Assembly: GCF_002148795.1 (NCBI RefSeq)
Contig: NZ_MPOB01000005.1
Coordinates: 301,023 to 365,022 of the forward strand
Length of the DNA stretch: 64,000 nucleotides
Reading direction: 5' to 3'
Source of the DNA: Oceanibaculum nanhaiense
Lineage (GTDB): Bacteria > Pseudomonadota > Alphaproteobacteria > Oceanibaculales > Oceanibaculaceae
Position 1 is the first letter of the stretch. The number at the start of each line of letters is the position of its first letter. The notes below the pieces were generated by a model, which was given only the letters and a program-made list of their open reading frames with translations, searched no databases and was not told the DNA's origin. Below are positions 1 to 64,000 of this stretch, in pieces. Position numbers and translations under genes: made by a program.

Positions 1-1041
1 GACGCCGCGCTCGGTGATCAGGCCGGTGACCAGCCGGGCCGGCGTGACGTCGAAGCCGTAATTGGCGACGCTGCTCTCCTCCGGCGTCACCCGTACCGGC
101 AGTACCTCGCCATCCGCCGTGCGGCCCCAGACATGGGTGACCTCGGCGGCGTCGCGCTCCTCGATGGGGATGGCGCGCCCGTCGGACAGCGACCAGTCGA
201 TGGTTGGCGAGGGCAGCGCCACATAGAAGGGCACGCCATTGTCGCGCGCCGCCAGCGCCTTCAGATAGGTGCCGATCTTGTTGCAGACATCGCCGGTGGC
301 GGTGGTGCGGTCGGTGCCGACGATCACCATGTCCACCATGCCGTTCTGCATCAGATGGCCGCCGGCATTATCGACGATCACCTTGTGCGGCACGCCGTGA
401 TTGGCCAGCTCCCACGCCGTCAGCCCGGCGCCCTGGTTGCGCGGCCTTGTCTCGTCCACCCAGACCTGCACCGGGATGCCGCCGTCATGTGCCTGATAGA
501 TCGGCGAGGTCGCGGTGCCCCAATCCACCGTCGCCAGCCAGCCGGCATTGCAGTGGGTCAGGATATTGACCGGCTCGCCGGGATTCTTGCCGGCGGCGAT
601 GTCACGGATGATCGCCAGCCCGTGCCGGCCGATGGCGTGGTTGATCGCCACATCCTCGTCCGCGATCGCCCCGGCGCGGGCGAAGGCGGCGGCGGCACGC
701 CCGGCGGACGGCAGCGGCGCCAGCGTGCCGCGCATATCCTCCAGCGCCCAGCGCAGATTGATCGCGGTCGGCCTTGTGGCGGCCAGCGTGTCGATGGCGC
801 CTTCCAGCGCGGCGTCGGACGCGTCGGCGCGCATCGCCAGCCAGACGCCATAGGCCGCCGTGGCGCCGATCAGCGGCGCGCCGCGCACCAGCATGGCGCG
901 GATCGCCTCCGCCGCGTCGGCCAGCGTCTCCAGCCGCGCCAGCACGAACGCGTGCGGCAGCCGGGTCTGGTCGATGATCGAGACGGCCTGTCCGTCCGCG
1001 CTCGGCTGGATCGGCCGCATCGGGGTGCCCTTCACCTTCAT
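1..1041 (-). CDS. mtnA: S-methyl-5-thioribose-1-phosphate isomerase (partial, C-terminus cut by window edge)
   Basis: Isomerises methylthioribose-1-phosphate to methylthioribulose-1-phosphate in the methionine salvage pathway (cytosol). The frame stays open from an ATG at 1041 to the left edge, 347 codons, against a usual 360-370 residues, so only a short C-terminal tail is missing. An AGGAGG ribosome binding site lies a few bases upstream of this ATG. The catalytic Cys motif THCNAG is near residue 162 and the catalytic Asp motif [11 protein letters not shown] near residue 241, at the positions known for the Bacillus subtilis enzyme. It is divergent from purB. The preceding pathway enzyme, MTA phosphorylase, is encoded about 12 kb away on the other strand, so the pathway is split rather than an operon here. 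The eIF2B-alpha-like fold is shared with translation factors, but the active-site motifs make MtnA the clear choice. Confidence 0.95.
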
Positions 1042-1152
1042 GCGATGCCTCCTTTCTTTTGCGTGGGCGTTACATGGCCCAATTCAGTATAGCCCCGGCG
1101 GCAGGATTGCTATACTCCGGCCCCGATATTCCGTAACGATGAAGACGAGCCC
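1042..1152. promoter_or_regulatory. Divergent mtnA/purB promoter region
   Basis: A 111-bp gap between two divergent genes must hold both promoters. It contains AGTATA at 1086-1091 and TATACT at 1111-1116. These form an inverted repeat, and each reads as a -10-like TATACT on one strand. No convincing -35 boxes were found, so the assignment is tentative. Confidence 0.3.
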
Positions 1153-2454
1153 ATGATTCCGCGCTATTCCCGTCCGGCCATGACCGCCATCTGGGCGCCC
1201 GAGAACCGATTCCGCATCTGGTTCGAGATTGAGGCGCACGCCACCGACGCGCTGGCCGAGCTGGGCGTGGTGCCGAAGGAGGCCGCCAAGGCGATCTGGG
1301 AGCGTGGCCAGGGCAAGGTCGATCCGGCGCGCATCGACGAGATCGAGCGCGAGGTGAAGCACGACGTCATCGCCTTCCTGACCAACCTTGCCGAGCATGT
1401 CGGTGAGGAAGCCCGCTTCGTCCATCAGGGCATGACCTCGTCGGACGTGCTGGATACCTGCCTGTCGGTGCAGCTGGCCGAGGCGACGGACATCCTGCTG
1501 GAGGATATCGACCAGCTGCTGGCCGCGCTGAAGCGCCGCGCCTATGAGTACAAGGATGTGGTCTGCATGGGCCGCAGCCACGGCATCCATGCCGAGCCGG
1601 TGACCTTCGGGCTGAAGCTGGCCACCTTCTATGCCGAGTTCAAGCGCAACCGCGACCGGCTGGCCGCCGCGCGCGAGGAGATCGCCACCTGTGCGATTTC
1701 CGGCGCCGTCGGCACCTTCGCCAACATCGACCCGCGCGTCGAGGCGCATGTCGCGAAAAAGCTGGGGCTGAATGTCGAGCCGATTTCCACCCAGGTGATC
1801 CCGCGCGACCGGCATGCGATGTATTTCGCGACGCTGGGTGTGATCGCCAGCTCCATCGAGCATCTGGCCATCGAGATCCGCCATCTGCAGCGCACCGAGG
1901 TACGCGAGGCGGAAGAGTATTTCTCGCCCGGCCAGAAGGGCAGCTCGGCGATGCCGCACAAGCGCAACCCGGTGCTGACCGAGAATCTGACCGGCCTCGC
2001 CCGGCTGGTGCGCGGCATGGCGATTCCGGCGATGGAGAATGTCGCGCTGTGGCACGAGCGCGACATCAGCCATTCCTCGGTCGAGCGGATGATCGCCCCT
2101 GACGCCACCGTGACGCTGGATTTCGCGCTGGCCCGTCTGACCGGCGTGATCGACAAGCTGGTGGTCTATCCCGACGCCATCGATAAGAACCTGAACCAGC
2201 TGGGCGGGCTGGTGTTCTCGCAGCGCGTGCTGCTGGCGCTGACGCAGGCCGGGGCCAGCCGCGAGGATTCCTACCGCCTCGTGCAGCGCAACGCCATGCA
2301 GGTCTGGGAAAAAGGCGCGAACTTCCTCGATCTGCTGAAGGCCGACAAGGACGTGACCGCGAAACTGTCCGAAGCCCAGCTGGAGGCGCTGTTCGACATG
2401 GGCTACCACACCAAGCATGTCGATACGATCTTCGCCCGGGTGTTCGGGGCGTAA
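1153..2454 (+). CDS. purB: Adenylosuccinate lyase
   Basis: Catalyses two fumarate-releasing steps of purine synthesis: SAICAR to AICAR, and adenylosuccinate to AMP. The 433-aa length is normal. The fumarase/aspartase superfamily signature GSSAMPHKRNP lies at about residues 263-273, with the flexible catalytic-serine loop. TSSDVLDT (about residue 96) and GRSHGIHAEP (about residue 138) carry the active-site residues of this family. The start is the ATG at 1153 because the N-terminus IPRYSRPAMTAIW matches the family start closely. It stands alone, divergent from mtnA, and ends in a strong rho-independent terminator. purC and purS lie 1.6 kb downstream on the same strand but are separated by a divergent gene pair. 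High confidence. Confidence 0.97.
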   Translation: MIPRYSRPAMTAIWAPENRFRIWFEIEAHATDALAELGVVPKEAAKAIWERGQGKVDPARIDEIEREVKHDVIAFLTNLAEHVGEEARFVHQGMTSSDVLDTCLSVQLAEATDILLEDIDQLLAALKRRAYEYKDVVCMGRSHGIHAEPVTFGLKLATFYAEFKRNRDRLAAAREEIATCAISGAVGTFANIDPRVEAHVAKKLGLNVEPISTQVIPRDRHAMYFATLGVIASSIEHLAIEIRHLQRTEVREAEEYFSPGQKGSSAMPHKRNPVLTENLTGLARLVRGMAIPAMENVALWHERDISHSSVERMIAPDATVTLDFALARLTGVIDKLVVYPDAIDKNLNQLGGLVFSQRVLLALTQAGASREDSYRLVQRNAMQVWEKGANFLDLLKADKDVTAKLSEAQLEALFDMGYHTKHVDTIFARVFGA

Positions 2455-2479
2455 GGCCAGAACAGCGAGCCGAAAAGCA

Positions 2480-2509
2480 AATGCCCGGGCAAGACCCGGG
2501 CATTTTTTT
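2480..2509 (+). terminator. Rho-independent terminator of purB
   Basis: A 10-bp perfect stem (AATGCCCGGG at 2480-2489 pairing with CCCGGGCATT at 2495-2504) has a 5-nt loop and is followed by a run of T residues to 2509. It begins 26 bp after the purB stop codon. Confidence 0.85.
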
Positions 2510-2512
2510 CGC

Positions 2513-2613
2513 CGTCACGCCCGGCCTTGTGCCGGGGGTCCAGGGTTCAGCTTACTGGATCATTGGACGAGTAGGCTGATACCTGGATTCCCGGGACAAG
2601 CCCGGGAATGACA
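2513..2613. repeat. Intergenic palindromic repeat pair (REP/BIME-like)
   Basis: Two palindromic units flank about 35 bp of unique sequence. One is a CGTCACGCCCGGCC-type unit ending in GGGGGTCCAGGG (2513-2545). The other is CCTGGATT followed by CCCGGGACAAGCCCGGG and AATGAC (2582-2612). The same two unit types recur at 22211-22323 and 43630-43882, always between genes and oriented tail to tail. Confidence 0.7.
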
Positions 2614-2631
2614 TGCTGAGTTGGGGGCGGG

Positions 2632-2952
2632 TTACTCCGCCGTGATCTGGCGCTGCGCCTCGTCGAGCATCTCTTCCATCTGCTTCAGCAGGCGATGCTC
2701 GCTCATCTCCAGCTTGGCGGTCTCGAAATCGGCCATCAGCTTGGCGATGACATCGTCATGGCCGGGCTTCTCGAAGTCGGATTCGACGACGCTCTTGGCA
2801 TATTCCTCGGCTTTGTCGCCGGTGTGGCCCAGCAGCCCGGCCGCCCACAGCCCGACAAGCTTGTTGCGCCGCATGATGATCTTGAAGCGGAGTTCCGCAT
2901 CGTGCTTGAACTTGTTCTCGAAGGCCTGTTCGCGCTCGCTGAAAGACGCCAT
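2632..2952 (-). CDS. DUF1476 family protein (alphaproteobacterial F1-ATPase zeta inhibitor)
   Basis: A 106-aa, highly charged, helical protein beginning MASFSEREQAFENKF. The DUF1476 family includes the zeta subunit characterised in Paracoccus and relatives, which binds F1F0 ATP synthase and blocks ATP hydrolysis by inserting its N-terminal helix. The conserved stretch RRNKLVGLWAAGLLG is at about residues 28-42. An upstream in-frame start at 3000 would add 16 unconserved residues. The ATG at 2952 has a GGAG ribosome binding site and fits family length, so it is preferred. The gene is divergent from the NRDE gene. Family identity is firm; the inhibitor role here is by homology. Confidence 0.88.
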   Translation of the reverse strand: MASFSEREQAFENKFKHDAELRFKIIMRRNKLVGLWAAGLLGHTGDKAEEYAKSVVESDFEKPGHDDVIAKLMADFETAKLEMSEHRLLKQMEEMLDEAQRQITAE

Positions 2953-3088
2953 GCTGCTGCTCCGCTCTGTTACCTTGCATCGACGGCGCATCCGCGCCAC
3001 TCACTTCCCATATAGGGTTGCGCCCTTATCTACGCTATCGCCCTGCGATTCTGAACCATCAATTTCGTGACGCTTTCCGGAAAATGCC

Positions 3089-3883
3089 ATGTGCACCGTC
3101 ATTCTGTTGCATCGTCCCGGCCATGACTGGCCGGTCCTGATCGCCGCCAACCGGGACGAGATGGCCGGCCGGCCCTGGCAGCCGCCGGCCCGGCACTGGG
3201 AAGATCGGCCGGACGTGACAGCCGGGCTCGACGTGCTGGCGGGCGGAAGCTGGCTTGGTCTCAACGACCATGGCGTGGCGGCGGCGATTCTGAACCGGGT
3301 CGGCACACTGGGCCCGGCCCCCGGCAAGCGCAGCCGGGGCGAGCTGGTGCTGGATGCGCTGGACCATGCCGACGCGGCGCTGGCGGCGGAAGCGCTGGCC
3401 GATCTCGATCCCGCCGCCTACCGGCCTTTCAATATGCTGCTGGCCGACAGCGATGGCGGCTACTGGCTGCGCAGCGAAGGTGGCGCGGGCGGCCATATCG
3501 AATTGCACCCGCTGCCGCCTGGCCTGCATATGCTGACGGCGCGCGACATCGACGACCGCACCAGCCCGCGTATCGACCGCTACCTGCCTCTGTTCGAGAA
3601 CGCCGCCGTGCCCGATCCCGTCACCGGTGACTGGACGGAATGGTGCAATCTGATGGCCGCCACGGAGCATGATCCCGCGGCCGGCCCGCGCGGCGCCATG
3701 ACCATTCGCCCCGAGGATGGCGGCGGGAATGGCTTCGGCACCGTCTCCTCCTCGCTGATCGCGCTTCCGCGCCCGACCGGGCCGGGAGAGGCTCTCCTGA
3801 AGCCGGTCTGGCTGTTCGCACCAGGCGCGCCGGATGCGACGGAATATGAACCGGTGTCGCTCGACCAGAAGAGACAAGGCTAA
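3089..3883 (+). CDS. NRDE family protein (TANGO2-like)
   Basis: A 264-aa protein starting Met-Cys-Thr and carrying the family-defining NRDE motif (residues 22-25, in AANRDEMAGRP). The NRDE/TANGO2 family has an Ntn-hydrolase-like fold in which Cys2 becomes the N-terminal residue after Met removal, but the substrate is unknown. Eukaryotic TANGO2 has been linked to Golgi organisation and to haem or lipid homeostasis; bacterial members are uncharacterised. Further conserved pieces are GGSWLGLNDHGVAA and a C-terminal GTVSSSLIAL stretch. It is divergent from the DUF1476 gene and precedes purC by 124 bp, with a promoter in between, so it is probably its own transcription unit. Confidence 0.9.
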   Translation: MCTVILLHRPGHDWPVLIAANRDEMAGRPWQPPARHWEDRPDVTAGLDVLAGGSWLGLNDHGVAAAILNRVGTLGPAPGKRSRGELVLDALDHADAALAAEALADLDPAAYRPFNMLLADSDGGYWLRSEGGAGGHIELHPLPPGLHMLTARDIDDRTSPRIDRYLPLFENAAVPDPVTGDWTEWCNLMAATEHDPAAGPRGAMTIRPEDGGGNGFGTVSSSLIALPRPTGPGEALLKPVWLFAPGAPDATEYEPVSLDQKRQG

Positions 3884-3901
3884 GCCTGCCATTCACTCAC
3901 A

Positions 3902-3930
3902 TTGTTTCGCCTCCGGCTTCCTGCTATAGG
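3902..3930 (+). promoter_or_regulatory. Putative sigma70-type promoter for purC
   Basis: TTGTTT at 3902-3907 is followed after 17 bp by TATAGG at 3925-3930, 78 bp upstream of the purC start. The spacing is ideal and the -10 is fair. Flanking GCCTCC and GGAGGC form a small hairpin across the spacer. Confidence 0.45.
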
Positions 3931-4007
3931 GAGGCGAAAGCGACAGGCGCGCGACCGCGCAGCGTGCGCTGCCCCTGTTCGGGGTTCCTTCTCGGGAGTT
4001 TCTCCAT

Positions 4008-4772
4008 ATGGCCAGACGCAGACGCATCTATGAGGGCAAGGCCAAGGTCCTGTTCGAAGGGCCGGAGCCCGGCACTCTGGTGCAGTATTTCAAGGACGAC
4101 GCCACCGCCTTCAATAACCAGAAGCATGGCGTCATTACCGGCAAGGGGGTGCTGAACAACCGCATCTCCGAGTTCCTGATGCAGCGTCTTATCGAGATCG
4201 GCATCCCGACCCATTTCGTGCGCCGGCTGAACATGCGCGAGCAGCTGGTCCGCGAGGTCGAGATCATTCCGGTCGAGGTGGTGGTGCGCAACATCGCCGC
4301 CGGGTCGCTGGTGAAGCGCTTCGGCGTGCCGGAAGGCCAGCTGCTGCCGCGTGCCATCGTCGAGTATTATTACAAGTCGGATTCGCTGGGCGACCCGATG
4401 ATCTCGGAAGAGCACATCACCGCCTTCGGCTGGGCGACGACGCAGGAGATCGACGACATCCTGGCGCTGTCGCTGCGGGTGAACGACTTCCTGACCGGCC
4501 TGTTCGTGGGCATCGGCCTGCGGCTCGTCGATTTCAAGCTGGAATTCGGGCGGCTGTACAGCGAGGACGAGATGCGTATCGTCCTCGCCGACGAACTCAG
4601 CCCGGATAACATGCGGCTGTGGGACGCCAAGACCAACGAGAAGATGGACAAGGACCGCTTCCGTCAGGATCTGGGTGGCGTGAAGGAAGCCTATCAGGAG
4701 GTTGCGCGGCGCCTGGGCATCCTGCCCGAGGGCGGCCCGACCGACATGAAGGGCCCGAAGGTGATGCAGTAG
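4008..4772 (+). CDS. purC: Phosphoribosylaminoimidazole-succinocarboxamide synthase
   Basis: SAICAR synthase joins aspartate to CAIR using ATP, upstream of the PurB step in purine synthesis. The 254-aa length is standard for the compact bacterial form. The N-terminal ATP-binding segment [11 protein letters not shown] (about residues 6-16), FKDDATAFN (about 30-38), and [17 protein letters not shown] with FELEFG-like FKLEFGR and downstream [12 protein letters not shown] are the canonical conserved blocks. The ATG at 4008 has a GGGAG ribosome binding site. It is followed 50 bp later by purS, the usual order for alphaproteobacterial purC-purS-purQ-purL, although purQ is not next here. Confidence 0.97.
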
Positions 4773-4822
4773 CCGCCAGGGCTGCTACATTGTTTTTCTG
4801 CGACTAACGGAAAGCGGAATCT

Positions 4823-5065
4823 GTGAAGGCGAAAGTACATATCACGCTGAAGAACGGCGTTCTCGACCCGCAGGGCAAGGCCATCCACCATGCGCTGGAA
4901 GTGCTGGGCTTCACCGGCATCGGGGACGTCCGGCAGGGCAAGTATATCGAGCTCGATCTCGCGGAGAGCGACCCGGCAAAGGCCAAGGCGGCGGCGGAGG
5001 AGATGTGCCGCAAGCTGCTGGCCAACACGGTGATCGAGAATTATTCCGTCGAGGTGGTGGCCTGA
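4823..5065 (+). CDS. purS: Phosphoribosylformylglycinamidine synthase subunit PurS
   Basis: An 80-aa protein that bridges PurQ and PurL in the three-subunit FGAM synthase and helps channel ammonia from glutamine. The sequence has the family features: an N-terminal KVHITLKNGVLDPQGKAI strand-turn and the GFTGIGDVRQGKYIEL block. The start is GTG at 4823, preceded by an AAGCGGA-like ribosome binding site; no ATG fits. It lies 50 bp after purC. Unusually, the next gene is a methyltransferase overlapping its 3' end instead of purQ, so purQ and purL must be elsewhere in the genome. Confidence 0.95.
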   Translation: MKAKVHITLKNGVLDPQGKAIHHALEVLGFTGIGDVRQGKYIELDLAESDPAKAKAAAEEMCRKLLANTVIENYSVEVVA

Positions 5066-5697
5066 CGGCGCCAGCCGACAGCGGCTACCGGCGCCGGCTG
5101 GAGGCGCTTTACCTGCCCCGGCTGGACCGCCACCGCATCGGGCCGGAAGCCCAGGCGTGGCCTAACATCTTCGAACAGTCTGTCCGTTTCATCGCGCTGG
5201 CCGATATCGGTATCAAGCCGGATGATACGGTGCTAGACGCCGGCTGCGGGCTGGGCGATTTCGCCACCTATCTGGGCGAACATGATTTTCAGGGCCGGTA
5301 TATCGGCATCGATGCGCTGCCGCAGATGGTGGAGCGCGCGCGCCGTGCCCGTTTCGCCGACGGCTTCGACATAAGCTTTGACTGTGCCGATATCCGCGAT
5401 GCGCCGGAACGCTGGCAGGCGGACATTGTGGTCGCCAGCGGTATTTTCGTGGAGATGACCGAGGAGGAAGCGCGGGAGACCATCGCCGCGTTGTTCCGGG
5501 CCTGCCGCCGGGGGGTCGCCTTCACCTCGCTGTCGAGCTGGGACCGCTCAGAGAATGAGGAAGGGTTCCTGCGGCTCGACCCGTTGCGCACGCTGGATTT
5601 CTGCCGCACCCTGTCGCCGCGCCTGCTGTTGCGGCACGAGTATTTCTACAGCGATTTCGCGATCTACATGTACCGGGACCTGCCAGACGTCAATTAG
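5005..5697 (+). CDS. Class I SAM-dependent methyltransferase
   Basis: Protein of up to 230 aa with a Rossmann methyltransferase fold. Motif I is VLDAGCGLGDFATYLGE at about residues 75-91, the acidic motif II region is YIGIDALPQMVERARR, and DCADI follows in motif III position. The substrate is not identifiable. The longest frame begins at GTG 5005, which has GGAGGAG just upstream but overlaps purS by 61 bp. The first 20 residues look unlike a folded domain, so translation may start later, just after the purS stop at 5065, perhaps by coupling from a non-AUG codon. It sits where purQ normally sits. The reading frame is intact, so it is not a purQ remnant. Confidence 0.8.
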   Translation: MPQAAGQHGDRELFRRGGGLTAPADSGYRRRLEALYLPRLDRHRIGPEAQAWPNIFEQSVRFIALADIGIKPDDTVLDAGCGLGDFATYLGEHDFQGRYIGIDALPQMVERARRARFADGFDISFDCADIRDAPERWQADIVVASGIFVEMTEEEARETIAALFRACRRGVAFTSLSSWDRSENEEGFLRLDPLRTLDFCRTLSPRLLLRHEYFYSDFAIYMYRDLPDVN

Positions 5698-5719
5698 CGA
5701 GGCGTCAATTAGCCAGGCG

Positions 5720-5940
5720 TCAGTTGGCTGGACGGTCCAGCAACTGTTCCAGCACGAAGACGCGGATGGCGCTGGACAGGTTGGCGGCGCGCTCCCGATC
5801 GATGCTCTCGACGAGGGCGTTCACGGACAGGCGCTGACGTTTCGCGAGCACCTGAAGCTGTTCCCAGAAAATATCTTCCAGCGAAACGCTGGTGCGATGC
5901 CCGGCAATGACGACCGAACGCTTGCGGATGGTTGTCGCGC

Positions 5941-5944
<4 letters not shown>
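5720..5944 (-). CDS. Ribbon-helix-helix domain protein
   Basis: A 74-aa protein, [20 protein letters not shown] followed by [10 protein letters not shown] and a helix pair, matching the RHH_4 type of ribbon-helix-helix domain found widely in alphaproteobacteria. Such domains usually bind DNA as dimers through the basic N-terminal strand (here [16 protein letters not shown]). The GTG start at 5944 overlaps the fumC stop in a GTGA arrangement, so the two are translationally coupled with fumC first. The tight pairing suggests a regulator tied to fumC expression, but its target is unknown. No toxin partner is adjacent, so an antitoxin role is unlikely. Confidence 0.8.
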
Positions 5945-7371
<1,427 letters not shown>

Positions 7372-7484
7372 GACACCCTCATCATCCTTGCGAAACGGTT
7401 GCAAGGTCATATGGGTTGCCAGAAAACCGAATGCACCCTCCGGTAGGGGGCGGGTGCTATGCCGTGGAAACTACCCTGATAGGA

Positions 7485-8696
7485 TTATTCAGCCGCCCGG
7501 GGCAGGTTCAGATAGCCGTCGCGGGTCTGCGGCAGCTTCTTGCCCAGGATGCGCGAGGCGACCATGGTGCGCAGCACCTGCGCGGTGCCGCCGCCGATGG
7601 TGAACATGCGGGCATCGCGGACCATGCGCTCCAGCGGGTTGTTGCGCGAATAGCCGGCCGCGCCGTGCAGCTGGAGGGCATTGTTGGTCACCGTTACCGC
7701 CATTTCCGAGGCGAACACCTTGGCCTGGGCGGCGGCGGTCGGCTCCGGGAAGGGCTCGTCGCTGACGGCGGCGTTGTGGATCAGGGCGCGCGCCGCCTCC
7801 ACATTGATCGACATGTCGGCCAGCATGAATTGCAGCCCCTGGAACTCGAAGATCGGCCGGCCGAACTGCTCGCGCTTCTTCACGAAGTCCAGCGCCGTCT
7901 CGTAGGCGCCCGCCGCGATGCCCAGCGCCACGGTGGCCGCGCCCACGCGCTGGCTGTTATAGGCGTTCATCAGCCCGGCGAAGCCGCGGCGGATGCCTTC
8001 TGGCGGCACCAGCGCCATGTCGGCGGAGATTTCCAGATCCTCGAAGAACACCTCGGTCTCCGGGATGCCGCGCAGGCCCATGGTCGGCTCGCGCTTGCCG
8101 ATGCGCAGGCCCTTGGGGTCGATGCCGTTCTCCGGGTCACGCACGGCGATGAAGCCGCCGATGCCCTGCTCGACGCCATCCTCAAACACGCGGGCGAAGA
8201 TCAGGTGCAGCTTGGAGACGCCGCCGCCTGTGATCCAGTGCTTCTTGCCGTTGATGACATAGCGGTCGCCCTTCTTTTCGGCGCGGGTCGTCATCTCGGT
8301 GGCGGCGCTGCCGGCATCTGGCTCGGTAATGCAGATCGCCGGCTTGTCGCCCTTCAGCACCAGGCTGGCCGCCAGCTTCTTCTGCGCCTCGGTGCCATAG
8401 GCCATGATGGCGCCGATGGCGCCCATATTGGCCTCAACCGCGATGCGGCCGGTCACACCGCAGACCTTCGCCATCTCCTCGATCAGCAGGCAGGTCTCCA
8501 GATAGCCCAGCCCCTGGCCCCCATAGGCCTGCGGGATGGTCATGCCGAAGAAGCCGGCATCGCGCAGCGCGGCCACATTGTCCCAGGGATATTGCTCGCT
8601 GCGGTCCACCTCGGCGGCGCGCGGGGCGATCACGCTCTGGGCCAGCTCACGGGCACGGGCGCGGAAGGCAAGCTGGGCGTCGGTCAGGCGGGTCAT
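7485..8696 (-). CDS. Acyl-CoA dehydrogenase family protein, 3-sulfinopropanoyl-CoA desulfinase-like
   Basis: A 403-aa FAD protein with the acyl-CoA dehydrogenase fold: FAD/substrate segment ICITEPDAGS (121-130), KKHWITGGG (151-159), REQFGRPIFEFQGLQ (275-289) and the C-terminal LHGAAGYSRNNPLERMVRD helix. Ordinary family members use a catalytic Glu in a YEGT-like motif; here it reads IGGGT (367-371). The alternative helix-G Glu position reads NSQR, with Gln249. Arg84 and a Gln near 246 are hallmarks I recall for the desulfinase of Advenella, which splits sulfite from 3-sulfinopropanoyl-CoA without net oxidation. That makes a desulfinase-type reaction more likely than dehydrogenation, by inference. 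The start at 8696 has a GAGGAAA site; an alternative ATG lies at 8714. Confidence 0.85.
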   Translation of the reverse strand: MTRLTDAQLAFRARARELAQSVIAPRAAEVDRSEQYPWDNVAALRDAGFFGMTIPQAYGGQGLGYLETCLLIEEMAKVCGVTGRIAVEANMGAIGAIMAYGTEAQKKLAASLVLKGDKPAICITEPDAGSAATEMTTRAEKKGDRYVINGKKHWITGGGVSKLHLIFARVFEDGVEQGIGGFIAVRDPENGIDPKGLRIGKREPTMGLRGIPETEVFFEDLEISADMALVPPEGIRRGFAGLMNAYNSQRVGAATVALGIAAGAYETALDFVKKREQFGRPIFEFQGLQFMLADMSINVEAARALIHNAAVSDEPFPEPTAAAQAKVFASEMAVTVTNNALQLHGAAGYSRNNPLERMVRDARMFTIGGGTAQVLRTMVASRILGKKLPQTRDGYLNLPRAAE

Positions 8697-8782
8697 GGTC
8701 GTTTCCTCAGACATTGATTAGTTTTGCTGGGAATCTAGGCCATGACCCGGCGGCGGCAAAGCCCCTTCGATGCAGGGCAGCC

Positions 8783-9646
8783 TTACGGCCACTTCGCCAT
8801 GGGTGGCATCGACATCAGGATCGCCTCGGTATTGCCGCCGGTCATCAGGCCAAACTTCGTGCCGCGGTCGTGCAGCAGGTTGAACTCGACATAGCGGCCA
8901 CGCCGCACCAGCTGGTGCTCGCGCTGCGCCTCGGTCCAGGGCTTCTCCATATGTTTGGCCACGAGGGCGGGATAGGCCTCTAGGAAGGCAAGCCCGACAT
9001 CGCGGGTGAAGGCGAAGTCCTTCTCCCAGTCCTTGTCGAGATAGTCGTAGAAGATGCCGCCGACGCCGCGCGGTTCGCCCCGGTGCGGCAGGAAGAAATA
9101 CTCGTCGCACCATTTCTTGAAGCGCTCGTAGTAATCCGCGCCATGCCGGTCACAGGCGGATTTCAGCGCGCCGTGGAAGAAGGCGGTATCCTCCGCATCC
9201 GGCACCATCGGCGTCAGGTCGGCGCCACCGCCGAACCAGGCCTTGGTGGTGACGATATGGCGGGTGTTCATGTGCACCGCCGGCACCAGCGGGGAGTGCA
9301 TATGCGCCACCAGCGAGATGCCGGTGGCCCAGAAGCGCGGATCTTTGTCGGCGCCCGGTATCTGCGCGCGGAACTGTTCGGAGAATTCGCCATGCACGGT
9401 GGAGATATTCACCCCCACCTTTTCGAACACCCGGCCACGCATGACCGACATGACGCCGCCGCCGCCTTCCGGACGGTCCCAGGCCTTACGCTCGAACCGC
9501 CCCGCCGGCAGGTCGGAGAGGGAGCCGGCATAGCTGTCTTCCAATGCCTCGAAGGCGGCGCAGATGCGGTCGCGCAAGTCCCGGAACCAGTCGGTGGCCT
9601 GTTGCTTGCGGGCTTCTGTCAGGGCAGTGCTTTGCGAATCGCTCAT
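8783..9646 (-). CDS. hemF: Oxygen-dependent coproporphyrinogen III oxidase
   Basis: Converts coproporphyrinogen III to protoporphyrinogen IX with O2, a late step of haem synthesis. The 287-aa length is normal. Signature segments are [44 protein letters not shown] and [18 protein letters not shown], ending in [18 protein letters not shown]. The start at 9646 has an AAGAAG element upstream. trmL is immediately upstream on the same strand, with its stop at 9655, so the two probably share a transcript. The bc1 genes on the opposite strand are consumers of haem, although the two units are separate. Confidence 0.97.
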
Positions 9647-9654
9647 GTTTCTTC

Positions 9655-10152
9655 TTATCCTCCGGCCCGGTTGGCGGGCGCCCAGTTGGCGGGTGCAGTG
9701 GCGGCGGGAAAGCCACCAGTCTGCCGCAGTGCCTCGCCCAGCACCATAGCGGCTGCCTGCGCGACATTGATCGAACGCAAGTCCGGCAGCAAGGGGATGA
9801 CCAGACGGGCATCGGCAGCCTCGTGCACCTCCTCCGGCACACCGCTGCTTTCCCTGCCGAGAATCAGGATATCGTCCGGCCGGAAGGCGAAATCGGGATA
9901 GGGTGTGGCGCCCTTCGTCGTCAGCAACACCAGCCGGCCGGGCGCGCGGTCGGCCTGGAACCGCTCCCAGGAGGCATGGCGGATAAGCGTCAGCCGGTCG
10001 ATATAGTCCATGCCGGCGCGCCGCATCCGCTTGTCGTCGATGATGAAGCCGGCAGGCTCTATCAGGTCCACCGGGACCCCCAGACAGGCGCCCAGACGCA
10101 TGATGCTGCCTGCGTTTTGTGGTATATCCGGTTGAAACAGGGCAAGGTGCAT
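9655..10152 (-). CDS. trmL: tRNA (cytidine(34)-2'-O)-methyltransferase
   Basis: A SPOUT-class methyltransferase that 2'-O-methylates the wobble base of tRNA-Leu isoacceptors. The protein is 165 aa and starts [19 protein letters not shown], matching family N-termini. The knot-forming SAM motifs [14 protein letters not shown] and [19 protein letters not shown] are present. The frame extends 13 residues further upstream to 10191, but that extension is not family-like, so the ATG at 10152 is chosen. It is divergent from petA across a 182-bp promoter region and precedes hemF by 8 bp. Confidence 0.95.
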
Positions 10153-10253
10153 GTCAGTAGGTTTTCGCCAGGGCTGTGTTGTGCTTTGCAATCGTGTCGG
10201 ATTGCATTATACCCGACGCGCCCGGCAGGGGTGGGGATCGTGATTGCCGCGAT

Positions 10254-10268
10254 GCGACAGAGTGTCGC
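10254..10268. promoter_or_regulatory. Inverted repeat in the trmL/petA promoter region
   Basis: GCGACA at 10254-10259 and TGTCGC at 10263-10268 form a perfect 6-bp inverted repeat with a 3-bp spacer, 67 bp upstream of petA. The position fits an operator or a promoter-proximal hairpin. No known regulator box is recognised. Confidence 0.3.
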
Positions 10269-10334
10269 GATGTCCCCTGGCGGCACCGTAGTATTTTGTA
10301 AAGCCTGAGAGACAGGCCTGTACGGGGGAAAGTA

Positions 10335-10901
10335 ATGGCGCAAACCGCACAGTCGGGCACCGCAGGCGGCGCACATGGTGCGCACGGCGAAGGCACCCGG
10401 CGTGATTTCCTGCATCTGGCGACGGTCGGCGTTGGCGCGGTAGGCGCTGCGGCGATCGCTTGGCCGTTCATTGACCAGTGGAACCCGGCAGCCGATACGC
10501 TGGCCCTGGCCTCCACCGAGGTCGATATCAGCAAGATCGCCGAAGGTCAGGCGATCACGGTCAGCTGGCGCGGCAAGCCGGTCTTCATCCGTCACCGCAC
10601 CGCGGTGGAGATCGAAGAGGCAACGGCCGTTCCGCTGGGCGATCTGCCGGACCCGCAGGCCGATACCGCCCGTGTCGAGAAGCCGGAATGGCTGGTCGTC
10701 GTCGGCGTGTGCACGCATCTGGGCTGCATTCCGCTGGGCCAGAGCTCGACCCAGCCGCGCGGCGAGTTTGGCGGCTGGTTCTGCCCGTGCCACGGATCGC
10801 ACTACGATACGTCGGGACGCATCCGCAAGGGGCCTGCGCCGGAGAACCTGCCGGTTCCCGCGTATGAGTTCCTGAGCGACACCCGTATCCGCATCGGCTA
10901 G
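10335..10901 (+). CDS. petA: Ubiquinol-cytochrome c reductase iron-sulfur (Rieske) subunit
   Basis: Rieske subunit of cytochrome bc1 (complex III), passing electrons from ubiquinol to cytochrome c1. It has 188 aa. A twin-arginine export motif (TRRDFLHL, residues 21-28) precedes a single membrane anchor at about 29-46. The 2Fe-2S ligands are in CTHLGC (126-131) and CPCHGS (150-155). The ATG at 10335 follows a GGGGGAAAG ribosome binding site. It is the first gene of petABC and is followed 11 bp later by petB. Confidence 0.97.
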
Positions 10902-10912
10902 GAGTTCCCTCG

Positions 10913-12163
10913 ATGAGCGGTTTCACGACGACGAACCCGGTCATTCGGTGGATCGACCACCGGCTGCCGGTTTTCACCTTCATGCACCATGAGCTGCATG
11001 AATACCCGACGCCGAAGAACCTGAATTATTTCTGGAATTTCGGATCGCTGGCCGGCATCACGCTGGTCGTCATGCTGATCACCGGCATCACGCTGGCGAT
11101 GCACTACACGGCGCACACCGACTACGCTTTCGAAAGCGTGGAGCGGATCATGCGCGACGTGAATTATGGCTGGCTGATCCGTTACATCCACATGAACGGC
11201 GCCTCGATGTTCTTCATCGTGGTGTATATCCACATCTTCCGCGGGCTCTATTACGGCTCCTACAAGGCGCCGCGCGAGATCCTCTGGGGTCTGGGCGTGC
11301 TGATCCTGCTGGCGATGATGGCAACCGCCTTCATGGGCTATGTGCTGCCGTGGGGCCAGATGAGCTTCTGGGGCGCCACCGTCATCACCAACCTGTTCTC
11401 GGCCATTCCGCTGATCGGCGAGAGTGTCGTGACCTGGATGTGGGGCGGTTTCTCGGTCGATAATCCGACGCTGAACCGCTTCTTCGCGCTGCACTACCTG
11501 CTGCCCTTCGTGATCGTCGGGCTGGTGGTGCTGCATCTGGTGGCGCTGCACCGCTTCGGTTCGAACAATCCGATCGGCATTGAAGCCAAGGGTCCGCAGG
11601 ACACGATCCCCTTCCATCCGTACTACACGGTGAAGGATTTCTTCGGCCTGTGCGTGTTCTTCCTGCTCTTTGCCGGCTTCGTGTTCTTCGCCCCGAACTA
11701 TATGGGCCATCCGGACAACTACATCCCGGCCAACCCGCTGGTCACGCCGGCGCATATCGTGCCGGAATGGTACTTCCTGCCGTTCTACGCGATCCTGCGC
11801 GCGGTGCCGGACAAGCTGGGCGGCGTGCTGCTGATGTTTGCGGCCATCGCGGTGCTGTTCGTGCTGCCGTGGCTCGACCGGTCGCCGGTGCGCAGCGCCA
11901 AGTTCCGGCCGCTGTACAAGCAGTTCTTCTGGATCCTGCTGCTGGATTGCATCGTGCTGGGCTATATCGGCGCCATGCCGGCTGAGGGCATCTACATCGT
12001 CATCGGCCGTATCGCCACCGCCTACTACTTCATCCACTTCCTGATCATCCTGCCGCTGCTCAGCGTGATCGAACGACCCAAACCCCTGCCGGCCAGCATC
12101 TCCAAGCCGGTGACGGGTTCCGGTTTCGCGTCCGCGCCTGCAGCCCCGATGGAGAAGCAGTAA
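10913..12163 (+). CDS. petB: Cytochrome b subunit of the bc1 complex
   Basis: A 416-aa integral membrane protein with eight predicted transmembrane helices, carrying the Qo and Qi quinone sites. Haem-ligand histidines lie in the helix containing HYTAH / [18 protein letters not shown] and in [20 protein letters not shown]. The Qo-site signature [13 protein letters not shown] is intact at about residue 283. The length matches alphaproteobacterial cytochrome b. Its stop codon overlaps the petC start (TAATG), so translation is coupled. No fusion to c1 is seen, in contrast to the Bradyrhizobium-type fbcH arrangement. Confidence 0.97.
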
Positions 12164-12930
12164 TGCGTAAGTTCGTATCGCGTAGCCTGACTGCCATCGC
12201 GCTGCTGCTGGCACTGCCGGCCGGGGCCAATGCCGCCGCTGGCGTGGCGGTTCCGAGCCAGGAGTGGAGCTTCTCGGGCATCTTCGGGACCTTCGACCGG
12301 GCAGCCGCACAGCGCGGCTTCCAGGTCTATAAGGAAGTCTGCTCGACCTGCCATGGCGCTTACCATCTGAGCTACCGGAATCTCGCGGATCTCGGCTTCA
12401 ACGAGGCCGAGGTGAAGGCAATCGCCGCTGGCTATACCGTGACGGATGGCCCGAACGACGATGGCGAGATGTTCGAGCGTCCGGCCGAGCCGTCGGACAA
12501 GTTTGCACGGCCCTTCCCCAACGAGAAGGCGGCGCGTTTCGCCAATGGCGGCGCCTATCCGCCGGATCTGTCGCTGATCGTGAAGGCCCGTCCGGGCGGG
12601 GCTGACTATCTCTATGCCCTGCTCACCGGCTATGTGGAGCCGCCGGCCGATGTCACGATGATGGAGGGGATGAACTACAACGCCTACTTCCCCGGCCATC
12701 AGATCGCCATGGCGCAGCCGATCTACCCCGATGGCGTGACCTATGCCGACGGTACCGCGGCGACCATCGAACAGCAGGCCCGTGACATCTCGACCTTCCT
12801 GGCCTGGGCGGCCGAGCCGGAGATGGAGCGCCGCAAGCAGATGGGCATCAGCGTCATGCTGTTCCTGATCGTGCTGACCGGCCTTGCCTATGGCTCGATG
12901 CGCAAGATCTGGGCGGATGTGAAGAAATAA
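12163..12930 (+). CDS. petC: Cytochrome c1
   Basis: A 255-aa membrane-anchored c-type cytochrome of the bc1 complex. A signal peptide ([21 protein letters not shown]-like, cleaved near ANA) leads into the periplasmic domain. The haem attachment motif CSTCH is near residue 58, the axial Met lies near AMAQPIYPDGV, and a C-terminal helix (GISVMLFLIVLTGLAYG) anchors it with a positively charged tail. It overlaps the petB stop by one base and is the last gene of petABC, closed by a strong terminator. Confidence 0.97.
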   Translation: MRKFVSRSLTAIALLLALPAGANAAAGVAVPSQEWSFSGIFGTFDRAAAQRGFQVYKEVCSTCHGAYHLSYRNLADLGFNEAEVKAIAAGYTVTDGPNDDGEMFERPAEPSDKFARPFPNEKAARFANGGAYPPDLSLIVKARPGGADYLYALLTGYVEPPADVTMMEGMNYNAYFPGHQIAMAQPIYPDGVTYADGTAATIEQQARDISTFLAWAAEPEMERRKQMGISVMLFLIVLTGLAYGSMRKIWADVKK

Positions 12931-12953
12931 GCATTCCGCTTCATGACGGAAGG

Positions 12954-12981
12954 AAAGGGCGCCGGTGACGGCGCCCTTTTC
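12954..12981 (+). terminator. Rho-independent terminator of petABC
   Basis: A 10-bp perfect stem (AAAGGGCGCC at 12954-12963 with GGCGCCCTTT at 12970-12979), a 6-nt loop and a short T tract, 24 bp after petC. Confidence 0.85.
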
Positions 12982-13058
12982 GTTTGGTGTTGCCGTACTT
13001 GATCCGCTGGTCAGGAGCGACCAAACTGCGGCGCCTGCGATATCTGAGGAGCAAGGGA

Positions 13059-13943
13059 ATGGCTGAATCGGCACAGCCGATGATTGGCATTATCGGCGGC
13101 AGCGGCGTCTATGATCTGGACGGGCTTAGCGACAAGGAATGGCGCAGTGTGGCCTCGCCCTGGGGCCAGCCTTCGGACCAGCTGCTGTTCGCCAACCTGG
13201 ACGGGGTGCCGGTCGTGTTCCTGCCGCGCCATGGGCGGGGTCATCCGCTGAGCCCCTCCAGCATCAATTACCGCGCCAATATCGACGCGCTGAAGCGTGC
13301 CGGCGTCACCGAAATCCTGTCGGTCAGCGCCGTGGGCAGTCTGCGCGAGGATCTGGAACCCGGCACCTTCGTGCTGGTTGATCAGTTCATCGACCGCACC
13401 TTCGCGCGCGAGAAGAGCTTCTTCGGCCAGGGCTGCGTCGCCCATGTCTCGGTCGCGCATCCGGTCTGCGGCCGGCTGGGCGGGCATTTGCTGGATGCGG
13501 CGACGGAAACCGGCATCCGCCTTGTCGATGGCGGCACCTATCTCGCGATGGAGGGGCTGCAATTCTCCACCAAGGCGGAATCCAAGCTCTATCGCAGCTG
13601 GGGCTGCGATGTGATCGGCATGACCAACATGCCCGAGGCCAAACTCGCCCGCGAGGCGGAACTGTGCTACGCCAGCGTCGCCATGGTGACGGATTTCGAT
13701 TGCTGGCACCCCGACCACGACCATGTGACGGTGGAGCAGGTGGTGAAGGTGCTGCTGTCCAACGCCGACAAGGCCCGCGCGCTGGTGAAGGCGGCGATCC
13801 CCCGGCTGAAGGGGCGCGAGGAGGCCTGCGAGAAAGGCTGCCACCACGCCCTGGACCACGCCATCATCACCGCGCCGGAGAGCCGCGATGCCACCCTGGT
13901 GGCGAAGCTGGACGCCGTCGCGGGGCGGGCGCTGCGGGGCTAG
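13059..13943 (+). CDS. mtnP: S-methyl-5'-thioadenosine phosphorylase
   Basis: Phosphorolyses methylthioadenosine to adenine and methylthioribose-1-phosphate, which MtnA then isomerises in methionine salvage. It has 294 aa. The purine nucleoside phosphorylase family II signature begins GIIGGSGVYDLDG, the phosphate loop region reads FLPRHGRGH, and the substrate segment reads GMTNMPEAKLAREAELCY. The ATG at 13059 has an AGGAG ribosome binding site. An in-frame extension to 12984 lies over the petC terminator region and is rejected. It is convergent with the DUF1428 gene, with 3 bp between stop codons. Confidence 0.95.
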   Translation: MAESAQPMIGIIGGSGVYDLDGLSDKEWRSVASPWGQPSDQLLFANLDGVPVVFLPRHGRGHPLSPSSINYRANIDALKRAGVTEILSVSAVGSLREDLEPGTFVLVDQFIDRTFAREKSFFGQGCVAHVSVAHPVCGRLGGHLLDAATETGIRLVDGGTYLAMEGLQFSTKAESKLYRSWGCDVIGMTNMPEAKLAREAELCYASVAMVTDFDCWHPDHDHVTVEQVVKVLLSNADKARALVKAAIPRLKGREEACEKGCHHALDHAIITAPESRDATLVAKLDAVAGRALRG

Positions 13944-13946
13944 AGG

Positions 13947-14300
13947 CTACAGGTCCAGGATCGGCACGAAGCCGCCGAAGATCATGCGCTTGCCGTCGAA
14001 CGGCATATCAACGGTCATGTCCTTCATCCGCGGGTCGTTCATCATCTTGTGCATGGCCGTATCGCGTACCTCCTTCGAGGGGTATTCGAACCAGCTGAAC
14101 ACGACCACTTCATCATCCTTGGCCTTTACCGCGCCGCGGAAGTCGGTGACGGTGCCCTCCCGAACATCGTCGCCCCAGCACTCGACCATGCGGCTGACGC
14201 CGAATTCCTTCAACAGCGCACCGGCCAGGGTGGCATGCTCGATATAGGCCTGCTTGTTGGCGGCTGGCACGGCGCAGACGAAACCTTCCACATATTTCAT
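13947..14300 (-). CDS. DUF1428 domain-containing protein
   Basis: A 117-aa protein beginning MKYVEGFVCAVP and ending MIFGGFVPILDL, typical of DUF1428, a dimeric alpha-beta-barrel (ferredoxin-like) family without an established reaction. Conserved pieces are ECWGDDV, VVFSWFEYPSKEVRD and MPFDGKRMIFGGF. The start at 14300 matches the family; a frame extension to 14336 would run into the operator palindrome. It is probably the only gene, or the first gene, controlled by that palindrome, which ends 21 bp upstream of the start codon. Confidence 0.88.
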   Translation of the reverse strand: MKYVEGFVCAVPAANKQAYIEHATLAGALLKEFGVSRMVECWGDDVREGTVTDFRGAVKAKDDEVVVFSWFEYPSKEVRDTAMHKMMNDPRMKDMTVDMPFDGKRMIFGGFVPILDL

Positions 14301-14320
14301 TCTCGTTCTCCCTGATGCGA

Positions 14321-14342
14321 TATAAGTTGATATCAACTTATA
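14321..14342. promoter_or_regulatory. Perfect 22-bp palindrome, likely operator
   Basis: The core AAGTTGATATCAACTT is flanked by TAT and ATA to make a perfect 22-bp palindrome. It lies 21 bp upstream of the DUF1428 gene and 39 bp downstream of the dienelactone hydrolase stop. Its AT-richness stands out from the GC-rich surroundings. The size and symmetry suit a dimeric repressor of the MarR, TetR or ArsR type, although no regulator gene is adjacent. It is not an FNR box, which needs a 4-bp spacer between TTGAT and ATCAA. Confidence 0.6.
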
Positions 14343-14380
14343 TGCACACTGTCAAAGCCCCGGATGGAAGGGTGCGAAAA

Positions 14381-15058
14381 TCAGCCGATATGCTGGGTGA
14401 AGAAAGCCATCGTGCGCTCGCGGGCGATGCGCGCGCTGGTCGGTTCATAGGAGCCACGGGCATCGCAGTTGAAGCCGTGATCGGCAGGATAGATATGGAT
14501 CGCGGCCTGCGGCTGCGCCTTGCGGATCTGGTCCACATCGCTGAGCGGGATGCCCTTGTCGGCCTCGCCGAAATGCATCAGCAGCGGGGCGTTGGCCGCC
14601 TCATCCTTGAACGGCACGATCTGCCCGCCGTAATAGACCACAGAGGCCTGTACCGGCAGGCGCGTTGCGCACAGGAAAGAGATCGAGCCGCCCCAGCAAT
14701 AACCGACCGTGCCGACCTTGCCGGCGGCGGACGCGGCCTCCACGGATGCCGCCATGTCCAGCATCACCTGTTCCCAGCTGACCTTGGACCGCAACTCCCG
14801 CCCGCGCGCCACCCCATCCGGGTCGTAGCCCAGCTCGACCTTGCGCTCGGTGCGGTCGAACAGGGCGGGCGACACGCACAGATAGCCATCGGCGGCGAAG
14901 CCGTCGCAGACACTGCGGATATGCGGGTTCACGCCGAAGATTTCCTGGATGACGACCAGCCCGCCCTTCGGCTTGCCGGCCGGCCCGGCCATGTAGGCGT
15001 CGAATTTATGGCCATCGGCGGCGGTCAGTTCGATCTGCTGCTTCATCGTCTCGCTCAT
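14381..15058 (-). CDS. Dienelactone hydrolase family protein
   Basis: A 225-aa alpha/beta hydrolase of the carboxymethylenebutenolidase family. The Cys nucleophile sits in GYCWGG (Cys121), with Asp167 in HFGEADKGI and His194 in PADHGFNC completing a Cys-Asp-His triad. IQEIFGVN near residue 37 supplies the Glu that activates the Cys in dienelactone hydrolase. Members act on cyclic diene lactones from aromatic breakdown, but many chromosomal homologues have unknown ester substrates, and no other aromatic-degradation gene is near. The start at 15058 has a GGAG site. It lies upstream of the palindrome and DUF1428 gene on the same strand. Confidence 0.9.
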   Translation of the reverse strand: MSETMKQQIELTAADGHKFDAYMAGPAGKPKGGLVVIQEIFGVNPHIRSVCDGFAADGYLCVSPALFDRTERKVELGYDPDGVARGRELRSKVSWEQVMLDMAASVEAASAAGKVGTVGYCWGGSISFLCATRLPVQASVVYYGGQIVPFKDEAANAPLLMHFGEADKGIPLSDVDQIRKAQPQAAIHIYPADHGFNCDARGSYEPTSARIARERTMAFFTQHIG

Positions 15059-15151
15059 CGCGTCAGCTCCTGCGGCGGGAAAGATTTGGCGGCAGGGTAA
15101 GGCAAAGCCCCGGATAAAGGAAGAAAGCGAGGGCCGGGGGCGGTAAGGGGA

Positions 15152-16441
15152 CTATTTCCGCTTCAGCAGTTTCCGCAAGCGCAGCAGAAGCTGGGCAAGC
15201 AGGCTCTGACGCGGCCGGCCGGGCTGGATGTGCCAGTTCGTCCAGACGCGCCGTATGGCCTCCTGCGCGATGGCGGGGCGGCCGGTTGCGGCGCCACTCT
15301 CCAGCCGGTCGGTCAACGCAGCAGCCAGCGCGTCGGCGGTTGGTGCGAACAGCAGGCGGTCACGATCCTCCGGGGCGATCAGTTCCGCGACACCGCCGAC
15401 ATCGGCGGCAAGGAAGGGGATACCGTCGAGCAGGCATTCCAGCACGGTGCAGGGCGAATTCTCGATCAGCGACGGCATGATGGCGAGCCTGCCGGGCACG
15501 GCCAGGAAGGCCAGCGCGTCGGCGCTGTCGAGATCGCTGACGAAGCCGGTTTCGACCAGCCAGCCGGCGGCGCGCGCGGCGACATAGTCCCGCCCCTCCG
15601 TGCCTTCGATGGGTGTCGATTTGCCGAGGAAGGTGATTTTCAGCCCGTCATGCCGGGCGAGAATTCCGTTTGCCGCCAACCGGTCCAGCGCGTCGCAGAA
15701 CAGCAGCACGCCCTTGCGCGGTTCCAGCCGTCCGAAGAAGACCAGCTCCGTCACCGGCAGGCCATGCTGCGATTCCGGCGTTTTGGCGTCTCGGCTGCGG
15801 GGCAGCAGATTCTGCTGCACATAATGCCGCTGCGGCAGCCGCCAGCCGCGCGCCTCCATCCAGCCCAGCAGATACTGGCTGGGGGCGATCAGCACATCCG
15901 CCTGCTCGATGGCATAGCGCTCGATGCGCTCCTGCTCCGGATCGTCCGGCAGGCCGTTGCCCTCCGCCGCCCAGGCGCTCGGGCCGTGCGCGCCCACCAC
16001 CAGCAGCGTATCGACGAAACCCTGGCCCATCCGCATGGCGCGGATCGCTTCGTGCCCCAGCCCTATCCAGTCGTGAAAATGTACGATATCGGCGCGTTCG
16101 CCGGCCAGCCAGCCGGCAATCTGGAAGGACAGCGCCAGCGGGCTGCGGTCCCGGTAGGCATCAGGATTGAGGAAGGCGAGGCGGATGCCGCGCCGGTCGT
16201 AGAGATCGGCCCAGCGGTCCTGCCGGTCTTCCTGCTGCATCGTGCCGGCCAGATCGACGAACAACACGGTGACTTGGTGCCTGGCCTCCGCCAGCGCCTC
16301 GGCGAGGCCGGTCAGCGCCGTGGCGATCCCGCCATTCCTTACCGGCCCCAATATCTCGGCGGTGACGATGACGATGCGTTGCGGCGGTGCTTTCTGCGCC
16401 TCCGCCGGAATATCATCGGCCAGCAGCGGATAGCGCGTCAT
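15152..16441 (-). CDS. Glycosyltransferase family 4 protein
   Basis: A 429-aa GT-B retaining glycosyltransferase. The N-terminal domain has VRNGGIATALTGLAEAL (acceptor side) and HFHDWIGLGHEAIRAM. The C-terminal donor domain has LVFFGRLEPRKGVLLFCDAL and the EX7E-like ENSPCTVLECLLDGIPFLA. Donor sugar and acceptor are unknown. Its start overlaps the stop of the upstream sulfotransferase gene (ATGA), and the ABC-2 permease lies one gene further up, so it belongs to a three-gene surface-glycan unit. The C-terminus is strongly basic (LRLRKLLKRK), which could help membrane association. Confidence 0.88.
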   Translation of the reverse strand: MTRYPLLADDIPAEAQKAPPQRIVIVTAEILGPVRNGGIATALTGLAEALAEARHQVTVLFVDLAGTMQQEDRQDRWADLYDRRGIRLAFLNPDAYRDRSPLALSFQIAGWLAGERADIVHFHDWIGLGHEAIRAMRMGQGFVDTLLVVGAHGPSAWAAEGNGLPDDPEQERIERYAIEQADVLIAPSQYLLGWMEARGWRLPQRHYVQQNLLPRSRDAKTPESQHGLPVTELVFFGRLEPRKGVLLFCDALDRLAANGILARHDGLKITFLGKSTPIEGTEGRDYVAARAAGWLVETGFVSDLDSADALAFLAVPGRLAIMPSLIENSPCTVLECLLDGIPFLAADVGGVAELIAPEDRDRLLFAPTADALAAALTDRLESGAATGRPAIAQEAIRRVWTNWHIQPGRPRQSLLAQLLLRLRKLLKRK

Positions 16442-17301
16442 GCGGCGGCGGTTCCGTCGGGGCGTGCAGCGGCGCGGCGGTCGGCGGCGGCCGCCCGGTC
16501 TAGCAGGGCGGCGATGCGGGCTTCCGGCTCACGGCCGCCAATCATCGCCCGCAGGCATTCCGCCGTTGCCACGGTGAAAGGGGCAAGGCGCAGCGGGGCC
16601 GCGTGTGTGCGGCGCAAGGCCGGGTCGATGGCGGCGCGCACGGCGGCCAGTGCCGCGTCGGCCGCCTGTGGCTGTCCGAGAAATTCAGCCAGCGCCGCCG
16701 CCTGGGTTTCCGGCTGGTCCAGCCAGGCATCGTAATCGACGACGAGGCGCGGCGCGCCGGCGCTGCCGGCCAGTGCTTCCAGATAGCTGCGCCGCCACAG
16801 TGCCTCTGCATCCGCCGGGGCGACCCGGCCCTTGTCGGCGAAGGAGGCTGTCACGATGGCGGGGTCGCGCAGACTGATGAGATAGCGTGCCTCCAGCCCG
16901 CGCTTTGCCAGCAGCCGGCGCCACAGCGGCAGCAGGCGGACGGTGCGCGGGTCCTTGAAGCCCCAGGGCCGGTTGCTGCTCCGGGCGGCGGCCAGTTCGC
17001 GGTCGAGGATCGCGCCCAGCGCCTCGGCGATGCGGGTGATCTCCGGCAGGCTCCAGGCTTCGGGCGGGATCGGCAGATGGCTTTGCGGCGTGCCCCAGTG
17101 CCGGCCGAGCCGGTGGAGCGCCTCGTCCTGCAATTCGACGATGCCGGCATGTTCCCAGTAATCATAGGCGGGCTTCGCCTCGAAACTGTCGCGGGTCAGC
17201 ACCTCGGGCCCCAGTTCCAGCCCCAGCAGGGCGGCCAGCCGCGCCAGCAGCGAGGTGCCGCTGTTGTGCATGCCGAGAATGAAGGTGACGGGGGCGGTCA
17301 T
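16438..17301 (-). CDS. Sulfotransferase-like P-loop protein
   Basis: A 287-aa protein beginning with a PAPS-type P-loop, FILGMHNSGTSLLARL (residues 7-22), the 5'-phosphosulfate loop of sulfotransferases. FKDPRTVRLLPLW and a later RDPAIVTASF segment fit the 3'-phosphate-binding region. It probably transfers sulfate from PAPS to a sugar, though some family members have unknown substrates. It lies between the ABC-2 permease gene (21 bp upstream) and the GT4 gene (4-bp overlap), which suggests that the glycan being made or exported is sulfated. It differs clearly in sequence from the other two sulfotransferases at 18.4-20.0 kb. Confidence 0.78.
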   Translation of the reverse strand: MTAPVTFILGMHNSGTSLLARLAALLGLELGPEVLTRDSFEAKPAYDYWEHAGIVELQDEALHRLGRHWGTPQSHLPIPPEAWSLPEITRIAEALGAILDRELAAARSSNRPWGFKDPRTVRLLPLWRRLLAKRGLEARYLISLRDPAIVTASFADKGRVAPADAEALWRRSYLEALAGSAGAPRLVVDYDAWLDQPETQAAALAEFLGQPQAADAALAAVRAAIDPALRRTHAAPLRLAPFTVATAECLRAMIGGREPEARIAALLDRAAAADRRAAARPDGTAAA

Positions 17302-17322
17302 GGCACGGCTCTCGGGAAGGCT

Positions 17323-18210
17323 CTAGAGAATGTCGGCGAAGCTCTTGCGGGTGCGCGCGAACCAGTAATAGCCGATCCAGGCGACAATGAGGCCGGCGAG
17401 AAAATGCCAGCCCAGCAGGGTCCAGTCGGGCAGCGTGCCGAAAATCAGCACGGCACGCATCTGCTCCACCGGGATGGTCAGCGGGTTCAGCAGGATCAGC
17501 TTCTGGAAAAGGACCGGCAGCCGTTCTACCGGAAACAGGATCGGGCTGATGAACAGCAGGATCATCGCCAGCGGCCCGGTCGCCTGCGCGATGTCACGGA
17601 AATACAGGCCAGTCGAGGCCAGGAACCAGGACACGCCCGCCGCCATCAGCACCAGCGATGCCAGCGTCAGCGGCGCCAGCAGCGCGGTCCAGGGCAGGCT
17701 GCCGAACACCGCCAGCGCTGCCAGCAGCAGCACACCGAGCCCGACCACGAGATGGAACAGGGCGGAGGCGACCACGACCCAGGGCAGCACCTCCAGCGGG
17801 AACACCACACGCTTCACCAGATTGGAATGCTGGTGCAGCAGCGTCGGTGCGCGCACCAGACATTCGATCAGGAAAGTGTGCAGTATCAGGCCGCTGAACA
17901 GCACCACGGCGAAGCCCAGCTTGCCGCCGCCGGCGCCGCTCTCCGCCTCGATGCCCCAGCGCGCCTCGAAGATATAGCCGAACACCAGCGTATAGATGGC
18001 CAGCTGCAGCAGCGGGTTGGCGAAGGACCAGAACAGCCCCAGCACCGAGCCGCGATAGCGCGACCGCACCTCCTGCATCGCCATCTGGCCAATCAACTGG
18101 CGATGGCGGATCAGGCTGCCAAATACGCCGGCAGGTGCGCGCAGCAGGCGCGAGCGCAGGATCGCCGGCCTTTCGGGGCTGGTCTGGTCTGGTCGGGCGG
18201 GCAGGCTCAC
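17323..18210 (-). CDS. ABC-2 type polysaccharide export permease
   Basis: A 295-aa inner-membrane protein of the Wzm/KpsM class, with a cytosolic N-terminus, an amphipathic segment containing QEVRSRYRGSVLGLFWSFANPLL (the signature of ABC polysaccharide exporters, spanning about residues 46-68) and about six transmembrane helices. It would export an undecaprenol- or lipid-linked polysaccharide across the inner membrane with an ATPase (Wzt/KpsT). No ATPase gene is adjacent, so the partner must be encoded elsewhere. It is the first gene of the permease-sulfotransferase-GT4 set and is divergent from the sulfotransferase at 18392 across 181 bp, in which I see no clear feature. Confidence 0.88.
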   Translation of the reverse strand: MSLPARPDQTSPERPAILRSRLLRAPAGVFGSLIRHRQLIGQMAMQEVRSRYRGSVLGLFWSFANPLLQLAIYTLVFGYIFEARWGIEAESGAGGGKLGFAVVLFSGLILHTFLIECLVRAPTLLHQHSNLVKRVVFPLEVLPWVVVASALFHLVVGLGVLLLAALAVFGSLPWTALLAPLTLASLVLMAAGVSWFLASTGLYFRDIAQATGPLAMILLFISPILFPVERLPVLFQKLILLNPLTIPVEQMRAVLIFGTLPDWTLLGWHFLAGLIVAWIGYYWFARTRKSFADIL

Positions 18211-18391
18211 TGATGCCGATCCTTACCGTTTGCCGGGCGCAAAGCGTGGTTGCTTGCGGCCATGCATAGGCCGAGCGCGGCGCGATGGCAAGGCAGGAGG
18301 CGGGCAATTGCCCTTCCCCTGATGCGCGGAGCGGGTTAAACCCGGACGCTGAACCGTCACCGATTGCCAACAGCCGGGACCGCCGCCCGCC

Positions 18392-19207
18392 ATGCCTTCC
18401 GCCGCCCCCTCCGCGCTGAAAGCGCCGGTCTATTTCCTGCACATCAACAAGACGGCGGGCACCTCCTTTGCCACGGTGGCGCAGCGCGCCTTCCCGGTGG
18501 AGCGGACCTGTCCGGCCGGGCTGGTGCCGGAACTGCTCTCCCTGCCGGCGCCGCGGATCAAGAGCTATGACTATTTCCGGGGCCATTTCGGGCTGGGCCT
18601 GCCGTCGCTGCTGCCGCGCGGGCAGGCCGAGGCGCTGACCATCTTCACCCTGCTGCGCGACCCGGTGGACCGCGTCATCTCGCAGATCAACGCGCATTTC
18701 CGCAATCCGGGCACGGCGCTGCATAAGGCGGTGGTGGAGCGACGCGGCGACGTCAACGCCTGTCTGGCCGAGCCGGAGATCGCGCATATGCTGGCTGACT
18801 ACCAGACGCGCTCGCTGGGATTGCCGCTCGACCTGGCGGCGCTGAAGATCCAGGGGCCGCCCTTTCGGGGATTGCAGGAACTGACCGCAGAGGCCGCGCG
18901 CGGTGTGGACCCGGAGGCGCTGCTGGCGCGGGCGAAGCAGACGCTGGACCGTTGCGCGATGATCGGGCTGGCGGAACGGTTCGACGAATCGGTGCGCTGG
19001 CTGGCGCGCTGGCTGGGCGTTCCGCATGACGGCCCGGCGCCGCGCCGCAATGTTTCCGCCTTCAATCCCGATACCGGCAAGCCGAATGCCCTGTCGCGCG
19101 CCGACCTGTCGGCGGCGACGATCCACCGGCTGGAGGAGATCAACCGGCTTGACATTGCGTTGTACGAACATGCCACCCGGCTGTTCGAGGCGAGGCGGGC
19201 GGCATGA
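18392..19207 (+). CDS. Sulfotransferase family 2-type protein
   Basis: A 271-aa protein with the P-loop YFLHINKTAGTSF (residues 14-26), characteristic of the carbohydrate (Sulfotransfer_2, heparan 2-O-like) group. LLRDPVDRVISQINAHF near residues 88-104 forms the 3'-phosphate-binding region of PAPS. It probably sulfates a saccharide. It is divergent from the ABC-2 permease and is followed 10 bp later by another sulfotransferase, so the two are cotranscribed. The two share only general motifs and look like separate families rather than a recent duplication. Confidence 0.85.
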   Translation: MPSAAPSALKAPVYFLHINKTAGTSFATVAQRAFPVERTCPAGLVPELLSLPAPRIKSYDYFRGHFGLGLPSLLPRGQAEALTIFTLLRDPVDRVISQINAHFRNPGTALHKAVVERRGDVNACLAEPEIAHMLADYQTRSLGLPLDLAALKIQGPPFRGLQELTAEAARGVDPEALLARAKQTLDRCAMIGLAERFDESVRWLARWLGVPHDGPAPRRNVSAFNPDTGKPNALSRADLSAATIHRLEEINRLDIALYEHATRLFEARRAA

Positions 19208-19217
19208 CGGGGTCGGC

Positions 19218-19997
19218 ATGAGCGGCAGTCTCTCCTTCCTCGGGCTGGGGGCGCAGAAGAGCGGTTCGACCTGGCTGTATTTCCAGCTCCGCGAGCATCC
19301 CGGCCTCTATCTGCCGCCGGTGAAGGAACTGCATTTCTGGGACCGCGACCGCGCGCTCGGCCTCGACTGGTATCGCGCGCAGTTCACCCCGGCGCCGCAG
19401 GGCACCAAGGCGGGGGAGATCACCCCGGCCTATGCCATCCTCTCGCATGAACTGATCGCCGAGGTGCGCCGCGAATTCCCCGATATCCGGCTGCTCTATC
19501 TCCTGCGCAACCCGGTGGAGCGCGCCTGGTCCGGCGCGCTGATGGCGGTGCCGCGCGCCGAAATGACGGTTGGGGAAGCCTCCGACCGCTGGTTCATCGA
19601 CCATTTCAATTCCGCCGGTTCGCGCTGCCGGGGCGATTACAAGGCCTGCATGGAGGCGTGGCGGCGCCAGTTCGAGGCGGAACGGCTGCGCTGGTTCCTC
19701 TATGACGAGGTGGTGGCTGATCCGCGGTCCGTGCTGGTGGCCTGCGCCGAGCATCTGGGCGTCGATCCCGGCTTCTTCCGCGACCTGCCGGAAGACAGGC
19801 TGAACGCCCGCTACAACGAGGGGACGGGCGTGCCGATCCGCCCGTCGCTGCATGCCTATCTGGCGCGGCTGTACCGGCCGCAGATTCTGGCCCTGCAGGA
19901 CTATCTCAACCGCGACCTGTCGGCCTGGCTGGAAGCCAATGATCGGGCGATGGAGGCGGCACCGCGCCGCTGGCTCGACCGGCTTTTGGGGCGCTAG
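19218..19997 (+). CDS. Sulfotransferase domain protein (Sulfotransfer_1/3 type)
   Basis: A 259-aa protein whose P-loop GAQKSGSTWLYFQL (residues 11-24) and YLLRNPVERAWSGAL segment (about 93-107) are those of heparan N-/O-sulfotransferase-like bacterial enzymes. KELHFWDRD and EITPAY further support the subfamily. The ATG at 19218 is chosen because it begins just before the P-loop domain; the open frame upstream overlaps the preceding gene. Its TAG stop overlaps the stop of the convergent RNase H-like gene in a CTAG palindrome. The role is presumably glycan sulfation together with the gene upstream. Confidence 0.88.
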   Translation: MSGSLSFLGLGAQKSGSTWLYFQLREHPGLYLPPVKELHFWDRDRALGLDWYRAQFTPAPQGTKAGEITPAYAILSHELIAEVRREFPDIRLLYLLRNPVERAWSGALMAVPRAEMTVGEASDRWFIDHFNSAGSRCRGDYKACMEAWRRQFEAERLRWFLYDEVVADPRSVLVACAEHLGVDPGFFRDLPEDRLNARYNEGTGVPIRPSLHAYLARLYRPQILALQDYLNRDLSAWLEANDRAMEAAPRRWLDRLLGR

Positions 19998-20866
19998 CTC
20001 ACCCCGACGATCCAACCCTCGCGGCAGGCCTGCGCTTCGGCATCCTCGGGCAGGGCGAACAGCCGGCCGGTCCGGTCCAGCCAGCGCAGCCCCGCCGCCG
20101 AGATCAGCGCGTCGCCATCATGGTCGGAGAAGCTTGCCGGCGCGTCCTGTGCGGGCCCGCTGTCCAGCGCTGCCAGCGCATTGTCCAGCGTGGCACGATC
20201 CTTGATCTTCGCGGTATTGCCCAGCGCCTGCCGGCGGAACAGCGTGGGATAGATTTCCGCCAGCACGGCCGGCTTGTCTGCCGGCTCGAACGGCCAGACC
20301 GCGACATGGGCAGGGGCCGCCAGCCGGATCGCGCGCAGGGTGCGGATGCCGGCCAGCGCGGCCTTGCCGACCTGTTTCGCGCCGATCAGCTTGAACACGG
20401 TTTCGGGATAGGTGGAGGTGGCCGTGCCGCAGGCGGTCTCGGTCCGTCGCTTGTCATTACGCCAGCCGGGTCTCTGCTTGCCGCTGACCCAATAGGAATC
20501 GGCGAAATCCGGATGCGTCACCAGCGGGCCAGAATGGAAATCCGGCGCCTCTGCGCTCGCCTGCTCGATCAATTCCCACAGCGCGAAGGCGTCGGCAATG
20601 TGTGGCGTGCGGCCCGCCAGATAGCCCTCGCCGGCGATCCAGGGGAAGCCGAAGGCGAAGTCGAAGCCGGCCAGCAGCCGTTCGCCCGCCGCGATGCGCT
20701 GGCCGAGCCAGGCGGCGACGGCACCGCGTGTCCAGCGGCCTGCCGGTGGCGCGATCAGGCGCGGGCCCGATCCGTCGGCGCGGCATTCCGCCAGCGCTAT
20801 GCCGCTGTAGCGGCCTTTCGCGCCGGACCAGTCGATGCCGATATAGGAGTCGAACCGCTCACTCAT
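19994..20866 (-). CDS. RNase H-fold protein of unknown function (DUF429-like)
   Basis: A 290-aa protein not assigned to a characterised family. The pattern of acidic residues suggests a RuvC/RNase H-like fold: Asp12 in YIGIDWSGAKG, Asp69 in AGFDFAFGFPW, Glu205 in AEIYPTLF, and Asp252 in DHDGDALISAA. This order (GID, DxPxG-like, YDAxxA-like) is what is seen in DUF429 proteins, which are predicted nucleases without known targets. It overlaps the rarA start by 8 bp, which suggests co-expression with a replication-fork ATPase. The function is inference only. Confidence 0.65.
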   Translation of the reverse strand: MSERFDSYIGIDWSGAKGRYSGIALAECRADGSGPRLIAPPAGRWTRGAVAAWLGQRIAAGERLLAGFDFAFGFPWIAGEGYLAGRTPHIADAFALWELIEQASAEAPDFHSGPLVTHPDFADSYWVSGKQRPGWRNDKRRTETACGTATSTYPETVFKLIGAKQVGKAALAGIRTLRAIRLAAPAHVAVWPFEPADKPAVLAEIYPTLFRRQALGNTAKIKDRATLDNALAALDSGPAQDAPASFSDHDGDALISAAGLRWLDRTGRLFALPEDAEAQACREGWIVGVS

Positions 20867-22157
20867 CGCCGCTCTGGCGCTTGGCGCGCAGCTTCGCCCA
20901 ATAATCGAGGCGTTTCACCAGCTCGCGCTCGAAGCCGCGTTCCGGCGGGTTATAGAAACGCTGGCGCGGCATGCCGTCGGGGAAGTAGTTCTGGCCGGAA
21001 AAGCCTTCCTCGGCATCATGGTCGTACTGGTAGCCCTTGCCATAGCCGATATCCTTCATCATCCGCGTCGGCGCGTTCAGGATATGCATCGGCGGCATCA
21101 GCGAGCCGGTCTCCTTGGCCGAGCGCCGGGCGATGCCGAAGGCCTTGTAGCCGGCGTTGGATTTCGGCGCAGTGCCGAGATAGATCACCACCTGCGCCAG
21201 CGCCAGCTCGCCCTCCGGGCTGCCGAGGCGCTCATAGGTCTCGGTCCCGGCCATCGCCTGCACGATGGCCTGCGGATCAGCGAGGCCGATATCCTCGACG
21301 GCGAAGCGGATCAGCCGGCGGGCGATATAGAGCGGGTCCTCGCCGCCATCCAGCATGCGCGCGAACCAGTAGAGGGCGGCGTCCACATCGCTGCCGCGCA
21401 ACGATTTGTGCAGGGCGCTGATGAGGTTGTAGTGCCCCTCCCGGTCCTTGTCATAGACCGGGGCGCGGCGCTGGATGGTGGCGGCCAGCCGTGCCGCATC
21501 CAGCGGTTCCGGCGCGTGCAGCGCGAACACCTCCTCCGCCAGGTTCAGCAGGAAGCGGCCATCGCCATCGGCCATGGCGCGCAGCGCCTCGCGGGCCTCC
21601 GCAGTCAGCGGTACGGCGCGGCCTTCCAGCGCCTCGGCGCGGGACAGCAGCAGCTCCAGCGCCGCATCGTCCAGCCGGCGCAGCACCATCACCTGACAGC
21701 GTGACAGCAGTGCCGCGTTCAGCTCGAAGGAGGGGTTCTCGGTGGTCGCGCCGATCAGCGTCACCGTGCCATCCTCGACATAGGGCAGGAAGCCGTCCTG
21801 CTGGGCGCGGTTGAAGCGGTGGATCTCATCGACGAACAGCAGCGTGCCCTGCCCGCCGCCCTGCCGGCGATGCTTCGCCGATTCGAACACCTTGCGCAGA
21901 TCGGCAACGCCGGAGAACACCGCCGACAGCGGCTCGAAATGCAGGTTGGTGCGGTCGGCCAGCAGCCGCGCGATGGTGGTCTTGCCGCAGCCCGGCGGCC
22001 CCCACAGGATCATCGAGGCCAGCCGTCCGGCCGCCAGCATCCGCCCGATGGGGGCGTCAGGGCTGAGCAGATGGTCCTGCCCGACCACCTCGCCAATATG
22101 GGCGGGGCGCAACCGGTCGGCCAGCGGACGCGGAGCCTGGGATTCGAAGAGCGACAT
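20859..22157 (-). CDS. rarA: Replication-associated recombination protein A (RarA/MgsA AAA+ ATPase)
   Basis: A 432-aa clamp-loader-type AAA+ ATPase that acts at stalled forks and interacts with SSB and DNA ends. Walker A is GPPGCGKTTIARLLAD (about residues 53-68), Walker B is FVDEIHRFNRAQQDGFLPYVEDG-like, and sensor 1 is GATTENPSFELN. The C-terminal tetramerisation region with SAFHKS-like SALHKSLRGSDVDAALYW is present. The N-terminus PLADRLRPAHIGEVVGQDHLL is typical. Its 3' end overlaps the RNase H-fold gene start by 8 bp. It is followed upstream by an intergenic repeat cluster separating it from the Deg protease gene. Confidence 0.95.
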   Translation of the reverse strand: MSLFESQAPRPLADRLRPAHIGEVVGQDHLLSPDAPIGRMLAAGRLASMILWGPPGCGKTTIARLLADRTNLHFEPLSAVFSGVADLRKVFESAKHRRQGGGQGTLLFVDEIHRFNRAQQDGFLPYVEDGTVTLIGATTENPSFELNAALLSRCQVMVLRRLDDAALELLLSRAEALEGRAVPLTAEAREALRAMADGDGRFLLNLAEEVFALHAPEPLDAARLAATIQRRAPVYDKDREGHYNLISALHKSLRGSDVDAALYWFARMLDGGEDPLYIARRLIRFAVEDIGLADPQAIVQAMAGTETYERLGSPEGELALAQVVIYLGTAPKSNAGYKAFGIARRSAKETGSLMPPMHILNAPTRMMKDIGYGKGYQYDHDAEEGFSGQNYFPDGMPRQRFYNPPERGFERELVKRLDYWAKLRAKRQSGDE

Positions 22158-22210
22158 GGCGGCTACTCTAATGCGGTCCGCCCGGCGGGGGAATGGGGGT
22201 TCCCTCCTTT

Positions 22211-22323
22211 GTCATTCCCGGGCTTGTCCCCATGGGCCTCTGGGGAATCCAAGGTTCAGCCTGCTCGGGCGGTCATCCAGCAAGTGGAAGCCTGGACCCC
22301 CGCAACAAGTGCGGGGGTGACGG
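22211..22323. repeat. Intergenic palindromic repeat pair (REP/BIME-like)
   Basis: The gap of about 200 bp between the rarA start and the degP-like stop holds a GTCATTCCCGGGCTTGTCCC unit (22211-22230, with a degraded right half) and, in opposite orientation, a CCTGGACCCCCGCAACAAG unit ending GGGGGTGACGG (22291-22323). Both match units at 2.5 and 43.7 kb. Confidence 0.7.
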
Positions 22324-22361
22324 ATGGAGTGGATGGCGGGTGAGGGGAGACCTCTTGGCAA

Positions 22362-23771
22362 TTACCCCTGCACCGTGGTTTCCAGCACGCGGTCGCCGCG
22401 GCGGATGGAGAGCTGCCATTGCTGGGCGCGGCCGGACAGCGCCTGTTGCAGTTCCTTCACCAGCCCGATCTTGCGGCCATTCACCTGCAGCACGATGTCG
22501 CCGGGGCGCAGCGACAGCCGGTCGGCGGGGGAGCCGCGCGCCACGCCGGTGACGATCACGCCCTTGGTGAAGCCGTCCAGCCCCAGCTCCTCGGCATAGG
22601 CGGGGTTCAGATTGGCGATTTTGGCGCCGGCGAAGGGATGGGCGCCCTCCAGCACGGTCTCGTTGCGCGCCGGAATTTCCGGCGGCGGCTGCAGGTCGAA
22701 GCTGAGTTTCAGTTCGCGGCCCTTGCGCAGCACGGTAAGAATCGCCGTGCCGCCGATCGGCTGGGTGGCGATGCGGTAGCGCAGCGCCTGCGCGTCCTGC
22801 AGCTCGATGCCGTTCGCATGGGTGACGACGTCGCCCTGGCGCAGGCCGGCGCGGTCCGCCGGGCCACCCGGATAGACCTCGCCGATCAGCACGCCGACAG
22901 GGCGCGGCAGGCCCAGCGCGCTGGCGAGGTCCGCCGTCACGCTCTGGCCGCCAGCGCCGATCCAGGGCCGCGCCGCACTGCCGGTCTCGGCGGCGAGGAT
23001 GACGGTGCGCACCATGTTCGACGGCACCGCGAAGCCGATGCCGACCGACCCCGCATTGTTGCGCGAATAGATCGCCGTGTTCACGCCGACCAGCCGGCCA
23101 TCCAGCGTGATCAGCGCGCCGCCGGAATTGCCGGGGTTGATGGCCGCGTCGGTCTGGATGAAGAAGCTGTAATCGGTGATGCCGACCTGGGTGCGTGCGA
23201 CCGCCGAGACGATGCCGCTGGTCACCGTCTGGCCGACGCCGAACGGGTTGCCGATGGCCAGCACCAGATCGCCGACCTCCACCCGGTCGCTGTCGCCGAG
23301 TTCCAGATGCGGCAGTGCCTCGCCATTGGCCTCCAGCTTCAGGACGGCAAGGTCGGTGCGTTCCTCGTCATAGACCAGCGTCGCTGGGAATTCGCGGCGG
23401 TCGGACAGCACGACGCGAATCTCGTCGGCGCCGTCGATCACATGATGGTTGGTGACGATCAGCCCGTCCGGCCGCACGATGACGCCGGAACCCAGCGAAT
23501 TCTGCACACGCTCGCGCGGGGTGCCGAAATTGTCGCCGAAGAAGCGCCGGAAGAACGGGTCGTTGAACAAGGGCGACAGGCGCTGCTGCACCACCTTTCG
23601 GGTGAAGATGTTCACCACCGCGGGGGCGGCCTCCTTCACCAGCGGCGCGAAGGAATAACGCAGCGTCTCGGCATCGGGCGGTACCGCGCGCTGCTGTGCA
23701 GAGGACGCGCCGGGCGCTATCGCGGCGAACAGCAGGGCAAGGACGAGGAACAGCGGTTTCATCGGGTTCAT
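22362..23771 (-). CDS. Do-like periplasmic serine protease (DegP/DegQ family)
   Basis: A trypsin-fold protease with two PDZ domains for periplasmic protein quality control. From the ATG at 23771 the protein has 469 aa with a signal peptide (MKPLFLVLALLFAAIAPGAS region). The triad is His110 in VTNHHVIDG, Asp140 in RTDLAVLKL and Ser216 in NPGNSGGAL. PDZ1 spans about residues 260-345 (GVLIGEVYPGGPADRAGL) and PDZ2 about 385-465 (GVIVTGVARGSPADRLSL). An upstream in-frame start at 23801 adds ten residues before the signal and is less likely. It is separated from rarA by a repeat-bearing gap and is divergent from the helicase gene. Confidence 0.93.
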   Translation of the reverse strand: MNPMKPLFLVLALLFAAIAPGASSAQQRAVPPDAETLRYSFAPLVKEAAPAVVNIFTRKVVQQRLSPLFNDPFFRRFFGDNFGTPRERVQNSLGSGVIVRPDGLIVTNHHVIDGADEIRVVLSDRREFPATLVYDEERTDLAVLKLEANGEALPHLELGDSDRVEVGDLVLAIGNPFGVGQTVTSGIVSAVARTQVGITDYSFFIQTDAAINPGNSGGALITLDGRLVGVNTAIYSRNNAGSVGIGFAVPSNMVRTVILAAETGSAARPWIGAGGQSVTADLASALGLPRPVGVLIGEVYPGGPADRAGLRQGDVVTHANGIELQDAQALRYRIATQPIGGTAILTVLRKGRELKLSFDLQPPPEIPARNETVLEGAHPFAGAKIANLNPAYAEELGLDGFTKGVIVTGVARGSPADRLSLRPGDIVLQVNGRKIGLVKELQQALSGRAQQWQLSIRRGDRVLETTVQG

Positions 23772-23891
23772 GGCGGTTATGTAGGATAGGCTTGCCGCCA
23801 TTGCCAGAGCTGTCAGTCAGGGCCATATGGCACTGGCCTGTAAGGCCCCTTCGATGGCAGGGTGCAGCGGGAACAGCCGAGACAGGTTAGC

Positions 23892-26570
23892 ATGACCATC
23901 CAGCCCATTCATCCCGGCAGCAATCCAGGCCAGGGCGGCCCGCGCGTCACCGCCGTGTTGGGGCCGACCAATACCGGCAAGACCTACCTCGCCATCGAGC
24001 GGATGCTGGGGCATTCCACCGGCATGATCGGCTTTCCCCTGCGCCTGCTGGCGCGGGAGAATTACGACCGCATCGCCCGCATCCGCGGCGCCGGGCAGGT
24101 GGCGCTGATCACCGGCGAGGAGAAGATCGTCCCGCCGCATGCGCGCTATTTCGTCTGCACCGTGGAATCCATGCCGCTGGACCGGCGGGTCTCCTTCCTC
24201 GCCGTCGATGAAATCCAGCTCTGTGCCGACCGCGAGCGCGGCCATGTCTTCACCGACCGGCTGCTGAACGCGCGCGGGCTGGACGAGACCATGTTCCTGG
24301 GCGCGGAGACCATCCGCCCGCTGCTGAAGCGGCTGATCCCCGAGGCGCATTTCGTCACCCGGCCGCGCTTTTCGACGCTCAGCTATACCGGCTACAAGAA
24401 GGTGACGCGGCTGCCGCGCCGGTCCGCCGTGGTCGCGTTCTCCGCCGCCGACGTCTATTCGCTGGCCGAACTGGTGCGCCGTCAGCGTGGCGGCACGGCG
24501 GTTGTGCTGGGCGCGCTCAGCCCGCGTGCGCGCAACGCGCAGGTGGAGATGTACCAGGCTGGCGAGGTCGATTATCTGGTGGCGACCGACGCCATCGGCA
24601 TGGGGCTGAACATGGACCTCGACCATGTCGCCCTGGCGCGGCTCGGCAAGTTCGACGGGCGCGGCCCGCGCCGCCTGACGGCACCGGAACTGGCGCAGAT
24701 CGCCGGCCGTGCCGGGCGGCACATGACCGATGGCAGTTTTGGCGTTACCGCCGAGGTGGCGAGCATCGAGGAGGAGCTGGTCGAGCAGATCGAAACCCAT
24801 GCCTTCGAACCGCTGAAGGCGCTGACCTGGCGGGCCAGCCGGCTGGATTATCGCAGCGTCGGCAGCCTGCGCCGCAGCCTGGAGGAACGGCCGCCGCAGC
24901 CCTTCCTGATGCGCCAGCGCGATGCCGGCGACATGGCCGCGCTGGAAATCCTGTCGCGCAACGAGGATCTGCTGGCCCGCGCGCAGAACCCGGCGACCGT
25001 GCGGCTGTTGTGGGATGTCTGCCAGGTTCCGGATTTCCGCAAGCTACTGACCGATCACCACACCGCGCTGCTGGCGCGGATATTCCTGCAGCTCACCGAT
25101 GGCGTGAACGGAAAATTGTCGCAGGACTGGGTCGGCAAGCAGCTGGAGCAGATCGACAGCATTCTGGGCGATATCGAGACGCTGGTGGAGCGCATCGCCC
25201 ATATCCGTACCTGGAACTACATCGCCAATCGCGGCGACTGGATCGACGATCCGGCGCACTGGCAGGAACGCGCCCGCAGCATCGAGGAGAAGCTGTCCGA
25301 TGCGTTGCATGAGCGGCTGACGCAGCGTTTCGTGGATCGCCGCAGCGCCGTGCTGGTGAAGCGCATGAAGGATCAGGACGAGCTGCTGGCTGCCGTGCGC
25401 GCCGATGGCGAGGTGCTGGTGGAGGGCCATGCCATCGGCCGGCTGGAGGGGCTGAGCTTCATCGTTGACGACAAGGCGGTGGGCGACGAGGCGAAGGCAC
25501 TGCGCACCGCCGCGCGCCGGGCGCTGGCCAGCGAGATGCCGGATCGTGTTCGCCGGCTGGAGGAGATGCCCGATACCGGTTTCCGGCTGATGCCGGACGG
25601 GCGCATCGGCTGGAAGCAGCAGGAAGGCGACGAGGCGGCGGTCGGTCGCCTCAGGCGCGGCGATTCCATGCTGAAGCCGCGTCTGGAGGCGCTCGGCGAC
25701 GATCTGCTGACACCGGCACTGCGCGATCGGGTGGAGACGCGTCTGACGGCCTGGCTGACCGCGACCATTGGCCAGGCGCTGGGTCCGCTGGCCAAGGCGC
25801 TGGCGGCGGATGTCTCCGGTACCGCACGCGGCCTGATCTTCCAGCTGGGCGAAGGGTTGGGCAGTCTGCCGGTTGCACCGCTGGCGCCCACGTTGAAGCT
25901 GTTGCAGGAGGCTGACCGCAAGGCGCTGGCGCGGCTCGGCGTGCGCTTTGGAACGGAGGCGGTGTTCTTTCCGGCCCTTTTGAAGCCGAAGGCCGTGGCG
26001 CTGCGCGCCGTGCTCTGGTCGGTACATACGAATGCACGGCCGATCCCGCATCCGCCGCCCGCCGGCCGTGTCTCGGTACCGGCGGAAGAATTGGAGGCGC
26101 CGGAGGGGTTTGTGCCGGCCATCGGCTATATGGCGGTGGGGCCGCGCCTGCTGCGCCTCGACATGGCCGAACGTATCGCCGCCACCGCCCGCCGGTTGCT
26201 GCGCGAGGGAGAGGGTGGCTTCCCGCCGTCAGCGGAGATCATGTCGCTGGCCGGCTGCACGGCGGAGGAACTGCCGGCGCTGCTGGCGGCGCTGGGGTAT
26301 CGCACGGTCGAGCAGAAAACGGAGGATGGTACGGCCATTGTGATCTTCCGCAAGGCGCAGCACCGTCCTAAAAGCGGGCCAAAGCGCAAGCCGCGCGCGA
26401 AGGCTGCGGAACCGGCGACGCATCCCGAACGGATGCAGCCTGCGGCCAGGGCGGACCGGCGCAAGCCAGCTAAGGGCGCGAAGCCTGCGCCTAAGCCCGC
26501 ACCCGCCGCGAAGCGCCCGCAGGCTTTCGACAGCCCCTTCGCCGCGTTGAAGGATCTGATGCGGAAATGA
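23892..26570 (+). CDS. SUV3-like DExH/D RNA helicase
   Basis: An 892-aa superfamily 2 helicase resembling mitochondrial SUV3. Walker A is GPTNTGKTYLAI (residues 24-35), motif II is DEIQ in AVDEIQLCADRERGH, and motif VI is QIAGRAGRH. The central region holds the SUV3 C-terminal domains. The last 90 residues are a Lys/Ala/Pro-rich basic tail (PKSGPKRKPRAKAAEP) likely to bind RNA. SUV3 unwinds RNA with an exonuclease in mitochondria; bacterial homologues in alphaproteobacteria are largely uncharacterised. The ATG at 23892 is used rather than 23862, as the conserved domain begins soon after. It overlaps hslR by 4 bp. Confidence 0.9.
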   Translation: MTIQPIHPGSNPGQGGPRVTAVLGPTNTGKTYLAIERMLGHSTGMIGFPLRLLARENYDRIARIRGAGQVALITGEEKIVPPHARYFVCTVESMPLDRRVSFLAVDEIQLCADRERGHVFTDRLLNARGLDETMFLGAETIRPLLKRLIPEAHFVTRPRFSTLSYTGYKKVTRLPRRSAVVAFSAADVYSLAELVRRQRGGTAVVLGALSPRARNAQVEMYQAGEVDYLVATDAIGMGLNMDLDHVALARLGKFDGRGPRRLTAPELAQIAGRAGRHMTDGSFGVTAEVASIEEELVEQIETHAFEPLKALTWRASRLDYRSVGSLRRSLEERPPQPFLMRQRDAGDMAALEILSRNEDLLARAQNPATVRLLWDVCQVPDFRKLLTDHHTALLARIFLQLTDGVNGKLSQDWVGKQLEQIDSILGDIETLVERIAHIRTWNYIANRGDWIDDPAHWQERARSIEEKLSDALHERLTQRFVDRRSAVLVKRMKDQDELLAAVRADGEVLVEGHAIGRLEGLSFIVDDKAVGDEAKALRTAARRALASEMPDRVRRLEEMPDTGFRLMPDGRIGWKQQEGDEAAVGRLRRGDSMLKPRLEALGDDLLTPALRDRVETRLTAWLTATIGQALGPLAKALAADVSGTARGLIFQLGEGLGSLPVAPLAPTLKLLQEADRKALARLGVRFGTEAVFFPALLKPKAVALRAVLWSVHTNARPIPHPPPAGRVSVPAEELEAPEGFVPAIGYMAVGPRLLRLDMAERIAATARRLLREGEGGFPPSAEIMSLAGCTAEELPALLAALGYRTVEQKTEDGTAIVIFRKAQHRPKSGPKRKPRAKAAEPATHPERMQPAARADRRKPAKGAKPAPKPAPAAKRPQAFDSPFAALKDLMRK

Positions 26571-26953
26571 GCGGCGAGACCATCAGGCTCGACAAATGGC
26601 TGTGGTTCGCGCGCTTCTGCAAGAGCCGCACGCTGGCTGCCAAGCTGTGCGAGACCGGCAAGGTGAAGCTGGGCGGCAAGCCGGTCGGCAAGGCGAACCA
26701 GCCCTTGCGTGTGGGCGATGTGCTGACCTTTCCGCTGGGTCCGCATGTGCGGGTGATCGAGGTGGCGGCGCTGGGCACCAGGCGCGGCCCGGCCACCGAG
26801 GCGCGCACGCTCTATGCCGATCTCGCCCCGCCGGAAGCGAAGCCGCCAACCCCGCCGGAGGAACAGTCTCCCGCCGCGCGGGAGCGTGGGGCGGGCCGAC
26901 CGACCAAGGCTGACCGCCGCGCCACCGACCGGCTCATCGATCCGTTCGAGTAG
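26567..26953 (+). CDS. hslR: S4-domain RNA-binding protein (Hsp15 family)
   Basis: A 128-aa protein with an N-terminal S4 RNA-binding domain: IRLDKWLWFARFCKSRTLAAKL (residues 6-27) and KVKLGGKPVGKANQPLRVGD (32-51). The tail is Pro-rich and basic. Hsp15 rescues blocked 50S subunits carrying nascent peptidyl-tRNA. The start overlaps the helicase stop (ATGA), so the two RNA-binding proteins are translationally coupled, a pairing that suggests joint work on RNA or ribosomes. It converges with kdsD with no gap between stop codons and no visible terminator. Confidence 0.9.
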   Translation: MSGETIRLDKWLWFARFCKSRTLAAKLCETGKVKLGGKPVGKANQPLRVGDVLTFPLGPHVRVIEVAALGTRRGPATEARTLYADLAPPEAKPPTPPEEQSPAARERGAGRPTKADRRATDRLIDPFE

Positions 26954-27967
26954 TCACCCCACGCCGGCCTGCAGCAGGTCGTGGATATGCACGAAGCCCT
27001 GCGGCTTGCCATCCTCGCCGACCACGAACAGGCCGGTGATGCGGCGCTCGTTCATGATCGCCAACGCCTCGGCGGCCAGCGCGTCCGGGCGGATCGTCTT
27101 GGGGTCGCGGGTCATGACCGCGCCCGCCGTCTCGCTCAGCAGGGTGGGGGCCATATGGCGGCGCAGATCGCCGTCGGTGATGATACCGGCCAGCCGGCCC
27201 GCCGCATCGACGATGCCGGCGCAGCCGGTGCCATGTTCGCTGATGCCCAGCAGCACGTCCGACATCGGCGCGTCGGGGCCGCTCAGCGGCAGCCGGTCGA
27301 GCCCACGCATCATCGCCTTCACCTTCAGCAGCTGCTTGCCCAGCTTGCCGCCCGGATGGAACACCTGGAAATCGGCGGCGGTGAAGCTCTTGCGCTGCAG
27401 CAGCGTGACCGCCAGCGCGTCGCCCAGCGCCAGCATCAGCGTGGTCGAGGTGGTGGGGGCGAGGCCCATCGGGCAGGCCTCCGGGCAGGCCGGCAGCACC
27501 AGCGCCGCATCGGACGCCTCGGCCAGCGAGCTGCCGGCGCGCTCGGTCACGCCGATCAGCGGAATCCGGAAGCGCGCGGCATAGTGCAGAATATCGGCCA
27601 GTTCCGTGGTGTCGCCGGATTTGGAGAAGGCAATCACCGCATCCTCGGTGCCGATCATGCCAAGGTCGCCGTGGCTCGCCTCGCCGGGATGGATGTAGTA
27701 GGCGGTGGTGCCGGTCGAGGCCAGGGTCGCCGCCAGCTTGCGCGCGATATGGCCGGATTTGCCCATGCCGGTGACGATCACCCGGCCCTTGACGCCGGCC
27801 AGCAGGTCGGCAGCCTTGCAGAAGGCGCTGCCGAACGGTCCGTCGAGCTGCCGCGCCAGCGTCTCCAGCGCCTGCGATTCGATCTCCAGCACGCGCCTGG
27901 CGTGGGCGATGTCCTCGGCATGGAGATCCGTGGGCGCGGCGGTGGTATCGGCGGTCTTCATGGGCAT
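26954..27967 (-). CDS. kdsD: Arabinose-5-phosphate isomerase (KpsF/GutQ/KdsD family)
   Basis: Interconverts ribulose-5-phosphate and arabinose-5-phosphate, the precursor of Kdo for LPS or capsule. It has 337 aa. The SIS domain lies at about residues 50-190 (GMGKSGHIARKLAATLAS; SKSGDTTELADIL; HPGEASHGDLGMI). Two CBS domains follow at about 215-330 (APMSDVLLGISEHGTGCAGIV... region). Catalytic His residues typical of the family are present near ASHGDLG. It is the last gene of the galE-to-kdsD set on this strand and lies 71 bp after the RimK-like gene. In this setting a surface-polysaccharide role is natural. Confidence 0.93.
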   Translation of the reverse strand: MPMKTADTTAAPTDLHAEDIAHARRVLEIESQALETLARQLDGPFGSAFCKAADLLAGVKGRVIVTGMGKSGHIARKLAATLASTGTTAYYIHPGEASHGDLGMIGTEDAVIAFSKSGDTTELADILHYAARFRIPLIGVTERAGSSLAEASDAALVLPACPEACPMGLAPTTSTTLMLALGDALAVTLLQRKSFTAADFQVFHPGGKLGKQLLKVKAMMRGLDRLPLSGPDAPMSDVLLGISEHGTGCAGIVDAAGRLAGIITDGDLRRHMAPTLLSETAGAVMTRDPKTIRPDALAAEALAIMNERRITGLFVVGEDGKPQGFVHIHDLLQAGVG

Positions 27968-28038
27968 GTCCCGATTGCGGTCTGGGATGAGGATGTTGCG
28001 CGACTATATGCGCCTGCCGGCCCACGCGATCAATGGAC

Positions 28039-29499
28039 TCACGCCTCCAGCCGTTTCAGGAACCAGCGCACGAGGCGCTTCCACAGCTCGTCCTTCAGCG
28101 CCGAATCCTCGACGCCGGTATCGAGGTTGGGGTTGTCGTTGATCTCGATGACGAAGACGCCGCGCTCGTTCTGCTTCAGATCGACGCCATAGAGCCCGCT
28201 GCCGATGAGGCGCGCGGCCTTCACCGCGACATCCACCACTTCCGGCGGCGCCTGCTCGATGGCAAAGCTCTTGAAGCCGCCATGGGTCGCCGGCCCGTCG
28301 GCATTGTGCTTCACGATCTGCCAGTGCTTCTTGGCCATCAGATACTGGCACACGAACAGCGGCTCGCCATCCAGTACGCCGACGCGCCAGTCATAGTCGG
28401 TCGGCATGAATTCCTGCGCCAGGATCAGGTCGGATTCCTCCAGCAATTCGCGGCTGATCTTCTTCAGCTCGGCCCGGTCGCCGGCCTTGTGGACGCCACG
28501 GCTGAAGGACCCGTCGGGGATCTTCAGCACCATCGGATAGGCCAGCTCACTCTCCAGCTCCTCCAGGCTCTTCATGGCGTTGACCACCACGGTCTTCGGC
28601 GTCGGCACCTTGTTGGCCTTCAGCAGCTCCGCCAGATAGACCTTGTTGGTGCAGCGCAGGATCGAGGTCGGATCGTCGATCGCCGGCATGCCTTCCAGCT
28701 CCGCCTTCTTGGCGAAGCGGTAGGTGTGGTTCTCGATGGTCGTGGTTTCGCGGATGAACAGCGCGTCATATTCGGCGAGGCGCAGATAGTCCTTCTTCTC
28801 GATCAGCTCGACATCCACGCCCATGCCCTCGGCGACGCGGATCAGCTTCTTCAGCGAGGAGGGATCGGAGGGCGGCAGCTCCTCCTTCGGGTTGTACAGC
28901 ACCGCCATGGTGTATTTCGCCGGCGCGCGGGTCTTCGGCTGGCGCCAGCCGGCGCGGGTGTACTGGTCCAGCGCCCAGTTGAACAGGGTGTGCTGGTCTT
29001 CGTCGAGATCGTCGATGCCGAGCGCGCTGATGCCGGTGATCTTCAGCCATTCGCCATGCCGGACCGTGACTTCCAGCAGCGGGCAGCGGAAGCGGTCGAA
29101 CACATGCCGGGCGAAGGCCTGGAAACGGCTGTCATAGGGATAGCCGAAGGCGATGCGCAGCCGGAAGGATTCGCCGGGCGGGTTGACCAGCCGCTTCACC
29201 CGCCGGTTCAGCTCTTCCTCCAGATCGGCGATCTCGCCGGAATACAGACTGCGCTGGCGCAGCTGCAGGATGGTATCAACCGTCGGCAGCACCCGGTGGC
29301 TGCGCGCCTCGGCCAGCAGCGAGCAGTAATAGCCCTGGGAGAGATAGGCATAGCTGCGCGACAGGTTGATGATCTTGGGGTGCTGCAGCTTCAGGCTCTG
29401 CGGCAGGGCGATATAGTCGCGCGTGCGCAGGATCGCGCGATCCTCCTCCATGCCGGTGAAATCGGCCCGGCGGTCAACGACAATGACCCAGTCGCTCAT
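28039..29499 (-). CDS. RimK family ATP-grasp ligase with RLAN N-terminal domain
   Basis: A 486-aa two-domain protein. Residues 1 to about 170 match the RimK-like ATP-grasp N-terminal (RLAN) domain (MSDWVIVVDRRADF; GYYCSLLAEARSHRVLPTVD). Residues of about 285-480 are an ATP-grasp ligase domain with the Lys/ATP region YPMVLKIPDGSFSRGVHKA and the Mg-binding end FVIEINDNPNLDTGVED. ATP-grasp RimK homologues join amino acids to amines, for example glutamates to ribosomal S6, but this subfamily's substrate is unknown. Its start overlaps the GNAT/C39 gene (ATGA), a pairing I recall as conserved and proposed to make or process a peptide modification. Function is predicted. Confidence 0.9.
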   Translation of the reverse strand: MSDWVIVVDRRADFTGMEEDRAILRTRDYIALPQSLKLQHPKIINLSRSYAYLSQGYYCSLLAEARSHRVLPTVDTILQLRQRSLYSGEIADLEEELNRRVKRLVNPPGESFRLRIAFGYPYDSRFQAFARHVFDRFRCPLLEVTVRHGEWLKITGISALGIDDLDEDQHTLFNWALDQYTRAGWRQPKTRAPAKYTMAVLYNPKEELPPSDPSSLKKLIRVAEGMGVDVELIEKKDYLRLAEYDALFIRETTTIENHTYRFAKKAELEGMPAIDDPTSILRCTNKVYLAELLKANKVPTPKTVVVNAMKSLEELESELAYPMVLKIPDGSFSRGVHKAGDRAELKKISRELLEESDLILAQEFMPTDYDWRVGVLDGEPLFVCQYLMAKKHWQIVKHNADGPATHGGFKSFAIEQAPPEVVDVAVKAARLIGSGLYGVDLKQNERGVFVIEINDNPNLDTGVEDSALKDELWKRLVRWFLKRLEA

Positions 29500-30668
29500 G
29501 AACCCTTTTGCTCCCGTCGCTTCAGCACGATGGCGGCACGCAGATCGTTGCGGCCATACCGCGCCATTGTCTCGAATTCGCGTTTCGGTATCGGCATGTT
29601 GGCCTTATCGGAGATCAAATCCAGATGGTCGGGATCGACCAGCGGATCGTGGGCATAGATGAAACGCTCGTCCTGCGCATGCACCACGATCCAGTGCGGC
29701 ACATTCTCGCGATACATGCGGTAGAGGCTAATCAGAACGATGGGAATGGCGCCCTGTTCCAGCGCCACCGTCATCTCCTCCAGCGTCAGCGCGCGCTGAT
29801 GCACCGCGATGTCGGTTTCCGCCATCTGTTCGGCGAATTCGTCGGAGACCAGCTGGATGACGCGCTTCTTTTCCGCGCTGCGCACGGTGTCCAGGAAGAA
29901 CGGCGCCTCGCTGTTGACATAGAGATCGACCGCGAAGCCGCGCCGGTGCGCCGCCAGCGCGATGCCATAGGGGCCGCAGCCGCCATGGCCCGACGACATG
30001 AAGATCGAGGTCGCCTCGCGCCAGAGCTGCAGTTCCAGGCGCTGTCCCAGCTCGGTCGCCGGCTCCAGCGCCTTCATCGCCATCATCAGGGCGGCGGGGC
30101 CGCAGGTGAAATCCGTGGTCTGGCTGTAATAGGGCACGCGGGTTTCCGGCGGCACCACATAGGGGCGCAGCCGCTTCTGGTAGCGCAGCGCCTCGCTGTG
30201 ATCCTCGTAATAATCGAGATAGCGCCCGAATCGGCGATAGCCCGCCGCCTCGTACAGCCGGGTGGCGGCCCGATTGTCGGGCCGGACCTCAAGGCGCATC
30301 AGCCAGGCATCTTCCTCGATGGCGGCCTGCTCGGCGGCCAGCAGCAGCGCCTGGCCGACACCCTGGCCGCGCGCCGCCGCCGCGACCGCCAGCGAATAAA
30401 TCCGCGCCAGCGAGGTGCCGCGCCGGAACAGCGCCAGCACATAGCCCAGAAGATGGCCGTTCTTGTCCTCCGCCAGCAGGCAGGCGGCATGGGCGCGCGT
30501 CAGCAGGTACTGGAAGTTGCGGCGGGTCAGCCGGTCGGTCTCGAAACTGCGTGTTTCCAGCTCCAGCAACGCGTCGATATCTCCGACCGTCGCCGGGCGG
30601 ATCGCGGGCGAGTCGGGCAATGGGGGCAGGGCACTTGCGGCGGACACGATATCGGTCGGCAACGCCAT
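29496..30668 (-). CDS. GNAT acetyltransferase / C39-like peptidase fusion
   Basis: A 390-aa fusion. Residues 22-165 are a GNAT domain with the acetyl-CoA loop RGQGVGQALL (100-109) and RLYEAAGYRR. Residues 175-385 are a papain-fold C39-like peptidase domain (DUF3335-type) with the likely catalytic Cys189 in DFTCGPAALMMAM and a His in PHWIVVHAQDERFIYAHDP. The C39 fold normally cleaves after double-Gly leaders, but no transporter domain is attached. The 4-bp overlap with the RimK-like ligase gene suggests one pathway: ligate, acylate and trim a peptide or protein tail. No obvious ribosome binding site precedes the start; an AT-rich stretch at 30677-30695 may be an internal promoter. Confidence 0.9.
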   Translation of the reverse strand: MALPTDIVSAASALPPLPDSPAIRPATVGDIDALLELETRSFETDRLTRRNFQYLLTRAHAACLLAEDKNGHLLGYVLALFRRGTSLARIYSLAVAAAARGQGVGQALLLAAEQAAIEEDAWLMRLEVRPDNRAATRLYEAAGYRRFGRYLDYYEDHSEALRYQKRLRPYVVPPETRVPYYSQTTDFTCGPAALMMAMKALEPATELGQRLELQLWREATSIFMSSGHGGCGPYGIALAAHRRGFAVDLYVNSEAPFFLDTVRSAEKKRVIQLVSDEFAEQMAETDIAVHQRALTLEEMTVALEQGAIPIVLISLYRMYRENVPHWIVVHAQDERFIYAHDPLVDPDHLDLISDKANMPIPKREFETMARYGRNDLRAAIVLKRREQKGS

Positions 30669-30692
30669 TAGATTGCAGGAATATTTCTATAT

Positions 30693-32378
30693 TTAGTTGG
30701 ATTGCCGGGCCGCGTCCAGTTCAACCGGGGCCGTCCTGTCCTGCGCGATCCGCCGGTCGTCCAGCGGGCTGAAGGAGTCCACCAGAAAATCGCGGAATGC
30801 CGCCATCGGCCGGCGCGGCGCGGCGGGGTCGGGGATCATGCCCGGACGGAAGTCCCAGTCGAGGAAGGGGCGCAGCAGGGCGGGATCGCCGCTCAGCACA
30901 TGCACCGGCACGGCGCGGGAGCCGGTATCGCCGGCGATGAAGCCGGGCGGCTGGTGGTCGCCCAGCAGGATCAGCAGCGTGCGGTCATCGGCATGGCGTG
31001 CGGCATAGGCTTGCAGTACGGCCAGCGCCCGGTCCAGTGCCACCGCATAGGCCAGGCGGATGCGGCCGGTATCCTGCCAGAGCGCCTCCGGGTCGCCGCC
31101 CTCCCGGGGCAGATCTCGGAACAGCGATCCGTCGCCCAGCCGCTCCCAGTCCTCGACCAGCGGCGCCAGCGGCGTGAAGGGGGCGTGGCTGTCGATCAGC
31201 GAGAATTTGGCGAAGACCGGCGGGCGCCCGCCCGGCGGCAGGCGGCGCTCATCCTGCTCGAAACGATGCAGCGTGTACTGGTCCGGCATGGTCTTCCAGC
31301 CATAGGCCGGGCCTGCATAGCCCATCTCGCCGGCGGTCAGTGTCGCGTCGAAGCCGAAGAAGCCGCCGGCCGGCCAGGGCCGGGTGATGGCGGGCTCATA
31401 GGCGATGGTGCGGTAGCCGGCCTTCGCGAAATAGCGTTCCAGCGTGCGGCGGTTTCCGGTGGTCAGCAAATCGTAGCGCTGCTGGCTGTCGATGGTGAGG
31501 CCGGACAGGACCGAGGCATGGGCCAGCCAGGACTGGCCGCCCGCCATCGGCGCCACCAGCCAGCCCGACACCGCCTGCAGGCCGGCGGCCTCCGCCGTCG
31601 CGGCGAAACGCTCCAGCCGGGCCGTGATGCGCGGAGCGTAGAGCGGGTTGGTGAGCGCGCTTTCGCCATAGGATTCGACAAAACCCAGCAGCACGTCCGC
31701 GCCCTTCAGCCCGGCCAGCAGCCGGTTGCGGGGGATATCCTGCAAACTGTCCTCGGCCTCGGCGGCGCGGAAGGCAGGTTCGCTCGTCTGCAGCTCGCGG
31801 TATTGCGTCCATTGGCTGACAAGCGCCACGCCGGCGCTGGTCGAGGCCGGCCAGTAGGTGCCGAAATAGTCGGGACGTTCGCGTTGCAATGTCTGCACGG
31901 TGACGCCGGTCAGTGCCAGCAGCAGCGCCACGGCCTTCACGCCGGGATGCCGGCCCAGACGCTGTACCGACCGCGCCGCCCGCAGGACAAGCCCATAGGC
32001 AGCCACCGGCAGCAGAAAGAGGCCCAGCAACGCCGCCAGCCCGCCCCACAGGCCGAAGCTGCCGATGGCGAGGTCATGCAGCGCGCGGATCAGCGGCAGG
32101 TCGAGGGCCAGATTCAGGGGCCGGTTCAGTGCCAGCCGGACCATCAGGTCGCCCAGTGCCAGCACGGTAACCAGCGCCGCCAGCGCTGCTGCCAGATGCC
32201 GCGCCCGCTTTCCGCGCAGCGCCGGCACCAGCGCAAGGGCCGCCAGCACCGCCAGCGCTTCGACCGAGAAAGCGACCAGATGCGTCGGCCAGTAGGTAGG
32301 CATGCGGAACGGCAGCGCCACCAGCCAGGAAAGGCCGAGGGCGAGCAGCAGGTAGGACAGAACGGGCATCAGGGGCAT
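30693..32378 (-). CDS. Sulfatase-fold membrane transferase/hydrolase (LtaS/MdoB-like)
   Basis: A 561-aa protein with about four or five N-terminal transmembrane helices (residues 1 to 170) and a periplasmic alkaline-phosphatase/sulfatase fold. The metal site is suggested by FVESYGESAL, the likely nucleophile by Ser in GGQSWLAHAS (about residue 280) and the C-terminal metal ligands by LLGDHQPPG. This layout resembles enzymes that transfer phosphoglycerol or phosphoethanolamine to envelope glycans, or that remove them. It follows galE by 24 bp and precedes the GNAT/C39 gene by 24 bp, so it is likely an envelope-glycan decoration enzyme. The donor and acceptor are unknown. A Met at codon 4 is an alternative start. 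Confidence 0.82.
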   Translation of the reverse strand: MPLMPVLSYLLLALGLSWLVALPFRMPTYWPTHLVAFSVEALAVLAALALVPALRGKRARHLAAALAALVTVLALGDLMVRLALNRPLNLALDLPLIRALHDLAIGSFGLWGGLAALLGLFLLPVAAYGLVLRAARSVQRLGRHPGVKAVALLLALTGVTVQTLQRERPDYFGTYWPASTSAGVALVSQWTQYRELQTSEPAFRAAEAEDSLQDIPRNRLLAGLKGADVLLGFVESYGESALTNPLYAPRITARLERFAATAEAAGLQAVSGWLVAPMAGGQSWLAHASVLSGLTIDSQQRYDLLTTGNRRTLERYFAKAGYRTIAYEPAITRPWPAGGFFGFDATLTAGEMGYAGPAYGWKTMPDQYTLHRFEQDERRLPPGGRPPVFAKFSLIDSHAPFTPLAPLVEDWERLGDGSLFRDLPREGGDPEALWQDTGRIRLAYAVALDRALAVLQAYAARHADDRTLLILLGDHQPPGFIAGDTGSRAVPVHVLSGDPALLRPFLDWDFRPGMIPDPAAPRRPMAAFRDFLVDSFSPLDDRRIAQDRTAPVELDAARQSN

Positions 32379-32402
32379 GGCGGACCGGCTTTGGCGGAAG
32401 TC

Positions 32403-33401
32403 TCAGCCGGGGCGTTTGCGCTCCCACGCCCAGGCATGCTCGACGATGGTATCTAGGTCGCTCATCGTTGGTTCCCAGTTGAGCACGCGCTTTGCCTTGG
32501 CGATATCGGCGACCAGCCGGGCCGGGTCGCCCGGCCGGCGCGGACCGTGACGGACCGGCAGTGCCTTGCCGGTGACCCGCTCCACGGTTTGCAGCACCTG
32601 CAGTACGGAACGGCCCTCGCCGCCGCCCAGATTGAAGGCGCCCGACTCGCCGCCGTCGCGCAGATGCTCCAGCGCCAGCATGTGCGCCCGGCACAGATCC
32701 AGGACATGCACATAGTCGCGGATGCAGGTGCCGTCCGGCGTGTCGTAATCGCTGCCGTTCACCACCATCTCCGCGCGCTTGCCGAGTGCCGTGTGCAGCG
32801 CCAGCGGGATCAGATGGGTTTCCGGTTCATGCCGCTCGCCCAGCCGTGCCCCGGGATCGGCCCCGGCGGCGTTGAAATAGCGCAAGGCCGCCCAGCGCAG
32901 CCCGTGGCTGTCGGCGCGCGCTGCCAGCGCCTGCTCGACCAGCAGCTTCGATTCGCCATACGGGTTGATCGGCTTTGTGGGGTGATCCTCCGGGATTGGT
33001 ATGGTTTCCGGCTCGCCATAGATCGCGGCGGTGGAGGAGAACACCAGCGGCGGCGGCACATCCCGCGCGGTCAGCACATCGAGGAACACCAGCGTGCGCC
33101 GGTGATTATTCTCCAGATAGCGCTCCGGTTCGCGCACCGACTGGCCGGCCTCAATGAGGGCCGCGAAGTGGAGAACGGCATCGGGCCGCCCCTCGTCCAG
33201 CAGCCAGCCGACCAGCGCCGCGTCGCCGATATCGCCGGTGACCAGCCGCGCGCCACTGACCGCGACCGCCTCTTCATGGCCGCTGACGAGATTGTCCAGG
33301 ACCACGACATCATGTCCGGCCTCTGCCAGCATCAGCGCCATCTGGCTGCCGATATAGCCAGCGCCGCCGGCGATCAGGATATGCTGCTTCGTCTTCGCCA
33401 C
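32403..33401 (-). CDS. galE: UDP-glucose 4-epimerase
   Basis: An NAD-dependent extended SDR that interconverts UDP-glucose and UDP-galactose. From the GTG at 33401 the protein has 332 aa. The nucleotide motif is HILIAGGAGYIGSQMAL (GxxGxxG), the active site is SSTAAIYGEP and YGESKLLVEQ (Tyr-x3-Lys with Ser), and FNAAGADP and NLGGGEGRSVLQV are typical of GalE. The GTG is chosen because GGGAG lies 6 bp upstream and the domain begins there; the frame extends to 33452. It is the first gene of a set leading through the sulfatase-fold, GNAT/C39 and RimK-like genes to kdsD. Other UDP-sugar epimerases remain possible. Confidence 0.9.
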   Translation of the reverse strand: MAKTKQHILIAGGAGYIGSQMALMLAEAGHDVVVLDNLVSGHEEAVAVSGARLVTGDIGDAALVGWLLDEGRPDAVLHFAALIEAGQSVREPERYLENNHRRTLVFLDVLTARDVPPPLVFSSTAAIYGEPETIPIPEDHPTKPINPYGESKLLVEQALAARADSHGLRWAALRYFNAAGADPGARLGERHEPETHLIPLALHTALGKRAEMVVNGSDYDTPDGTCIRDYVHVLDLCRAHMLALEHLRDGGESGAFNLGGGEGRSVLQVLQTVERVTGKALPVRHGPRRPGDPARLVADIAKAKRVLNWEPTMSDLDTIVEHAWAWERKRPG

Positions 33402-33541
33402 GGTGGCTCCCGCCTTGTTCTTTTTGGCACTTCCCTTTAGCACAGGGCGCAACCCGGTACCCCTGCCGACTTGACGGGAGGAAGCCGCCGGAACAGTGTG
33501 CCAGTCAAGTTTCGATCAACAAAAAGCAACATAACCGCAAG

Positions 33542-34627
33542 ATGCCTCAAGCTGCCGTCGCCATCATCACGCGGACCAAGGACCGCCCGCTGTTGCTGCG
33601 CCGGGCGGTGGAGAGCGTGCTGGGCCAGACCCATGCCGGCTGGGTGCATGTGATCGTCAATGATGGCGGCGATCCGGCGGCGGTGGAGCAGGTGGTGGCG
33701 CCGCAGGCGACGCGCTATGCCGGGCGGCTGATCCGGGTGGACAATCCGCACTCTCTGGGCATGGAGGCGGCGTCCAACAAGGGTATCGCCGCCAGCGACA
33801 GCCGCTATCTCGTGATCCATGACGATGACGATAGCTGGGAACCTGCCTTCCTGGAAAAGATGACGGCGCTGCTGGAGGCGAGCAAACCGCCGGTCGCCGG
33901 TGCGATCTGCCATAGCGTGCTGGTGCGCGAAGCCATTGAGGGCGAGACGGTCACGGAAACGGCGCGGGAGGATTTCAACACCGACCTGCTTGCCGTCTCG
34001 CTGGCGCAGATGGCGGTGCGCAACCTGTTCCCGCCGATCTCGTTCCTGTTCCAGCGGGCGGCGCTGGACGCCGCCGGTGCTTTCCGCGAGGAGCTGCCGG
34101 TGCTGGGCGACTGGGATTTCAATCTGCGCTTCCTGCGCCATCATGAGATTGCCGTGCTGCCAGAGAAGCTCGCCTTCTGGCACCACCGCATCGCTGCCGG
34201 GGGCGCTGACTATGCCAACAGCAGCATGGAGGACGGCGCCGCGCGCCATGCCCGCCACGATACCTTGATCCGCAACGAATTGCTGCGTGCCGATATGGAG
34301 GCCGGGCGGGTGGATATCGGCTTCCTCGCCAACTTCGCGGCGGCCTCGCGCGATATCGTGCCGGGGCATCTGCTGGAGGAACGCCTGCCACCCCCGGCGC
34401 GGGCCACGCTGGACGGGCTGCGCGACGATCTGCGCCTGACCGGTGACAGGCTGCGTCAGGCCGAGGCGGAAATTACGCAGCTGCGCGCCGCGCATGCCGA
34501 TCAGCAGGGCGTGATCGCCGGCCTGAACCGGCAGATCGAGACGATGTACCGCTCGACCAGCTGGCAGGTGACGGCGCCGCTGCGCTTCGCCAGGCGCCTG
34601 GCGAAGCGCCTGACCGGCAGGAGCTAG
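33542..34627 (+). CDS. Glycosyltransferase family 2 protein with C-terminal coiled coil
   Basis: A 361-aa GT-A enzyme. The GT2 start is AAVAIITRTKDRPLLLRRAVESVLGQT, the metal motif region is YLVIHDDDDSWEPAF (DxD near residue 99) and a later GDWDFNLRFL region is acceptor-side. After about residue 280 is a coiled coil (LDGLRDDLRLTGDRLRQAEAE), then YRSTSWQVTAPLRF, a tail seen on many polymer-assembly glycosyltransferases. Donor and acceptor are unknown. It starts a plus-strand set with the two genes that follow (12-bp gap, then a 4-bp overlap) and is divergent from galE across 140 bp. Confidence 0.9.
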   Translation: MPQAAVAIITRTKDRPLLLRRAVESVLGQTHAGWVHVIVNDGGDPAAVEQVVAPQATRYAGRLIRVDNPHSLGMEAASNKGIAASDSRYLVIHDDDDSWEPAFLEKMTALLEASKPPVAGAICHSVLVREAIEGETVTETAREDFNTDLLAVSLAQMAVRNLFPPISFLFQRAALDAAGAFREELPVLGDWDFNLRFLRHHEIAVLPEKLAFWHHRIAAGGADYANSSMEDGAARHARHDTLIRNELLRADMEAGRVDIGFLANFAAASRDIVPGHLLEERLPPPARATLDGLRDDLRLTGDRLRQAEAEITQLRAAHADQQGVIAGLNRQIETMYRSTSWQVTAPLRFARRLAKRLTGRS

Positions 34628-34639
34628 AGCGCCAGAATC

Positions 34640-37087
34640 ATGCGCGTCCTGTTCATCGATACCAAGCCCTTCAATCCCAACCGATACATCGCGCGCGCCG
34701 TGTTCGAGGCGCTGGCCGCCGATCCGCGCGTGGCGGAAGCGATATGGGCGGAGTACGCCGACGCCGTGCCGCTGGCGCAGGCGACGAAGTTCGACCTGCT
34801 GTTCGCTTTCGACGGGGAGGAGGCGCGCAACCCGGTCATCGATCATCTGCTGCGGCTGATCCCGCGCAGCCTGGTCTGGTTCACCGAAGACCCCTATGAG
34901 CGCGGCGTGAACCTGCCGCTGGCCCGGAAATTCGACCTGATCTTCACCAATGACGGGACCAGTGCTGATTTCTATGACGGGCGCGGCATCCATCTGCCGC
35001 TGGCCGCCGATCCGGCACGGCATCGTTTCGAGATCGCCACGGCGGCACCGCGCTACGACATCTTCTTCGCCGGGACCGCCTGGCCGAACCGGCTGAAATT
35101 CCTGCGCGCGCTGAAGCAGCACCGTCCGGACCTGCGCTGCAAGTTCGTGCTGGTGACGAATGACGCGCTGGACCCGCATCTGGGCGATCTGCGCGACGGC
35201 TTCAGCTTCACGCCGGGCGTGTCGATCCGCGATTTCTGCCGGCTGGCCAATGCGGCAAGGCTAACGCTCACCCTGCCGCGCAAATTTTCGACATCCGACG
35301 CCGATCCGGAAGCCGCCAGCGACACGCCGGGGCCGCGCTTCTTCGAGGTGGCGCTGGCCGGCTCCTGCCAGATCGTCGATGCGGAGACCACGAAGGCGGC
35401 ATCCGGCCTGTTCGAGGAGGGCACGCATTATCTGGGCTTCCGCACCATGGAGGAATGCCTGGCGCAGATCGACGCGGCGCTGGCAGACGATGACAGACGG
35501 CTAACCATCGCGCGGGCGGCACAGGCGCATGTGGCGGAAAATCATCTCTACGCCAGCCGCGTGGCGGCGATGCTTGACCGCGCGGCGGACCTGCCGGCGA
35601 AGCCGCTGCCGGCAGCCGAAGGCAAGCCGCGCATGCTGTTCGTCACCCACAACATCGTCCAGCATGGCCGCTTCGGTGGGGCGGAGACCTATCTGGAGGC
35701 GATCCGCCAGCACATCGGCGCGGTGGAGCCCTGGATACTGGTGCCGGACACGCGCAAGCCGGATGGCCGCAGCTTCCTGCTCTATGACCGCGATCTCACG
35801 GTGCGCCAGACGATCCGCCTCGCGCGGCCCAGCCATCCCGATCTGCTGACCCATCCGGAGCTGGAGATCGCCTTCCAGAAGCTGCTGGCGGAATACGGCT
35901 TCGCCGCCGTGCATTTCAACCATCTGCTGGGCTTCGTGCCGTCGCTGCCGCTGGTGGCGAAGGCGATGGGCGCGCGCACGCTCTATTCGCTGCACGATTA
36001 TTATCCGCTGTGCGAGCGCTTCAACCTGCTCGGGCCGGATGGGCGCTATTGCGACATCGAAAACCTGCCGGAGGGCGCCTGGGATACCAGCCTTGCCCTG
36101 ATCCAGGGGGTCGATCCCGACAGCCAGGCGCGGCGCCGGCGCTTCTGGCGCGAGAGCCTGTCGGCCATCGACATCGTGCTGGCCGGCTCCGAGGCGAGTG
36201 CCCGACTGCTGCACCTGATTTACCCGGAGACCGAGGCACGCACCCGGCTGTTGCTGCCGCCAATCAACCGGGTCGAGCCGGCGGCGCGGTCGGAAGGTGG
36301 GCCGCTGAAGGTGGCGCATCTCGGCAATTTCGCGCGCCACAAGGGGGCCGATGCGATCCTTGATGCCATCGCGCGCTGCGCCGGCCAGCCGCTGGAGTTC
36401 CATATCTTCGGGCGGATCGACCCGGAATATCAGGCGCGGCTGGAAGCGCATGCAGGCCCAGAGGGTGGGAGCGGTGTCGTGCTGCACGGCCCGTTCAATG
36501 GCGGCGCGGTGCCGGCGGCGCTGGCCGAATGCGATGTGATGCTGTTCCTGTCCACCTGGCCGGAGACCTATGGCATCACCCTGTCGGAGGCGCAGGCCGC
36601 CGGCCTCGTGCCCATCGTCACCGATATCGGCGCGCCGGCCGAGCGGGTGCGCGACGGCGAGAACGGGTTTCTGGTGCCGGTCGGGGATGGCAAGGCGGTT
36701 GCTGATATCCTGCTGTCGCTAGCGGCAGACCCCCTAATGGCGAACCGGGGCCGGCTGGATACCCTGCGCGCGCAGCTGCCCGATGTGCCGGGCATTGATG
36801 GGTACGGCTTCGTCAGCGGGCTGGAGGATATCTATGCCGGGCTGGCGCTGGTACCGGGTGCAAAGCTGGACACCCGCCGGCTGCTGTCGCTGCAGGAGTT
36901 CGGCCAGTTCCTCGACAGCCCGTTCTGGACACGGCGCGGCGGCCTGGCTTTCCTGACCGGCGGGCAGGGCATCGGCTTTCTGGTCCGCCGCTTCATCGTG
37001 GTCGCCCGCACCGACGGGTTTGGCCTCGCGCTGCGGCTGGCGCGGCACAAGCTGCGGGCGATCCTGCACCGGATGCGCATGGCATGA
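34640..37087 (+). CDS. Two-domain glycosyltransferase (CgeB-like plus GT4)
   Basis: An 815-aa protein with two glycosyltransferase units. Residues 1 to about 320 resemble CgeB/Glyco_trans_1_2 proteins: VWFTEDPYERGVNLPLA, LIFTNDGTSADFYDG, IFFAGTAWPNRLKFLRAL, PGPRFFEVALAGSCQI and RAAQAHVAENHLYASR. Residues of about 330-720 are a GT4 unit: FVTHNIVQHGRFGGAETYLEAI, LYSLHDYYPLCERFNLL, VAHLGNFARHKGADAI, and the donor-site PETYGITLSEAQAAGLVPIV. It may add two successive sugars. The stop overlaps the next gene (ATGA), which is a stand-alone relative of its N-terminal half. The start at 34640 lies 12 bp after the GT2 gene. Confidence 0.85.
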   Translation: MRVLFIDTKPFNPNRYIARAVFEALAADPRVAEAIWAEYADAVPLAQATKFDLLFAFDGEEARNPVIDHLLRLIPRSLVWFTEDPYERGVNLPLARKFDLIFTNDGTSADFYDGRGIHLPLAADPARHRFEIATAAPRYDIFFAGTAWPNRLKFLRALKQHRPDLRCKFVLVTNDALDPHLGDLRDGFSFTPGVSIRDFCRLANAARLTLTLPRKFSTSDADPEAASDTPGPRFFEVALAGSCQIVDAETTKAASGLFEEGTHYLGFRTMEECLAQIDAALADDDRRLTIARAAQAHVAENHLYASRVAAMLDRAADLPAKPLPAAEGKPRMLFVTHNIVQHGRFGGAETYLEAIRQHIGAVEPWILVPDTRKPDGRSFLLYDRDLTVRQTIRLARPSHPDLLTHPELEIAFQKLLAEYGFAAVHFNHLLGFVPSLPLVAKAMGARTLYSLHDYYPLCERFNLLGPDGRYCDIENLPEGAWDTSLALIQGVDPDSQARRRRFWRESLSAIDIVLAGSEASARLLHLIYPETEARTRLLLPPINRVEPAARSEGGPLKVAHLGNFARHKGADAILDAIARCAGQPLEFHIFGRIDPEYQARLEAHAGPEGGSGVVLHGPFNGGAVPAALAECDVMLFLSTWPETYGITLSEAQAAGLVPIVTDIGAPAERVRDGENGFLVPVGDGKAVADILLSLAADPLMANRGRLDTLRAQLPDVPGIDGYGFVSGLEDIYAGLALVPGAKLDTRRLLSLQEFGQFLDSPFWTRRGGLAFLTGGQGIGFLVRRFIVVARTDGFGLALRLARHKLRAILHRMRMA

Positions 37088-38055
37088 AGCACGACGCCCT
37101 GAAAATCCTGATCGTCAGCGGCACGCCGGATGCGCTGAACAGCAATGCCGGTTTGCGCAGCCATGTCGGCGAGGGCTTCCGCACGGCCTTTCCCGAGGCG
37201 ACAATCGTCGTCTCTTCCTATGAGGATGGGCTGCGCCAGGCGCGCGCGCTGAAGCCCGATCTGGCGCTGGCATTCGGCTCGATCATGCTGGACAGCAGCG
37301 ATTTCGGCCCGCTGGCGGAAGAGATGCGGCGGACCGGCGGCAAGCTGGCCTTCTGGCTGCATGACGATCCCTACGAGTTCGACATGAATGCCCGCATCTA
37401 CGGCATGGCGGATGCGATCTTCACCAATGACCGGGCGAGCCTCGATTTCTACCCGCCGAACCTCGCCGTGCATCACCTGCCGCTGGCCGGCAGCCGCGCC
37501 GTGCATTGGCGCCCGGTCGAGTGCCGTGCCGGGCCGGAGCTGTTCTTCTGCGGCCACCGTTTCGCCAACCGCGCCCGGCTGTTCGGTGATCTCGCCCATC
37601 ATGCCCAGGCGCTTGGCGCTTCGATGACAATCGTCGGCAGCGGCTGGGAGCGTGATGCCATCGCAGGCGTGACAGCCATGCGCTTGCCGGGGGCGGCGCT
37701 GCCCGACCTCTATGCCGCGTCGCTGGCGGTCGCCAATGTCGGGCGCGACGAGAGCCTCGCCAACCGGCGCTTTGCTATCCGTCCCTCCACGCCGGGACCG
37801 CGCAGTTTCGAGGCGGCCTTCGCCGGCGCGGCGCAGATCATGCTGGTGGAGGGGCTGGAAATTCTCGATTATTTCGAGCCGGAGACGGAAATCCTGCTGG
37901 CCGACGATGCCGACGGCTTCGCCGCGCAGTGGGACAGGCTGCTGAAGGATCGCGACCTCAGCCTGAAGCTTGGCCGCAACGCACAACGCCGCGCCGAGGC
38001 CGAGCATGGCTACGAGGCGCGCGCCCGGCGCATCGTCGAACTCGTATTCGGCTAG
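37084..38055 (+). CDS. CgeB-like glycosyltransferase
   Basis: A 323-aa protein homologous to the first half of the preceding 815-aa protein. Shared positions include FWLHDDPYEFD (compare VWFTEDPYERG), AIFTNDRASLDFY, HHLPLAGSR, FFCGHRFANRARLFGDL, and GPRSFEAAFAGAAQIM with RNAQRRAEAEHGYEARARRI at the end. This pattern is the Glyco_trans_1_2/CgeB family. It is translationally coupled to the upstream gene by a 4-bp overlap and ends the glycosyltransferase set. It probably adds a related sugar. Acceptor is unknown. Confidence 0.82.
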   Translation: MKHDALKILIVSGTPDALNSNAGLRSHVGEGFRTAFPEATIVVSSYEDGLRQARALKPDLALAFGSIMLDSSDFGPLAEEMRRTGGKLAFWLHDDPYEFDMNARIYGMADAIFTNDRASLDFYPPNLAVHHLPLAGSRAVHWRPVECRAGPELFFCGHRFANRARLFGDLAHHAQALGASMTIVGSGWERDAIAGVTAMRLPGAALPDLYAASLAVANVGRDESLANRRFAIRPSTPGPRSFEAAFAGAAQIMLVEGLEILDYFEPETEILLADDADGFAAQWDRLLKDRDLSLKLGRNAQRRAEAEHGYEARARRIVELVFG

Positions 38056-38102
38056 AATAACGCCTATCTGAACTGTTTGCCCTTTCCGGAATTTCGGAGA
38101 CC

Positions 38103-40766
38103 ATGATGGAGCGCCTCGACCAGACCCCGGTGCACTCGGCGCCGCAGGTGATCCGCCGCGAGGATTACACGCCGCCGGATTTCCGGGTGGACCGCATCGA
38201 CCTGCATGTCGATATCCGCGAGGGCGAGACCATCGTGACCTCGACATTGTCGGTGATCGGCCGGCCGGAGCGCGACAAATACGCGCCGCTGGTGCTGGAC
38301 GGGCAGAATCAGGAACTGATCTACCTGAAGATCGATGGCGAGGATGTGCCACCCTGCAAATACACGGTCGGCGAGGAACGGATGACCGTGGAGGAGGTGG
38401 CTGACCGCGCGCTGGTCGAGATCCGCACCCGCATCCATCCAGAGACGAACACGGCGCTGGAGGGGCTCTACCGTTCGGGGTCGATGTACTGCACCCAGTG
38501 CGAGCCGGAGGGCTTCCGCCGCATCACCTACTTCGTGGACCGGCCCGACAATATGGCGCTGTTCACCACCACCATCGAGGCGGACAAGGAAGCCTGTCCG
38601 GTGCTGCTGTCGAACGGCAACCCGTTGGGCGCAGGCGATCTGCCCGGCGGCCGGCACTGGGCGAAATGGGAAGACCCGTTCCGCAAGCCGGCCTATCTGT
38701 TCGCGCTGGTCGCCGGCGACCTCGTGCCGGTGACCGACAAGTTCGTCACGGCATCGGGGCGCACGGTCGATCTGCGCATCTATGTCGAGCAGGGCAACGA
38801 GAACAAATGCGCCCATGCCATGGACTCGCTGAAGCGCTCCATGCGCTGGGACGAGGAGGTGTTCGGGCTGGAATACGACCTCGACATCTTCATGATCGTC
38901 GCGGTCGGCGACTTCAACATGGGCGCGATGGAGAACAAGGGCCTCAACATCTTCAATGCTAAATACGTGCTGGCCAAGCCCGACACCGCGACCGACAGCG
39001 ACTATCAGCTGATCGAGGGCATCATCGCCCACGAATATTTCCACAACTGGACGGGCAACCGCGTCACCTGCCGCGACTGGTTCCAGCTCAGCCTAAAGGA
39101 AGGGCTGACGGTGTTCCGCGACCAGGAATTCTCCGCCGACATGAATGCGCGCTCGGTGAAGCGCATCCAGGATGTGCGGGCGCTGCGCGCCGCCCAGTTC
39201 CCGGAGGATGCGGGGCCGATGGCGCATCCGGTACGGCCCGATTCCTATATCGAGATCAATAATTTCTATACCGCCACCGTCTATGAGAAGGGGGCGGAGG
39301 TGGTGCGCATGTACCACACGTTGCTGGGTACCGAGGGCTTCCGCAAGGGCATGGATCTGTATTTCCAGCGTCATGATGGCGATGCCGTCACCTGCGAGGA
39401 TTTCTGCCTCGCCATGGAGGCCGCCAACGGCGCCAATCTCTCGCAGTTCCGCCGTTGGTACGAGCAGGCCGGCACGCCGCAGGTGAAGGCCAGTGGACGC
39501 TATGATGCGGCGGCCCGCACCTATACGCTGACCATCGAGCAATCGACCGCACCGACGCCCGGCCAGCCGGACAAGCAGCCGCTGCTGCTGCCGATGGCGA
39601 TGGGGCTGGTCGGCAAGAAGTCGAAGGCCGATCTGCCGTTGCAGCTCGACGGCGAGAACGCCGTTCACGGGACCGAGCGCGTGCTGCGTGTGACCGAGGC
39701 ACGGCAAATCTTCACCTTTGTCGATGTCGATGAGGAGCCGGTGCCCTCGCTGTTCCGTGGCTTCTCCGCCCCGGTGAAGCTGGATGCCGGGCATGACGAG
39801 GATGACCTCGCCTTCCTGATGGCGCATGACAGCGACGAGTTCAACCGCTGGGAAGCCGGGCAGGCACTGGCCCGCAAGCTGCTGCTCGGCATGGTGGATG
39901 AGCGCGCCGCCGGCCGGGAGATGACCGTACCCGACAGTTTCGTCGCCGCCTTCCGCCGGGTGCTGACCGATGGCGAGGCTGCGCCGGCTTTCCGCGCGCA
40001 GGCGCTGGCGCTGCCCAGCGAGGGCGATATCGGCGAGGCGATGCGCACCATCGATGTCGATGGCATCCATGCGGCGCGCGAGCATCTGCGGCGCTTTCTG
40101 GCCGGCAAGCTGAAATCGGAATTGCGCGCGACCTACGAGGCGATGGCGGTGCCGGGTGTTCAGCTGGACGGCGAGGCCATCGGCAAGCGGGCGCTGCGCA
40201 ATCTGTGCCTGGGCTACCTGGCCGGGCTGGATGCGGACGGGCTGGCGCTGGCGGCAGCCCAGTTCGATGCCGCCGAGGTGATGACCGACAGTGTGGCGGC
40301 GCTGGTTTGCCTGGCCGATAGCACGGATGCGGCGGGCGACCGCGCGCTGGCCGCCTTCCACCAGCGCTGGCGGCATGATCCGCTGGTGATGGACAAATGG
40401 TTCGCGATCCAGGCGATGGCCAGAAGGCCGGACACGCTGGCGCGGGTGAAGGCGCTGATGGGCGACCCATCCTTCAGCGTGAAGAACCCGAACAAGGTGC
40501 GCTCGCTGCTGGGTGCCTTCGCGGCGGGCAACCCGGTGCGGTTCCACGCCGCCGACGGTTCGGGCTATCGCTTCATCGCCGATCAGGTGATCGCGTTGGA
40601 CCCGATGAACCCGCAGGTGGCGGCGCGGCTGTTCAGCCCGTTCGCGCGCTGGCGGCGCTTCGATGACGGACGTCAGGCGTTGCTGAAGGCCGAGATCGAG
40701 CGCGTGCTGGCGACGCCGAAACTCTCCAAGGACGTGTACGAGGTCGCTTCGAAGAGCGTGGCCTAA
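38103..40766 (+). CDS. pepN: Aminopeptidase N
   Basis: An 887-aa M1 zinc aminopeptidase of the E. coli PepN type, cleaving N-terminal residues from peptides in the cytosol. The substrate-binding GAMEN is at about 274-278, and the zinc motif HEYFHNWTGN starts at His310, with the second Glu about 19 residues later (SLKEGLTVFRDQEF). QCEPEGFRRITYF and YEKGAEVVRMYHTLLG are typical. The length matches PepN closely, so no truncation. Two adjacent ATG codons (38103 and 38106) follow a CGGAG site. It converges on the puuB-like gene with a 4-bp overlap at the stop codons. Confidence 0.96.
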   Translation: MMERLDQTPVHSAPQVIRREDYTPPDFRVDRIDLHVDIREGETIVTSTLSVIGRPERDKYAPLVLDGQNQELIYLKIDGEDVPPCKYTVGEERMTVEEVADRALVEIRTRIHPETNTALEGLYRSGSMYCTQCEPEGFRRITYFVDRPDNMALFTTTIEADKEACPVLLSNGNPLGAGDLPGGRHWAKWEDPFRKPAYLFALVAGDLVPVTDKFVTASGRTVDLRIYVEQGNENKCAHAMDSLKRSMRWDEEVFGLEYDLDIFMIVAVGDFNMGAMENKGLNIFNAKYVLAKPDTATDSDYQLIEGIIAHEYFHNWTGNRVTCRDWFQLSLKEGLTVFRDQEFSADMNARSVKRIQDVRALRAAQFPEDAGPMAHPVRPDSYIEINNFYTATVYEKGAEVVRMYHTLLGTEGFRKGMDLYFQRHDGDAVTCEDFCLAMEAANGANLSQFRRWYEQAGTPQVKASGRYDAAARTYTLTIEQSTAPTPGQPDKQPLLLPMAMGLVGKKSKADLPLQLDGENAVHGTERVLRVTEARQIFTFVDVDEEPVPSLFRGFSAPVKLDAGHDEDDLAFLMAHDSDEFNRWEAGQALARKLLLGMVDERAAGREMTVPDSFVAAFRRVLTDGEAAPAFRAQALALPSEGDIGEAMRTIDVDGIHAAREHLRRFLAGKLKSELRATYEAMAVPGVQLDGEAIGKRALRNLCLGYLAGLDADGLALAAAQFDAAEVMTDSVAALVCLADSTDAAGDRALAAFHQRWRHDPLVMDKWFAIQAMARRPDTLARVKALMGDPSFSVKNPNKVRSLLGAFAAGNPVRFHAADGSGYRFIADQVIALDPMNPQVAARLFSPFARWRRFDDGRQALLKAEIERVLATPKLSKDVYEVASKSVA

Positions 40767-42049
40767 CGCCCGATCATATCCAGCAGGCGGAAATAGAACA
40801 TCGCCAGCACCAGGGCCGGCGTGCGCAAGGGGCCGCCGGGGAACGGCATGTGGCGGATGCGGCCGAAGATATCCAGCCGCTCCGCCTGGCCGGCGACCGC
40901 CTCGGCGATGAGCCGCCCGGCGAGGCCGGACAGCGCCACACCCTGGCCGGAGAAGCCCTGCGCGTAATAGACATTGCCGTCCAGCCGCCCGAAATCCGGA
41001 ATCCGGCTGGTGGTGATGCCGATCAGGCCGCTCCAGGCCTGTGTGACCTCGATATCGGCAAGCTGCGGGAACACCCGGGTGAGCTTGCGGCGCAGATAGG
41101 CGCGAAGGTTGGGCGGATCGATTGCGGAATAATTCGCCCCGCCGCCGAACATCAGCCGGTTGTCGGATGTCGCGCGGAAATAATTCAGGATGTGGTTGCA
41201 CTCGCCGACCGCGAGGCCGCCCTTCACCAGCCCTTCCAGCCGGGCTGGATCCATCGGCTCGGTCACGCAGACGAAGCTGCCGACCGGCATGACATAGGGG
41301 CGCAGCCGCGGCACCAGCCTGCCCAGATAGGCGTTGGTGGCGATGACAAGGTGGCGGCAGCGGATCGTGCCACTTTCCGTCGTCACGCTGGGATTCTCGC
41401 CCATCGTCAGGGACAGTGCCTTTGTGCCCTCATACAGCGTGGCGCCGGCTTGCTCCGCGGCGCGGGCGAGGCCCAGCAGATAGGCATAGACCTGCAGATG
41501 CCCGGCGCCGGGGTCGAGCAGCCCGCCGAGATAGCGGGTGCTGGCGACGGTCGCGCGCATCTCCGCCGTGTCCAGCAGCCGGGCCGGCTGGTCATAGCCA
41601 TAGCCCTCCAGCCATTCCGCGTGCTCGGCGCGCAGCCCCGCCATCTGGTGCCGGCTGAGCGCGGCATAGAGATAGCCCCAGCTGAGATCGCAGTCGATGC
41701 CGTGACGTTCCGTCCGCTCGGCGATGATGCGCTTGGCCTCTTCCGCCATGTCCCAGACAAGACGGGCATCCTGCTTGCCCAGCGCCGATTCGATCTTGCC
41801 CATGCCGGAGGAATAGGCCGTGCAGATCTGCCCGCCATTGCGGCCCGACGCCCCCCAGCCGATGCGCTGCTGCTCGATCAGCGCCACCTTGTAGCCGCGT
41901 TCCGCCAGGTTCAGCGCCGCCGACACGCCGGTCAGCCCGCCGCCGATGACGCAGACATCGATGTCCAGGTCGCCCGCCAGCGCCGGCCGCGCGGACGGTG
42001 CGGTGGCCGTGTCGGCGTACCAGCTGGGCGGTGTTTCAGGATGGGTCAT
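40763..42049 (-). CDS. puuB: FAD-dependent oxidoreductase, gamma-glutamylputrescine oxidase-like
   Basis: A 428-aa DAO-family flavoenzyme. The FAD-binding motif VCVIGGGLTGVSAALNLAERG (residues of about 31-51) and the C-terminal YYAQGFSGQGVALSGLAGRL motif are those of PuuB/OrdL-type amine oxidases. The substrate assignment rests on its position head to head with a PuuA-like glutamine synthetase homologue: PuuB oxidises gamma-glutamylputrescine. Glycine or other amine oxidases are possible alternatives. The ATG at 42049 is chosen as the frame upstream overlaps the shared promoter. The 143-bp gap to puuA probably holds divergent promoters. Confidence 0.83.
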   Translation of the reverse strand: MTHPETPPSWYADTATAPSARPALAGDLDIDVCVIGGGLTGVSAALNLAERGYKVALIEQQRIGWGASGRNGGQICTAYSSGMGKIESALGKQDARLVWDMAEEAKRIIAERTERHGIDCDLSWGYLYAALSRHQMAGLRAEHAEWLEGYGYDQPARLLDTAEMRATVASTRYLGGLLDPGAGHLQVYAYLLGLARAAEQAGATLYEGTKALSLTMGENPSVTTESGTIRCRHLVIATNAYLGRLVPRLRPYVMPVGSFVCVTEPMDPARLEGLVKGGLAVGECNHILNYFRATSDNRLMFGGGANYSAIDPPNLRAYLRRKLTRVFPQLADIEVTQAWSGLIGITTSRIPDFGRLDGNVYYAQGFSGQGVALSGLAGRLIAEAVAGQAERLDIFGRIRHMPFPGGPLRTPALVLAMFYFRLLDMIGR

Positions 42050-42192
42050 GGGCCGCTGATACGCTTCTGACGGCCGCCCGGCAAGGGGGAATGGGGTCGA
42101 TGCGGCGATATGCCGGCTTAACCGGCCCCGCTTGCCAAGCCCTCTGCCGCCCTGTAGCCATAGGGACAGGCGCAACAGCTTTTCAGGGCATC

Positions 42193-43572
42193 ATGAGCGA
42201 CGAAAACCCCTTCGACATTGGCAAGGAATTTCCCGCCGAGGTGGCGGACTGGATTGCCGAGCGGCATATCGACGAGGTCGAATGCCTGGTGCCGGACATG
42301 GCGGGCATTCCGCGCGGCAAGATCCTGCCGGCCGAGAAATTCCTGCAAAGCTGGGGGGAGCGCGGCCTGCGCCTGCCGGAATCGATCTTCGTGCAGACCG
42401 TCACCGGGGATTTCCCCGACCAGGTCGATATCGACCCGGCGGATTCGGATATCTTTCTGGTGCCCGATGTCAGCACGCTGCGCGTCGTGCCCTGGTACAG
42501 CGACCCGACGGCGCAGGTGATCAATGACTGCTATTACGCCGATGGCCGGCCGGTCGATATCGCCAGCCGCCAGGTGCTGAAGCAGGTGCTGAAGCTCTAT
42601 GAGGAAAAGGGCTGGCAGCCGGTGGTGGCGCCCGAGGTCGAATTCTTCCTGGTGAAGCCGAACACCGATCCCGACTATCCGCTGGAGCCGCCGATCGGCC
42701 GGTCCGGCCGGGCCGAGACGGCGCGGCAGTCCTTCGGCATCGACGCGGTGAACGAGTTCGATCCGGTGTTCGAGGAGGTCTATGATTTCTGCGAGAAGCA
42801 GCAGATCGACGTCGATACGCTGAGCCACGAATCCGGCGCCGCGCAGATGGAGATCAACTTCAACCATGGCGAGCCGCTGGCGCTGGCCGACCAGGTGTTC
42901 CTGTTCAAGCGCACGCTGCGGCAGACGGCGCTGCGCCACAATATCTACGCCACCTTCATGTCGAAGCCGATGCAGGGCCAGCCCGGCAGCTCCATGCACA
43001 TCCATGTCAGCGTGGTCGATAAGAAGACCGGGCTGAACCTGTTCGCGCAGCCGAACGGCGAGGACAGTGCGGATTTCCTGGCCTTCATCGCCGGCCTGCA
43101 GCGCTACCTGCCGCGCGCCATGCCGCTGATGGCGCCCTATGTGAATTCCTACCGCCGCTTCGGGCCGCATTTCTCCGCCCCGCAGAACGTGCATTGGGGG
43201 CGCGACAACCGCACCACCGGCCTGCGCGTGCCGATCTCCGGCCCGAAGGCGCGGCGCGTGGAGAACCGCGTGGCGGGTGCCGATGCCAACCCCTACCTCG
43301 CCATCGCGGCGACGCTGGCGGCAGGCTATCTCGGCATCGAGGAAGGGCTGGAGGCGACCGCCCCGGTGGAGGGCGACGCCTATGGCATGAGCCGCGCGCT
43401 GCCCGGCCATCTGCAGGACGCGCTGGGCGGGCTCTACCGCTGCAAGGAGCTGCGCACCGTGCTCGGCGACCGCTTCGTGGATGTGCTCTGCGCCGTGAAG
43501 GAATGGGAATATGACGCCTACCAGCAGGTCATCAGCGCCTGGGAGCGCGAATTCCTGCTGCTGAACGTGTGA
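42193..43572 (+). CDS. puuA: Glutamine synthetase family protein, gamma-glutamylputrescine synthetase-like
   Basis: A 459-aa GS-fold enzyme that would join glutamate to putrescine with ATP, the first step of the Puu pathway. N-terminal beta-grasp runs to about residue 115. Catalytic-domain motifs are VVAPEVEFFLV (metal Glu), GAAQMEINFNHG, PGSSMHIHVS (ATP site) and RVENRVAGADANPYLAIAATLA near the C-terminus. The Tyr adenylylation site of biosynthetic GS is not seen. The ATG at 42193 gives the normal N-terminus; the frame upstream is read-through into the gap. It is divergent from the puuB-like gene, which supports the putrescine role over GlnA-type activity. Confidence 0.85.
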   Translation: MSDENPFDIGKEFPAEVADWIAERHIDEVECLVPDMAGIPRGKILPAEKFLQSWGERGLRLPESIFVQTVTGDFPDQVDIDPADSDIFLVPDVSTLRVVPWYSDPTAQVINDCYYADGRPVDIASRQVLKQVLKLYEEKGWQPVVAPEVEFFLVKPNTDPDYPLEPPIGRSGRAETARQSFGIDAVNEFDPVFEEVYDFCEKQQIDVDTLSHESGAAQMEINFNHGEPLALADQVFLFKRTLRQTALRHNIYATFMSKPMQGQPGSSMHIHVSVVDKKTGLNLFAQPNGEDSADFLAFIAGLQRYLPRAMPLMAPYVNSYRRFGPHFSAPQNVHWGRDNRTTGLRVPISGPKARRVENRVAGADANPYLAIAATLAAGYLGIEEGLEATAPVEGDAYGMSRALPGHLQDALGGLYRCKELRTVLGDRFVDVLCAVKEWEYDAYQQVISAWEREFLLLNV

Positions 43573-43629
43573 GGGCGGCTTTCTTATCTCTATGTTGATA
43601 TTTTCAAAGCATCGCTGACGTCCCTCTTA

Positions 43630-43882
43630 TCGTCACCCCCGCACTTGTTGCGGGGGTCCAGGGTCCAGCCCGCATGAGCGATGCCGAAGCAAGCCGAAGC
43701 CTGGATTCCCGGGACAAGCCCGGGAATGACGGCCAATGTGTTTGGCGATTTCTTTGCCACCTCTCCCATCGTCACCCTCGGGCTTGACCCCCCAGTACAC
43801 TCAATGGGGTCTAGGGGCGGTGCCCTGCCTTTTGCCGTTGCGGTCTGCCGCCCTGGATGCCCGGGTCAAGCCCGGGCACGAC
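43630..43882. repeat. Cluster of four palindromic intergenic repeat units (REP/BIME-like)
   Basis: Inside the 468-bp gap between puuA and tssB lie CGTCACCCCCGCACTTGTTG with GCGGGGGTCCAGGG (43631-43662), CCTGGATT plus CCCGGGACAAGCCCGGG plus AATGAC (43700-43730), GTCACCCTCGGGCTTGACC with a degraded right half (43771-43812), and CCCTGGATGCCCGGGTCAAG with CCCGGGCACGAC (43851-43882). Units alternate orientation, so transcripts could fold into strong hairpins. They also occur at 2.5 and 22.3 kb. The region has no convincing gene. Confidence 0.75.
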
Positions 43883-43924
43883 ACTGGATAACGCAAATTC
43901 CCCTCCCGTGAAATTTCGCATAAA

Positions 43925-44019
43925 CATGCAATTTATGATTGCATGATAAAAAACTTATGCGCTTAATATCGTCACACGCTTTGGTTGTGAATGATCGTGC
44001 GGACGCTCTTTTTCGCACG
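43925..44019 (+). promoter_or_regulatory. Putative T6SS promoter region with operator palindrome and leader hairpin
   Basis: An AT-rich segment stands out from its neighbours. CATGCAAT (43925-43932) and ATTGCATG (43938-43945) form a perfect 8-bp inverted repeat. TTGCAT at 43939-43944 and TTAATA at 43963-43968 (18-bp spacing) could be -35 and -10. Further down, CGTGCG (43996-44001) and CGCACG (44014-44019) form a leader hairpin ending 21 bp before the tssB start; the ribosome binding site AGGGAG lies just after it. The promoter call is inference. Confidence 0.4.
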
Positions 44020-44040
44020 GGATGCCAGGGAGAGTGACGC

Positions 44041-44640
44041 ATGTTTCTCGTCGATACCAAGACCAGCGCACAGAAGCTGATCGCGAAAGACAATCCGCCG
44101 CGCGTGCAGATCACCTACGAGGTCTATACCAAGGGCGCCACGCTGGCGGTCTCGCTGCCCTTCGTGGCCGGTATCATGGCCGACCTCGCCGGCCAGACGG
44201 CGCGCGCCGTGCCCTATGCCGAGCGCGACTTCATCCAGCTCGACAATGACAGCTTCGCCCAGTTCATGGGCCGCATCGCGCCCAGCGTGAAGGCGGTCTG
44301 GACCGACCAGAACGGCGACGATGCGGGCGATACGCTCAGTTTCGAGACGATGGACGATTTCGGCCCCGGCGCCATCGCGGCGCGTGCCGACGGCATCGCC
44401 CCGCTGTTCGCTGACCGGCGCGCGCTGATGGGATTGCAGGCCCGGCTCGACGGCAACAATGCCTTCCAGCAGACGGTCATGGCGATCCTGCAGCCGGTCG
44501 GCGACGACAACAAGCCGGAGACCGATCCGGCCAAGATCAACGCCAGCCTGACCGCGCTGCTGACCGAGGTGTTGCAGCAGCGCAGCCAGTACGAGGCTGA
44601 GGTCGCCGCCGACCAGAAGGCGCTGCCGCCGCCCTCCTGA
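44041..44640 (+). CDS. tssB: Type VI secretion contractile sheath small subunit TssB
   Basis: Small subunit of the T6SS contractile sheath (VipA/IglA type), which polymerises with TssC around the Hcp tube. It has 199 aa, somewhat longer than typical TssB (about 165). The start RVQITYEVYTKGATLAVSLPFVAGIMADL is the family hallmark (VHITYDV..LPFV.GVLADL), at about residues 20-48. DFIQLDNDSFAQFMGRIAPSV continues the match. It opens the T6SS operon with a strong AGGGAG ribosome binding site. The C-terminus is divergent. The next gene is tssC, 81 bp away, with a hairpin in the gap. Confidence 0.9.
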   Translation: MFLVDTKTSAQKLIAKDNPPRVQITYEVYTKGATLAVSLPFVAGIMADLAGQTARAVPYAERDFIQLDNDSFAQFMGRIAPSVKAVWTDQNGDDAGDTLSFETMDDFGPGAIAARADGIAPLFADRRALMGLQARLDGNNAFQQTVMAILQPVGDDNKPETDPAKINASLTALLTEVLQQRSQYEAEVAADQKALPPPS

Positions 44641-44676
44641 ACGGCCGGTCTTCCTGTACCCGCATTACGTGCATGA

Positions 44677-44695
44677 GTGGCGCAGATGGCGCCAC
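44677..44695 (+). other. Stem-loop between tssB and tssC
   Basis: GTGGCGC (44677-44683) and GCGCCAC (44689-44695) form a perfect 7-bp stem with a 5-nt loop, 27 bp before the tssC start. There is no T run, so it is not a classical terminator. It may stabilise or process the mRNA to set the TssB:TssC ratio. Confidence 0.4.
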
Positions 44696-44721
44696 CGCCA
44701 TCCTCTCCTGAAGGTGACATC

Positions 44722-46524
44722 ATGACGACACCGATCCAGTCGCTTCCCGCCGATCTGCAACCGGCCTTCACCACCGGCAATCTGGCGCTGGCCCAGACGC
44801 CGGACCAGATGCTGACCGGCCTCGACATGCTGGCCGCCCTCATCGGGCAGGCGCTGCTGGTCTATCCGCCGGCTGCCGATCCGGGGGCAGCGCCGGCCAA
44901 GCCGACGCCGCCGGCTGCGATTGCCGACGATGCCAGCGCCGCCGACAAGGAGACCTACCAGACGGCGCTGAAGAAATACCAGACCGACCTCGCCGCCTAT
45001 GAGATGCATCCCTATCTGGCGGCCGCCTGGGCATCGACGCAGGCGCCAACGGCACCGACCATCCCGCCGGAGGCGACACCGGAGGAAAAGGCGGAGGCCG
45101 AGGCGAAATACGCGCTGAAGCAGGATATCTATGCCGAGGGGCAGAAATTCGTCAGCGGGCTGAAGGCCGCCATCGAACTGGACGAGCCGATGGCCTTCAC
45201 GGCTTCCTGCATCGACCGGCTGACCGGGCAGGTCTCGGATCAGGTGAACCAGATCCTGCACGACCCGGACTATCAGGCGCTGGAAGCGCACTGGCGCGGC
45301 CTCAGCTACATAGTCATGAGCACCCACACCAACCAGGACCTCATCCTGCGCGTGCTGGACTGCAGCTATGACGAGGTGAAGGCGGACTTCAAGAAGGCGA
45401 CCGGCTGGGACCAGACGGCGCTGTTCAAGAAAATCTATACCCAGGAATACGGCACGCTGGGCGGCAAGCCCTATGGGGTGATGATCGGCGATTTCGCCGC
45501 CTTCTCCGCCGCCAAGCCGGATGTCGATGCGCTGGAACGCATGGCGCAGATCGCCGCCGCCTCGCACTGCCCGTTCGTGGGGGCGGCCTCGCCGCACATG
45601 TTCGGGCTGACCAGCTTCACCGACCTGAACAAGCCGACCTCGCTGTCCAAGATCTTCGGCGGGCTGGATTATCTCGACTACAATTCGCTGCGCTCCTTCA
45701 CCGATTCCCGCTACGTCTCGCTGGTGCTGCCACAGGTGCTGCTGCGCTCACCCTACGATGCGGTGAACAACCCGGCGGACGGGTTCGAGGATTTCGAGGA
45801 GACGCTGGGGTCCGGCGCCAATCAGCGCAGCGACCAGTATTTCCTGTGGGGCAACCCCGCCTATTACGAGGGCGCGCTGATCACCAACGCCTTCTACACC
45901 TACAACTGGCTGGCCGCGATCCGGGGCGAGCAGGGCGGCGGGCTGATTGAGAATCTGCCGGTCTATACCTTCACCACCGCGGCCGGCGAACAGGCGATGA
46001 AGATCCCGACGCAGGTGATGATCCCCGACCGCCGCGAGGCGGAGCTGAACGATCTCGGCTTTATCGCCATCTGCAACCGAAAGCTGACCAACCAGGCGGT
46101 GGTGTTCGGTGGCAAGACCATCCACAACCCGCCGAAATGGGATAATTCCAGCGCCGCCGGCCAGGCGGCGAACGCCAGCGAATCGCTGTCGGCGACGCTG
46201 CCCTACATGCTGAACGCGGCGCGCATCGCGCAATACATCAAGGTGATGCTGCGCGACACGGTGGGCAGTTTCGAGACCTCCGCCACCTTGCAGAACATGG
46301 TGAATGACTGGCTGGGCACGCTGGTGCTGCTGGATGACGAGGCGCAGCAGAGCGTGAAGGCGCGCTATCCGCTGCGCAACGCGCGGGCCGATGTGCAGGC
46401 CGTGCCTGGCAAGCCCGGCTACTACACCGCGACCGTCTATCTGCAGCCCTTCTTCCAGCTTGAAGGGGTGGAGGTGACGATCAGCCTGGTGGCCGAGCTG
46501 CCGCCGCCGGCCGCCGCCGCGTAA
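44722..46524 (+). CDS. tssC: Type VI secretion contractile sheath large subunit TssC (N-terminally extended)
   Basis: Large T6SS sheath subunit (VipB-like). It has 600 aa against the usual 490-500. The conserved core begins at about residue 160: CIDRLTGQVSDQVNQILHDP, YQALEAHWRGL (184-194), GEYGTLGGKPYGVMIGDF-like, FGGLDYLDYNSLRSFTDSRYV, and SEFHPLG-like DRREAELNDLGFIAI. Before it lie a Pro/Ala-rich linker (about 48-72) and a charged helical segment (about 73-148). The usual ClpV-binding N-terminal helix is not recognisable. The ATG at 44722 follows GAAGGTG; the earlier in-frame start at 44677 lies in the hairpin. Forms the operon core with tssB and hcp. Confidence 0.9.
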   Translation: MTTPIQSLPADLQPAFTTGNLALAQTPDQMLTGLDMLAALIGQALLVYPPAADPGAAPAKPTPPAAIADDASAADKETYQTALKKYQTDLAAYEMHPYLAAAWASTQAPTAPTIPPEATPEEKAEAEAKYALKQDIYAEGQKFVSGLKAAIELDEPMAFTASCIDRLTGQVSDQVNQILHDPDYQALEAHWRGLSYIVMSTHTNQDLILRVLDCSYDEVKADFKKATGWDQTALFKKIYTQEYGTLGGKPYGVMIGDFAAFSAAKPDVDALERMAQIAAASHCPFVGAASPHMFGLTSFTDLNKPTSLSKIFGGLDYLDYNSLRSFTDSRYVSLVLPQVLLRSPYDAVNNPADGFEDFEETLGSGANQRSDQYFLWGNPAYYEGALITNAFYTYNWLAAIRGEQGGGLIENLPVYTFTTAAGEQAMKIPTQVMIPDRREAELNDLGFIAICNRKLTNQAVVFGGKTIHNPPKWDNSSAAGQAANASESLSATLPYMLNAARIAQYIKVMLRDTVGSFETSATLQNMVNDWLGTLVLLDDEAQQSVKARYPLRNARADVQAVPGKPGYYTATVYLQPFFQLEGVEVTISLVAELPPPAAAA

Positions 46525-46580
46525 CCCCGACAGCCCGCTAGGGCTCCAGCGACAGGCATCAGACGGCCAGGGAGGCCCCC

Positions 46581-47078
46581 ATGGACTACATCGTCCTCAA
46601 CATCGCCGACAAATACGCCATCAAGGGCGAATGCACGCTCGACAAGCATACCGACCAGATCAACCTGCTGGGCTTTTCCACCGGCGTGGCGATGCCGCTG
46701 CATTTCGACTCCTCGGGCGGCGGCCGCGCCACCGGCCGCGCGCAGGTGCAGGACATCACGGTCACGAAATATCTCGACCAGGCGACCCCGAAGCTGAACC
46801 TCGGCTGCTGCCTCGCCACCGAGCTGGGCAAGATCGAGATTTACCTGATCCGCACCTCGGGCGACAAGCCGATCGAGGCGATGACCTACACGCTGGAGAA
46901 CGCGATGGTCTCCTCCGTGTCGCTGAATGCCGGCGGCAACGATCTGCCCGTCGAATCGGTCACCTTCAACTTCACCAAGATCACCTGGAGCTACCAGTTC
47001 GAGACCAAGGAAGGCGACCAGAAGGGCAAGGTCGAGACCGAGTACGACATGGAAAAGGCGACCGGCCAGGGCAAGTAG
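46581..47078 (+). CDS. hcp: Type VI secretion inner tube protein Hcp (TssD)
   Basis: A 165-aa Hcp/TssD protein forming hexameric rings of the T6SS inner tube and carrying or exporting effectors. Typical features are the internal GECTLDKHTDQINLLGFSTG loop region, the beta-barrel pattern DITVTKYLDQATPKLNL, and the late block VESVTFNFTKITWSYQF. Length fits the non-fused form; no effector domain is attached. The ATG at 46581 has the strong site AGGGAGG just upstream. It lies 56 bp after tssC and 21 bp before tssE. Confidence 0.93.
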   Translation: MDYIVLNIADKYAIKGECTLDKHTDQINLLGFSTGVAMPLHFDSSGGGRATGRAQVQDITVTKYLDQATPKLNLGCCLATELGKIEIYLIRTSGDKPIEAMTYTLENAMVSSVSLNAGGNDLPVESVTFNFTKITWSYQFETKEGDQKGKVETEYDMEKATGQGK

Positions 47079-47099
47079 CTCAGCACCGGGTGACGGATC

Positions 47100-47543
47100 G
47101 TGCCTTCCCGCGAAGTGTATGGCCAGCGCGCGCCGCTGTTCGAGCGGCTGTCCGCCCGCGACACGCCGCTGGTGCTGGACGGGCCGGCGCTGGCGGAGTC
47201 GATCCGGGGCGCGCTGGTGCGGCTGCTGGGCTCGCGCGCCGACCGCTCGGTCGCCTCCTATCTGGCCGGGCCGCGCCTCGTCACCTCCTACGGCGTGCCG
47301 GGCACAGTGGATTTCACTGCCGTCTCGCTGTCCGACCGGCAACTGATGGCGCGCTGCCTTGAGGCTGCCATTGCCAGCTATGAGCCTCGCCTGTCCGACA
47401 TCTCTGTCGTCCTCGAGCCGACGCGCGACCGGCTGCGTCCGCTGGAGGCGCGGCTGACCGCGACGGTAACGCTAATGGGCTATCAGCGCGCCGTGGTGTT
47501 CCTGCTGAACGGGCGCGCGGTGACGCTGGCAGGGGAGGGCTGA
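47100..47543 (+). CDS. tssE: Type VI secretion baseplate protein TssE
   Basis: A 147-aa gp25-like baseplate subunit that starts sheath assembly together with TssFGK. Matching segments are PLFERLSARDT at the start, SYLAGPRLVTSYGVPGTVDF (family consensus: ...VLNYGLPDL) and the C-terminal strand region RPLEARLTATVTLMGY. The start is GTG at 47100. It ends one base before tssF. Fits the common B-C-hcp-E-F-G order. Confidence 0.88.
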   Translation: MPSREVYGQRAPLFERLSARDTPLVLDGPALAESIRGALVRLLGSRADRSVASYLAGPRLVTSYGVPGTVDFTAVSLSDRQLMARCLEAAIASYEPRLSDISVVLEPTRDRLRPLEARLTATVTLMGYQRAVVFLLNGRAVTLAGEG

Positions 47544-47544
47544 G

Positions 47545-49341
47545 ATGGACGGCTACGAAACGCTGCTGCCCTATTACCAGCGCGAGCTATCCTTCCTGCG
47601 CCGGGAAGGGGCGGATTTCGCGCAGCAATACCCACAGATCGCGCGCCGGCTGGACGTGGCGGGTGATACCGTCACCGATCCGGATGTCGAGCGGCTGATC
47701 GAATCCGTGGCCTTCCTGACGGCCCGCATCCAGCATGTCATCGACCAGGAATTCCCGATCATCCCGACGGCGATGCTGGATATTCTCTATCCGCAATTCT
47801 CGACGCCGATCCCGTCCATGGCCATCGCCCAGTTCCGCCCGCCGGAGGAGGCAGGCAAGCTGACCACCGGCCTGACCGTGGAGCGCGGCCGGCAGTTCTT
47901 CGCCGCCAGCGGGGAGAAGGGGGCGCCGGTGGTGCGCTTCCGCACCTGCTATCCGGCGACCATCTGGCCGTTGCAGCCGAGCTATGCCGGCTTCGACGAC
48001 AGCTATCCCGAGATCGTGCAGGCGGAGCGTGCACGCAGCCTGTTCCGCCTGCGGCTGCGCAGCACCGGCCCCGGCTTCGCGGTGCTGGGGGTGGAGCGGC
48101 TGCGGGTCTATCTGGCCGGTATCGAGCTGCTGACCGACCGGCTGTACCAGATGCTGACCTCGGAAATCCGTTGCGTCTATGTGCTGCCCGATGGCGATGC
48201 CTCGCGCAGGGTCCGGCTGCCGGCCGCCAGCGTGGAGCCTGTCGGGTTCCGGCCTGACGAGGCGGTGCTGCCGGACATGCCCTACGGCCTCGACGGCTAC
48301 CGGTTGCTGCTGGAGCTGTTCCAGTTTCCCGACAAGTTCCGGTTCCTCGACTTCACCGGGCTGGATGTGGCGGGCGATGCCACCATGATCGACCTGCTGT
48401 TTCCGGTAACCGTGTCGCCGCCGGCGGAAATCCATGCCGACCCTGGTACCTTCCGGCTGGGCTGCACGCCGGTCATCAACCTGTTCCGCGGCGTCAGCCA
48501 GCCGATCCGCCTGACCGGGGAGAAGCTCGATTATCCGGTGCTGGCCGATCTTGGCGACCGCGCCTCGGTCGAGGTGCATTCGATCGGCCGGGTTGCCGCC
48601 ACGCCCGATCCCGACCGGCCGGTCGCCTGGGTGAAGCCCTATTTCGGTTTCGCCGGGCCGGAGGGCCAGGCCGAGGATGGGCTGTACTGGGTCGCCCGCC
48701 GCCGCCCGACACGGCTGGCCGGCGTGCCCGGCGACGAGATGGTGCTGAGCTTCGTCGATCCCGCCTTCAAGCCGGCCTTTCCGGCGGACCGCGTGCTCTA
48801 TGCCCAGCTGCTGTGTACCAACCGGCGGCTTGCCCCCTTCCTGCCGGCGAACCAGCCCTTGCAGCCGGACGAGGCGGCGGTGCCCGGCACCCAGGCGCTG
48901 CTGACCGCGCCAACCATGCCGCTGGAACCGGCGACGGACGGTTCATCCCTGTGGCAACTGGTTACGCAGCTGGCCCTCGGGCAGGCCTCGCTGGTCGCCG
49001 GCGACGGCGCGGTGCTGCGCCAGTTCCTGCAGCTGTACGAGCTGGACGGGATGGTCTCCAGCAACGTGCTGATCGACGCGCTGGCCGGTGCGACCGCCAC
49101 GCCCGCAACTTTACGCGCGGCGGATGGCGCCAGCCTGATCCATGGCAGTGACATCACGCTCAGCTTCGACGACACGGTACGGCCGGAAGGCAGCCTCTAC
49201 ATACTGGCCACGGTGCTGGACCGGGTGCTGCCGGTCTTCGCCAGCGCCAACAGCTTCACGCGGCTGTCGGCGCGGCTGCTCAGCAAGGCGGAAAGGTGGA
49301 AATCATGGCCGGCCCGGATCGGCGACCGCCCGCTGCTGTGA
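47545..49341 (+). CDS. tssF: Type VI secretion baseplate protein TssF
   Basis: A 598-aa baseplate wedge subunit (VasA/ImpG). The N-terminus YYQRELSFLRREGADFAQQYPQIARRL and VERLIESVAFLTARIQHVID are the defining TssF block (residues of about 9-70), followed by LLDILYPQF-like ILYPQFSTPIPSMAI. The length is standard. It is adjacent to tssE (1-bp gap) and overlaps tssG by 37 bp, as these two often do, since TssF and TssG form a fixed 2:1 complex. Confidence 0.93.
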   Translation: MDGYETLLPYYQRELSFLRREGADFAQQYPQIARRLDVAGDTVTDPDVERLIESVAFLTARIQHVIDQEFPIIPTAMLDILYPQFSTPIPSMAIAQFRPPEEAGKLTTGLTVERGRQFFAASGEKGAPVVRFRTCYPATIWPLQPSYAGFDDSYPEIVQAERARSLFRLRLRSTGPGFAVLGVERLRVYLAGIELLTDRLYQMLTSEIRCVYVLPDGDASRRVRLPAASVEPVGFRPDEAVLPDMPYGLDGYRLLLELFQFPDKFRFLDFTGLDVAGDATMIDLLFPVTVSPPAEIHADPGTFRLGCTPVINLFRGVSQPIRLTGEKLDYPVLADLGDRASVEVHSIGRVAATPDPDRPVAWVKPYFGFAGPEGQAEDGLYWVARRRPTRLAGVPGDEMVLSFVDPAFKPAFPADRVLYAQLLCTNRRLAPFLPANQPLQPDEAAVPGTQALLTAPTMPLEPATDGSSLWQLVTQLALGQASLVAGDGAVLRQFLQLYELDGMVSSNVLIDALAGATATPATLRAADGASLIHGSDITLSFDDTVRPEGSLYILATVLDRVLPVFASANSFTRLSARLLSKAERWKSWPARIGDRPLL

Positions 49342-50387
49342 TCGACCGGCTGTTCGCGCAGCCCTGGCGGTTCGAGTTCTGCCAGGCAGTGCGGCTGCTG
49401 GAGGCGCTGGTGCGCGCGCCGAAACCAGTCGGCGAATCCGGCAATCCGGAGATGGAGCCGATCCGCTTCCGCGCCGCGCCGACCTTCAGCTTCGAGGGGG
49501 CGCCGGTGCGCCATGTCACGCCGCCACTGATATCCCTGACCAGTTCGGCGATGGAGACCTACCTGCGGCAGGATGGCAGCAGTGTCGCGCAGGCCGACAT
49601 GATCGTCAGCTTCTTCGGCCTCGCCGGCACGGTGGGCGCGCTGCCGCTGGCCGATACCGAAAGGCTGCTGCGTGCGGTGCAGAAGCGCGATCCGGCGATG
49701 GCGGATTTCCTGGCGCTGTTCGAGAACCGGCTGATCGCCGTCTATTACCGCGCCCGCAAGGCGCAGCGCCCGGCCTTCGATCCGGTGCCGCCGGAGGACT
49801 CGGCGCTGGCCTACTATCTGCAGGCAATCATGGGCTTCGCCCTACCCGGGATTGCCGCCAGTCTGCCACCCGATCTGCGCCGCCGGCTGCTGCCCTTCGC
49901 CGGGATGCTGGCCGGGGTGCGCCGCCCTATGGAGGGCTTGCATAAACTGCTGGCCGGCGTGCTTTCCCTGCCGGTCGCCATCGAGGCGCCGGTGCCGCGC
50001 ATGGCCAGGGTGGCGGTGGATCAGCGCAGCGCGCTCGGCACCCGGCTGGGGCGGTTCCAGGCGCTGGGCAAGAACGCCGTACTGGGCGGGCGGCTGTCGG
50101 ATGGCGGGCGGACGATCCGGCTCTGGATCGGGCCGCTCGACCGCCCCGCCTATGATGGCTTGCTGCCAGGCGGGCCGGGCTTCGAGATTCTGCGCCGGCT
50201 GGCCGGGCTGTATCTTGGCGACGGCTATGCGGTGGAGGTTCGTCCGGTCCTGCATGCCGAGGATGTCAGCGGTGCCAGCCTTTCCGCAAAGTCGGGCGCG
50301 CGGCTCGGCCTGACCAGCTGGCTGCTGGGTGGGGCCGCCGATTCGGATGCCTGCGAGGCCCGCTTCGCCCTGCCGGCGGTGCGCTAA
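49305..50387 (+). CDS. tssG: Type VI secretion baseplate protein TssG
   Basis: A 360-aa baseplate subunit (VasB/ImpH). The N-terminal segment VIDRLFAQPWRFEFCQAVRLLEAL (residues of about 11-34) is the family block, then IRFRAAPTFSFEGAPV, the LFDxALRP-like phrase being less conserved. The ATG at 49305 is used; a GTG at 49296 is possible. It overlaps tssF by 37 bp and ends directly against vgrG (no spacer). The C-terminal GARLGLTSWLLGG is typical. Confidence 0.92.
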   Translation: MAGPDRRPPAAVIDRLFAQPWRFEFCQAVRLLEALVRAPKPVGESGNPEMEPIRFRAAPTFSFEGAPVRHVTPPLISLTSSAMETYLRQDGSSVAQADMIVSFFGLAGTVGALPLADTERLLRAVQKRDPAMADFLALFENRLIAVYYRARKAQRPAFDPVPPEDSALAYYLQAIMGFALPGIAASLPPDLRRRLLPFAGMLAGVRRPMEGLHKLLAGVLSLPVAIEAPVPRMARVAVDQRSALGTRLGRFQALGKNAVLGGRLSDGGRTIRLWIGPLDRPAYDGLLPGGPGFEILRRLAGLYLGDGYAVEVRPVLHAEDVSGASLSAKSGARLGLTSWLLGGAADSDACEARFALPAVR

Positions 50388-52322
50388 ATGGCCGGGCCGG
50401 TCTTCGCCGCCACGGTGAAGACGCCGCTGTCCGGCGTCGCCTTCACACTGCTGGCGCTGGAGGCGGAGGAAGGCCTGTCCCGGCCCTTCCGCTATCTGGC
50501 GACGGTGCGGGCCGACAAGGCGGATGCCGATGTCGCCAGCCTGCTTGGCAAGATCGCCTCGGTCACGCTGACCGCCGATGGCAAGGCGAAGCGGCTGTTC
50601 TCCGGCATCGTCGCCGAGGCCGGGCAGCTGGATGCTGACCCGCGCGGCGCCAGCTACCGGCTCGATATCCGCCCCGCGCTCTGGCTGCTTAGCCTCGCCG
50701 GCGACTGCCGCATCTTCCAGCAGAAGAGCCTGTCCGACATCGCCAAGACGGTGCTGAAGGCGGATGGGGCGACACGGATATCGGACAAGCTGTCGGGCAC
50801 CTACGACGCGCTCGATTATGTGGCGCAGTTCGATGAAAGCGACTTCGCCTTCGTCAGCCGCCTGCTGGAACGCGCCGGTATCTTCTATTTCTTCACCCAT
50901 GCGGAGGAAGGGGAGACGCTGGTGCTGGCCGACGATTCCTCGGCCTTCAAGCCGATTGCCGGCCCTTCGGCGCTGAATTACCGGATGGCGCAGGGCAGCG
51001 GGTTGCAGCCCGACGCGGTGTCCTTCCTCAGCAGGTCGGCGCGGATGACGACCGGCACATTCTCGACCGGCGATTATAGCTTCCTCACCCCTTCGACCGA
51101 TCTGACGGTGACGTCCAAGGGCAAGGGCAGCGACGTCACCCGTTATCTTTATCCCGGCGGCTACGAGAAGCGCGACGCGGGCGATGCCATCGCCAAGCAC
51201 CAGATCCAGGCGCTGGACGCGGATGCCGTGCAGCTTGCCGGGGAAAGCGCCTGCCCGACCCTGCTGCCCGGCGCCACAATCAGCATCCAGGGCTATGGCG
51301 ATGCCAAGGTGAACGGGAAGTATGTGCTGATCTCGGTCAGCCATATCTTTACCGAGGATGGCTACCGCAACCGCTTCACCGCACTGCCCGCCGATACGGT
51401 GATTCGGCCGCTGGCGCTGACCCCGCGTCCGCGCATCGCCGGGCTGCAAACGGCGAAGGTGGTCGGCAAGCAGGGCGAGGAAATCTGGACCGACAAGTAT
51501 GGCCGCATCAAGGTCCAGTTCCCCTGGGACCGGCAGGGCAAGTCGGACGAGAACAGCTCCTGCTGGATCAGGGTCGTGCAGGGCTGGGCCGGTAAGGGCT
51601 GGGGCCATCTGTTCGTGCCGCGCATCGGCATGGAGGTGATGGTCGCCTTCGTCGATGGCGACCCCGACCGGCCACTGGTGGTGGGCGCGCTCTACAATGC
51701 CGAGCAGACAGTTCCCGTCACCCTGCCGGGCGACCAGACCAAGAGCACGATAAAGACCAACTCCTCCAAGGGCGGCGGCGGTTTCAACCAGATCCTGTTC
51801 GACGACGCGAAGGACAAGGAGCTGATCTATCTGCACGCCCAGAAGGACATGACGTCGGAGGTGCTGCACAACCGGACTGCGACAGTCACGCAGGACGAGA
51901 AACTGACTGTCTCCAAGGGCGACCGCACGGTGGAGGTCTCAGAGGGCAAGGAGACGCACAGTGTGAAGAAGACCCGCGACGTGACGGTCACGGGCAAGGA
52001 GACGCACACCAACAAGGCGGATTTCGACCACACGGTGGACGGCAATATGAGCCTCACCGTGAAGGGCAATTACAGCCTGACCGTGCAGGGCTCCATCACC
52101 ATCAAGGCGACCGGTGCCGTCACCATCGAGAGCAGCACTGGGGCGGTCACGGTGAAGGCAGCGCAGAGCCTCGAGACCTCCGGGATGACGATCTCCAACA
52201 AGGCGACGACCAGCCTGACCAACGATGGCGGCATGTCGATCACCAACACCGCGCAGGGCAAGGCCGCGCTGGAGAGCAGCGGCATGGTCACGATCAACGG
52301 CGCGATGGTGAAGATCAATTGA
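50388..52322 (+). CDS. vgrG: Type VI secretion spike protein VgrG (TssI)
   Basis: A 644-aa VgrG that trimerises as the spike on Hcp. The gp27-like domains run to about residue 360 (FRYLATVRADKADAD; GIFYFFTHAEEGETLVLADD). The OB/gp5 region includes KYGRIKVQFPWDR and SCWIRVVQGWAGKGWG. From about residue 440 to the end the sequence is a beta-helix needle of short repeats such as VTVTGKETH, MSLTVKGNYSLTV and GAVTVKAAQS. There is no toxin domain after it, so effectors must be loaded non-covalently. Its stop overlaps the MORN-like gene start by 4 bp. Confidence 0.95.
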   Translation: MAGPVFAATVKTPLSGVAFTLLALEAEEGLSRPFRYLATVRADKADADVASLLGKIASVTLTADGKAKRLFSGIVAEAGQLDADPRGASYRLDIRPALWLLSLAGDCRIFQQKSLSDIAKTVLKADGATRISDKLSGTYDALDYVAQFDESDFAFVSRLLERAGIFYFFTHAEEGETLVLADDSSAFKPIAGPSALNYRMAQGSGLQPDAVSFLSRSARMTTGTFSTGDYSFLTPSTDLTVTSKGKGSDVTRYLYPGGYEKRDAGDAIAKHQIQALDADAVQLAGESACPTLLPGATISIQGYGDAKVNGKYVLISVSHIFTEDGYRNRFTALPADTVIRPLALTPRPRIAGLQTAKVVGKQGEEIWTDKYGRIKVQFPWDRQGKSDENSSCWIRVVQGWAGKGWGHLFVPRIGMEVMVAFVDGDPDRPLVVGALYNAEQTVPVTLPGDQTKSTIKTNSSKGGGGFNQILFDDAKDKELIYLHAQKDMTSEVLHNRTATVTQDEKLTVSKGDRTVEVSEGKETHSVKKTRDVTVTGKETHTNKADFDHTVDGNMSLTVKGNYSLTVQGSITIKATGAVTIESSTGAVTVKAAQSLETSGMTISNKATTSLTNDGGMSITNTAQGKAALESSGMVTINGAMVKIN

Positions 52323-52681
52323 GCGCGCCCGAGCCTCATACCGAGCCCCTCCTGCTGCTGGACGCCAAGGGCCGGCCGGAGGTCGAGGGCCAGACGCTCG
52401 ATGGCAAGCTGGACGGGCTGGTGCGCTTCTACGCGGATGGGCGGCTGGCGATGACGGCGACCTACCGGACCGGCGCGCTGGACGGGCCGATGGTGAGCTA
52501 TGGGGCGGACGGGGCGGTGCTGGCGGAGATGCTCTATCGCGACGGCGAGAAGATTTCCGAGACAACGCCTCCGCCCCCGCAACCAGCGCCCGCTCCGCCG
52601 CCCGCCGAACCGCCTGGTCTGCTCCAGCTGCTGAAGCAATGGCTGGCGATAAAGCTGAAACCCGCGAAAGGAGGTCACTGA
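52319..52681 (+). CDS. MORN-repeat-like protein in the T6SS locus
   Basis: A 120-aa protein with two or three MORN-like (YwqK-type) repeats at about residues 18-83: LDGKLDGLVRFYADGRLAMTA, GALDGPMVSYGADGAVLAEM and LYRDGEKISE. A Pro-rich linker (PPPPQPAPAPPPAEPP, about residues 85-100) and a basic amphipathic tail (LLKQWLAIKLKPAKGGH) follow. No catalytic residues or signal peptide are seen. It is translationally coupled to vgrG and lies 2 bp before the PAAR-like gene. A spike-assembly accessory or adaptor between VgrG and the PAAR-like tip is plausible, but that is inference. Confidence 0.8.
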   Translation: MSAPEPHTEPLLLLDAKGRPEVEGQTLDGKLDGLVRFYADGRLAMTATYRTGALDGPMVSYGADGAVLAEMLYRDGEKISETTPPPPQPAPAPPPAEPPGLLQLLKQWLAIKLKPAKGGH

Positions 52682-52682
52682 C

Positions 52683-53072
52683 ATGGCGATGCAGGTCTGT
52701 GCCGGGGCCATGCTGATGTGCAGCTTCGGCGTCGCGCCGGCGGCGCTGTCGGTGCTGCCGACCAACCGGGTGATGGCAGGCGGGCCGCCGGCGGCTACCA
52801 TCATGGACCATATCCCCATCGTGAACATTCCGCCCTTCGGCATGTGCACCAGCCTCGCCAACCCGACTGTCGCGGCGGCCACGACGGCGGCTTTCGGCGT
52901 GCTGACGCCGATGCCCTGCGTGCCGGTGGTGCCGGCACCCTGGGTGCCCGGTGCGCCGACGGTGCTGATCGGCTCGATGCCGGCGCTCGACAACAACTGC
53001 AAGGCGATGTGCACCTGGGCCGGTGTCATCCAGATCACCGTGCCGGGCCAGTTCACGGTGATGGTGCCATGA
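52683..53072 (+). CDS. DUF4150 PAAR-like tip protein
   Basis: A 129-aa protein of the PAAR-like DUF4150 group, expected to cap the VgrG spike. The start VCAGAMLMCSFGVAPAAL and the repeated Cys/Pro-rich stretches (IPPFGMCTSLANP; MPCVPVVPAPWVPG; NNCKAMCTWAGVIQI) fit. No C-terminal toxin extension is present. It shares overlapping codons with tssJ (stop at 53072, start at 53069). A spike-tip role is well supported by position next to vgrG. Confidence 0.88.
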   Translation: MAMQVCAGAMLMCSFGVAPAALSVLPTNRVMAGGPPAATIMDHIPIVNIPPFGMCTSLANPTVAAATTAAFGVLTPMPCVPVVPAPWVPGAPTVLIGSMPALDNNCKAMCTWAGVIQITVPGQFTVMVP

Positions 53073-53521
53073 GGGGGGCCATGAGGGCGCTTCTGTTCCT
53101 GCTGGTCCTCGCCGTCGCGGCCTGCGCGTCGAAGCCGCCGCCCTTGAAGACCAGCCAGCTCTATCTCGCCATCGCCCCCGACGCGAATAGCAACAGCGCC
53201 TTCCGGCTGGATGTGATCCTGACCTCCGACCCGGCACTGGCCGCCGAGATTCTGGCGTTGACCCCCGCCGCCTGGTTCGCCCAGCGCCAGCAGATGGCCG
53301 CCCTGCACGCCACGACGCTGAAGGTGGTCGGGGCGGAGCTGGTGCCCGGCCAGGCTTACGGACCGGTCGCCCTCAAGGCGAAGTTCCGCATCACCAGCGG
53401 GCTGGTGGCGGTCGGCTATGACAGGGCGGCGGCCGGCTTTGCCGTGCTGGGCGCCAACGCGTCGGAGTTGCTGACGCTGAGCCGCAGCGGATTCGCGCTC
53501 TCGGCGGCGGCGGGAAAATGA
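53069..53521 (+). CDS. tssJ: Type VI secretion outer membrane lipoprotein TssJ-like
   Basis: A 150-aa lipoprotein: signal segment ALLFLLVLAVAAC with lipobox AAC, mature Cys near residue 18. The mature part has a beta-sandwich-like pattern (TSQLYLAIAPDANSN; FRLDVILTSDPA; VALKAKFRITSG). TssJ anchors the TssLM membrane complex to the outer membrane. Sequence identity to reference TssJ is limited, but length, lipobox and place immediately before tssK-tssL-tssM support the call. A second ATG at 53081 is an alternative start. Confidence 0.78.
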   Translation: MRGAMRALLFLLVLAVAACASKPPPLKTSQLYLAIAPDANSNSAFRLDVILTSDPALAAEILALTPAAWFAQRQQMAALHATTLKVVGAELVPGQAYGPVALKAKFRITSGLVAVGYDRAAAGFAVLGANASELLTLSRSGFALSAAAGK

Positions 53522-53601
53522 GTGGAAAAGCCTATAGTCATACACGCGCATAAGTAGTATTTCTAAATGAATACACCCGTAACTACTTCGGACCTGCCGG
53601 C
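53522..53601 (+). promoter_or_regulatory. AT-rich tssJ-tssK intergenic region with inverted repeat
   Basis: An 80-bp gap, the second AT-rich patch in the T6SS locus. AAGTAGT (53552-53558) and ACTACTT (53582-53588) are inverted repeats around a 23-nt loop. They could be an operator or a leader hairpin next to a promoter for tssK-L-M-A. Evidence is base composition and symmetry only. Confidence 0.35.
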
Positions 53602-54978
53602 ATGAGTGAGTCGCCGCGGACCATTCCTCCGCTGCCCCTGAAATGGTGGGAAGGCATGCTGCTGGCCCCGCAGCACATGCAGCAGCAGGGGCTGCGGCAG
53701 GAGATGCTGGTCGCCTATCAGGCCGGGCTGCTGGCGCCCTGCGCCTGGGGTGTGGTGCGGCTGGAAAGCTCGGCCGACGCCGATGGCGGTATCGTGCCGG
53801 ATGGGCGCATCGCCATCACCGCGCTGGAGGCGATCCTGCCGGATGGCACGGCGGTATCGCATGGGCCAGGATCGAACGGTGTGGCTTCGCCAGTCTCGTT
53901 GTCGCTCGACCTCGGGCCGGTGCTGCCGGCGGTGGAGGGGCGCAGCCTGCGCCTCTATCTCACCCTGCCGCTGCGCCATGCTGGTGATGTCGCGCCGGAC
54001 AGCGGCGCGCGCTTCGTGCCGGTGGTGCAGCGCGCGGTGCCGGACGAGAACACCGACGCCGACCCGATCGAGCTGACGCGCCTCGCTCCGGCGCTGGCGC
54101 TGTCCGCCGGGCCGCCGCCGGCCGACCGCTATGTCGGGCTACCGCTGATGGAGATCGCCTACCGCAACGGCGCCTACCGCATCGGCGCCTATGTGCCGCC
54201 CGGCCTGCTTTGCCCGTCCGGCGGCACGCTGCAAAGCTTGTGCGCCGGTATTGCCGACAAGCTGCGTCGGCAGGCCGGCGGGCTGACCGCGCTGGCCGGG
54301 CTGTCGGCAACCGACTGGCGTGCTGCGATGGCGGGGGAGGCGGCGGCGGAACTGCGCGGGCTGGCTGCCGGGCTGCCGGGTTTCGAGGCGCTGGTGTTCG
54401 GCCCGCCGGTGCATCCCTACAGGCTCTATCTCGGCCTGACCGTCCTGGCCGGCGCGGTCGCCGCCGCCGTGCCGGGCACGCTGCCGCCGCGCTTTCCGGC
54501 TTACGACCACACGGACGCGCTGCCCTGCTTCCAGGCGGTGGCCAGCTTTGTCGAGGCGACACTGGCCGGCCTCGGTGGCGGCTGGCGGGCGGTACCGTTC
54601 GAGACGGGCGAGGAGGGCGGCTTCCGGCTGGAGATTCAGGCGGAGTGGCTGGCCGCAGGTCTGGTCATCGGCGTGTTGCCGCCGGAGGGCGCGGATATCG
54701 AGACCGCGCACCGCTATATGGGCGCCTGCCTGATCGGCAGCGAATCGCGATTGCAGGGCTTGCGCAAGCGCCGCGTGCTGGGGGCGGGGCGGCAGCGCGT
54801 GGCGGAGCGGGACGCGCTGTCCATCGCCCGCCGGCCCGACATGGCGGTCTATCGCGTGCAGCCGGAAGGCGAGATCGTGGCCGGGGAGGCCCTTGCCATC
54901 GGCATTTTCCAGGCGGAAGCCTCGGTGAACCCGCCCGCCGGCATCGTGCTGTTCCTGCCGCCGGAGAAAACCGGATGA
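53602..54978 (+). CDS. tssK: Type VI secretion baseplate protein TssK
   Basis: A 458-aa baseplate trimer subunit that links the baseplate to the TssL/M membrane complex. The N-terminal signature KWWEGMLLAPQHMQQQ (residues of about 13-28) matches the family WxEGMFLxPQHFQ. Central and C-terminal parts have VGLPLMEIAYRNGAY and the phage receptor-binding-like domain end. Its stop overlaps tssL (ATGA). The start at 53602 follows an AT-rich intergenic segment rather than being coupled to tssJ. Confidence 0.92.
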   Translation: MSESPRTIPPLPLKWWEGMLLAPQHMQQQGLRQEMLVAYQAGLLAPCAWGVVRLESSADADGGIVPDGRIAITALEAILPDGTAVSHGPGSNGVASPVSLSLDLGPVLPAVEGRSLRLYLTLPLRHAGDVAPDSGARFVPVVQRAVPDENTDADPIELTRLAPALALSAGPPPADRYVGLPLMEIAYRNGAYRIGAYVPPGLLCPSGGTLQSLCAGIADKLRRQAGGLTALAGLSATDWRAAMAGEAAAELRGLAAGLPGFEALVFGPPVHPYRLYLGLTVLAGAVAAAVPGTLPPRFPAYDHTDALPCFQAVASFVEATLAGLGGGWRAVPFETGEEGGFRLEIQAEWLAAGLVIGVLPPEGADIETAHRYMGACLIGSESRLQGLRKRRVLGAGRQRVAERDALSIARRPDMAVYRVQPEGEIVAGEALAIGIFQAEASVNPPAGIVLFLPPEKTG

Positions 54979-55703
54979 GTGCCGCCGACGCCTTTCTGCT
55001 GAACGGGTTCCGCGGCTATTACGACGCGTTGGAGGACTGGCGTGTGAAGGCGCTGGCCAGCGCTGATCCGGCGCGGCGGCAGGATATCCAGGCCGATCTC
55101 GCGGCGCGGCTGGATACGCTGGCGTCCGAGGCGCGGCAGCGGGGCGGGGAGCGGCTGGGCGAGATGCAGGACCGCGCCGCCTATCCAATGGTGGCGTTAA
55201 CCGACGAAGTCTTCGTCTATCTCGACTGGCCGGGTGAGGGCGACAGGGGTGGTGACTGGCTCAGCCATCTGTTCGAGCAGCGCTATTGCCGCAGCCATGT
55301 GGCGGGGGAAGAGGTCTTCGCCCGCATCGACGCGCTGGAACGCGAGGGGGCGGCGGGACTGCCCGCAGCGCTGGCGCGGATCTTCCTGCAGGTGCTGGGG
55401 CTGGGGTTCGAGGGCCGCTATCGCTGCCAGTCGGACGGGGCGGCGGTGCTGCGCCGCTACCGCCAGCGTCTGGCGCGGCTGGCCTTTGCCGGCAGGCCGC
55501 CGCTCTCATCGCCGAATGGCAGGCTGACGCCGGAGGCCTATCAGCACATTCTGGACCCGCCGCCGCCTGTCCCGCCGCCCGGGCCGGCACGCTGGGCCGG
55601 CTGGCTGCTGCTGACGCTCGCTGGCCTCTTTGCGTGCTCGGCGCTGGTCTGGCTGCTCGCCGTCTGGCCGCTGCTGCGGGCGCTCGCCCTGCTGCCGGGC
55701 TGA
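54975..55703 (+). CDS. tssL: Type VI secretion membrane protein TssL (DotU family, short form)
   Basis: A 242-aa IcmH/DotU protein with a cytosolic helical domain (AYPMVALTDEVFVYLDWPGE; HLFEQRYCRSHVAGEEVF; LGLGFEGRYR) and a single C-terminal transmembrane helix (WAGWLLLTLAGLFACSALVW). There is no OmpA-like peptidoglycan-binding extension, so anchoring to the wall must be handled by another protein. It overlaps tssK by 4 bp and is followed 4 bp later by tssM, its partner in the JLM membrane complex. Function is clear from motifs and position. Confidence 0.92.
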   Translation: MSAADAFLLNGFRGYYDALEDWRVKALASADPARRQDIQADLAARLDTLASEARQRGGERLGEMQDRAAYPMVALTDEVFVYLDWPGEGDRGGDWLSHLFEQRYCRSHVAGEEVFARIDALEREGAAGLPAALARIFLQVLGLGFEGRYRCQSDGAAVLRRYRQRLARLAFAGRPPLSSPNGRLTPEAYQHILDPPPPVPPPGPARWAGWLLLTLAGLFACSALVWLLAVWPLLRALALLPG

Positions 55704-55707
55704 TGCC

Positions 55708-58700
55708 ATGGCGGCGCAATTCCTTGCCTATCTGAAGGATGTGCCCGGCTGGGCCTGGGGCGTGCTGGGACTCCTGCTCGTGCTGCTGGCGGGCGGCGCG
55801 CTCTGGTGGTGGCTGACGCACCGCAAGCAGCCGGACAGCGCCACGACGACGACCGATATGGCGCTGGCGGCGCTGAAGCAGGCGGTGCCGCAGGCTGCCG
55901 CGCGGGCGGCCCTACCCTGGGTCGCGCGGATCGGCCCTGACCTGCCGGGCCTCGCCGGCATTCCCGGCATGGCGCCCGATTTCGTGGAACCGGCGGCGGT
56001 GCCGAAGGACGGCGCGATGCGCTGGTGGGGCGTGCCGGGTGGCGTCATCATCGATTTGCCCTGGACCGCCGAGCCTTTCGACGCGGCGCTGAAAGCCCTT
56101 GTCGCGGCACGGCCGGACCGGCCGCTCGACGCGGTGCTGCTGACCTTGCCGGCCGCCGCGCTGGATGCTGATCCCACGCTGGCGACGACGCTGCGCGCAC
56201 GGCTGATGGACGCCTGCCGGGAATCGGGCATGCGCCTGCCCATCTATCTGCTGCTGGACGGGGCGGAAGGGCTGGCGGGCTTCCCGGAAGTCGCCCTGGC
56301 CCTGCCGGAGGTACGCCGCGCGGACATGCTGGGCTGGTCGGTTCCGGTCGGCATCGCGGCGCCCTACGATCCGGCCTGGCCGGGCACCGCGCTGCGGGAG
56401 ACCGCCATCGCGCTGGGCGATACGGTGGCGGCGCTGTTCGGGGCGGATGATGCCCTGCCGGACCCGGAGGCCGCCTATCGCCTGCCAGAGCGGATAAGCG
56501 CGCTCGCCGGTCCCGCCTCGGCGCTGGCCGGGACGATCTTCACACCGGGCGTGCAGCCAGCGCCCTACGGGCTGCGCGGGCTCTACCTCGCCGGAACGGT
56601 ACCGGGCACGCGTTTCTTCCTGGCCGATCTGCTGCGCCGGAAGATCTTTGCCGAGACCGGCCTGGCTGTTCCTTTATCGGGTCACGCGCCTCGGCAAAGC
56701 TGGCAGGTGCAGGCGCTGCGCGCGGCGACCGTCACAGTAGCGGTGGTCGGGCTGGCTGGCATGATCTGGTCGGCGGTCGGCCTCAGCCGTGCCGCCACCG
56801 ACATGGCGGGCATTGTCACGCAGCTGCGCGATGATCTCACCCGGATTGATCGGCAGTCGTCTGTTGGGCAACCGCCCGACCGCGACACGCTGGCCGGCAT
56901 GGTGCAGCGGCTGGTAGCGGCGCTGGACGCGGCGCAATCGGACCGGCTGCGCTATGCCTTCCTGCCGGTGTCCTGGTTCGATCCGTTGTCGCCTGCCCTC
57001 TCGGACGCGGCGGAGCAGGGCTTCGGGCGGATCGTACTGGCGGCGATCCGCGCCGGGCTGGAGGCGGAGGCGCTGGCGCTGGCCGACCCGGCCACGCCGC
57101 TCTCGGTGCCGAGGCCGGCGGCGGAGGCCAAGGGGTTTCCGTCGCTGCAGAACTATCTGGCGGTATCGGCCTATCTCGATGAGGTGGCGTCGTTCGAGGC
57201 GCAGCTGGCGCTCTATGACGGGCTTGCCGGGCCGGACCGGGCGCAGAACCTCTCCACCCTGATGAAGGAGTTGCTGTCGGTCGATCTCGATCCCGCCATC
57301 GTCACTTCCCGCCCGCCGCTGATGGCGGGGCTGGCGGCGGCGCGGCAGGCGGCGGGGACTTTCCCGCTGGCACCCTATCGGCCGGGCGTGCGGACGCGGC
57401 TTGACGGGCTGATGAGCGCGTTCCTGCAAACGGATTATGCCGGCAACACCTTGCAGGCGGCGCTGGCGCCGGTCGCTGCTGACATGGCGGCGATTACCGG
57501 ATCGGCGCAGAGCGGCAAGCCGACCGCGCTCGACCGGCTGCAAGCGGGGCTGGATGCTGCTACCAAGCTGGTGTCTTCGGGCACGGTTGCCTATCTGGCG
57601 CTCGATCCGGCCAGGGACGCGGACGCCACGGCACTGACCGGGCGGATGGCGCAATCGGCGCTGCTGGGCGAGACTACGGCCACAGCGGAACAGGCGCGCT
57701 GGGTGAAGGCCGCCACCGACGCGCGCGCCGCACTGACGGCCTTGAAGGCGCCGGGCTACCCATCCTTCGTGAGTATCGGAAATGCTGTCGCGCTCGACCC
57801 GGCGATGGATGCGCTGGCGACGGCGCTCGATGCGCTCTACGCCCAGCCCTTCATGGCGGCGGGGCAGGCGCGCAAGCTGCCCGCCAGCCTGACCGAGGGC
57901 AGTGCGGCGTTTTGGGATCCGGCCCCGCTGGCCGAGGCGAAGACTGCCGCAACATCCTATGCCGGCACGGTGAAGCCGCCGGCGGGTATCGCCGCGCCGC
58001 TGGCGTCGGAGGTGGCGGCGCTGATGGCGCTGCGCGCCTCCGTCACTATCGAGGACCGGCTGGCCGGATCGCTCGCCCAGCGCGCCCCGGCGGGCAAGAC
58101 ACTTCCTGAATTGCAAACGGAAGCGTCGGCCTTCTCCGCCGCCGCCGCCGACCTGGAGGCGGTGCTGACCGCGCTGACAACGGGACGGCTGCTACCGCTG
58201 CGGCTCGATCTCGGCGCGATCCTGCGCGATCAGGCGGACTCGCTGCTCGCCCGCACCGACGCGCTGCAAGCGGCGAATGCGGATTACGCCACGGTCGATG
58301 GCGACGCGTTTGGCTGGTGGGACGGCAAGGCAGCGCTGGGCTATCGCGGCTTCGGGCTGGACAGTCAGGCGGTCATGCAGGCGCTGCTGACCCGCAATCA
58401 GGAGTATATCGGCCTGCTGAGCAACCAGCTGGCCGGACCGGTGCTGGATTTCCTCGGCAAGGCGGGCAGCGCCCTGCCGCCGGGCGACGCGCAGGCGCTG
58501 GAGGCGAAATGGGCGGGCATTGCGGCGGCCCTGGCGGCGATGGCCGCGAAGCAGCCGACCGCGACCATGGCGGTACTGAACGGCTTCATTCTGGAGACCA
58601 TGCCGGCAATCACGCTTTCCACCTGCGCCAGCGCCATCACGCCCGCAATGCTGGCGGCTTCCCCCGCTGATTATTTCGATGCCCGAAGGTTGACGCTGAT

Positions 58701-59511
58701 GCGTGGCATATCGAACCGTTGCACAGCGCTGGCACAGAGCGATGTGGCCGGCGGCTACGACGCGCTGGTGACGCAGTTCCGCACCCGCGTGGAGGGCAAG
58801 TATCCCTTCGCGGCGGCGGACCGGCTGCAGGAGGTGACTCCTGCCGACCTGCTGGCGCTGCTGCGCGCCTATGATGCGCTGCCGGCAAACGCGGCGGAGG
58901 TGCTGCGCGGGCAGGGCGAGGCGGATGCCGCCGCTTTCGTGAGTGCCATCGGGCATGTGCGGGCGCTGTTCCCTGCCTTTGACGGCAGCGCGCCGCCCAG
59001 CCTCGGCCTGCTGCTGACGCCGCGCAGCAACCGCGACTATGAACGCGGCGGCAACCAGCTGATCGACTGGCGCATCGCGGTCGGCGACGAGACGCTGTCC
59101 GGCGTGCCTGCGGCACCATCGCCACTGGTGTGGGAGGCGGGGGATGCCGTCACCATCACCCTGCGCATCGCCGCCAACGGGCCGCTGAGCCCTGCCCCGG
59201 CCGGGCAGCAGCCGGCGGCCAGCGTCAGCGGTGAGGCCGTGACCTACAGCTTCGGCGGCAGCTGGGCCGCCTTTCGTGCCTGGCAGGCACAGCGCGGCAC
59301 GGCGGCGGATTTCCCGCCCGGCAGCCCGGCCCTGGAAACCAGCTGGCGCTTCGTGATCGCCACGCAGAATACGCAAGGGGCGGCAGGCGATCCGGTGCGC
59401 GTCTATGCCTCCGCCGTGCCCTTCGCGCCGGCAGACAAGACCCGCGCGCCGCTGGCCCTGCCAGCCTTCCCCACCAGCGCGGCCGATCTAAAGGCCGGAG
59501 GTACGCAATGA
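55708..59511 (+). CDS. tssM: Type VI secretion membrane protein TssM (IcmF family, degenerate NTPase)
   Basis: A 1267-aa IcmF/TssM protein. One N-terminal transmembrane helix (about residues 15-36) is followed by a cytosolic NTPase-like domain, then a helix at about 334-358 and a large periplasmic part. The place where other TssM have a Walker A motif reads RIGPDLPGLAGIP (residues 74-86), with no GKT. The following WWGVPGGVIIDLP (106-118) aligns with the usual WWF...LIDTAG strand, but the DxxG motif is lost. So NTP binding seems abolished. It lies between tssL and tssA, which it overlaps by 4 bp. Some TssM are known to lack Walker A, so this is not unique. Confidence 0.9.
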   Translation: MAAQFLAYLKDVPGWAWGVLGLLLVLLAGGALWWWLTHRKQPDSATTTTDMALAALKQAVPQAAARAALPWVARIGPDLPGLAGIPGMAPDFVEPAAVPKDGAMRWWGVPGGVIIDLPWTAEPFDAALKALVAARPDRPLDAVLLTLPAAALDADPTLATTLRARLMDACRESGMRLPIYLLLDGAEGLAGFPEVALALPEVRRADMLGWSVPVGIAAPYDPAWPGTALRETAIALGDTVAALFGADDALPDPEAAYRLPERISALAGPASALAGTIFTPGVQPAPYGLRGLYLAGTVPGTRFFLADLLRRKIFAETGLAVPLSGHAPRQSWQVQALRAATVTVAVVGLAGMIWSAVGLSRAATDMAGIVTQLRDDLTRIDRQSSVGQPPDRDTLAGMVQRLVAALDAAQSDRLRYAFLPVSWFDPLSPALSDAAEQGFGRIVLAAIRAGLEAEALALADPATPLSVPRPAAEAKGFPSLQNYLAVSAYLDEVASFEAQLALYDGLAGPDRAQNLSTLMKELLSVDLDPAIVTSRPPLMAGLAAARQAAGTFPLAPYRPGVRTRLDGLMSAFLQTDYAGNTLQAALAPVAADMAAITGSAQSGKPTALDRLQAGLDAATKLVSSGTVAYLALDPARDADATALTGRMAQSALLGETTATAEQARWVKAATDARAALTALKAPGYPSFVSIGNAVALDPAMDALATALDALYAQPFMAAGQARKLPASLTEGSAAFWDPAPLAEAKTAATSYAGTVKPPAGIAAPLASEVAALMALRASVTIEDRLAGSLAQRAPAGKTLPELQTEASAFSAAAADLEAVLTALTTGRLLPLRLDLGAILRDQADSLLARTDALQAANADYATVDGDAFGWWDGKAALGYRGFGLDSQAVMQALLTRNQEYIGLLSNQLAGPVLDFLGKAGSALPPGDAQALEAKWAGIAAALAAMAAKQPTATMAVLNGFILETMPAITLSTCASAITPAMLAASPADYFDARRLTLMRGISNRCTALAQSDVAGGYDALVTQFRTRVEGKYPFAAADRLQEVTPADLLALLRAYDALPANAAEVLRGQGEADAAAFVSAIGHVRALFPAFDGSAPPSLGLLLTPRSNRDYERGGNQLIDWRIAVGDETLSGVPAAPSPLVWEAGDAVTITLRIAANGPLSPAPAGQQPAASVSGEAVTYSFGGSWAAFRAWQAQRGTAADFPPGSPALETSWRFVIATQNTQGAAGDPVRVYASAVPFAPADKTRAPLALPAFPTSAADLKAGGTQ

Positions 59512-60584
59512 AACAGGTCTGGTCGCATCTGCCGGATATCGACCGGGCGGCGCTGCTGCGCCCGATCTCTCGCAAATCACCCTGCGGTGCCGCCCCGCGC
59601 GAGACTGGCGTCAGCGACCCGATCCGCCGGCTGCGCCAACAGGGGCACGATAATCCGGAGGTCACCGACTGGGCCGGCATCGAGGAAGCTTGCCTCGCCG
59701 CGCTGGCCGGGCGCGCGAAGGATATCGAGATCGCCGCCTGGCTGACCGAAGCGCTGCTCTACCGGCGCGGTGCGGCGGGGCTGGCGGCGGGGCTGGACCT
59801 CATCGCCTGCTATGCCGAACGCTTCTGGGACAAGGTGCATCCGCTGCCCGAGGATGGCGACTTCGATTACCGCGTGGCCCCGCTGGACTGGCTCGACCGG
59901 CTGTCGGTGCCGGTGCGCCTGATCCCGCTGACCGCGCCCGCCGAGCCGGGCGTGCCGCCCTATGGCCTGCATGACTGGGAGATGGCCGGGCATCTGGCGC
60001 AACTCGCGCGCAGCGACCCGAAACGGCACCAGCGCGAACGCCAGGCCGGCGCGGTCGCGGCGGAGGATATCGAACTCAGCCTGATGCTGACACCGGATGG
60101 TTTCCTGCGCGATCAGGCGGTTTTGTTCGCCGCCGCCGCGGCGCGGCTGGCCGATCTGTCCGCCCTGCTGGAGGAGAAGGGCGCGGACGGTTTCTCCGGC
60201 CTGCCGGCGCTGTCCCGCACCATCGCCGCCTGCCGGCATTTCCTCGACTCCGCGCTGGCCGCCCGGCCGGATGCGGCGTTGGCGCCGGAAGAGGAAGCGC
60301 CAGCGCCCGAGGGTTCACACCTAGGGGGGCACCCGGCGGCCGCGCTGACGCTGTCCGTGCCCGAGGAGGGCAGCTTCGTGGAAATCCGCAACCGCGAGGA
60401 GGCCTACCGGCTGCTGGCGCTGGCCGCCGACTATCTGATGCGGGCCGAGCCGCACAGCCCCGCCCCCTATCTGGTGCGCCGCGCCATCGCCTGGGGCGGC
60501 ATGAGCCTGCCGCAGCTGCTCACCGAACTGCTCGACGGCGACACTGACATCGCGCGGCTGCGGCGGTTGCTGGGGTTGCCTTGA
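59508..60584 (+). CDS. tssA: Type VI secretion protein TssA (ImpA N-terminal domain)
   Basis: A 358-aa protein with the ImpA_N domain (PISRKSPCGAAPRETGVSD... and WLTEALLYRRGAAGLAAGLDLI, residues of about 18-110), which sits at the baseplate and coordinates sheath polymerisation. HPLPEDGDFDYRVAPLDWL is the family WPxxD-like region. The C-terminal part (residues of about 285-358, EIRNREEAYRLLALAADYLMRAEPHSPAPYL region) resembles the VasJ-type short C-terminal domain. It overlaps tssM by 4 bp and is the last T6SS gene, converging with the VOC gene. Confidence 0.92.
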   Translation: MKQVWSHLPDIDRAALLRPISRKSPCGAAPRETGVSDPIRRLRQQGHDNPEVTDWAGIEEACLAALAGRAKDIEIAAWLTEALLYRRGAAGLAAGLDLIACYAERFWDKVHPLPEDGDFDYRVAPLDWLDRLSVPVRLIPLTAPAEPGVPPYGLHDWEMAGHLAQLARSDPKRHQRERQAGAVAAEDIELSLMLTPDGFLRDQAVLFAAAAARLADLSALLEEKGADGFSGLPALSRTIAACRHFLDSALAARPDAALAPEEEAPAPEGSHLGGHPAAALTLSVPEEGSFVEIRNREEAYRLLALAADYLMRAEPHSPAPYLVRRAIAWGGMSLPQLLTELLDGDTDIARLRRLLGLP

Positions 60585-60595
60585 TGTTGCTCCCC

Positions 60596-60988
60596 TCAAC
60601 GCCCGCGCGGCTTCGGCCAGTCGGGGCTGCGGAATTCCTGGATTTCCAGCAGATAGCCGTTGGGGTCGCGCAGGAAGGAGGAATAGACCTTGAATTCCTC
60701 GCTGTAGCGCGGCGGTGCCTCGTAGATCACGCCCTTGGCGGTCAGGTAGTCGTACCAGCCATCGACATCCGGCGAGACGATGGTCAGCACCACGCCGTTC
60801 GGCTCCTTGGCGCGGACCTCACGGGCGCAGATACCGACGAAACTGTCCGGTCCGAGGCGGTAGATCCGGCAGGCCCCCTGGTCCAGCACCATCTCCAGCC
60901 CCAGCGTCTGCCCGTAGAAGCGGGCGCTTTTCTCAAGGTCCCAGCTGTAGAGGAAGGTGACCTGCTGGTCGATCGGCGGGCGGTTCAT
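60596..60988 (-). CDS. VOC family protein (glyoxalase/bleomycin-resistance fold)
   Basis: A 130-aa VOC-superfamily protein: VTFLYSWDLEKSARFYGQTL at the start, GVVLTIVSPDVDGWYDYL in the second half, and LRDPNGYLLEIQEF at the end with the metal-binding Glu. Substrate is unknown; homologues cover glyoxalase, dioxygenase and resistance functions. It converges with tssA, with the stop codons 11 bp apart, and reads away from the pseudokinase gene. It is a boundary gene of the T6SS locus, not an evident part of it. Confidence 0.88.
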   Translation of the reverse strand: MNRPPIDQQVTFLYSWDLEKSARFYGQTLGLEMVLDQGACRIYRLGPDSFVGICAREVRAKEPNGVVLTIVSPDVDGWYDYLTAKGVIYEAPPRYSEEFKVYSSFLRDPNGYLLEIQEFRSPDWPKPRGR

Positions 60989-61140
60989 GGCGGCGCTTTC
61001 CCCTGTTCGGCATATGGCTCTTTAAGGTGGCCCCAAAAATTAGCGGCTGCTGTCAGATTATGATAGATTCTTTCAATTGAATCAGGGGTACGGCATAACA
61101 AGCGCCGACATAAATCGGGCAGGACAGGGTTACGGCATAG

Positions 61141-63186
61141 ATGGCGGCCGCCGAGGACATCGAAAAGGGCACGCCCGGCTCCGACCAGGAGCTGGAACAA
61201 TCGGCGCGTACCGAAGGGCTGAATTTCGACATCCAGCTGAACCAGCCGCTGGCGCAATTCTCGCGCCTGGGCACGCCCGCCTATGCCGCCGAATCGAAGG
61301 TGGGGGCCGCCGGGCGCTTCTACGCCATGGTGCTGGACCCCGATTATCCGCCGCGTACCAAGGCACTGCGGGGCTTACGCGGCGTGCGCATGCCGGGCCT
61401 GACCTGGCTGGAGGAATGGGCGGTGGTGCCCTGGCCGGCGGCGAACGGGGCGCAGCGGCTGATCTGCGTGTTCCGCCGGCCGAACGGCGACCCGCTGATG
61501 GATGGCCGCTACATGGCGCCCGCACCGATGCCGGAACGCCAGGTGATGGTAGATGTGGTGCAGCCGGTGCTGGAGACGCTGCTCGACCTGTTCCGCCTGG
61601 GGCTGACGCATGGCGCCATCCGGCCGAATAATCTGTATCGCTGCCGCGACCAGGGCCGTGTCGTGCTGGGCGAATGCCTGTCGGTGCCGCCCGGCGCCGA
61701 CCAGCCGGAAATATTCGAGCCGCTGGACCGCGCCGCGACCGAGCCGCTGACACGGGGCGAGCCGGCGATGAGCGACGATGTCTATGCGCTGGGCATGACG
61801 GCGGCGTTCCTGCTGGTCGGCAAGCATCCGGCGCCTGAGCAGAACGCCAAGGCGCTGCTGCGCAAGCGGGTCGAGGGGGCGAGCTTCATGCTGCTGTCGG
61901 AGCGGCACCGCCTGCCCTACAGCATGCTGGAATTCCTGCGCGGCACGCTGCAGGACGATTCGCGCGACCGCTGGACGCTGATGGACATCGATGCCTGGCT
62001 GAAGGATGGCACGATTCCGAAGACCAAGCTGCACCTGCCGAAGATGGCCGGCTGGCCGATGGAGTTCCTGGGCGAGCCGCACACCACGCTGCGCTCGCTC
62101 GCCTATACGGTTGCCCGCTCGACCGATATCGAGGGCGCCAAGGACTTCCTGCTCAGCCGCAAGTTCCGCAACTGGATGGCGCGCGGGCTGGACGAGGAGC
62201 GCATGCTGCCGGCGCTCGATGCGCTGTTCGGCGAGCGTGAGGAAAAGAGCATCGACAAGATGGCCGAGGCGGTGTCCCTGGCCTGCATGCAGCTGAACCC
62301 CCAGGCGCCGCTGCACTATAAGGGGCTGGCGGTGAATCCCGCCGGCATGGGAACGGCGCTGTCGTCGCAGTATGATGACCCGGCCTTCCGTGCCCGTCTC
62401 ATCGAGATGGTGAAAAGCAACATACCGCTGCGCTGGCTGGGCGCGCAGTCGGATGCCGATGGCTATATCGGCGTGCACAAGCTGCTGACCAAGGCGCAGG
62501 GGCTGGCGTCGCGCAGCGGCTGGGGCTTCGGTGTGGAGCGCGCGCTGTACGAAATGCAGCCGATGGCGCGCTGCCGCAGCACGCTGTTGAACAAGTATCT
62601 GGTGTACCGGGTGGAGGCGATCCTGCCGGCGCTGGAAGAGGCGGCGGCGGCGGCCAAGGAACCCTTCCTGCCGGTGGACAAGCATCTGGTTGCCTTCGTC
62701 ATGTCGCGCCGGCGCGATTTCTCCATCGGCCTGCTGGAAGGGCTGGACGGCGCTGACGAATTCGCCAAGGCCCAGGCGGCGCTGCGCTTCCTCTCCTTCC
62801 TGGAGGAGAAGACGGAAAATTCCGATGGCTGGCCGGAACTGGCGCGCATGCTGGGCGGCATGCTGCAGCCTGGCATCGACCGCATCCTGCGGCCGCGCCG
62901 CAAGGCGGAGCTGCAGCGCAAGACCGACAAGGCGATGGAAGAGGGCAAGCTGTCGGCCCTGCAGGAAGTGTTCAGGCAGGGCGGGCTGTTCGAGCAGGAC
63001 CAGCGCGAGTTCAAGGATGCCAGCTTCCGCTGGCGGCTGAACCAGACACAGATCCTGTCGGCGGAGAATGACGAGAGGCTGCTGGTTCAGCGCGCCGGGG
63101 AACTGGGCAGCCGCATCGCCTTCTTCATCACCGTCAGCCTGTCCTTTATCAGCGTCGCCGGCATCATGGTGTTCATGCTGATCTGA
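61141..63186 (+). CDS. Tail-anchored protein kinase-like protein, probably a pseudokinase
   Basis: A 681-aa protein with a kinase C-lobe-like region: HGAIRPNNLY at 157-166 in place of the catalytic HxDxKxxN loop, GECL near 177 where DFG should be, and SDDVYALGMTAAFLLVGKHP (211-230), matching the helix F region of protein kinases. The Gly loop and VAIK Lys are not visible, and the catalytic Asp is lost. A long helical region follows to residue 640 and one hydrophobic helix (IAFFITVSLSFISVAGIMVF, about 658-677) ends the protein, so it is tail-anchored. It lies 0.55 kb after tssA and is separated by the VOC gene. It may be a degenerate relative of T6SS kinases (PpkA) or independent. Confidence 0.7.
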   Translation: MAAAEDIEKGTPGSDQELEQSARTEGLNFDIQLNQPLAQFSRLGTPAYAAESKVGAAGRFYAMVLDPDYPPRTKALRGLRGVRMPGLTWLEEWAVVPWPAANGAQRLICVFRRPNGDPLMDGRYMAPAPMPERQVMVDVVQPVLETLLDLFRLGLTHGAIRPNNLYRCRDQGRVVLGECLSVPPGADQPEIFEPLDRAATEPLTRGEPAMSDDVYALGMTAAFLLVGKHPAPEQNAKALLRKRVEGASFMLLSERHRLPYSMLEFLRGTLQDDSRDRWTLMDIDAWLKDGTIPKTKLHLPKMAGWPMEFLGEPHTTLRSLAYTVARSTDIEGAKDFLLSRKFRNWMARGLDEERMLPALDALFGEREEKSIDKMAEAVSLACMQLNPQAPLHYKGLAVNPAGMGTALSSQYDDPAFRARLIEMVKSNIPLRWLGAQSDADGYIGVHKLLTKAQGLASRSGWGFGVERALYEMQPMARCRSTLLNKYLVYRVEAILPALEEAAAAAKEPFLPVDKHLVAFVMSRRRDFSIGLLEGLDGADEFAKAQAALRFLSFLEEKTENSDGWPELARMLGGMLQPGIDRILRPRRKAELQRKTDKAMEEGKLSALQEVFRQGGLFEQDQREFKDASFRWRLNQTQILSAENDERLLVQRAGELGSRIAFFITVSLSFISVAGIMVFMLI

Positions 63187-63213
63187 TGCCGCCGGCGCGG
63201 CCCCGCGACGGGG

Positions 63214-64000
63214 TCAGACGTTGAAGCGGAAGTGGAAGATGTCGCCATCCTTCACGAGATATTCCGAGCCTTCGACGCGCAGCTTGCCGGCATCCTTGGC
63301 GCCCTGCTCACCGCCGCAGGCGATGAAATCCTCATAGGCGATGGTCTCGGCCCGGATGAAGCCGCGCTCGAAATCGCTGTGGATGACGCCGGCAGCTTCC
63401 GGCGCCTTGGCGCCCTTGCGCACGGTCCAGGCGCGGGTTTCCTTCGGTCCGGCGGTGAAGAAGGTTAAAAGCTCGAGCAGCGAATAGCCGGCGCGGATGA
63501 CGCGGGCGAGGCCGGCTTCCTCCAGACCCAGCGAGGACAGGAACTCCTCGCGGTCGGCGCTGTCCTTGATCTGCGCGATCTCGGCCTCGATGGCGGCGGA
63601 GATGACGACGCTGGTCGCACCTTCGGCCTTGGCCTTGGCGGCGACCTTCTCGGACAGGGCATTGCCGGTGGCCGCCTCGTCTTCCGAGACGTTGCACAGA
63701 TAGAGCACCGGCTTGGAGGTGATGAGCTGCAGCTGCTTCACCGCCTTCTGCTCGTTCTCGGCAAACTTGACGGTGCGGGCCGGCTGGCCTTCACGCAGCG
63801 CCGCCAGGATCGGCTCGATGATCTCCATCTGCGCCTTGGCGTCCTTCTCGCCGCTCTTGGCCTTCTTGGACAAGGGCAGGGCGCGGCGCTCCAGGCTGTC
63901 GAGGTCGGAGAGCATCAGTTCGGTCTCGACCGTGTCGGCATCGCGGATCGGATCGACCGAGCCCTCGACATGGGTGATGTCGCCGGATTCGAAACAGCGC
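63214..64000 (-). CDS. ychF: Redox-regulated ATPase YchF (partial, N-terminus cut by window edge)
   Basis: The universally conserved Obg-family P-loop ATPase that binds ribosomes and affects oxidative-stress response. The frame stays open to the right edge. Visible parts are FESGDITHVEGSVDPIRDA near the edge (before the coiled-coil domain), the helical LSDLDSLERRALPLSKK section, LYLCNVSEDEA, and a C-terminal TGS-like domain ending GSEYLVKDGDIFHFRFNV, which is the typical YchF end. The N-terminal P-loop lies outside the window. It is convergent with the pseudokinase gene. Confidence 0.96.
   Translation of the reverse strand, partial: RCFESGDITHVEGSVDPIRDADTVETELMLSDLDSLERRALPLSKKAKSGEKDAKAQMEIIEPILAALREGQPARTVKFAENEQKAVKQLQLITSKPVLYLCNVSEDEAATGNALSEKVAAKAKAEGATSVVISAAIEAEIAQIKDSADREEFLSSLGLEEAGLARVIRAGYSLLELLTFFTAGPKETRAWTVRKGAKAPEAAGVIHSDFERGFIRAETIAYEDFIACGGEQGAKDAGKLRVEGSEYLVKDGDIFHFRFNV

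Follow-up and report, generated by a model that had tools for sequence, protein, structure and literature searches.

What do an ATP-grasp ligase, an acetyltransferase and a papain-like domain encoded by two overlapping genes make or cut together, and on which target? An earlier note on this DNA had proposed that the three activities form a trio (ligate, acylate, cleave) able to build and trim a peptide or amide tail, perhaps on an envelope glycan or protein, by an undescribed pathway. In the following, the window is the whole stretch of 64,000 nucleotides from Oceanibaculum nanhaiense, and the pair designates these two genes.

Both genes are on the minus strand. The first one (29496-30668) encodes a protein of 390 aa, in which a GNAT domain is fused to a DUF3335 (papain/C39-like) domain. 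The second one (28039-29499) encodes a protein of 486 aa made of an RLAN domain and a RimK-type ATP-grasp ligase. As first claimed, the start of the ligase gene and the stop of the GNAT-DUF3335 gene share an ATGA overlap (29496-29499, minus strand). Chance open reading frames are excluded because the same gene pair is found in more than 100 other loci. Pfam agrees with each of the domain calls made from the letters alone (GNAT, C39-like, RLAN, RimK-type ligase). In neither protein was a hydrophobic signal or membrane segment detected, so that both look cytosolic.

In the ligase, the RLAN domain (PF14401, 28978-29421, minus strand; E-value 1.7e-41, 141.8 bits for a cut-off of 25) precedes the RimK-like ATP-grasp core (PF08443, 28117-28647, minus strand; E-value 2.7e-11, 43.8 bits for a cut-off of 21), which is the layout of the RLAN-type RimK-like ATP-grasp proteins. 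The partner gene of this family, a GNAT often fused to DUF3335, is also present in the window. The metal and ATP residues of the ligase are invariant among aligned relatives; Lys286, Lys326, Asp370, Arg372, Asp440, Glu452, and Asn454 are conserved in 50/50 aligned sequences; of these, Asp440, Glu452, and Asn454 correspond in an alignment to the Asp/Glu/Asn positions of LysX. In the AlphaFold2 model (pLDDT 88.4, pTM 0.64), the closest solved folds are those of LysX/ArgX and RimK, with a TM-score on the target reaching 0.85.

The GNAT domain of the partner protein (PF00583, 30237-30572, minus strand; E-value 9e-17) is of the RimI/Ard1 type and carries the RGQGVGQ loop pointed out earlier. Its best solved folds are CBU0801, Ard1, NatA, and RimI; the fold is that of an alpha-amine acetyltransferase. 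Glu127 is kept in 44/44 and Tyr139 in 37/44 of the aligned relatives, and we take these two residues to be the equivalents of Glu103 and Tyr115 in RimI. The DUF3335 domain, named "Peptidase_C39 like" in Pfam (PF11814, 29520-30137, minus strand), is matched over its full length (1-206 of 206; E-value 1.8e-86, 289 bits), and the whole protein is modelled by AlphaFold2 with a pLDDT of 91.5 and a pTM of 0.88. The domain has a Gln/Cys/His/Asp catalytic set on the minus strand: Gln183 (30120-30122), the predicted nucleophile Cys189 (30102-30104), which the earlier note had already singled out, and His325 (29694-29696) are each found in 44/44 aligned relatives, and Asp341 (29646-29648) in 43/44. In papain, the catalytic residues are Gln19/Cys25 and His159/Asn175. 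The DUF3335 domain resembles papain in that the spacings read from the sequence, 6 residues between Gln183 and Cys189 and 16 between His325 and Asp341, match those of Gln19-Cys25 and His159-Asn175. Because its catalytic residues are conserved with the papain spacing, this domain is expected to be catalytically competent. Profile searches against solved structures gave weak matches, the best being a C39 protease (E-value 0.004).

How constant is the association of these parts? The survey was made within Pseudomonadota, with simple ORF rules for gene calling in GC-rich loci, and used 80 named loci, the relatives of the window genome, and 40 stretches taken from further families of this phylum. 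In 120 of 124 loci, the RLAN gene has within 400 bp a GNAT belonging to the same subfamily; the counts of this survey are not independent, since the 80 named loci are the top-scoring matches of the query and many of them come from Mesorhizobium. When one partner is counted per locus, the GNAT is upstream on the same strand in 96 cases, divergent in 18, and downstream in 6. In one locus (L144:8133-10103), GNAT and RLAN-ATP-grasp are fused into a single protein of 656 aa, and a separate GNAT-DUF3335 gene stands 40 bp from the fusion on the other strand. In two sister genomes of the same genus (G298 and G408), the ligase frames are of similar length (667 aa), which suggests that the same fusion is encoded there. 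The changes in orientation, together with the fusion, argue for a functional coupling of ligase and GNAT that goes beyond shared ancestry alone. The coupling seen by the earlier note is thereby borne out, and the association of the two genes is not a random one. Counted over 399 sampled Pseudomonadota genomes, RLAN is present in 72 and DUF3335 in 58; 57 of these 58 also carry RLAN (hypergeometric P about 1e-53, a value that ignores relatedness between genomes).

RLAN genes with no adjacent GNAT were found at L083, L086, and L133 and on two plasmids, from Pseudomonas aeruginosa (L168) and Legionella (L169); L072 also shows an RLAN gene alone, but there a contig end cuts the locus. A tblastn search of plasmids returned a few distant homologues. 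On the P. aeruginosa plasmid (NZ_CP133752.1), the stretch covered around the RLAN ligase gene has no GNAT or DUF3335; genes for glutamate/aspartate transporters and ggt are 2 kb away from the ligase gene. On the Legionella adelaidensis plasmid (NZ_LR134436.1), positions 41-3232 hold, in a tight row, an RLAN ligase, a GCS2 glutamate ligase, and an N-formylglutamate amidohydrolase, a setting that fits glutamate-type amide chemistry. GNAT and DUF3335 were looked for on this plasmid and neither is present.

The C39-like domain behaves differently from the GNAT. Of the 120 paired loci, 30 lack it and have a lone GNAT of the same subfamily next to the ligase; these adjacent GNATs score 83-196 bits, versus 27-53 for distant GNATs. 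On a FastTree phylogeny of the ligase, presence of the domain changes about 15 times, an exact number being unsure owing to long branches. The C39-like domain is therefore dispensable, and the core of the module consists of GNAT and ligase. An obligate trio was thus rejected: its ligation and acylation parts make the best reading of the pair, whereas cleavage as an obligate part does not hold. DUF3335 proteins with no detectable GNAT domain and no RLAN nearby also occur (L161-L163). In three of them (L162:2133-3194, L162:11189-12397, and L163:8245-9339), the 150 N-terminal residues are barely or not recognised as GNAT. Methanosarcina acetivorans, used as a control genome, has a DUF3335 match and no RLAN match, so that the domain exists in an archaeon without the ligase.

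The surroundings of the pair had suggested an envelope glycan as its target. In the window, the pair belongs to a run of five genes on the same strand. It is preceded by galE (32403-33452) and a gene for a sulfatase-like membrane protein (30693-32378; PF00884 E-value 0.008, below the cut-off), and followed by a KdsD-type gene (26954-27967); from galE onwards, the successive intergenic distances are 24, 24, -4, and 71 bp. The KdsD-type gene encodes a SIS-CBS protein of the KpsF/GutQ family (TIGR00393), which is over the cut-off of this subfamily but under that of KdsD itself. This run speaks for a decoration of an envelope glycan or LPS with an amino-acid or peptide amide; its order is kept in the genus relatives G001 and G003, as well as in G002 as far as the contig stretch could be read. 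However, galE and kdsD homologues adjoin the pair in none of the surveyed loci outside the genus. In G031, G036, and G056, the sulfatase-like gene and RLAN are not linked, and G018 has the former without the latter; the sole exception is an Inquilinus locus (L010), in which the sulfatase-like gene adjoins the pair but is on the other strand. Glycan neighbours are thus confined to the genus, apart from this one gene, and the galE/sulfatase-like/kdsD setting is a genus-level arrangement. As the neighbours are not conserved, a glycan-operon function was rejected as a general reading; with two enzymes that both look cytosolic, decoration of an envelope glycan seems very improbable to us. More generally, clustering of neighbours in two locus sets revealed no third gene family conserved across lineages, and no precursor peptide, transporter, or regulator conserved beside the pair. 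Random variation, which had been envisaged for the neighbours, describes the flanking genes but not the pair. Near the pair, DUF2817 was met in a few loci and DUF155 in four, a recurrence that is only local. Putative DUF2817 proteins, weakly similar to succinylglutamate desuccinylase/aspartoacylase, lie at most some 2 kb away from it at L074:11477-12565, L135:10848-12026, and L141:12582-13715; the Pfam check concerned the L074 copy.

Considering these properties, a cytosolic module may be proposed, in which the ATP-grasp enzyme would ligate one or more amino acids, the GNAT would N-acetylate the product, and an optional papain-type domain would act as a hydrolase or transpeptidase. We regard this reading, drawn by analogy with characterised relatives, with about even confidence. 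The RLAN-ATP-grasp protein would use ATP to convert a carboxylate into an acyl phosphate, which would then be joined to the amine of an amino acid or peptide. The RimI/Ard1-type GNAT would place an acetyl group on the alpha-amine of either the substrate or the product, following the example of Ngg. Where present, the papain-like domain would hydrolyse or transfer an amide bond, either for turnover or as a last trimming or transfer step. We infer an amino acid or a small peptide as the substrate; the order of the steps and the part played by the protease domain are to be read in the same conditional way. We favour a cytosolic pathway whose product would be an N-acetylated peptide or isopeptide, because a ligase combined with an alpha-amine acetyltransferase follows the logic of Ngg. 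It may even be imagined, more tentatively, that the pair represents a second widespread Ngg-like pathway, present in the Pseudomonadota genomes with RLAN (about one in six) and producing a metabolite of the N-acetylated peptide or isopeptide type, the papain-type domain serving for release, transfer, or turnover in many lineages.

Relatives of RimI and RimK also modify protein termini, so that a protein substrate has to be considered too. In this main rival to the cytosolic module, the ligase would add amino acids to the terminus of one particular protein, as RimK does on S6, the GNAT would cap this tail or modify another terminus, and the papain-like domain would remove the tail in the manner of RimB. 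The nearest characterised relatives of the ligase in sequence and fold, RimK and LysX, do have protein C-termini or carrier proteins as their substrates, those of the GNAT are RimI and Ard1, and RimK/RimB offers the precedent of a ligase and a protease dealing with protein tails (PMC12239564). But the genome has a separate RimI, the ligase stays under the RimK-family cut-off (96 versus 143 bits), a quarter of the paired loci have no protease domain, and no conserved gene for a protein substrate or carrier is found beside the pair. These observations make protein tailing a less probable explanation than the cytosolic module. Alternatively, the chief catalyst might be the papain-like domain: like phytochelatin synthase or BtrH, it would serve as a transpeptidase or acyltransferase and pass to an acceptor the aminoacyl unit that the ligase has made. 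The complete papain catalytic set is conserved, as such a role would require, and structures of the BtrH N-terminal domain are among the weak sequence matches of DUF3335. The BtrH match is not significant, however (E-value about 0.15), and ligase and GNAT persist without the domain in 30 loci, which makes a leading role of this domain unlikely.

To what extent was this system already described? The pair belongs to a family known by computation and uncharacterised. The Pfam entry for RLAN (PF14401) presumably links this domain with the GNAT-DUF3335 fusion, and Iyer, Abhiman, Burroughs and Aravind are reported to have made the same connection in 2009. A full-text search of the literature for PF14401 or the RLAN domain found no characterised member of the RLAN-ATP-grasp/GNAT-DUF3335 family. 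On this point, the earlier description of the pathway as undescribed stands. It does not extend to the fusion itself, since DUF3335 is described in a 2023 classification of papain-like proteins as a frequent fusion partner of GNAT domains, which might act as peptide ligases or acylases, with reference to Iyer et al. 2009 (PMC10318531). What the present analysis adds is that the C39 domain is labile next to a constant GNAT, that GNAT and ligase are fused in one locus, how often RLAN and DUF3335 co-occur, and that the glycan context carries little weight. A module so common in the sampled Pseudomonadota and so well conserved has yet no characterised member in the literature searched. The survey designates GNAT and ligase as the parts to be studied jointly, the protease domain being secondary, and the glycan setting is no guide to the product. 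In this respect, the natural one-chain fusion of L144 is a practical target for assays.

Compared with known systems, the pair is an ordinary member of the RLAN-ATP-grasp/GNAT-DUF3335 family (PF14401 and PF11814), with the same domains, the same fusion, and full-length matches. Orthology to RimK, RimI, or Ngg was rejected, because curated cut-offs are missed and RimI and Ngg occur elsewhere in the genome. With RimK, LysX, and ArgX, the ligase shares the ATP-grasp core, the metal and ATP residues, and the fold, but it has an extra N-terminal RLAN domain; it scores 96.4 bits against the RimK alpha-L-glutamate ligase family (TIGR00768), for a cut-off of 143.4. No RimA or RimB neighbour and no LysW-like carrier was seen beside it, and no protein of the genome is over the RimK-family cut-off. 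RimI/Ard1 N-alpha-acetyltransferases are the best match of the GNAT in fold and sequence, with the catalytic Glu and mostly the Tyr kept; its score with the RimI family (TIGR01575) is 76.7 bits for a cut-off of 86.4, which another gene of the genome passes. The Rlo system of Pseudomonas aeruginosa (RloABC) comprises an ATP-grasp ligase, a secreted aspartic protease, and a membrane transglutaminase-like protein (PMC12239564). It resembles the pair in that an ATP-grasp ligase is genetically paired with a protease, and differs in that its protease and transglutaminase-like protein take the place of the GNAT and papain-like domain.

Finally, Ngg, made of a GNAT and an ATP-grasp, N-acetylates glutamine and ligates a second glutamine to give N-acetylglutaminylglutamine, and a putative aminopeptidase is encoded in its operon (PMC8070244). 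The genome has a genuine Ngg outside the window (G000:C3:379531-381159; TIGR03103, 908 bits), which is a separate GNAT and ATP-grasp osmoprotectant enzyme. With the same model, the ligase of the pair has no match and its GNAT reaches 23.5 bits for a cut-off of 569. The Ngg system also includes AsnO, which is not found next door to the pair. The likeness of the pair to this maker of an N-acetyl dipeptide lies in a GNAT and an ATP-grasp working jointly, with a peptidase associated; it is an analogy of logic rather than of membership.

Follow-up and report, generated by a model that had tools for sequence, protein, structure and literature searches.

What work does a degenerate, membrane-anchored kinase do beside a T6SS gene cluster? 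Such a gene lies close to tssA in the window (the whole 64,000-nucleotide stretch of Oceanibaculum nanhaiense DNA analyzed here), and the first-pass annotation proposed that its product, a catalytically dead relative of the T6SS kinase PpkA, could serve as scaffold or sensor. Comparison across genomes points elsewhere. The alphaproteobacterial pseudokinase family to which the protein belongs is old, and the window copy is a divergent paralogue that has no partner protein (MemP, see below) of its own and is not a T6SS component. A tempting but wrong T6SS annotation of the window gene is thereby removed.

The gene, its domains, and its neighbors

The features discussed here are collected in Table 1. 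A minus-strand VOC gene stands between tssA and the pseudokinase, with a gap of 152 bp between the VOC gene and the pseudokinase; the latter is therefore not simply one more gene at the end of the tss operon. Its 3' neighbor, at 63214, is the convergent ychF.

Table 1. Positions in the window of the pseudokinase gene, its parts, and the genes that precede it
Feature	Position	Strand	Basis
T6SS cluster, from TssB (first, at 44041) to TssA (last, ending 60584): TssB, TssC, Hcp, TssE, TssF, TssG, VgrG, PAAR-like, TssK, TssL, TssM, TssA	44041..60584	+	context, outside the unit
VOC/glyoxalase-family gene	60596-60988	-	Pfam Glyoxalase 2e-8
Pseudokinase gene, PK2 clade, 681 aa, ATG start	61141..63186	+	ORF list, tree clade
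Kinase-fold domain, residues 17-290	61189..62010	+	AF2 model, VIA-align/Foldseek matches, profile match
Catalytic loop HGAIRPNN (residues 157-164), degenerate: no Asp, but Arg161 and Asn164 retained	61609..61632	+	67-sequence alignment
Glu178, DFG-Asp position (E 36, D 31 of 67)	61672..61674	+	alignment
All-helical domain, residues ~295-610	62023..62970	+	AF2 pLDDT 92.7 (domain modeled alone)
C-terminal transmembrane segment, residues 657-681	63109..63183	+	hydropathy, model secondary structure

A predicted kinase fold without the catalytic residues

Searches with the single sequence match Pfam Pkinase over residues 200-283 (E=7e-4, under the curated cut-off), NCBIfam LanL (6e-7), and CaMK1D (E=0.009). 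No Pfam or NCBIfam family passes its cut-off for the window protein, PHROGs returned no match for it or for MemP, and the families matched by its relatives include no full-length model. A profile of 26 relatives, searched against solved structures, reaches titin kinase at E=2e-11 (26 of 41 sequences were used in alignment A1). The AlphaFold2 model made with 67 sequences (pLDDT 91.1, pTM 0.84) finds PknB (3oro) as its top Foldseek match (E=2e-7, TMt 0.73) and is aligned to WNK3 by VIA-align with Z 23.9 and an rmsd of 2.7 Å over 253 residues (model residues 17-289). Profile and model together confirm a predicted bilobal kinase fold, as was supposed when the protein was first read as a kinase relative, and they exclude a chance resemblance of the C-lobe.

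The "long helical middle" of the original description is real and can be refined to a separate, well-predicted domain followed by one long helix. In a Foldseek search, residues 295-610 matched no fold of the PDB at E<=0.001, the best E being 0.57; this does not in itself prove a new fold. The model draws residues 615-680 as one helix of ~66 residues whose last 25 residues are a hydrophobic anchor; hydropathy agrees (Kyte-Doolittle 2.42 for 657-681, a segment that coincides with the end of the protein), and the proposed C-terminal tail anchor is borne out by both.

HGAIRPNNL and SDDVYALG stand where they had been placed, at residues 157-165 and 211-218. The VAIK Lys, HRD Asp, and DFG Asp of active Ser/Thr kinases are all missing: V64 occupies the beta-3 Lys position, Ala159 that of the catalytic Asp, and E-C-L (from Glu178) replaces DFG, in agreement with the earlier statement that the catalytic Asp, DFG, and N-lobe nucleotide motif are absent. 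Judged by motif, the protein is a pseudokinase.

The same loss runs through the family. Alignment A3 comprises the window protein and 66 of the 79 ORFs that were usable among 80 named loci (L132 was left out for an X in its ORF; a further alignment, A4, used 59 of the 67). Its beta-3 Lys column holds V, I, L, or A in 66/67 sequences and R in one, and its HRD Asp column reads A 44, N 10, S 6, G 4, D 2, and Q 1; Asp is thus missing from 65/67, and it occurs in 0/41 rows of the more divergent alignment. Other positions in A3 are fixed or nearly so: Arg161 and Asn164 are each found in 67/67, position 178 is acidic in 67/67, and Arg72 is found in 63/67, while the first three are not universal in the more divergent 41-row set. 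We take Asn164 to be the metal-binding Asn of kinases; positions 72, 161, and 178 were equated with kinase residues by the alignment together with general kinase anatomy. The invariant Asn, Arg, and acidic residue leave room for a putative non-canonical nucleotide or metal binding, or for a nucleotide-dependent activity.

Two members, from Skermanella aerolata (L091) and Arenibaculum pallidiluteum (L098), have HGD, so that the catalytic-loop Asp has been kept or regained there.

A class-wide family with a small membrane protein as partner

The same genome encodes a paralogue, 29% identical over residues 28-680 (E=4e-86), at a locus that reads purA, pseudokinase, the gene of a small membrane protein (MemP), and then rpoH on the other strand (purA and rpoH were named from translations). 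Homology to the family extends over the full length, kinase domain, helical domain, and C-terminal anchor alike, at E=5e-242 with a profile that includes the window protein; a hydrophobic C-terminal segment is present in 38 of 41 family sequences.

The family is found in 36 of 96 related genomes, nearly all of them from different families of the class. Several of the carriers measure 1.4-1.9 Mb, which suggests a core role. A class-wide sample gave 139/387 profile matches at 1e-5, several of them weak; generic kinases probably account for several of the 139, at E about 1e-6. At 1e-20, a phylum sample gave 12/299, 11 from the same class together with a partial match from another (G412). The scan of named genomes (314 relatives, 80 kept) returned Azospirillum, Skermanella, Niveispirillum, Nisaea, Thalassobaculum, Paramagnetospirillum, SAR116, and others, and by these named relatives the class is Alphaproteobacteria; the few relatives titled as other phyla probably carry the labels of misbinned MAGs. 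We are highly confident that the window protein belongs to a class-wide alphaproteobacterial family, T6SS-independent and built of a kinase fold, an all-helical domain, and a long helix with a membrane anchor.

MemP lies directly 3' of the pseudokinase in 74 of the 78 named loci with room for it, purA is upstream in 61/74, and rpoH is present in 42/69; in the sampled loci, 36 of 37 outside the PK2 clade have MemP. Across the 96 genomes, MemP matches occur in 36/36 genomes with a pseudokinase and 3/60 without (Fisher p=2.9e-23; p=4.5e-22 with one genome per genus). The three MemP-only genomes are one with a weak match (G007, 6e-4) and two that are incomplete (G035, G049). MemP has at most three main hydrophobic stretches and a conserved C-terminal L..W-G motif, and no Pfam family was above cut-off for four MemP proteins. 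Two genomes (L162, L163) carry the tandem purA-PK-MemP-PK-MemP-rpoH, from which it follows that the PK-MemP pair duplicates as a unit.

A third tandem pair (L164) lies outside the purA/rpoH site, and one genome (G017) has four MemP matches and a single pseudokinase match.

Scaffold or enzyme?

Our preferred reading, to which we give a probability of roughly 0.55, is that the pseudokinase-MemP module may be a non-catalytic inner-membrane scaffold. The tail anchor would hang the pseudokinase from the inner membrane on its cytoplasmic side, where its C-terminal helix would pair with MemP, and kinase fold and helical domain would together offer a non-catalytic scaffold or allosteric platform for a housekeeping membrane process. 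Two sets of observations pull against this reading. MemP matches without a pseudokinase in 3/60 genomes speak against strict pairing, and the 2/67 sequences with Asp at the HRD position speak against a pure scaffold, as does the invariance in A3 of Asn164, Arg161, and acidic 178, residues that a pure scaffold could do without.

Those residues are what an alternative would explain, namely that the family could be a non-canonical enzyme with altered nucleotide binding, transferring AMP, glutamate, or phosphate in the manner of SelO and SidJ. Arg72 or Arg161 would then replace the Lys, and Asn164 with Glu/Asp178 would hold the metal. The conservation of these four positions, the two relatives with HGD, and the presence of WNK among the nearest folds of the model are consistent with it, the catalytic Lys of WNK being displaced; the HRD Asp position, which varies among A, N, S, G, D, and Q, and the missing beta-3 Lys tell against it, and we consider the enzyme unlikely. 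A further reading, also improbable, joins MemP and a rewired kinase fold in one class-wide alphaproteobacterial membrane complex that would still engage nucleotide or metal through Asn164, Arg161, Arg72, and acidic 178. Within a core pathway of the envelope or of stress, such a complex would either switch in a nucleotide-gated manner or carry out a non-phosphorylating transfer, and the window copy would be its neofunctionalized paralogue.

The scaffold reading fits the purA-type copies more than the window copy, since no MemP lies beside the latter and the only MemP match in its genome is that of the purA locus. With no MemP downstream, the window copy is filed as a family paralogue outside the purA-MemP unit. 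It might reuse the scaffold with another partner, or borrow the single MemP of the purA locus.

According to a recent review (PMC12599244), bacterial pseudokinases have for the most part gone unstudied. The present family spans a whole class, reduced genomes included; its partner gene is evident, its synteny fixed, and its helical domain has no PDB match. Members occur in the cultured genera Azospirillum, Niveispirillum, Nisaea, and Thalassobaculum. With class-wide spread, a partner gene, fixed synteny, and cultured carriers, its function is directly testable.

The PK2 clade and its VOC neighbor

PK2 orthologues are present in all four members of the genus (67-93% identical), and a fifth, 44% identical, occurs in a genome of another family (G102). 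In the IQ-TREE tree, the window protein and three genus orthologues form a clade with 100/100 support on a stem of 1.57 changes/site, and this clade does not nest with the purA copy of the genus. With the G102 orthologue included and six long-branch rows left out, FastTree support for the clade is 1.0.

A divergent VOC gene stands beside PK2 in 5/5 genomes from two families, the other four VOC proteins being 60-93% identical to that of the window. This constancy is what would be seen if PK2 and the VOC/glyoxalase protein formed a stress- or metabolite-linked unit; divergent orientation, however, needs shared promoters only, VOC proteins are common, and four of the five pairings come from one genus. 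We hold such a unit to be improbable.

Several long ORFs whose translations, judged by eye, resemble proteins of TPR/glycosyltransferase type lie near the PK2 orthologue of G102 (locus L169, G102:C23, 52-11165), and so does a pentapeptide-repeat-like protein.

Independence from type VI secretion

TssK (PF05936), taken as T6SS marker, is present in 19/96 genomes. Family and TssK occur together in 9 genomes, the family alone in 27, TssK alone in 10, and neither in 50 (Fisher p=0.43); without the window's genus the counts are 5/27/10/50 and p=1.0. Occurrence independent of T6SS is the very outcome that the first-pass annotation had named as refuting its proposal, and the scaffold or sensor role in T6SS is not supported. 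The neighborhood survey that had been suggested alongside, run with seven T6SS proteins as queries, agrees: Tss matches were found near the family gene at 1/40 sampled loci (L036, same genus; the window itself is outside the 40) and at 0/80 named loci (3.4 to 22 kb long).

Within the PK2 clade the linkage is also broken. The T6SS adjoins PK2 in 2/5 genomes (G000 and G003, or 2/4 within the genus). In G001, TssK is ~70 kb from PK2, and in G002 it is on another contig, despite T6SS genes that are clear orthologues (TssK 63-65%, TssM 57%); G102 (93% complete) has no TssK match. The simplest account is that PK2 is older than its present T6SS neighbor or was brought adjacent by rearrangement. Against this account, 4/4 genus members hold both PK2 and a T6SS, a small number.

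That PK2 binds TssL, TssM, or TssK and stands in for the missing Fha/PpkA control is very improbable: proximity to tssA in 2/4 genus members, a T6SS in all four that hold PK2, a genome with no FHA match, and the precedent of EssB/YukC, a membrane pseudokinase that works for T7SSb (PMC12599244), are outweighed by the intervening minus-strand VOC gene, the separation in G001 and G002, the G102 orthologue, and the family-wide independence from T6SS with its 1/40 and 0/80 loci. As a candidate T6SS component PK2 was accordingly rejected.

Relation to known kinases and pseudokinases

PknB-type Ser/Thr kinases share the bilobal kinase fold. The window protein differs from them in the missing beta-3 Lys, HRD Asp, and DFG, in the extra helical domain, and in an anchor that sits at the C-terminus with nothing past it. 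The LanL and MAD6 kinase domains are the best NCBIfam matches (67/67 and 64/67 family members); their likeness to the window protein is confined to the C-lobe, at 28 of 650 and 20 of 460 bits, far under the cut-offs.

PpkA is an active kinase whose Thr phosphorylation in the T6SS is read by Fha (PMC3953482). The likeness is that of a kinase-fold protein in a T6SS-bearing genome; the differences are the lost catalytic Asp, a genome without FHA, and no co-occurrence with T6SS. Membership of the PpkA group was rejected on the absence of HRD Asp and beta-3 Lys and of any FHA match in the genome.

Families of bacterial pseudokinases were reviewed in 2025, with ActPs1-3, GLW, CP1, DYD, and DLHK among those covered (PMC12599244), and the comparisons that follow use the descriptions given there. 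EssB/YukC, part of the Firmicutes T7SSb, is an example of a membrane pseudokinase that works non-catalytically; like the window protein it is a membrane-bound bacterial pseudokinase with degraded motifs, whereas the present family is alphaproteobacterial, has no T6SS association, and has no domain beyond the transmembrane segment. EssB/YukC is not among the matches listed by Foldseek or VIA-align, which is compatible with a likeness all the same. GLW pseudokinases carry GLW where HRD would stand and a poly-Leu motif (LLLL/W) in place of the beta-3 Lys region; the family here has HRA/HGA and F-A-L-V-C (FAL(V/I)C columns) instead, which excludes membership as that group is described. DLHK pseudokinases retain the HRD Asp and have no transmembrane segment, and membership was excluded by Asp in 2/67 only and the C-terminal hydrophobic segment in 38/41.

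By the motifs described there for the proteobacterial GLW and DLHK groups, the family appears to be set apart from both and to be undescribed. No paper on the purA-linked family was found; an earlier description is possible in subscription papers or in the kinase atlas behind PMC12599244, which were outside the search.

The adjacent T6SS

The description of the neighboring system as Fha- and PpkA-less holds for this assembly: a search of the genome for FHA (PF00498) gives nothing at E<=0.001, and the sole Pkinase match above cut-off is an unrelated 508-aa protein. The system also seems, from the encoded proteins, to be without ClpV/TssH, as the TIGR03345 cut-off is reached by none of the genome's proteins. 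Those that come nearest to that model are a ClpB on contig C7, a ClpK-like protein on C10, and, on C2, a shorter frame of 780 residues. The PAAR protein at 52683-53072 is IglG-like (3e-15). The combination of no ClpV, no FHA, and an IglG-like PAAR protein recalls, by analogy, the T6SS of Francisella, which reportedly uses ClpB.
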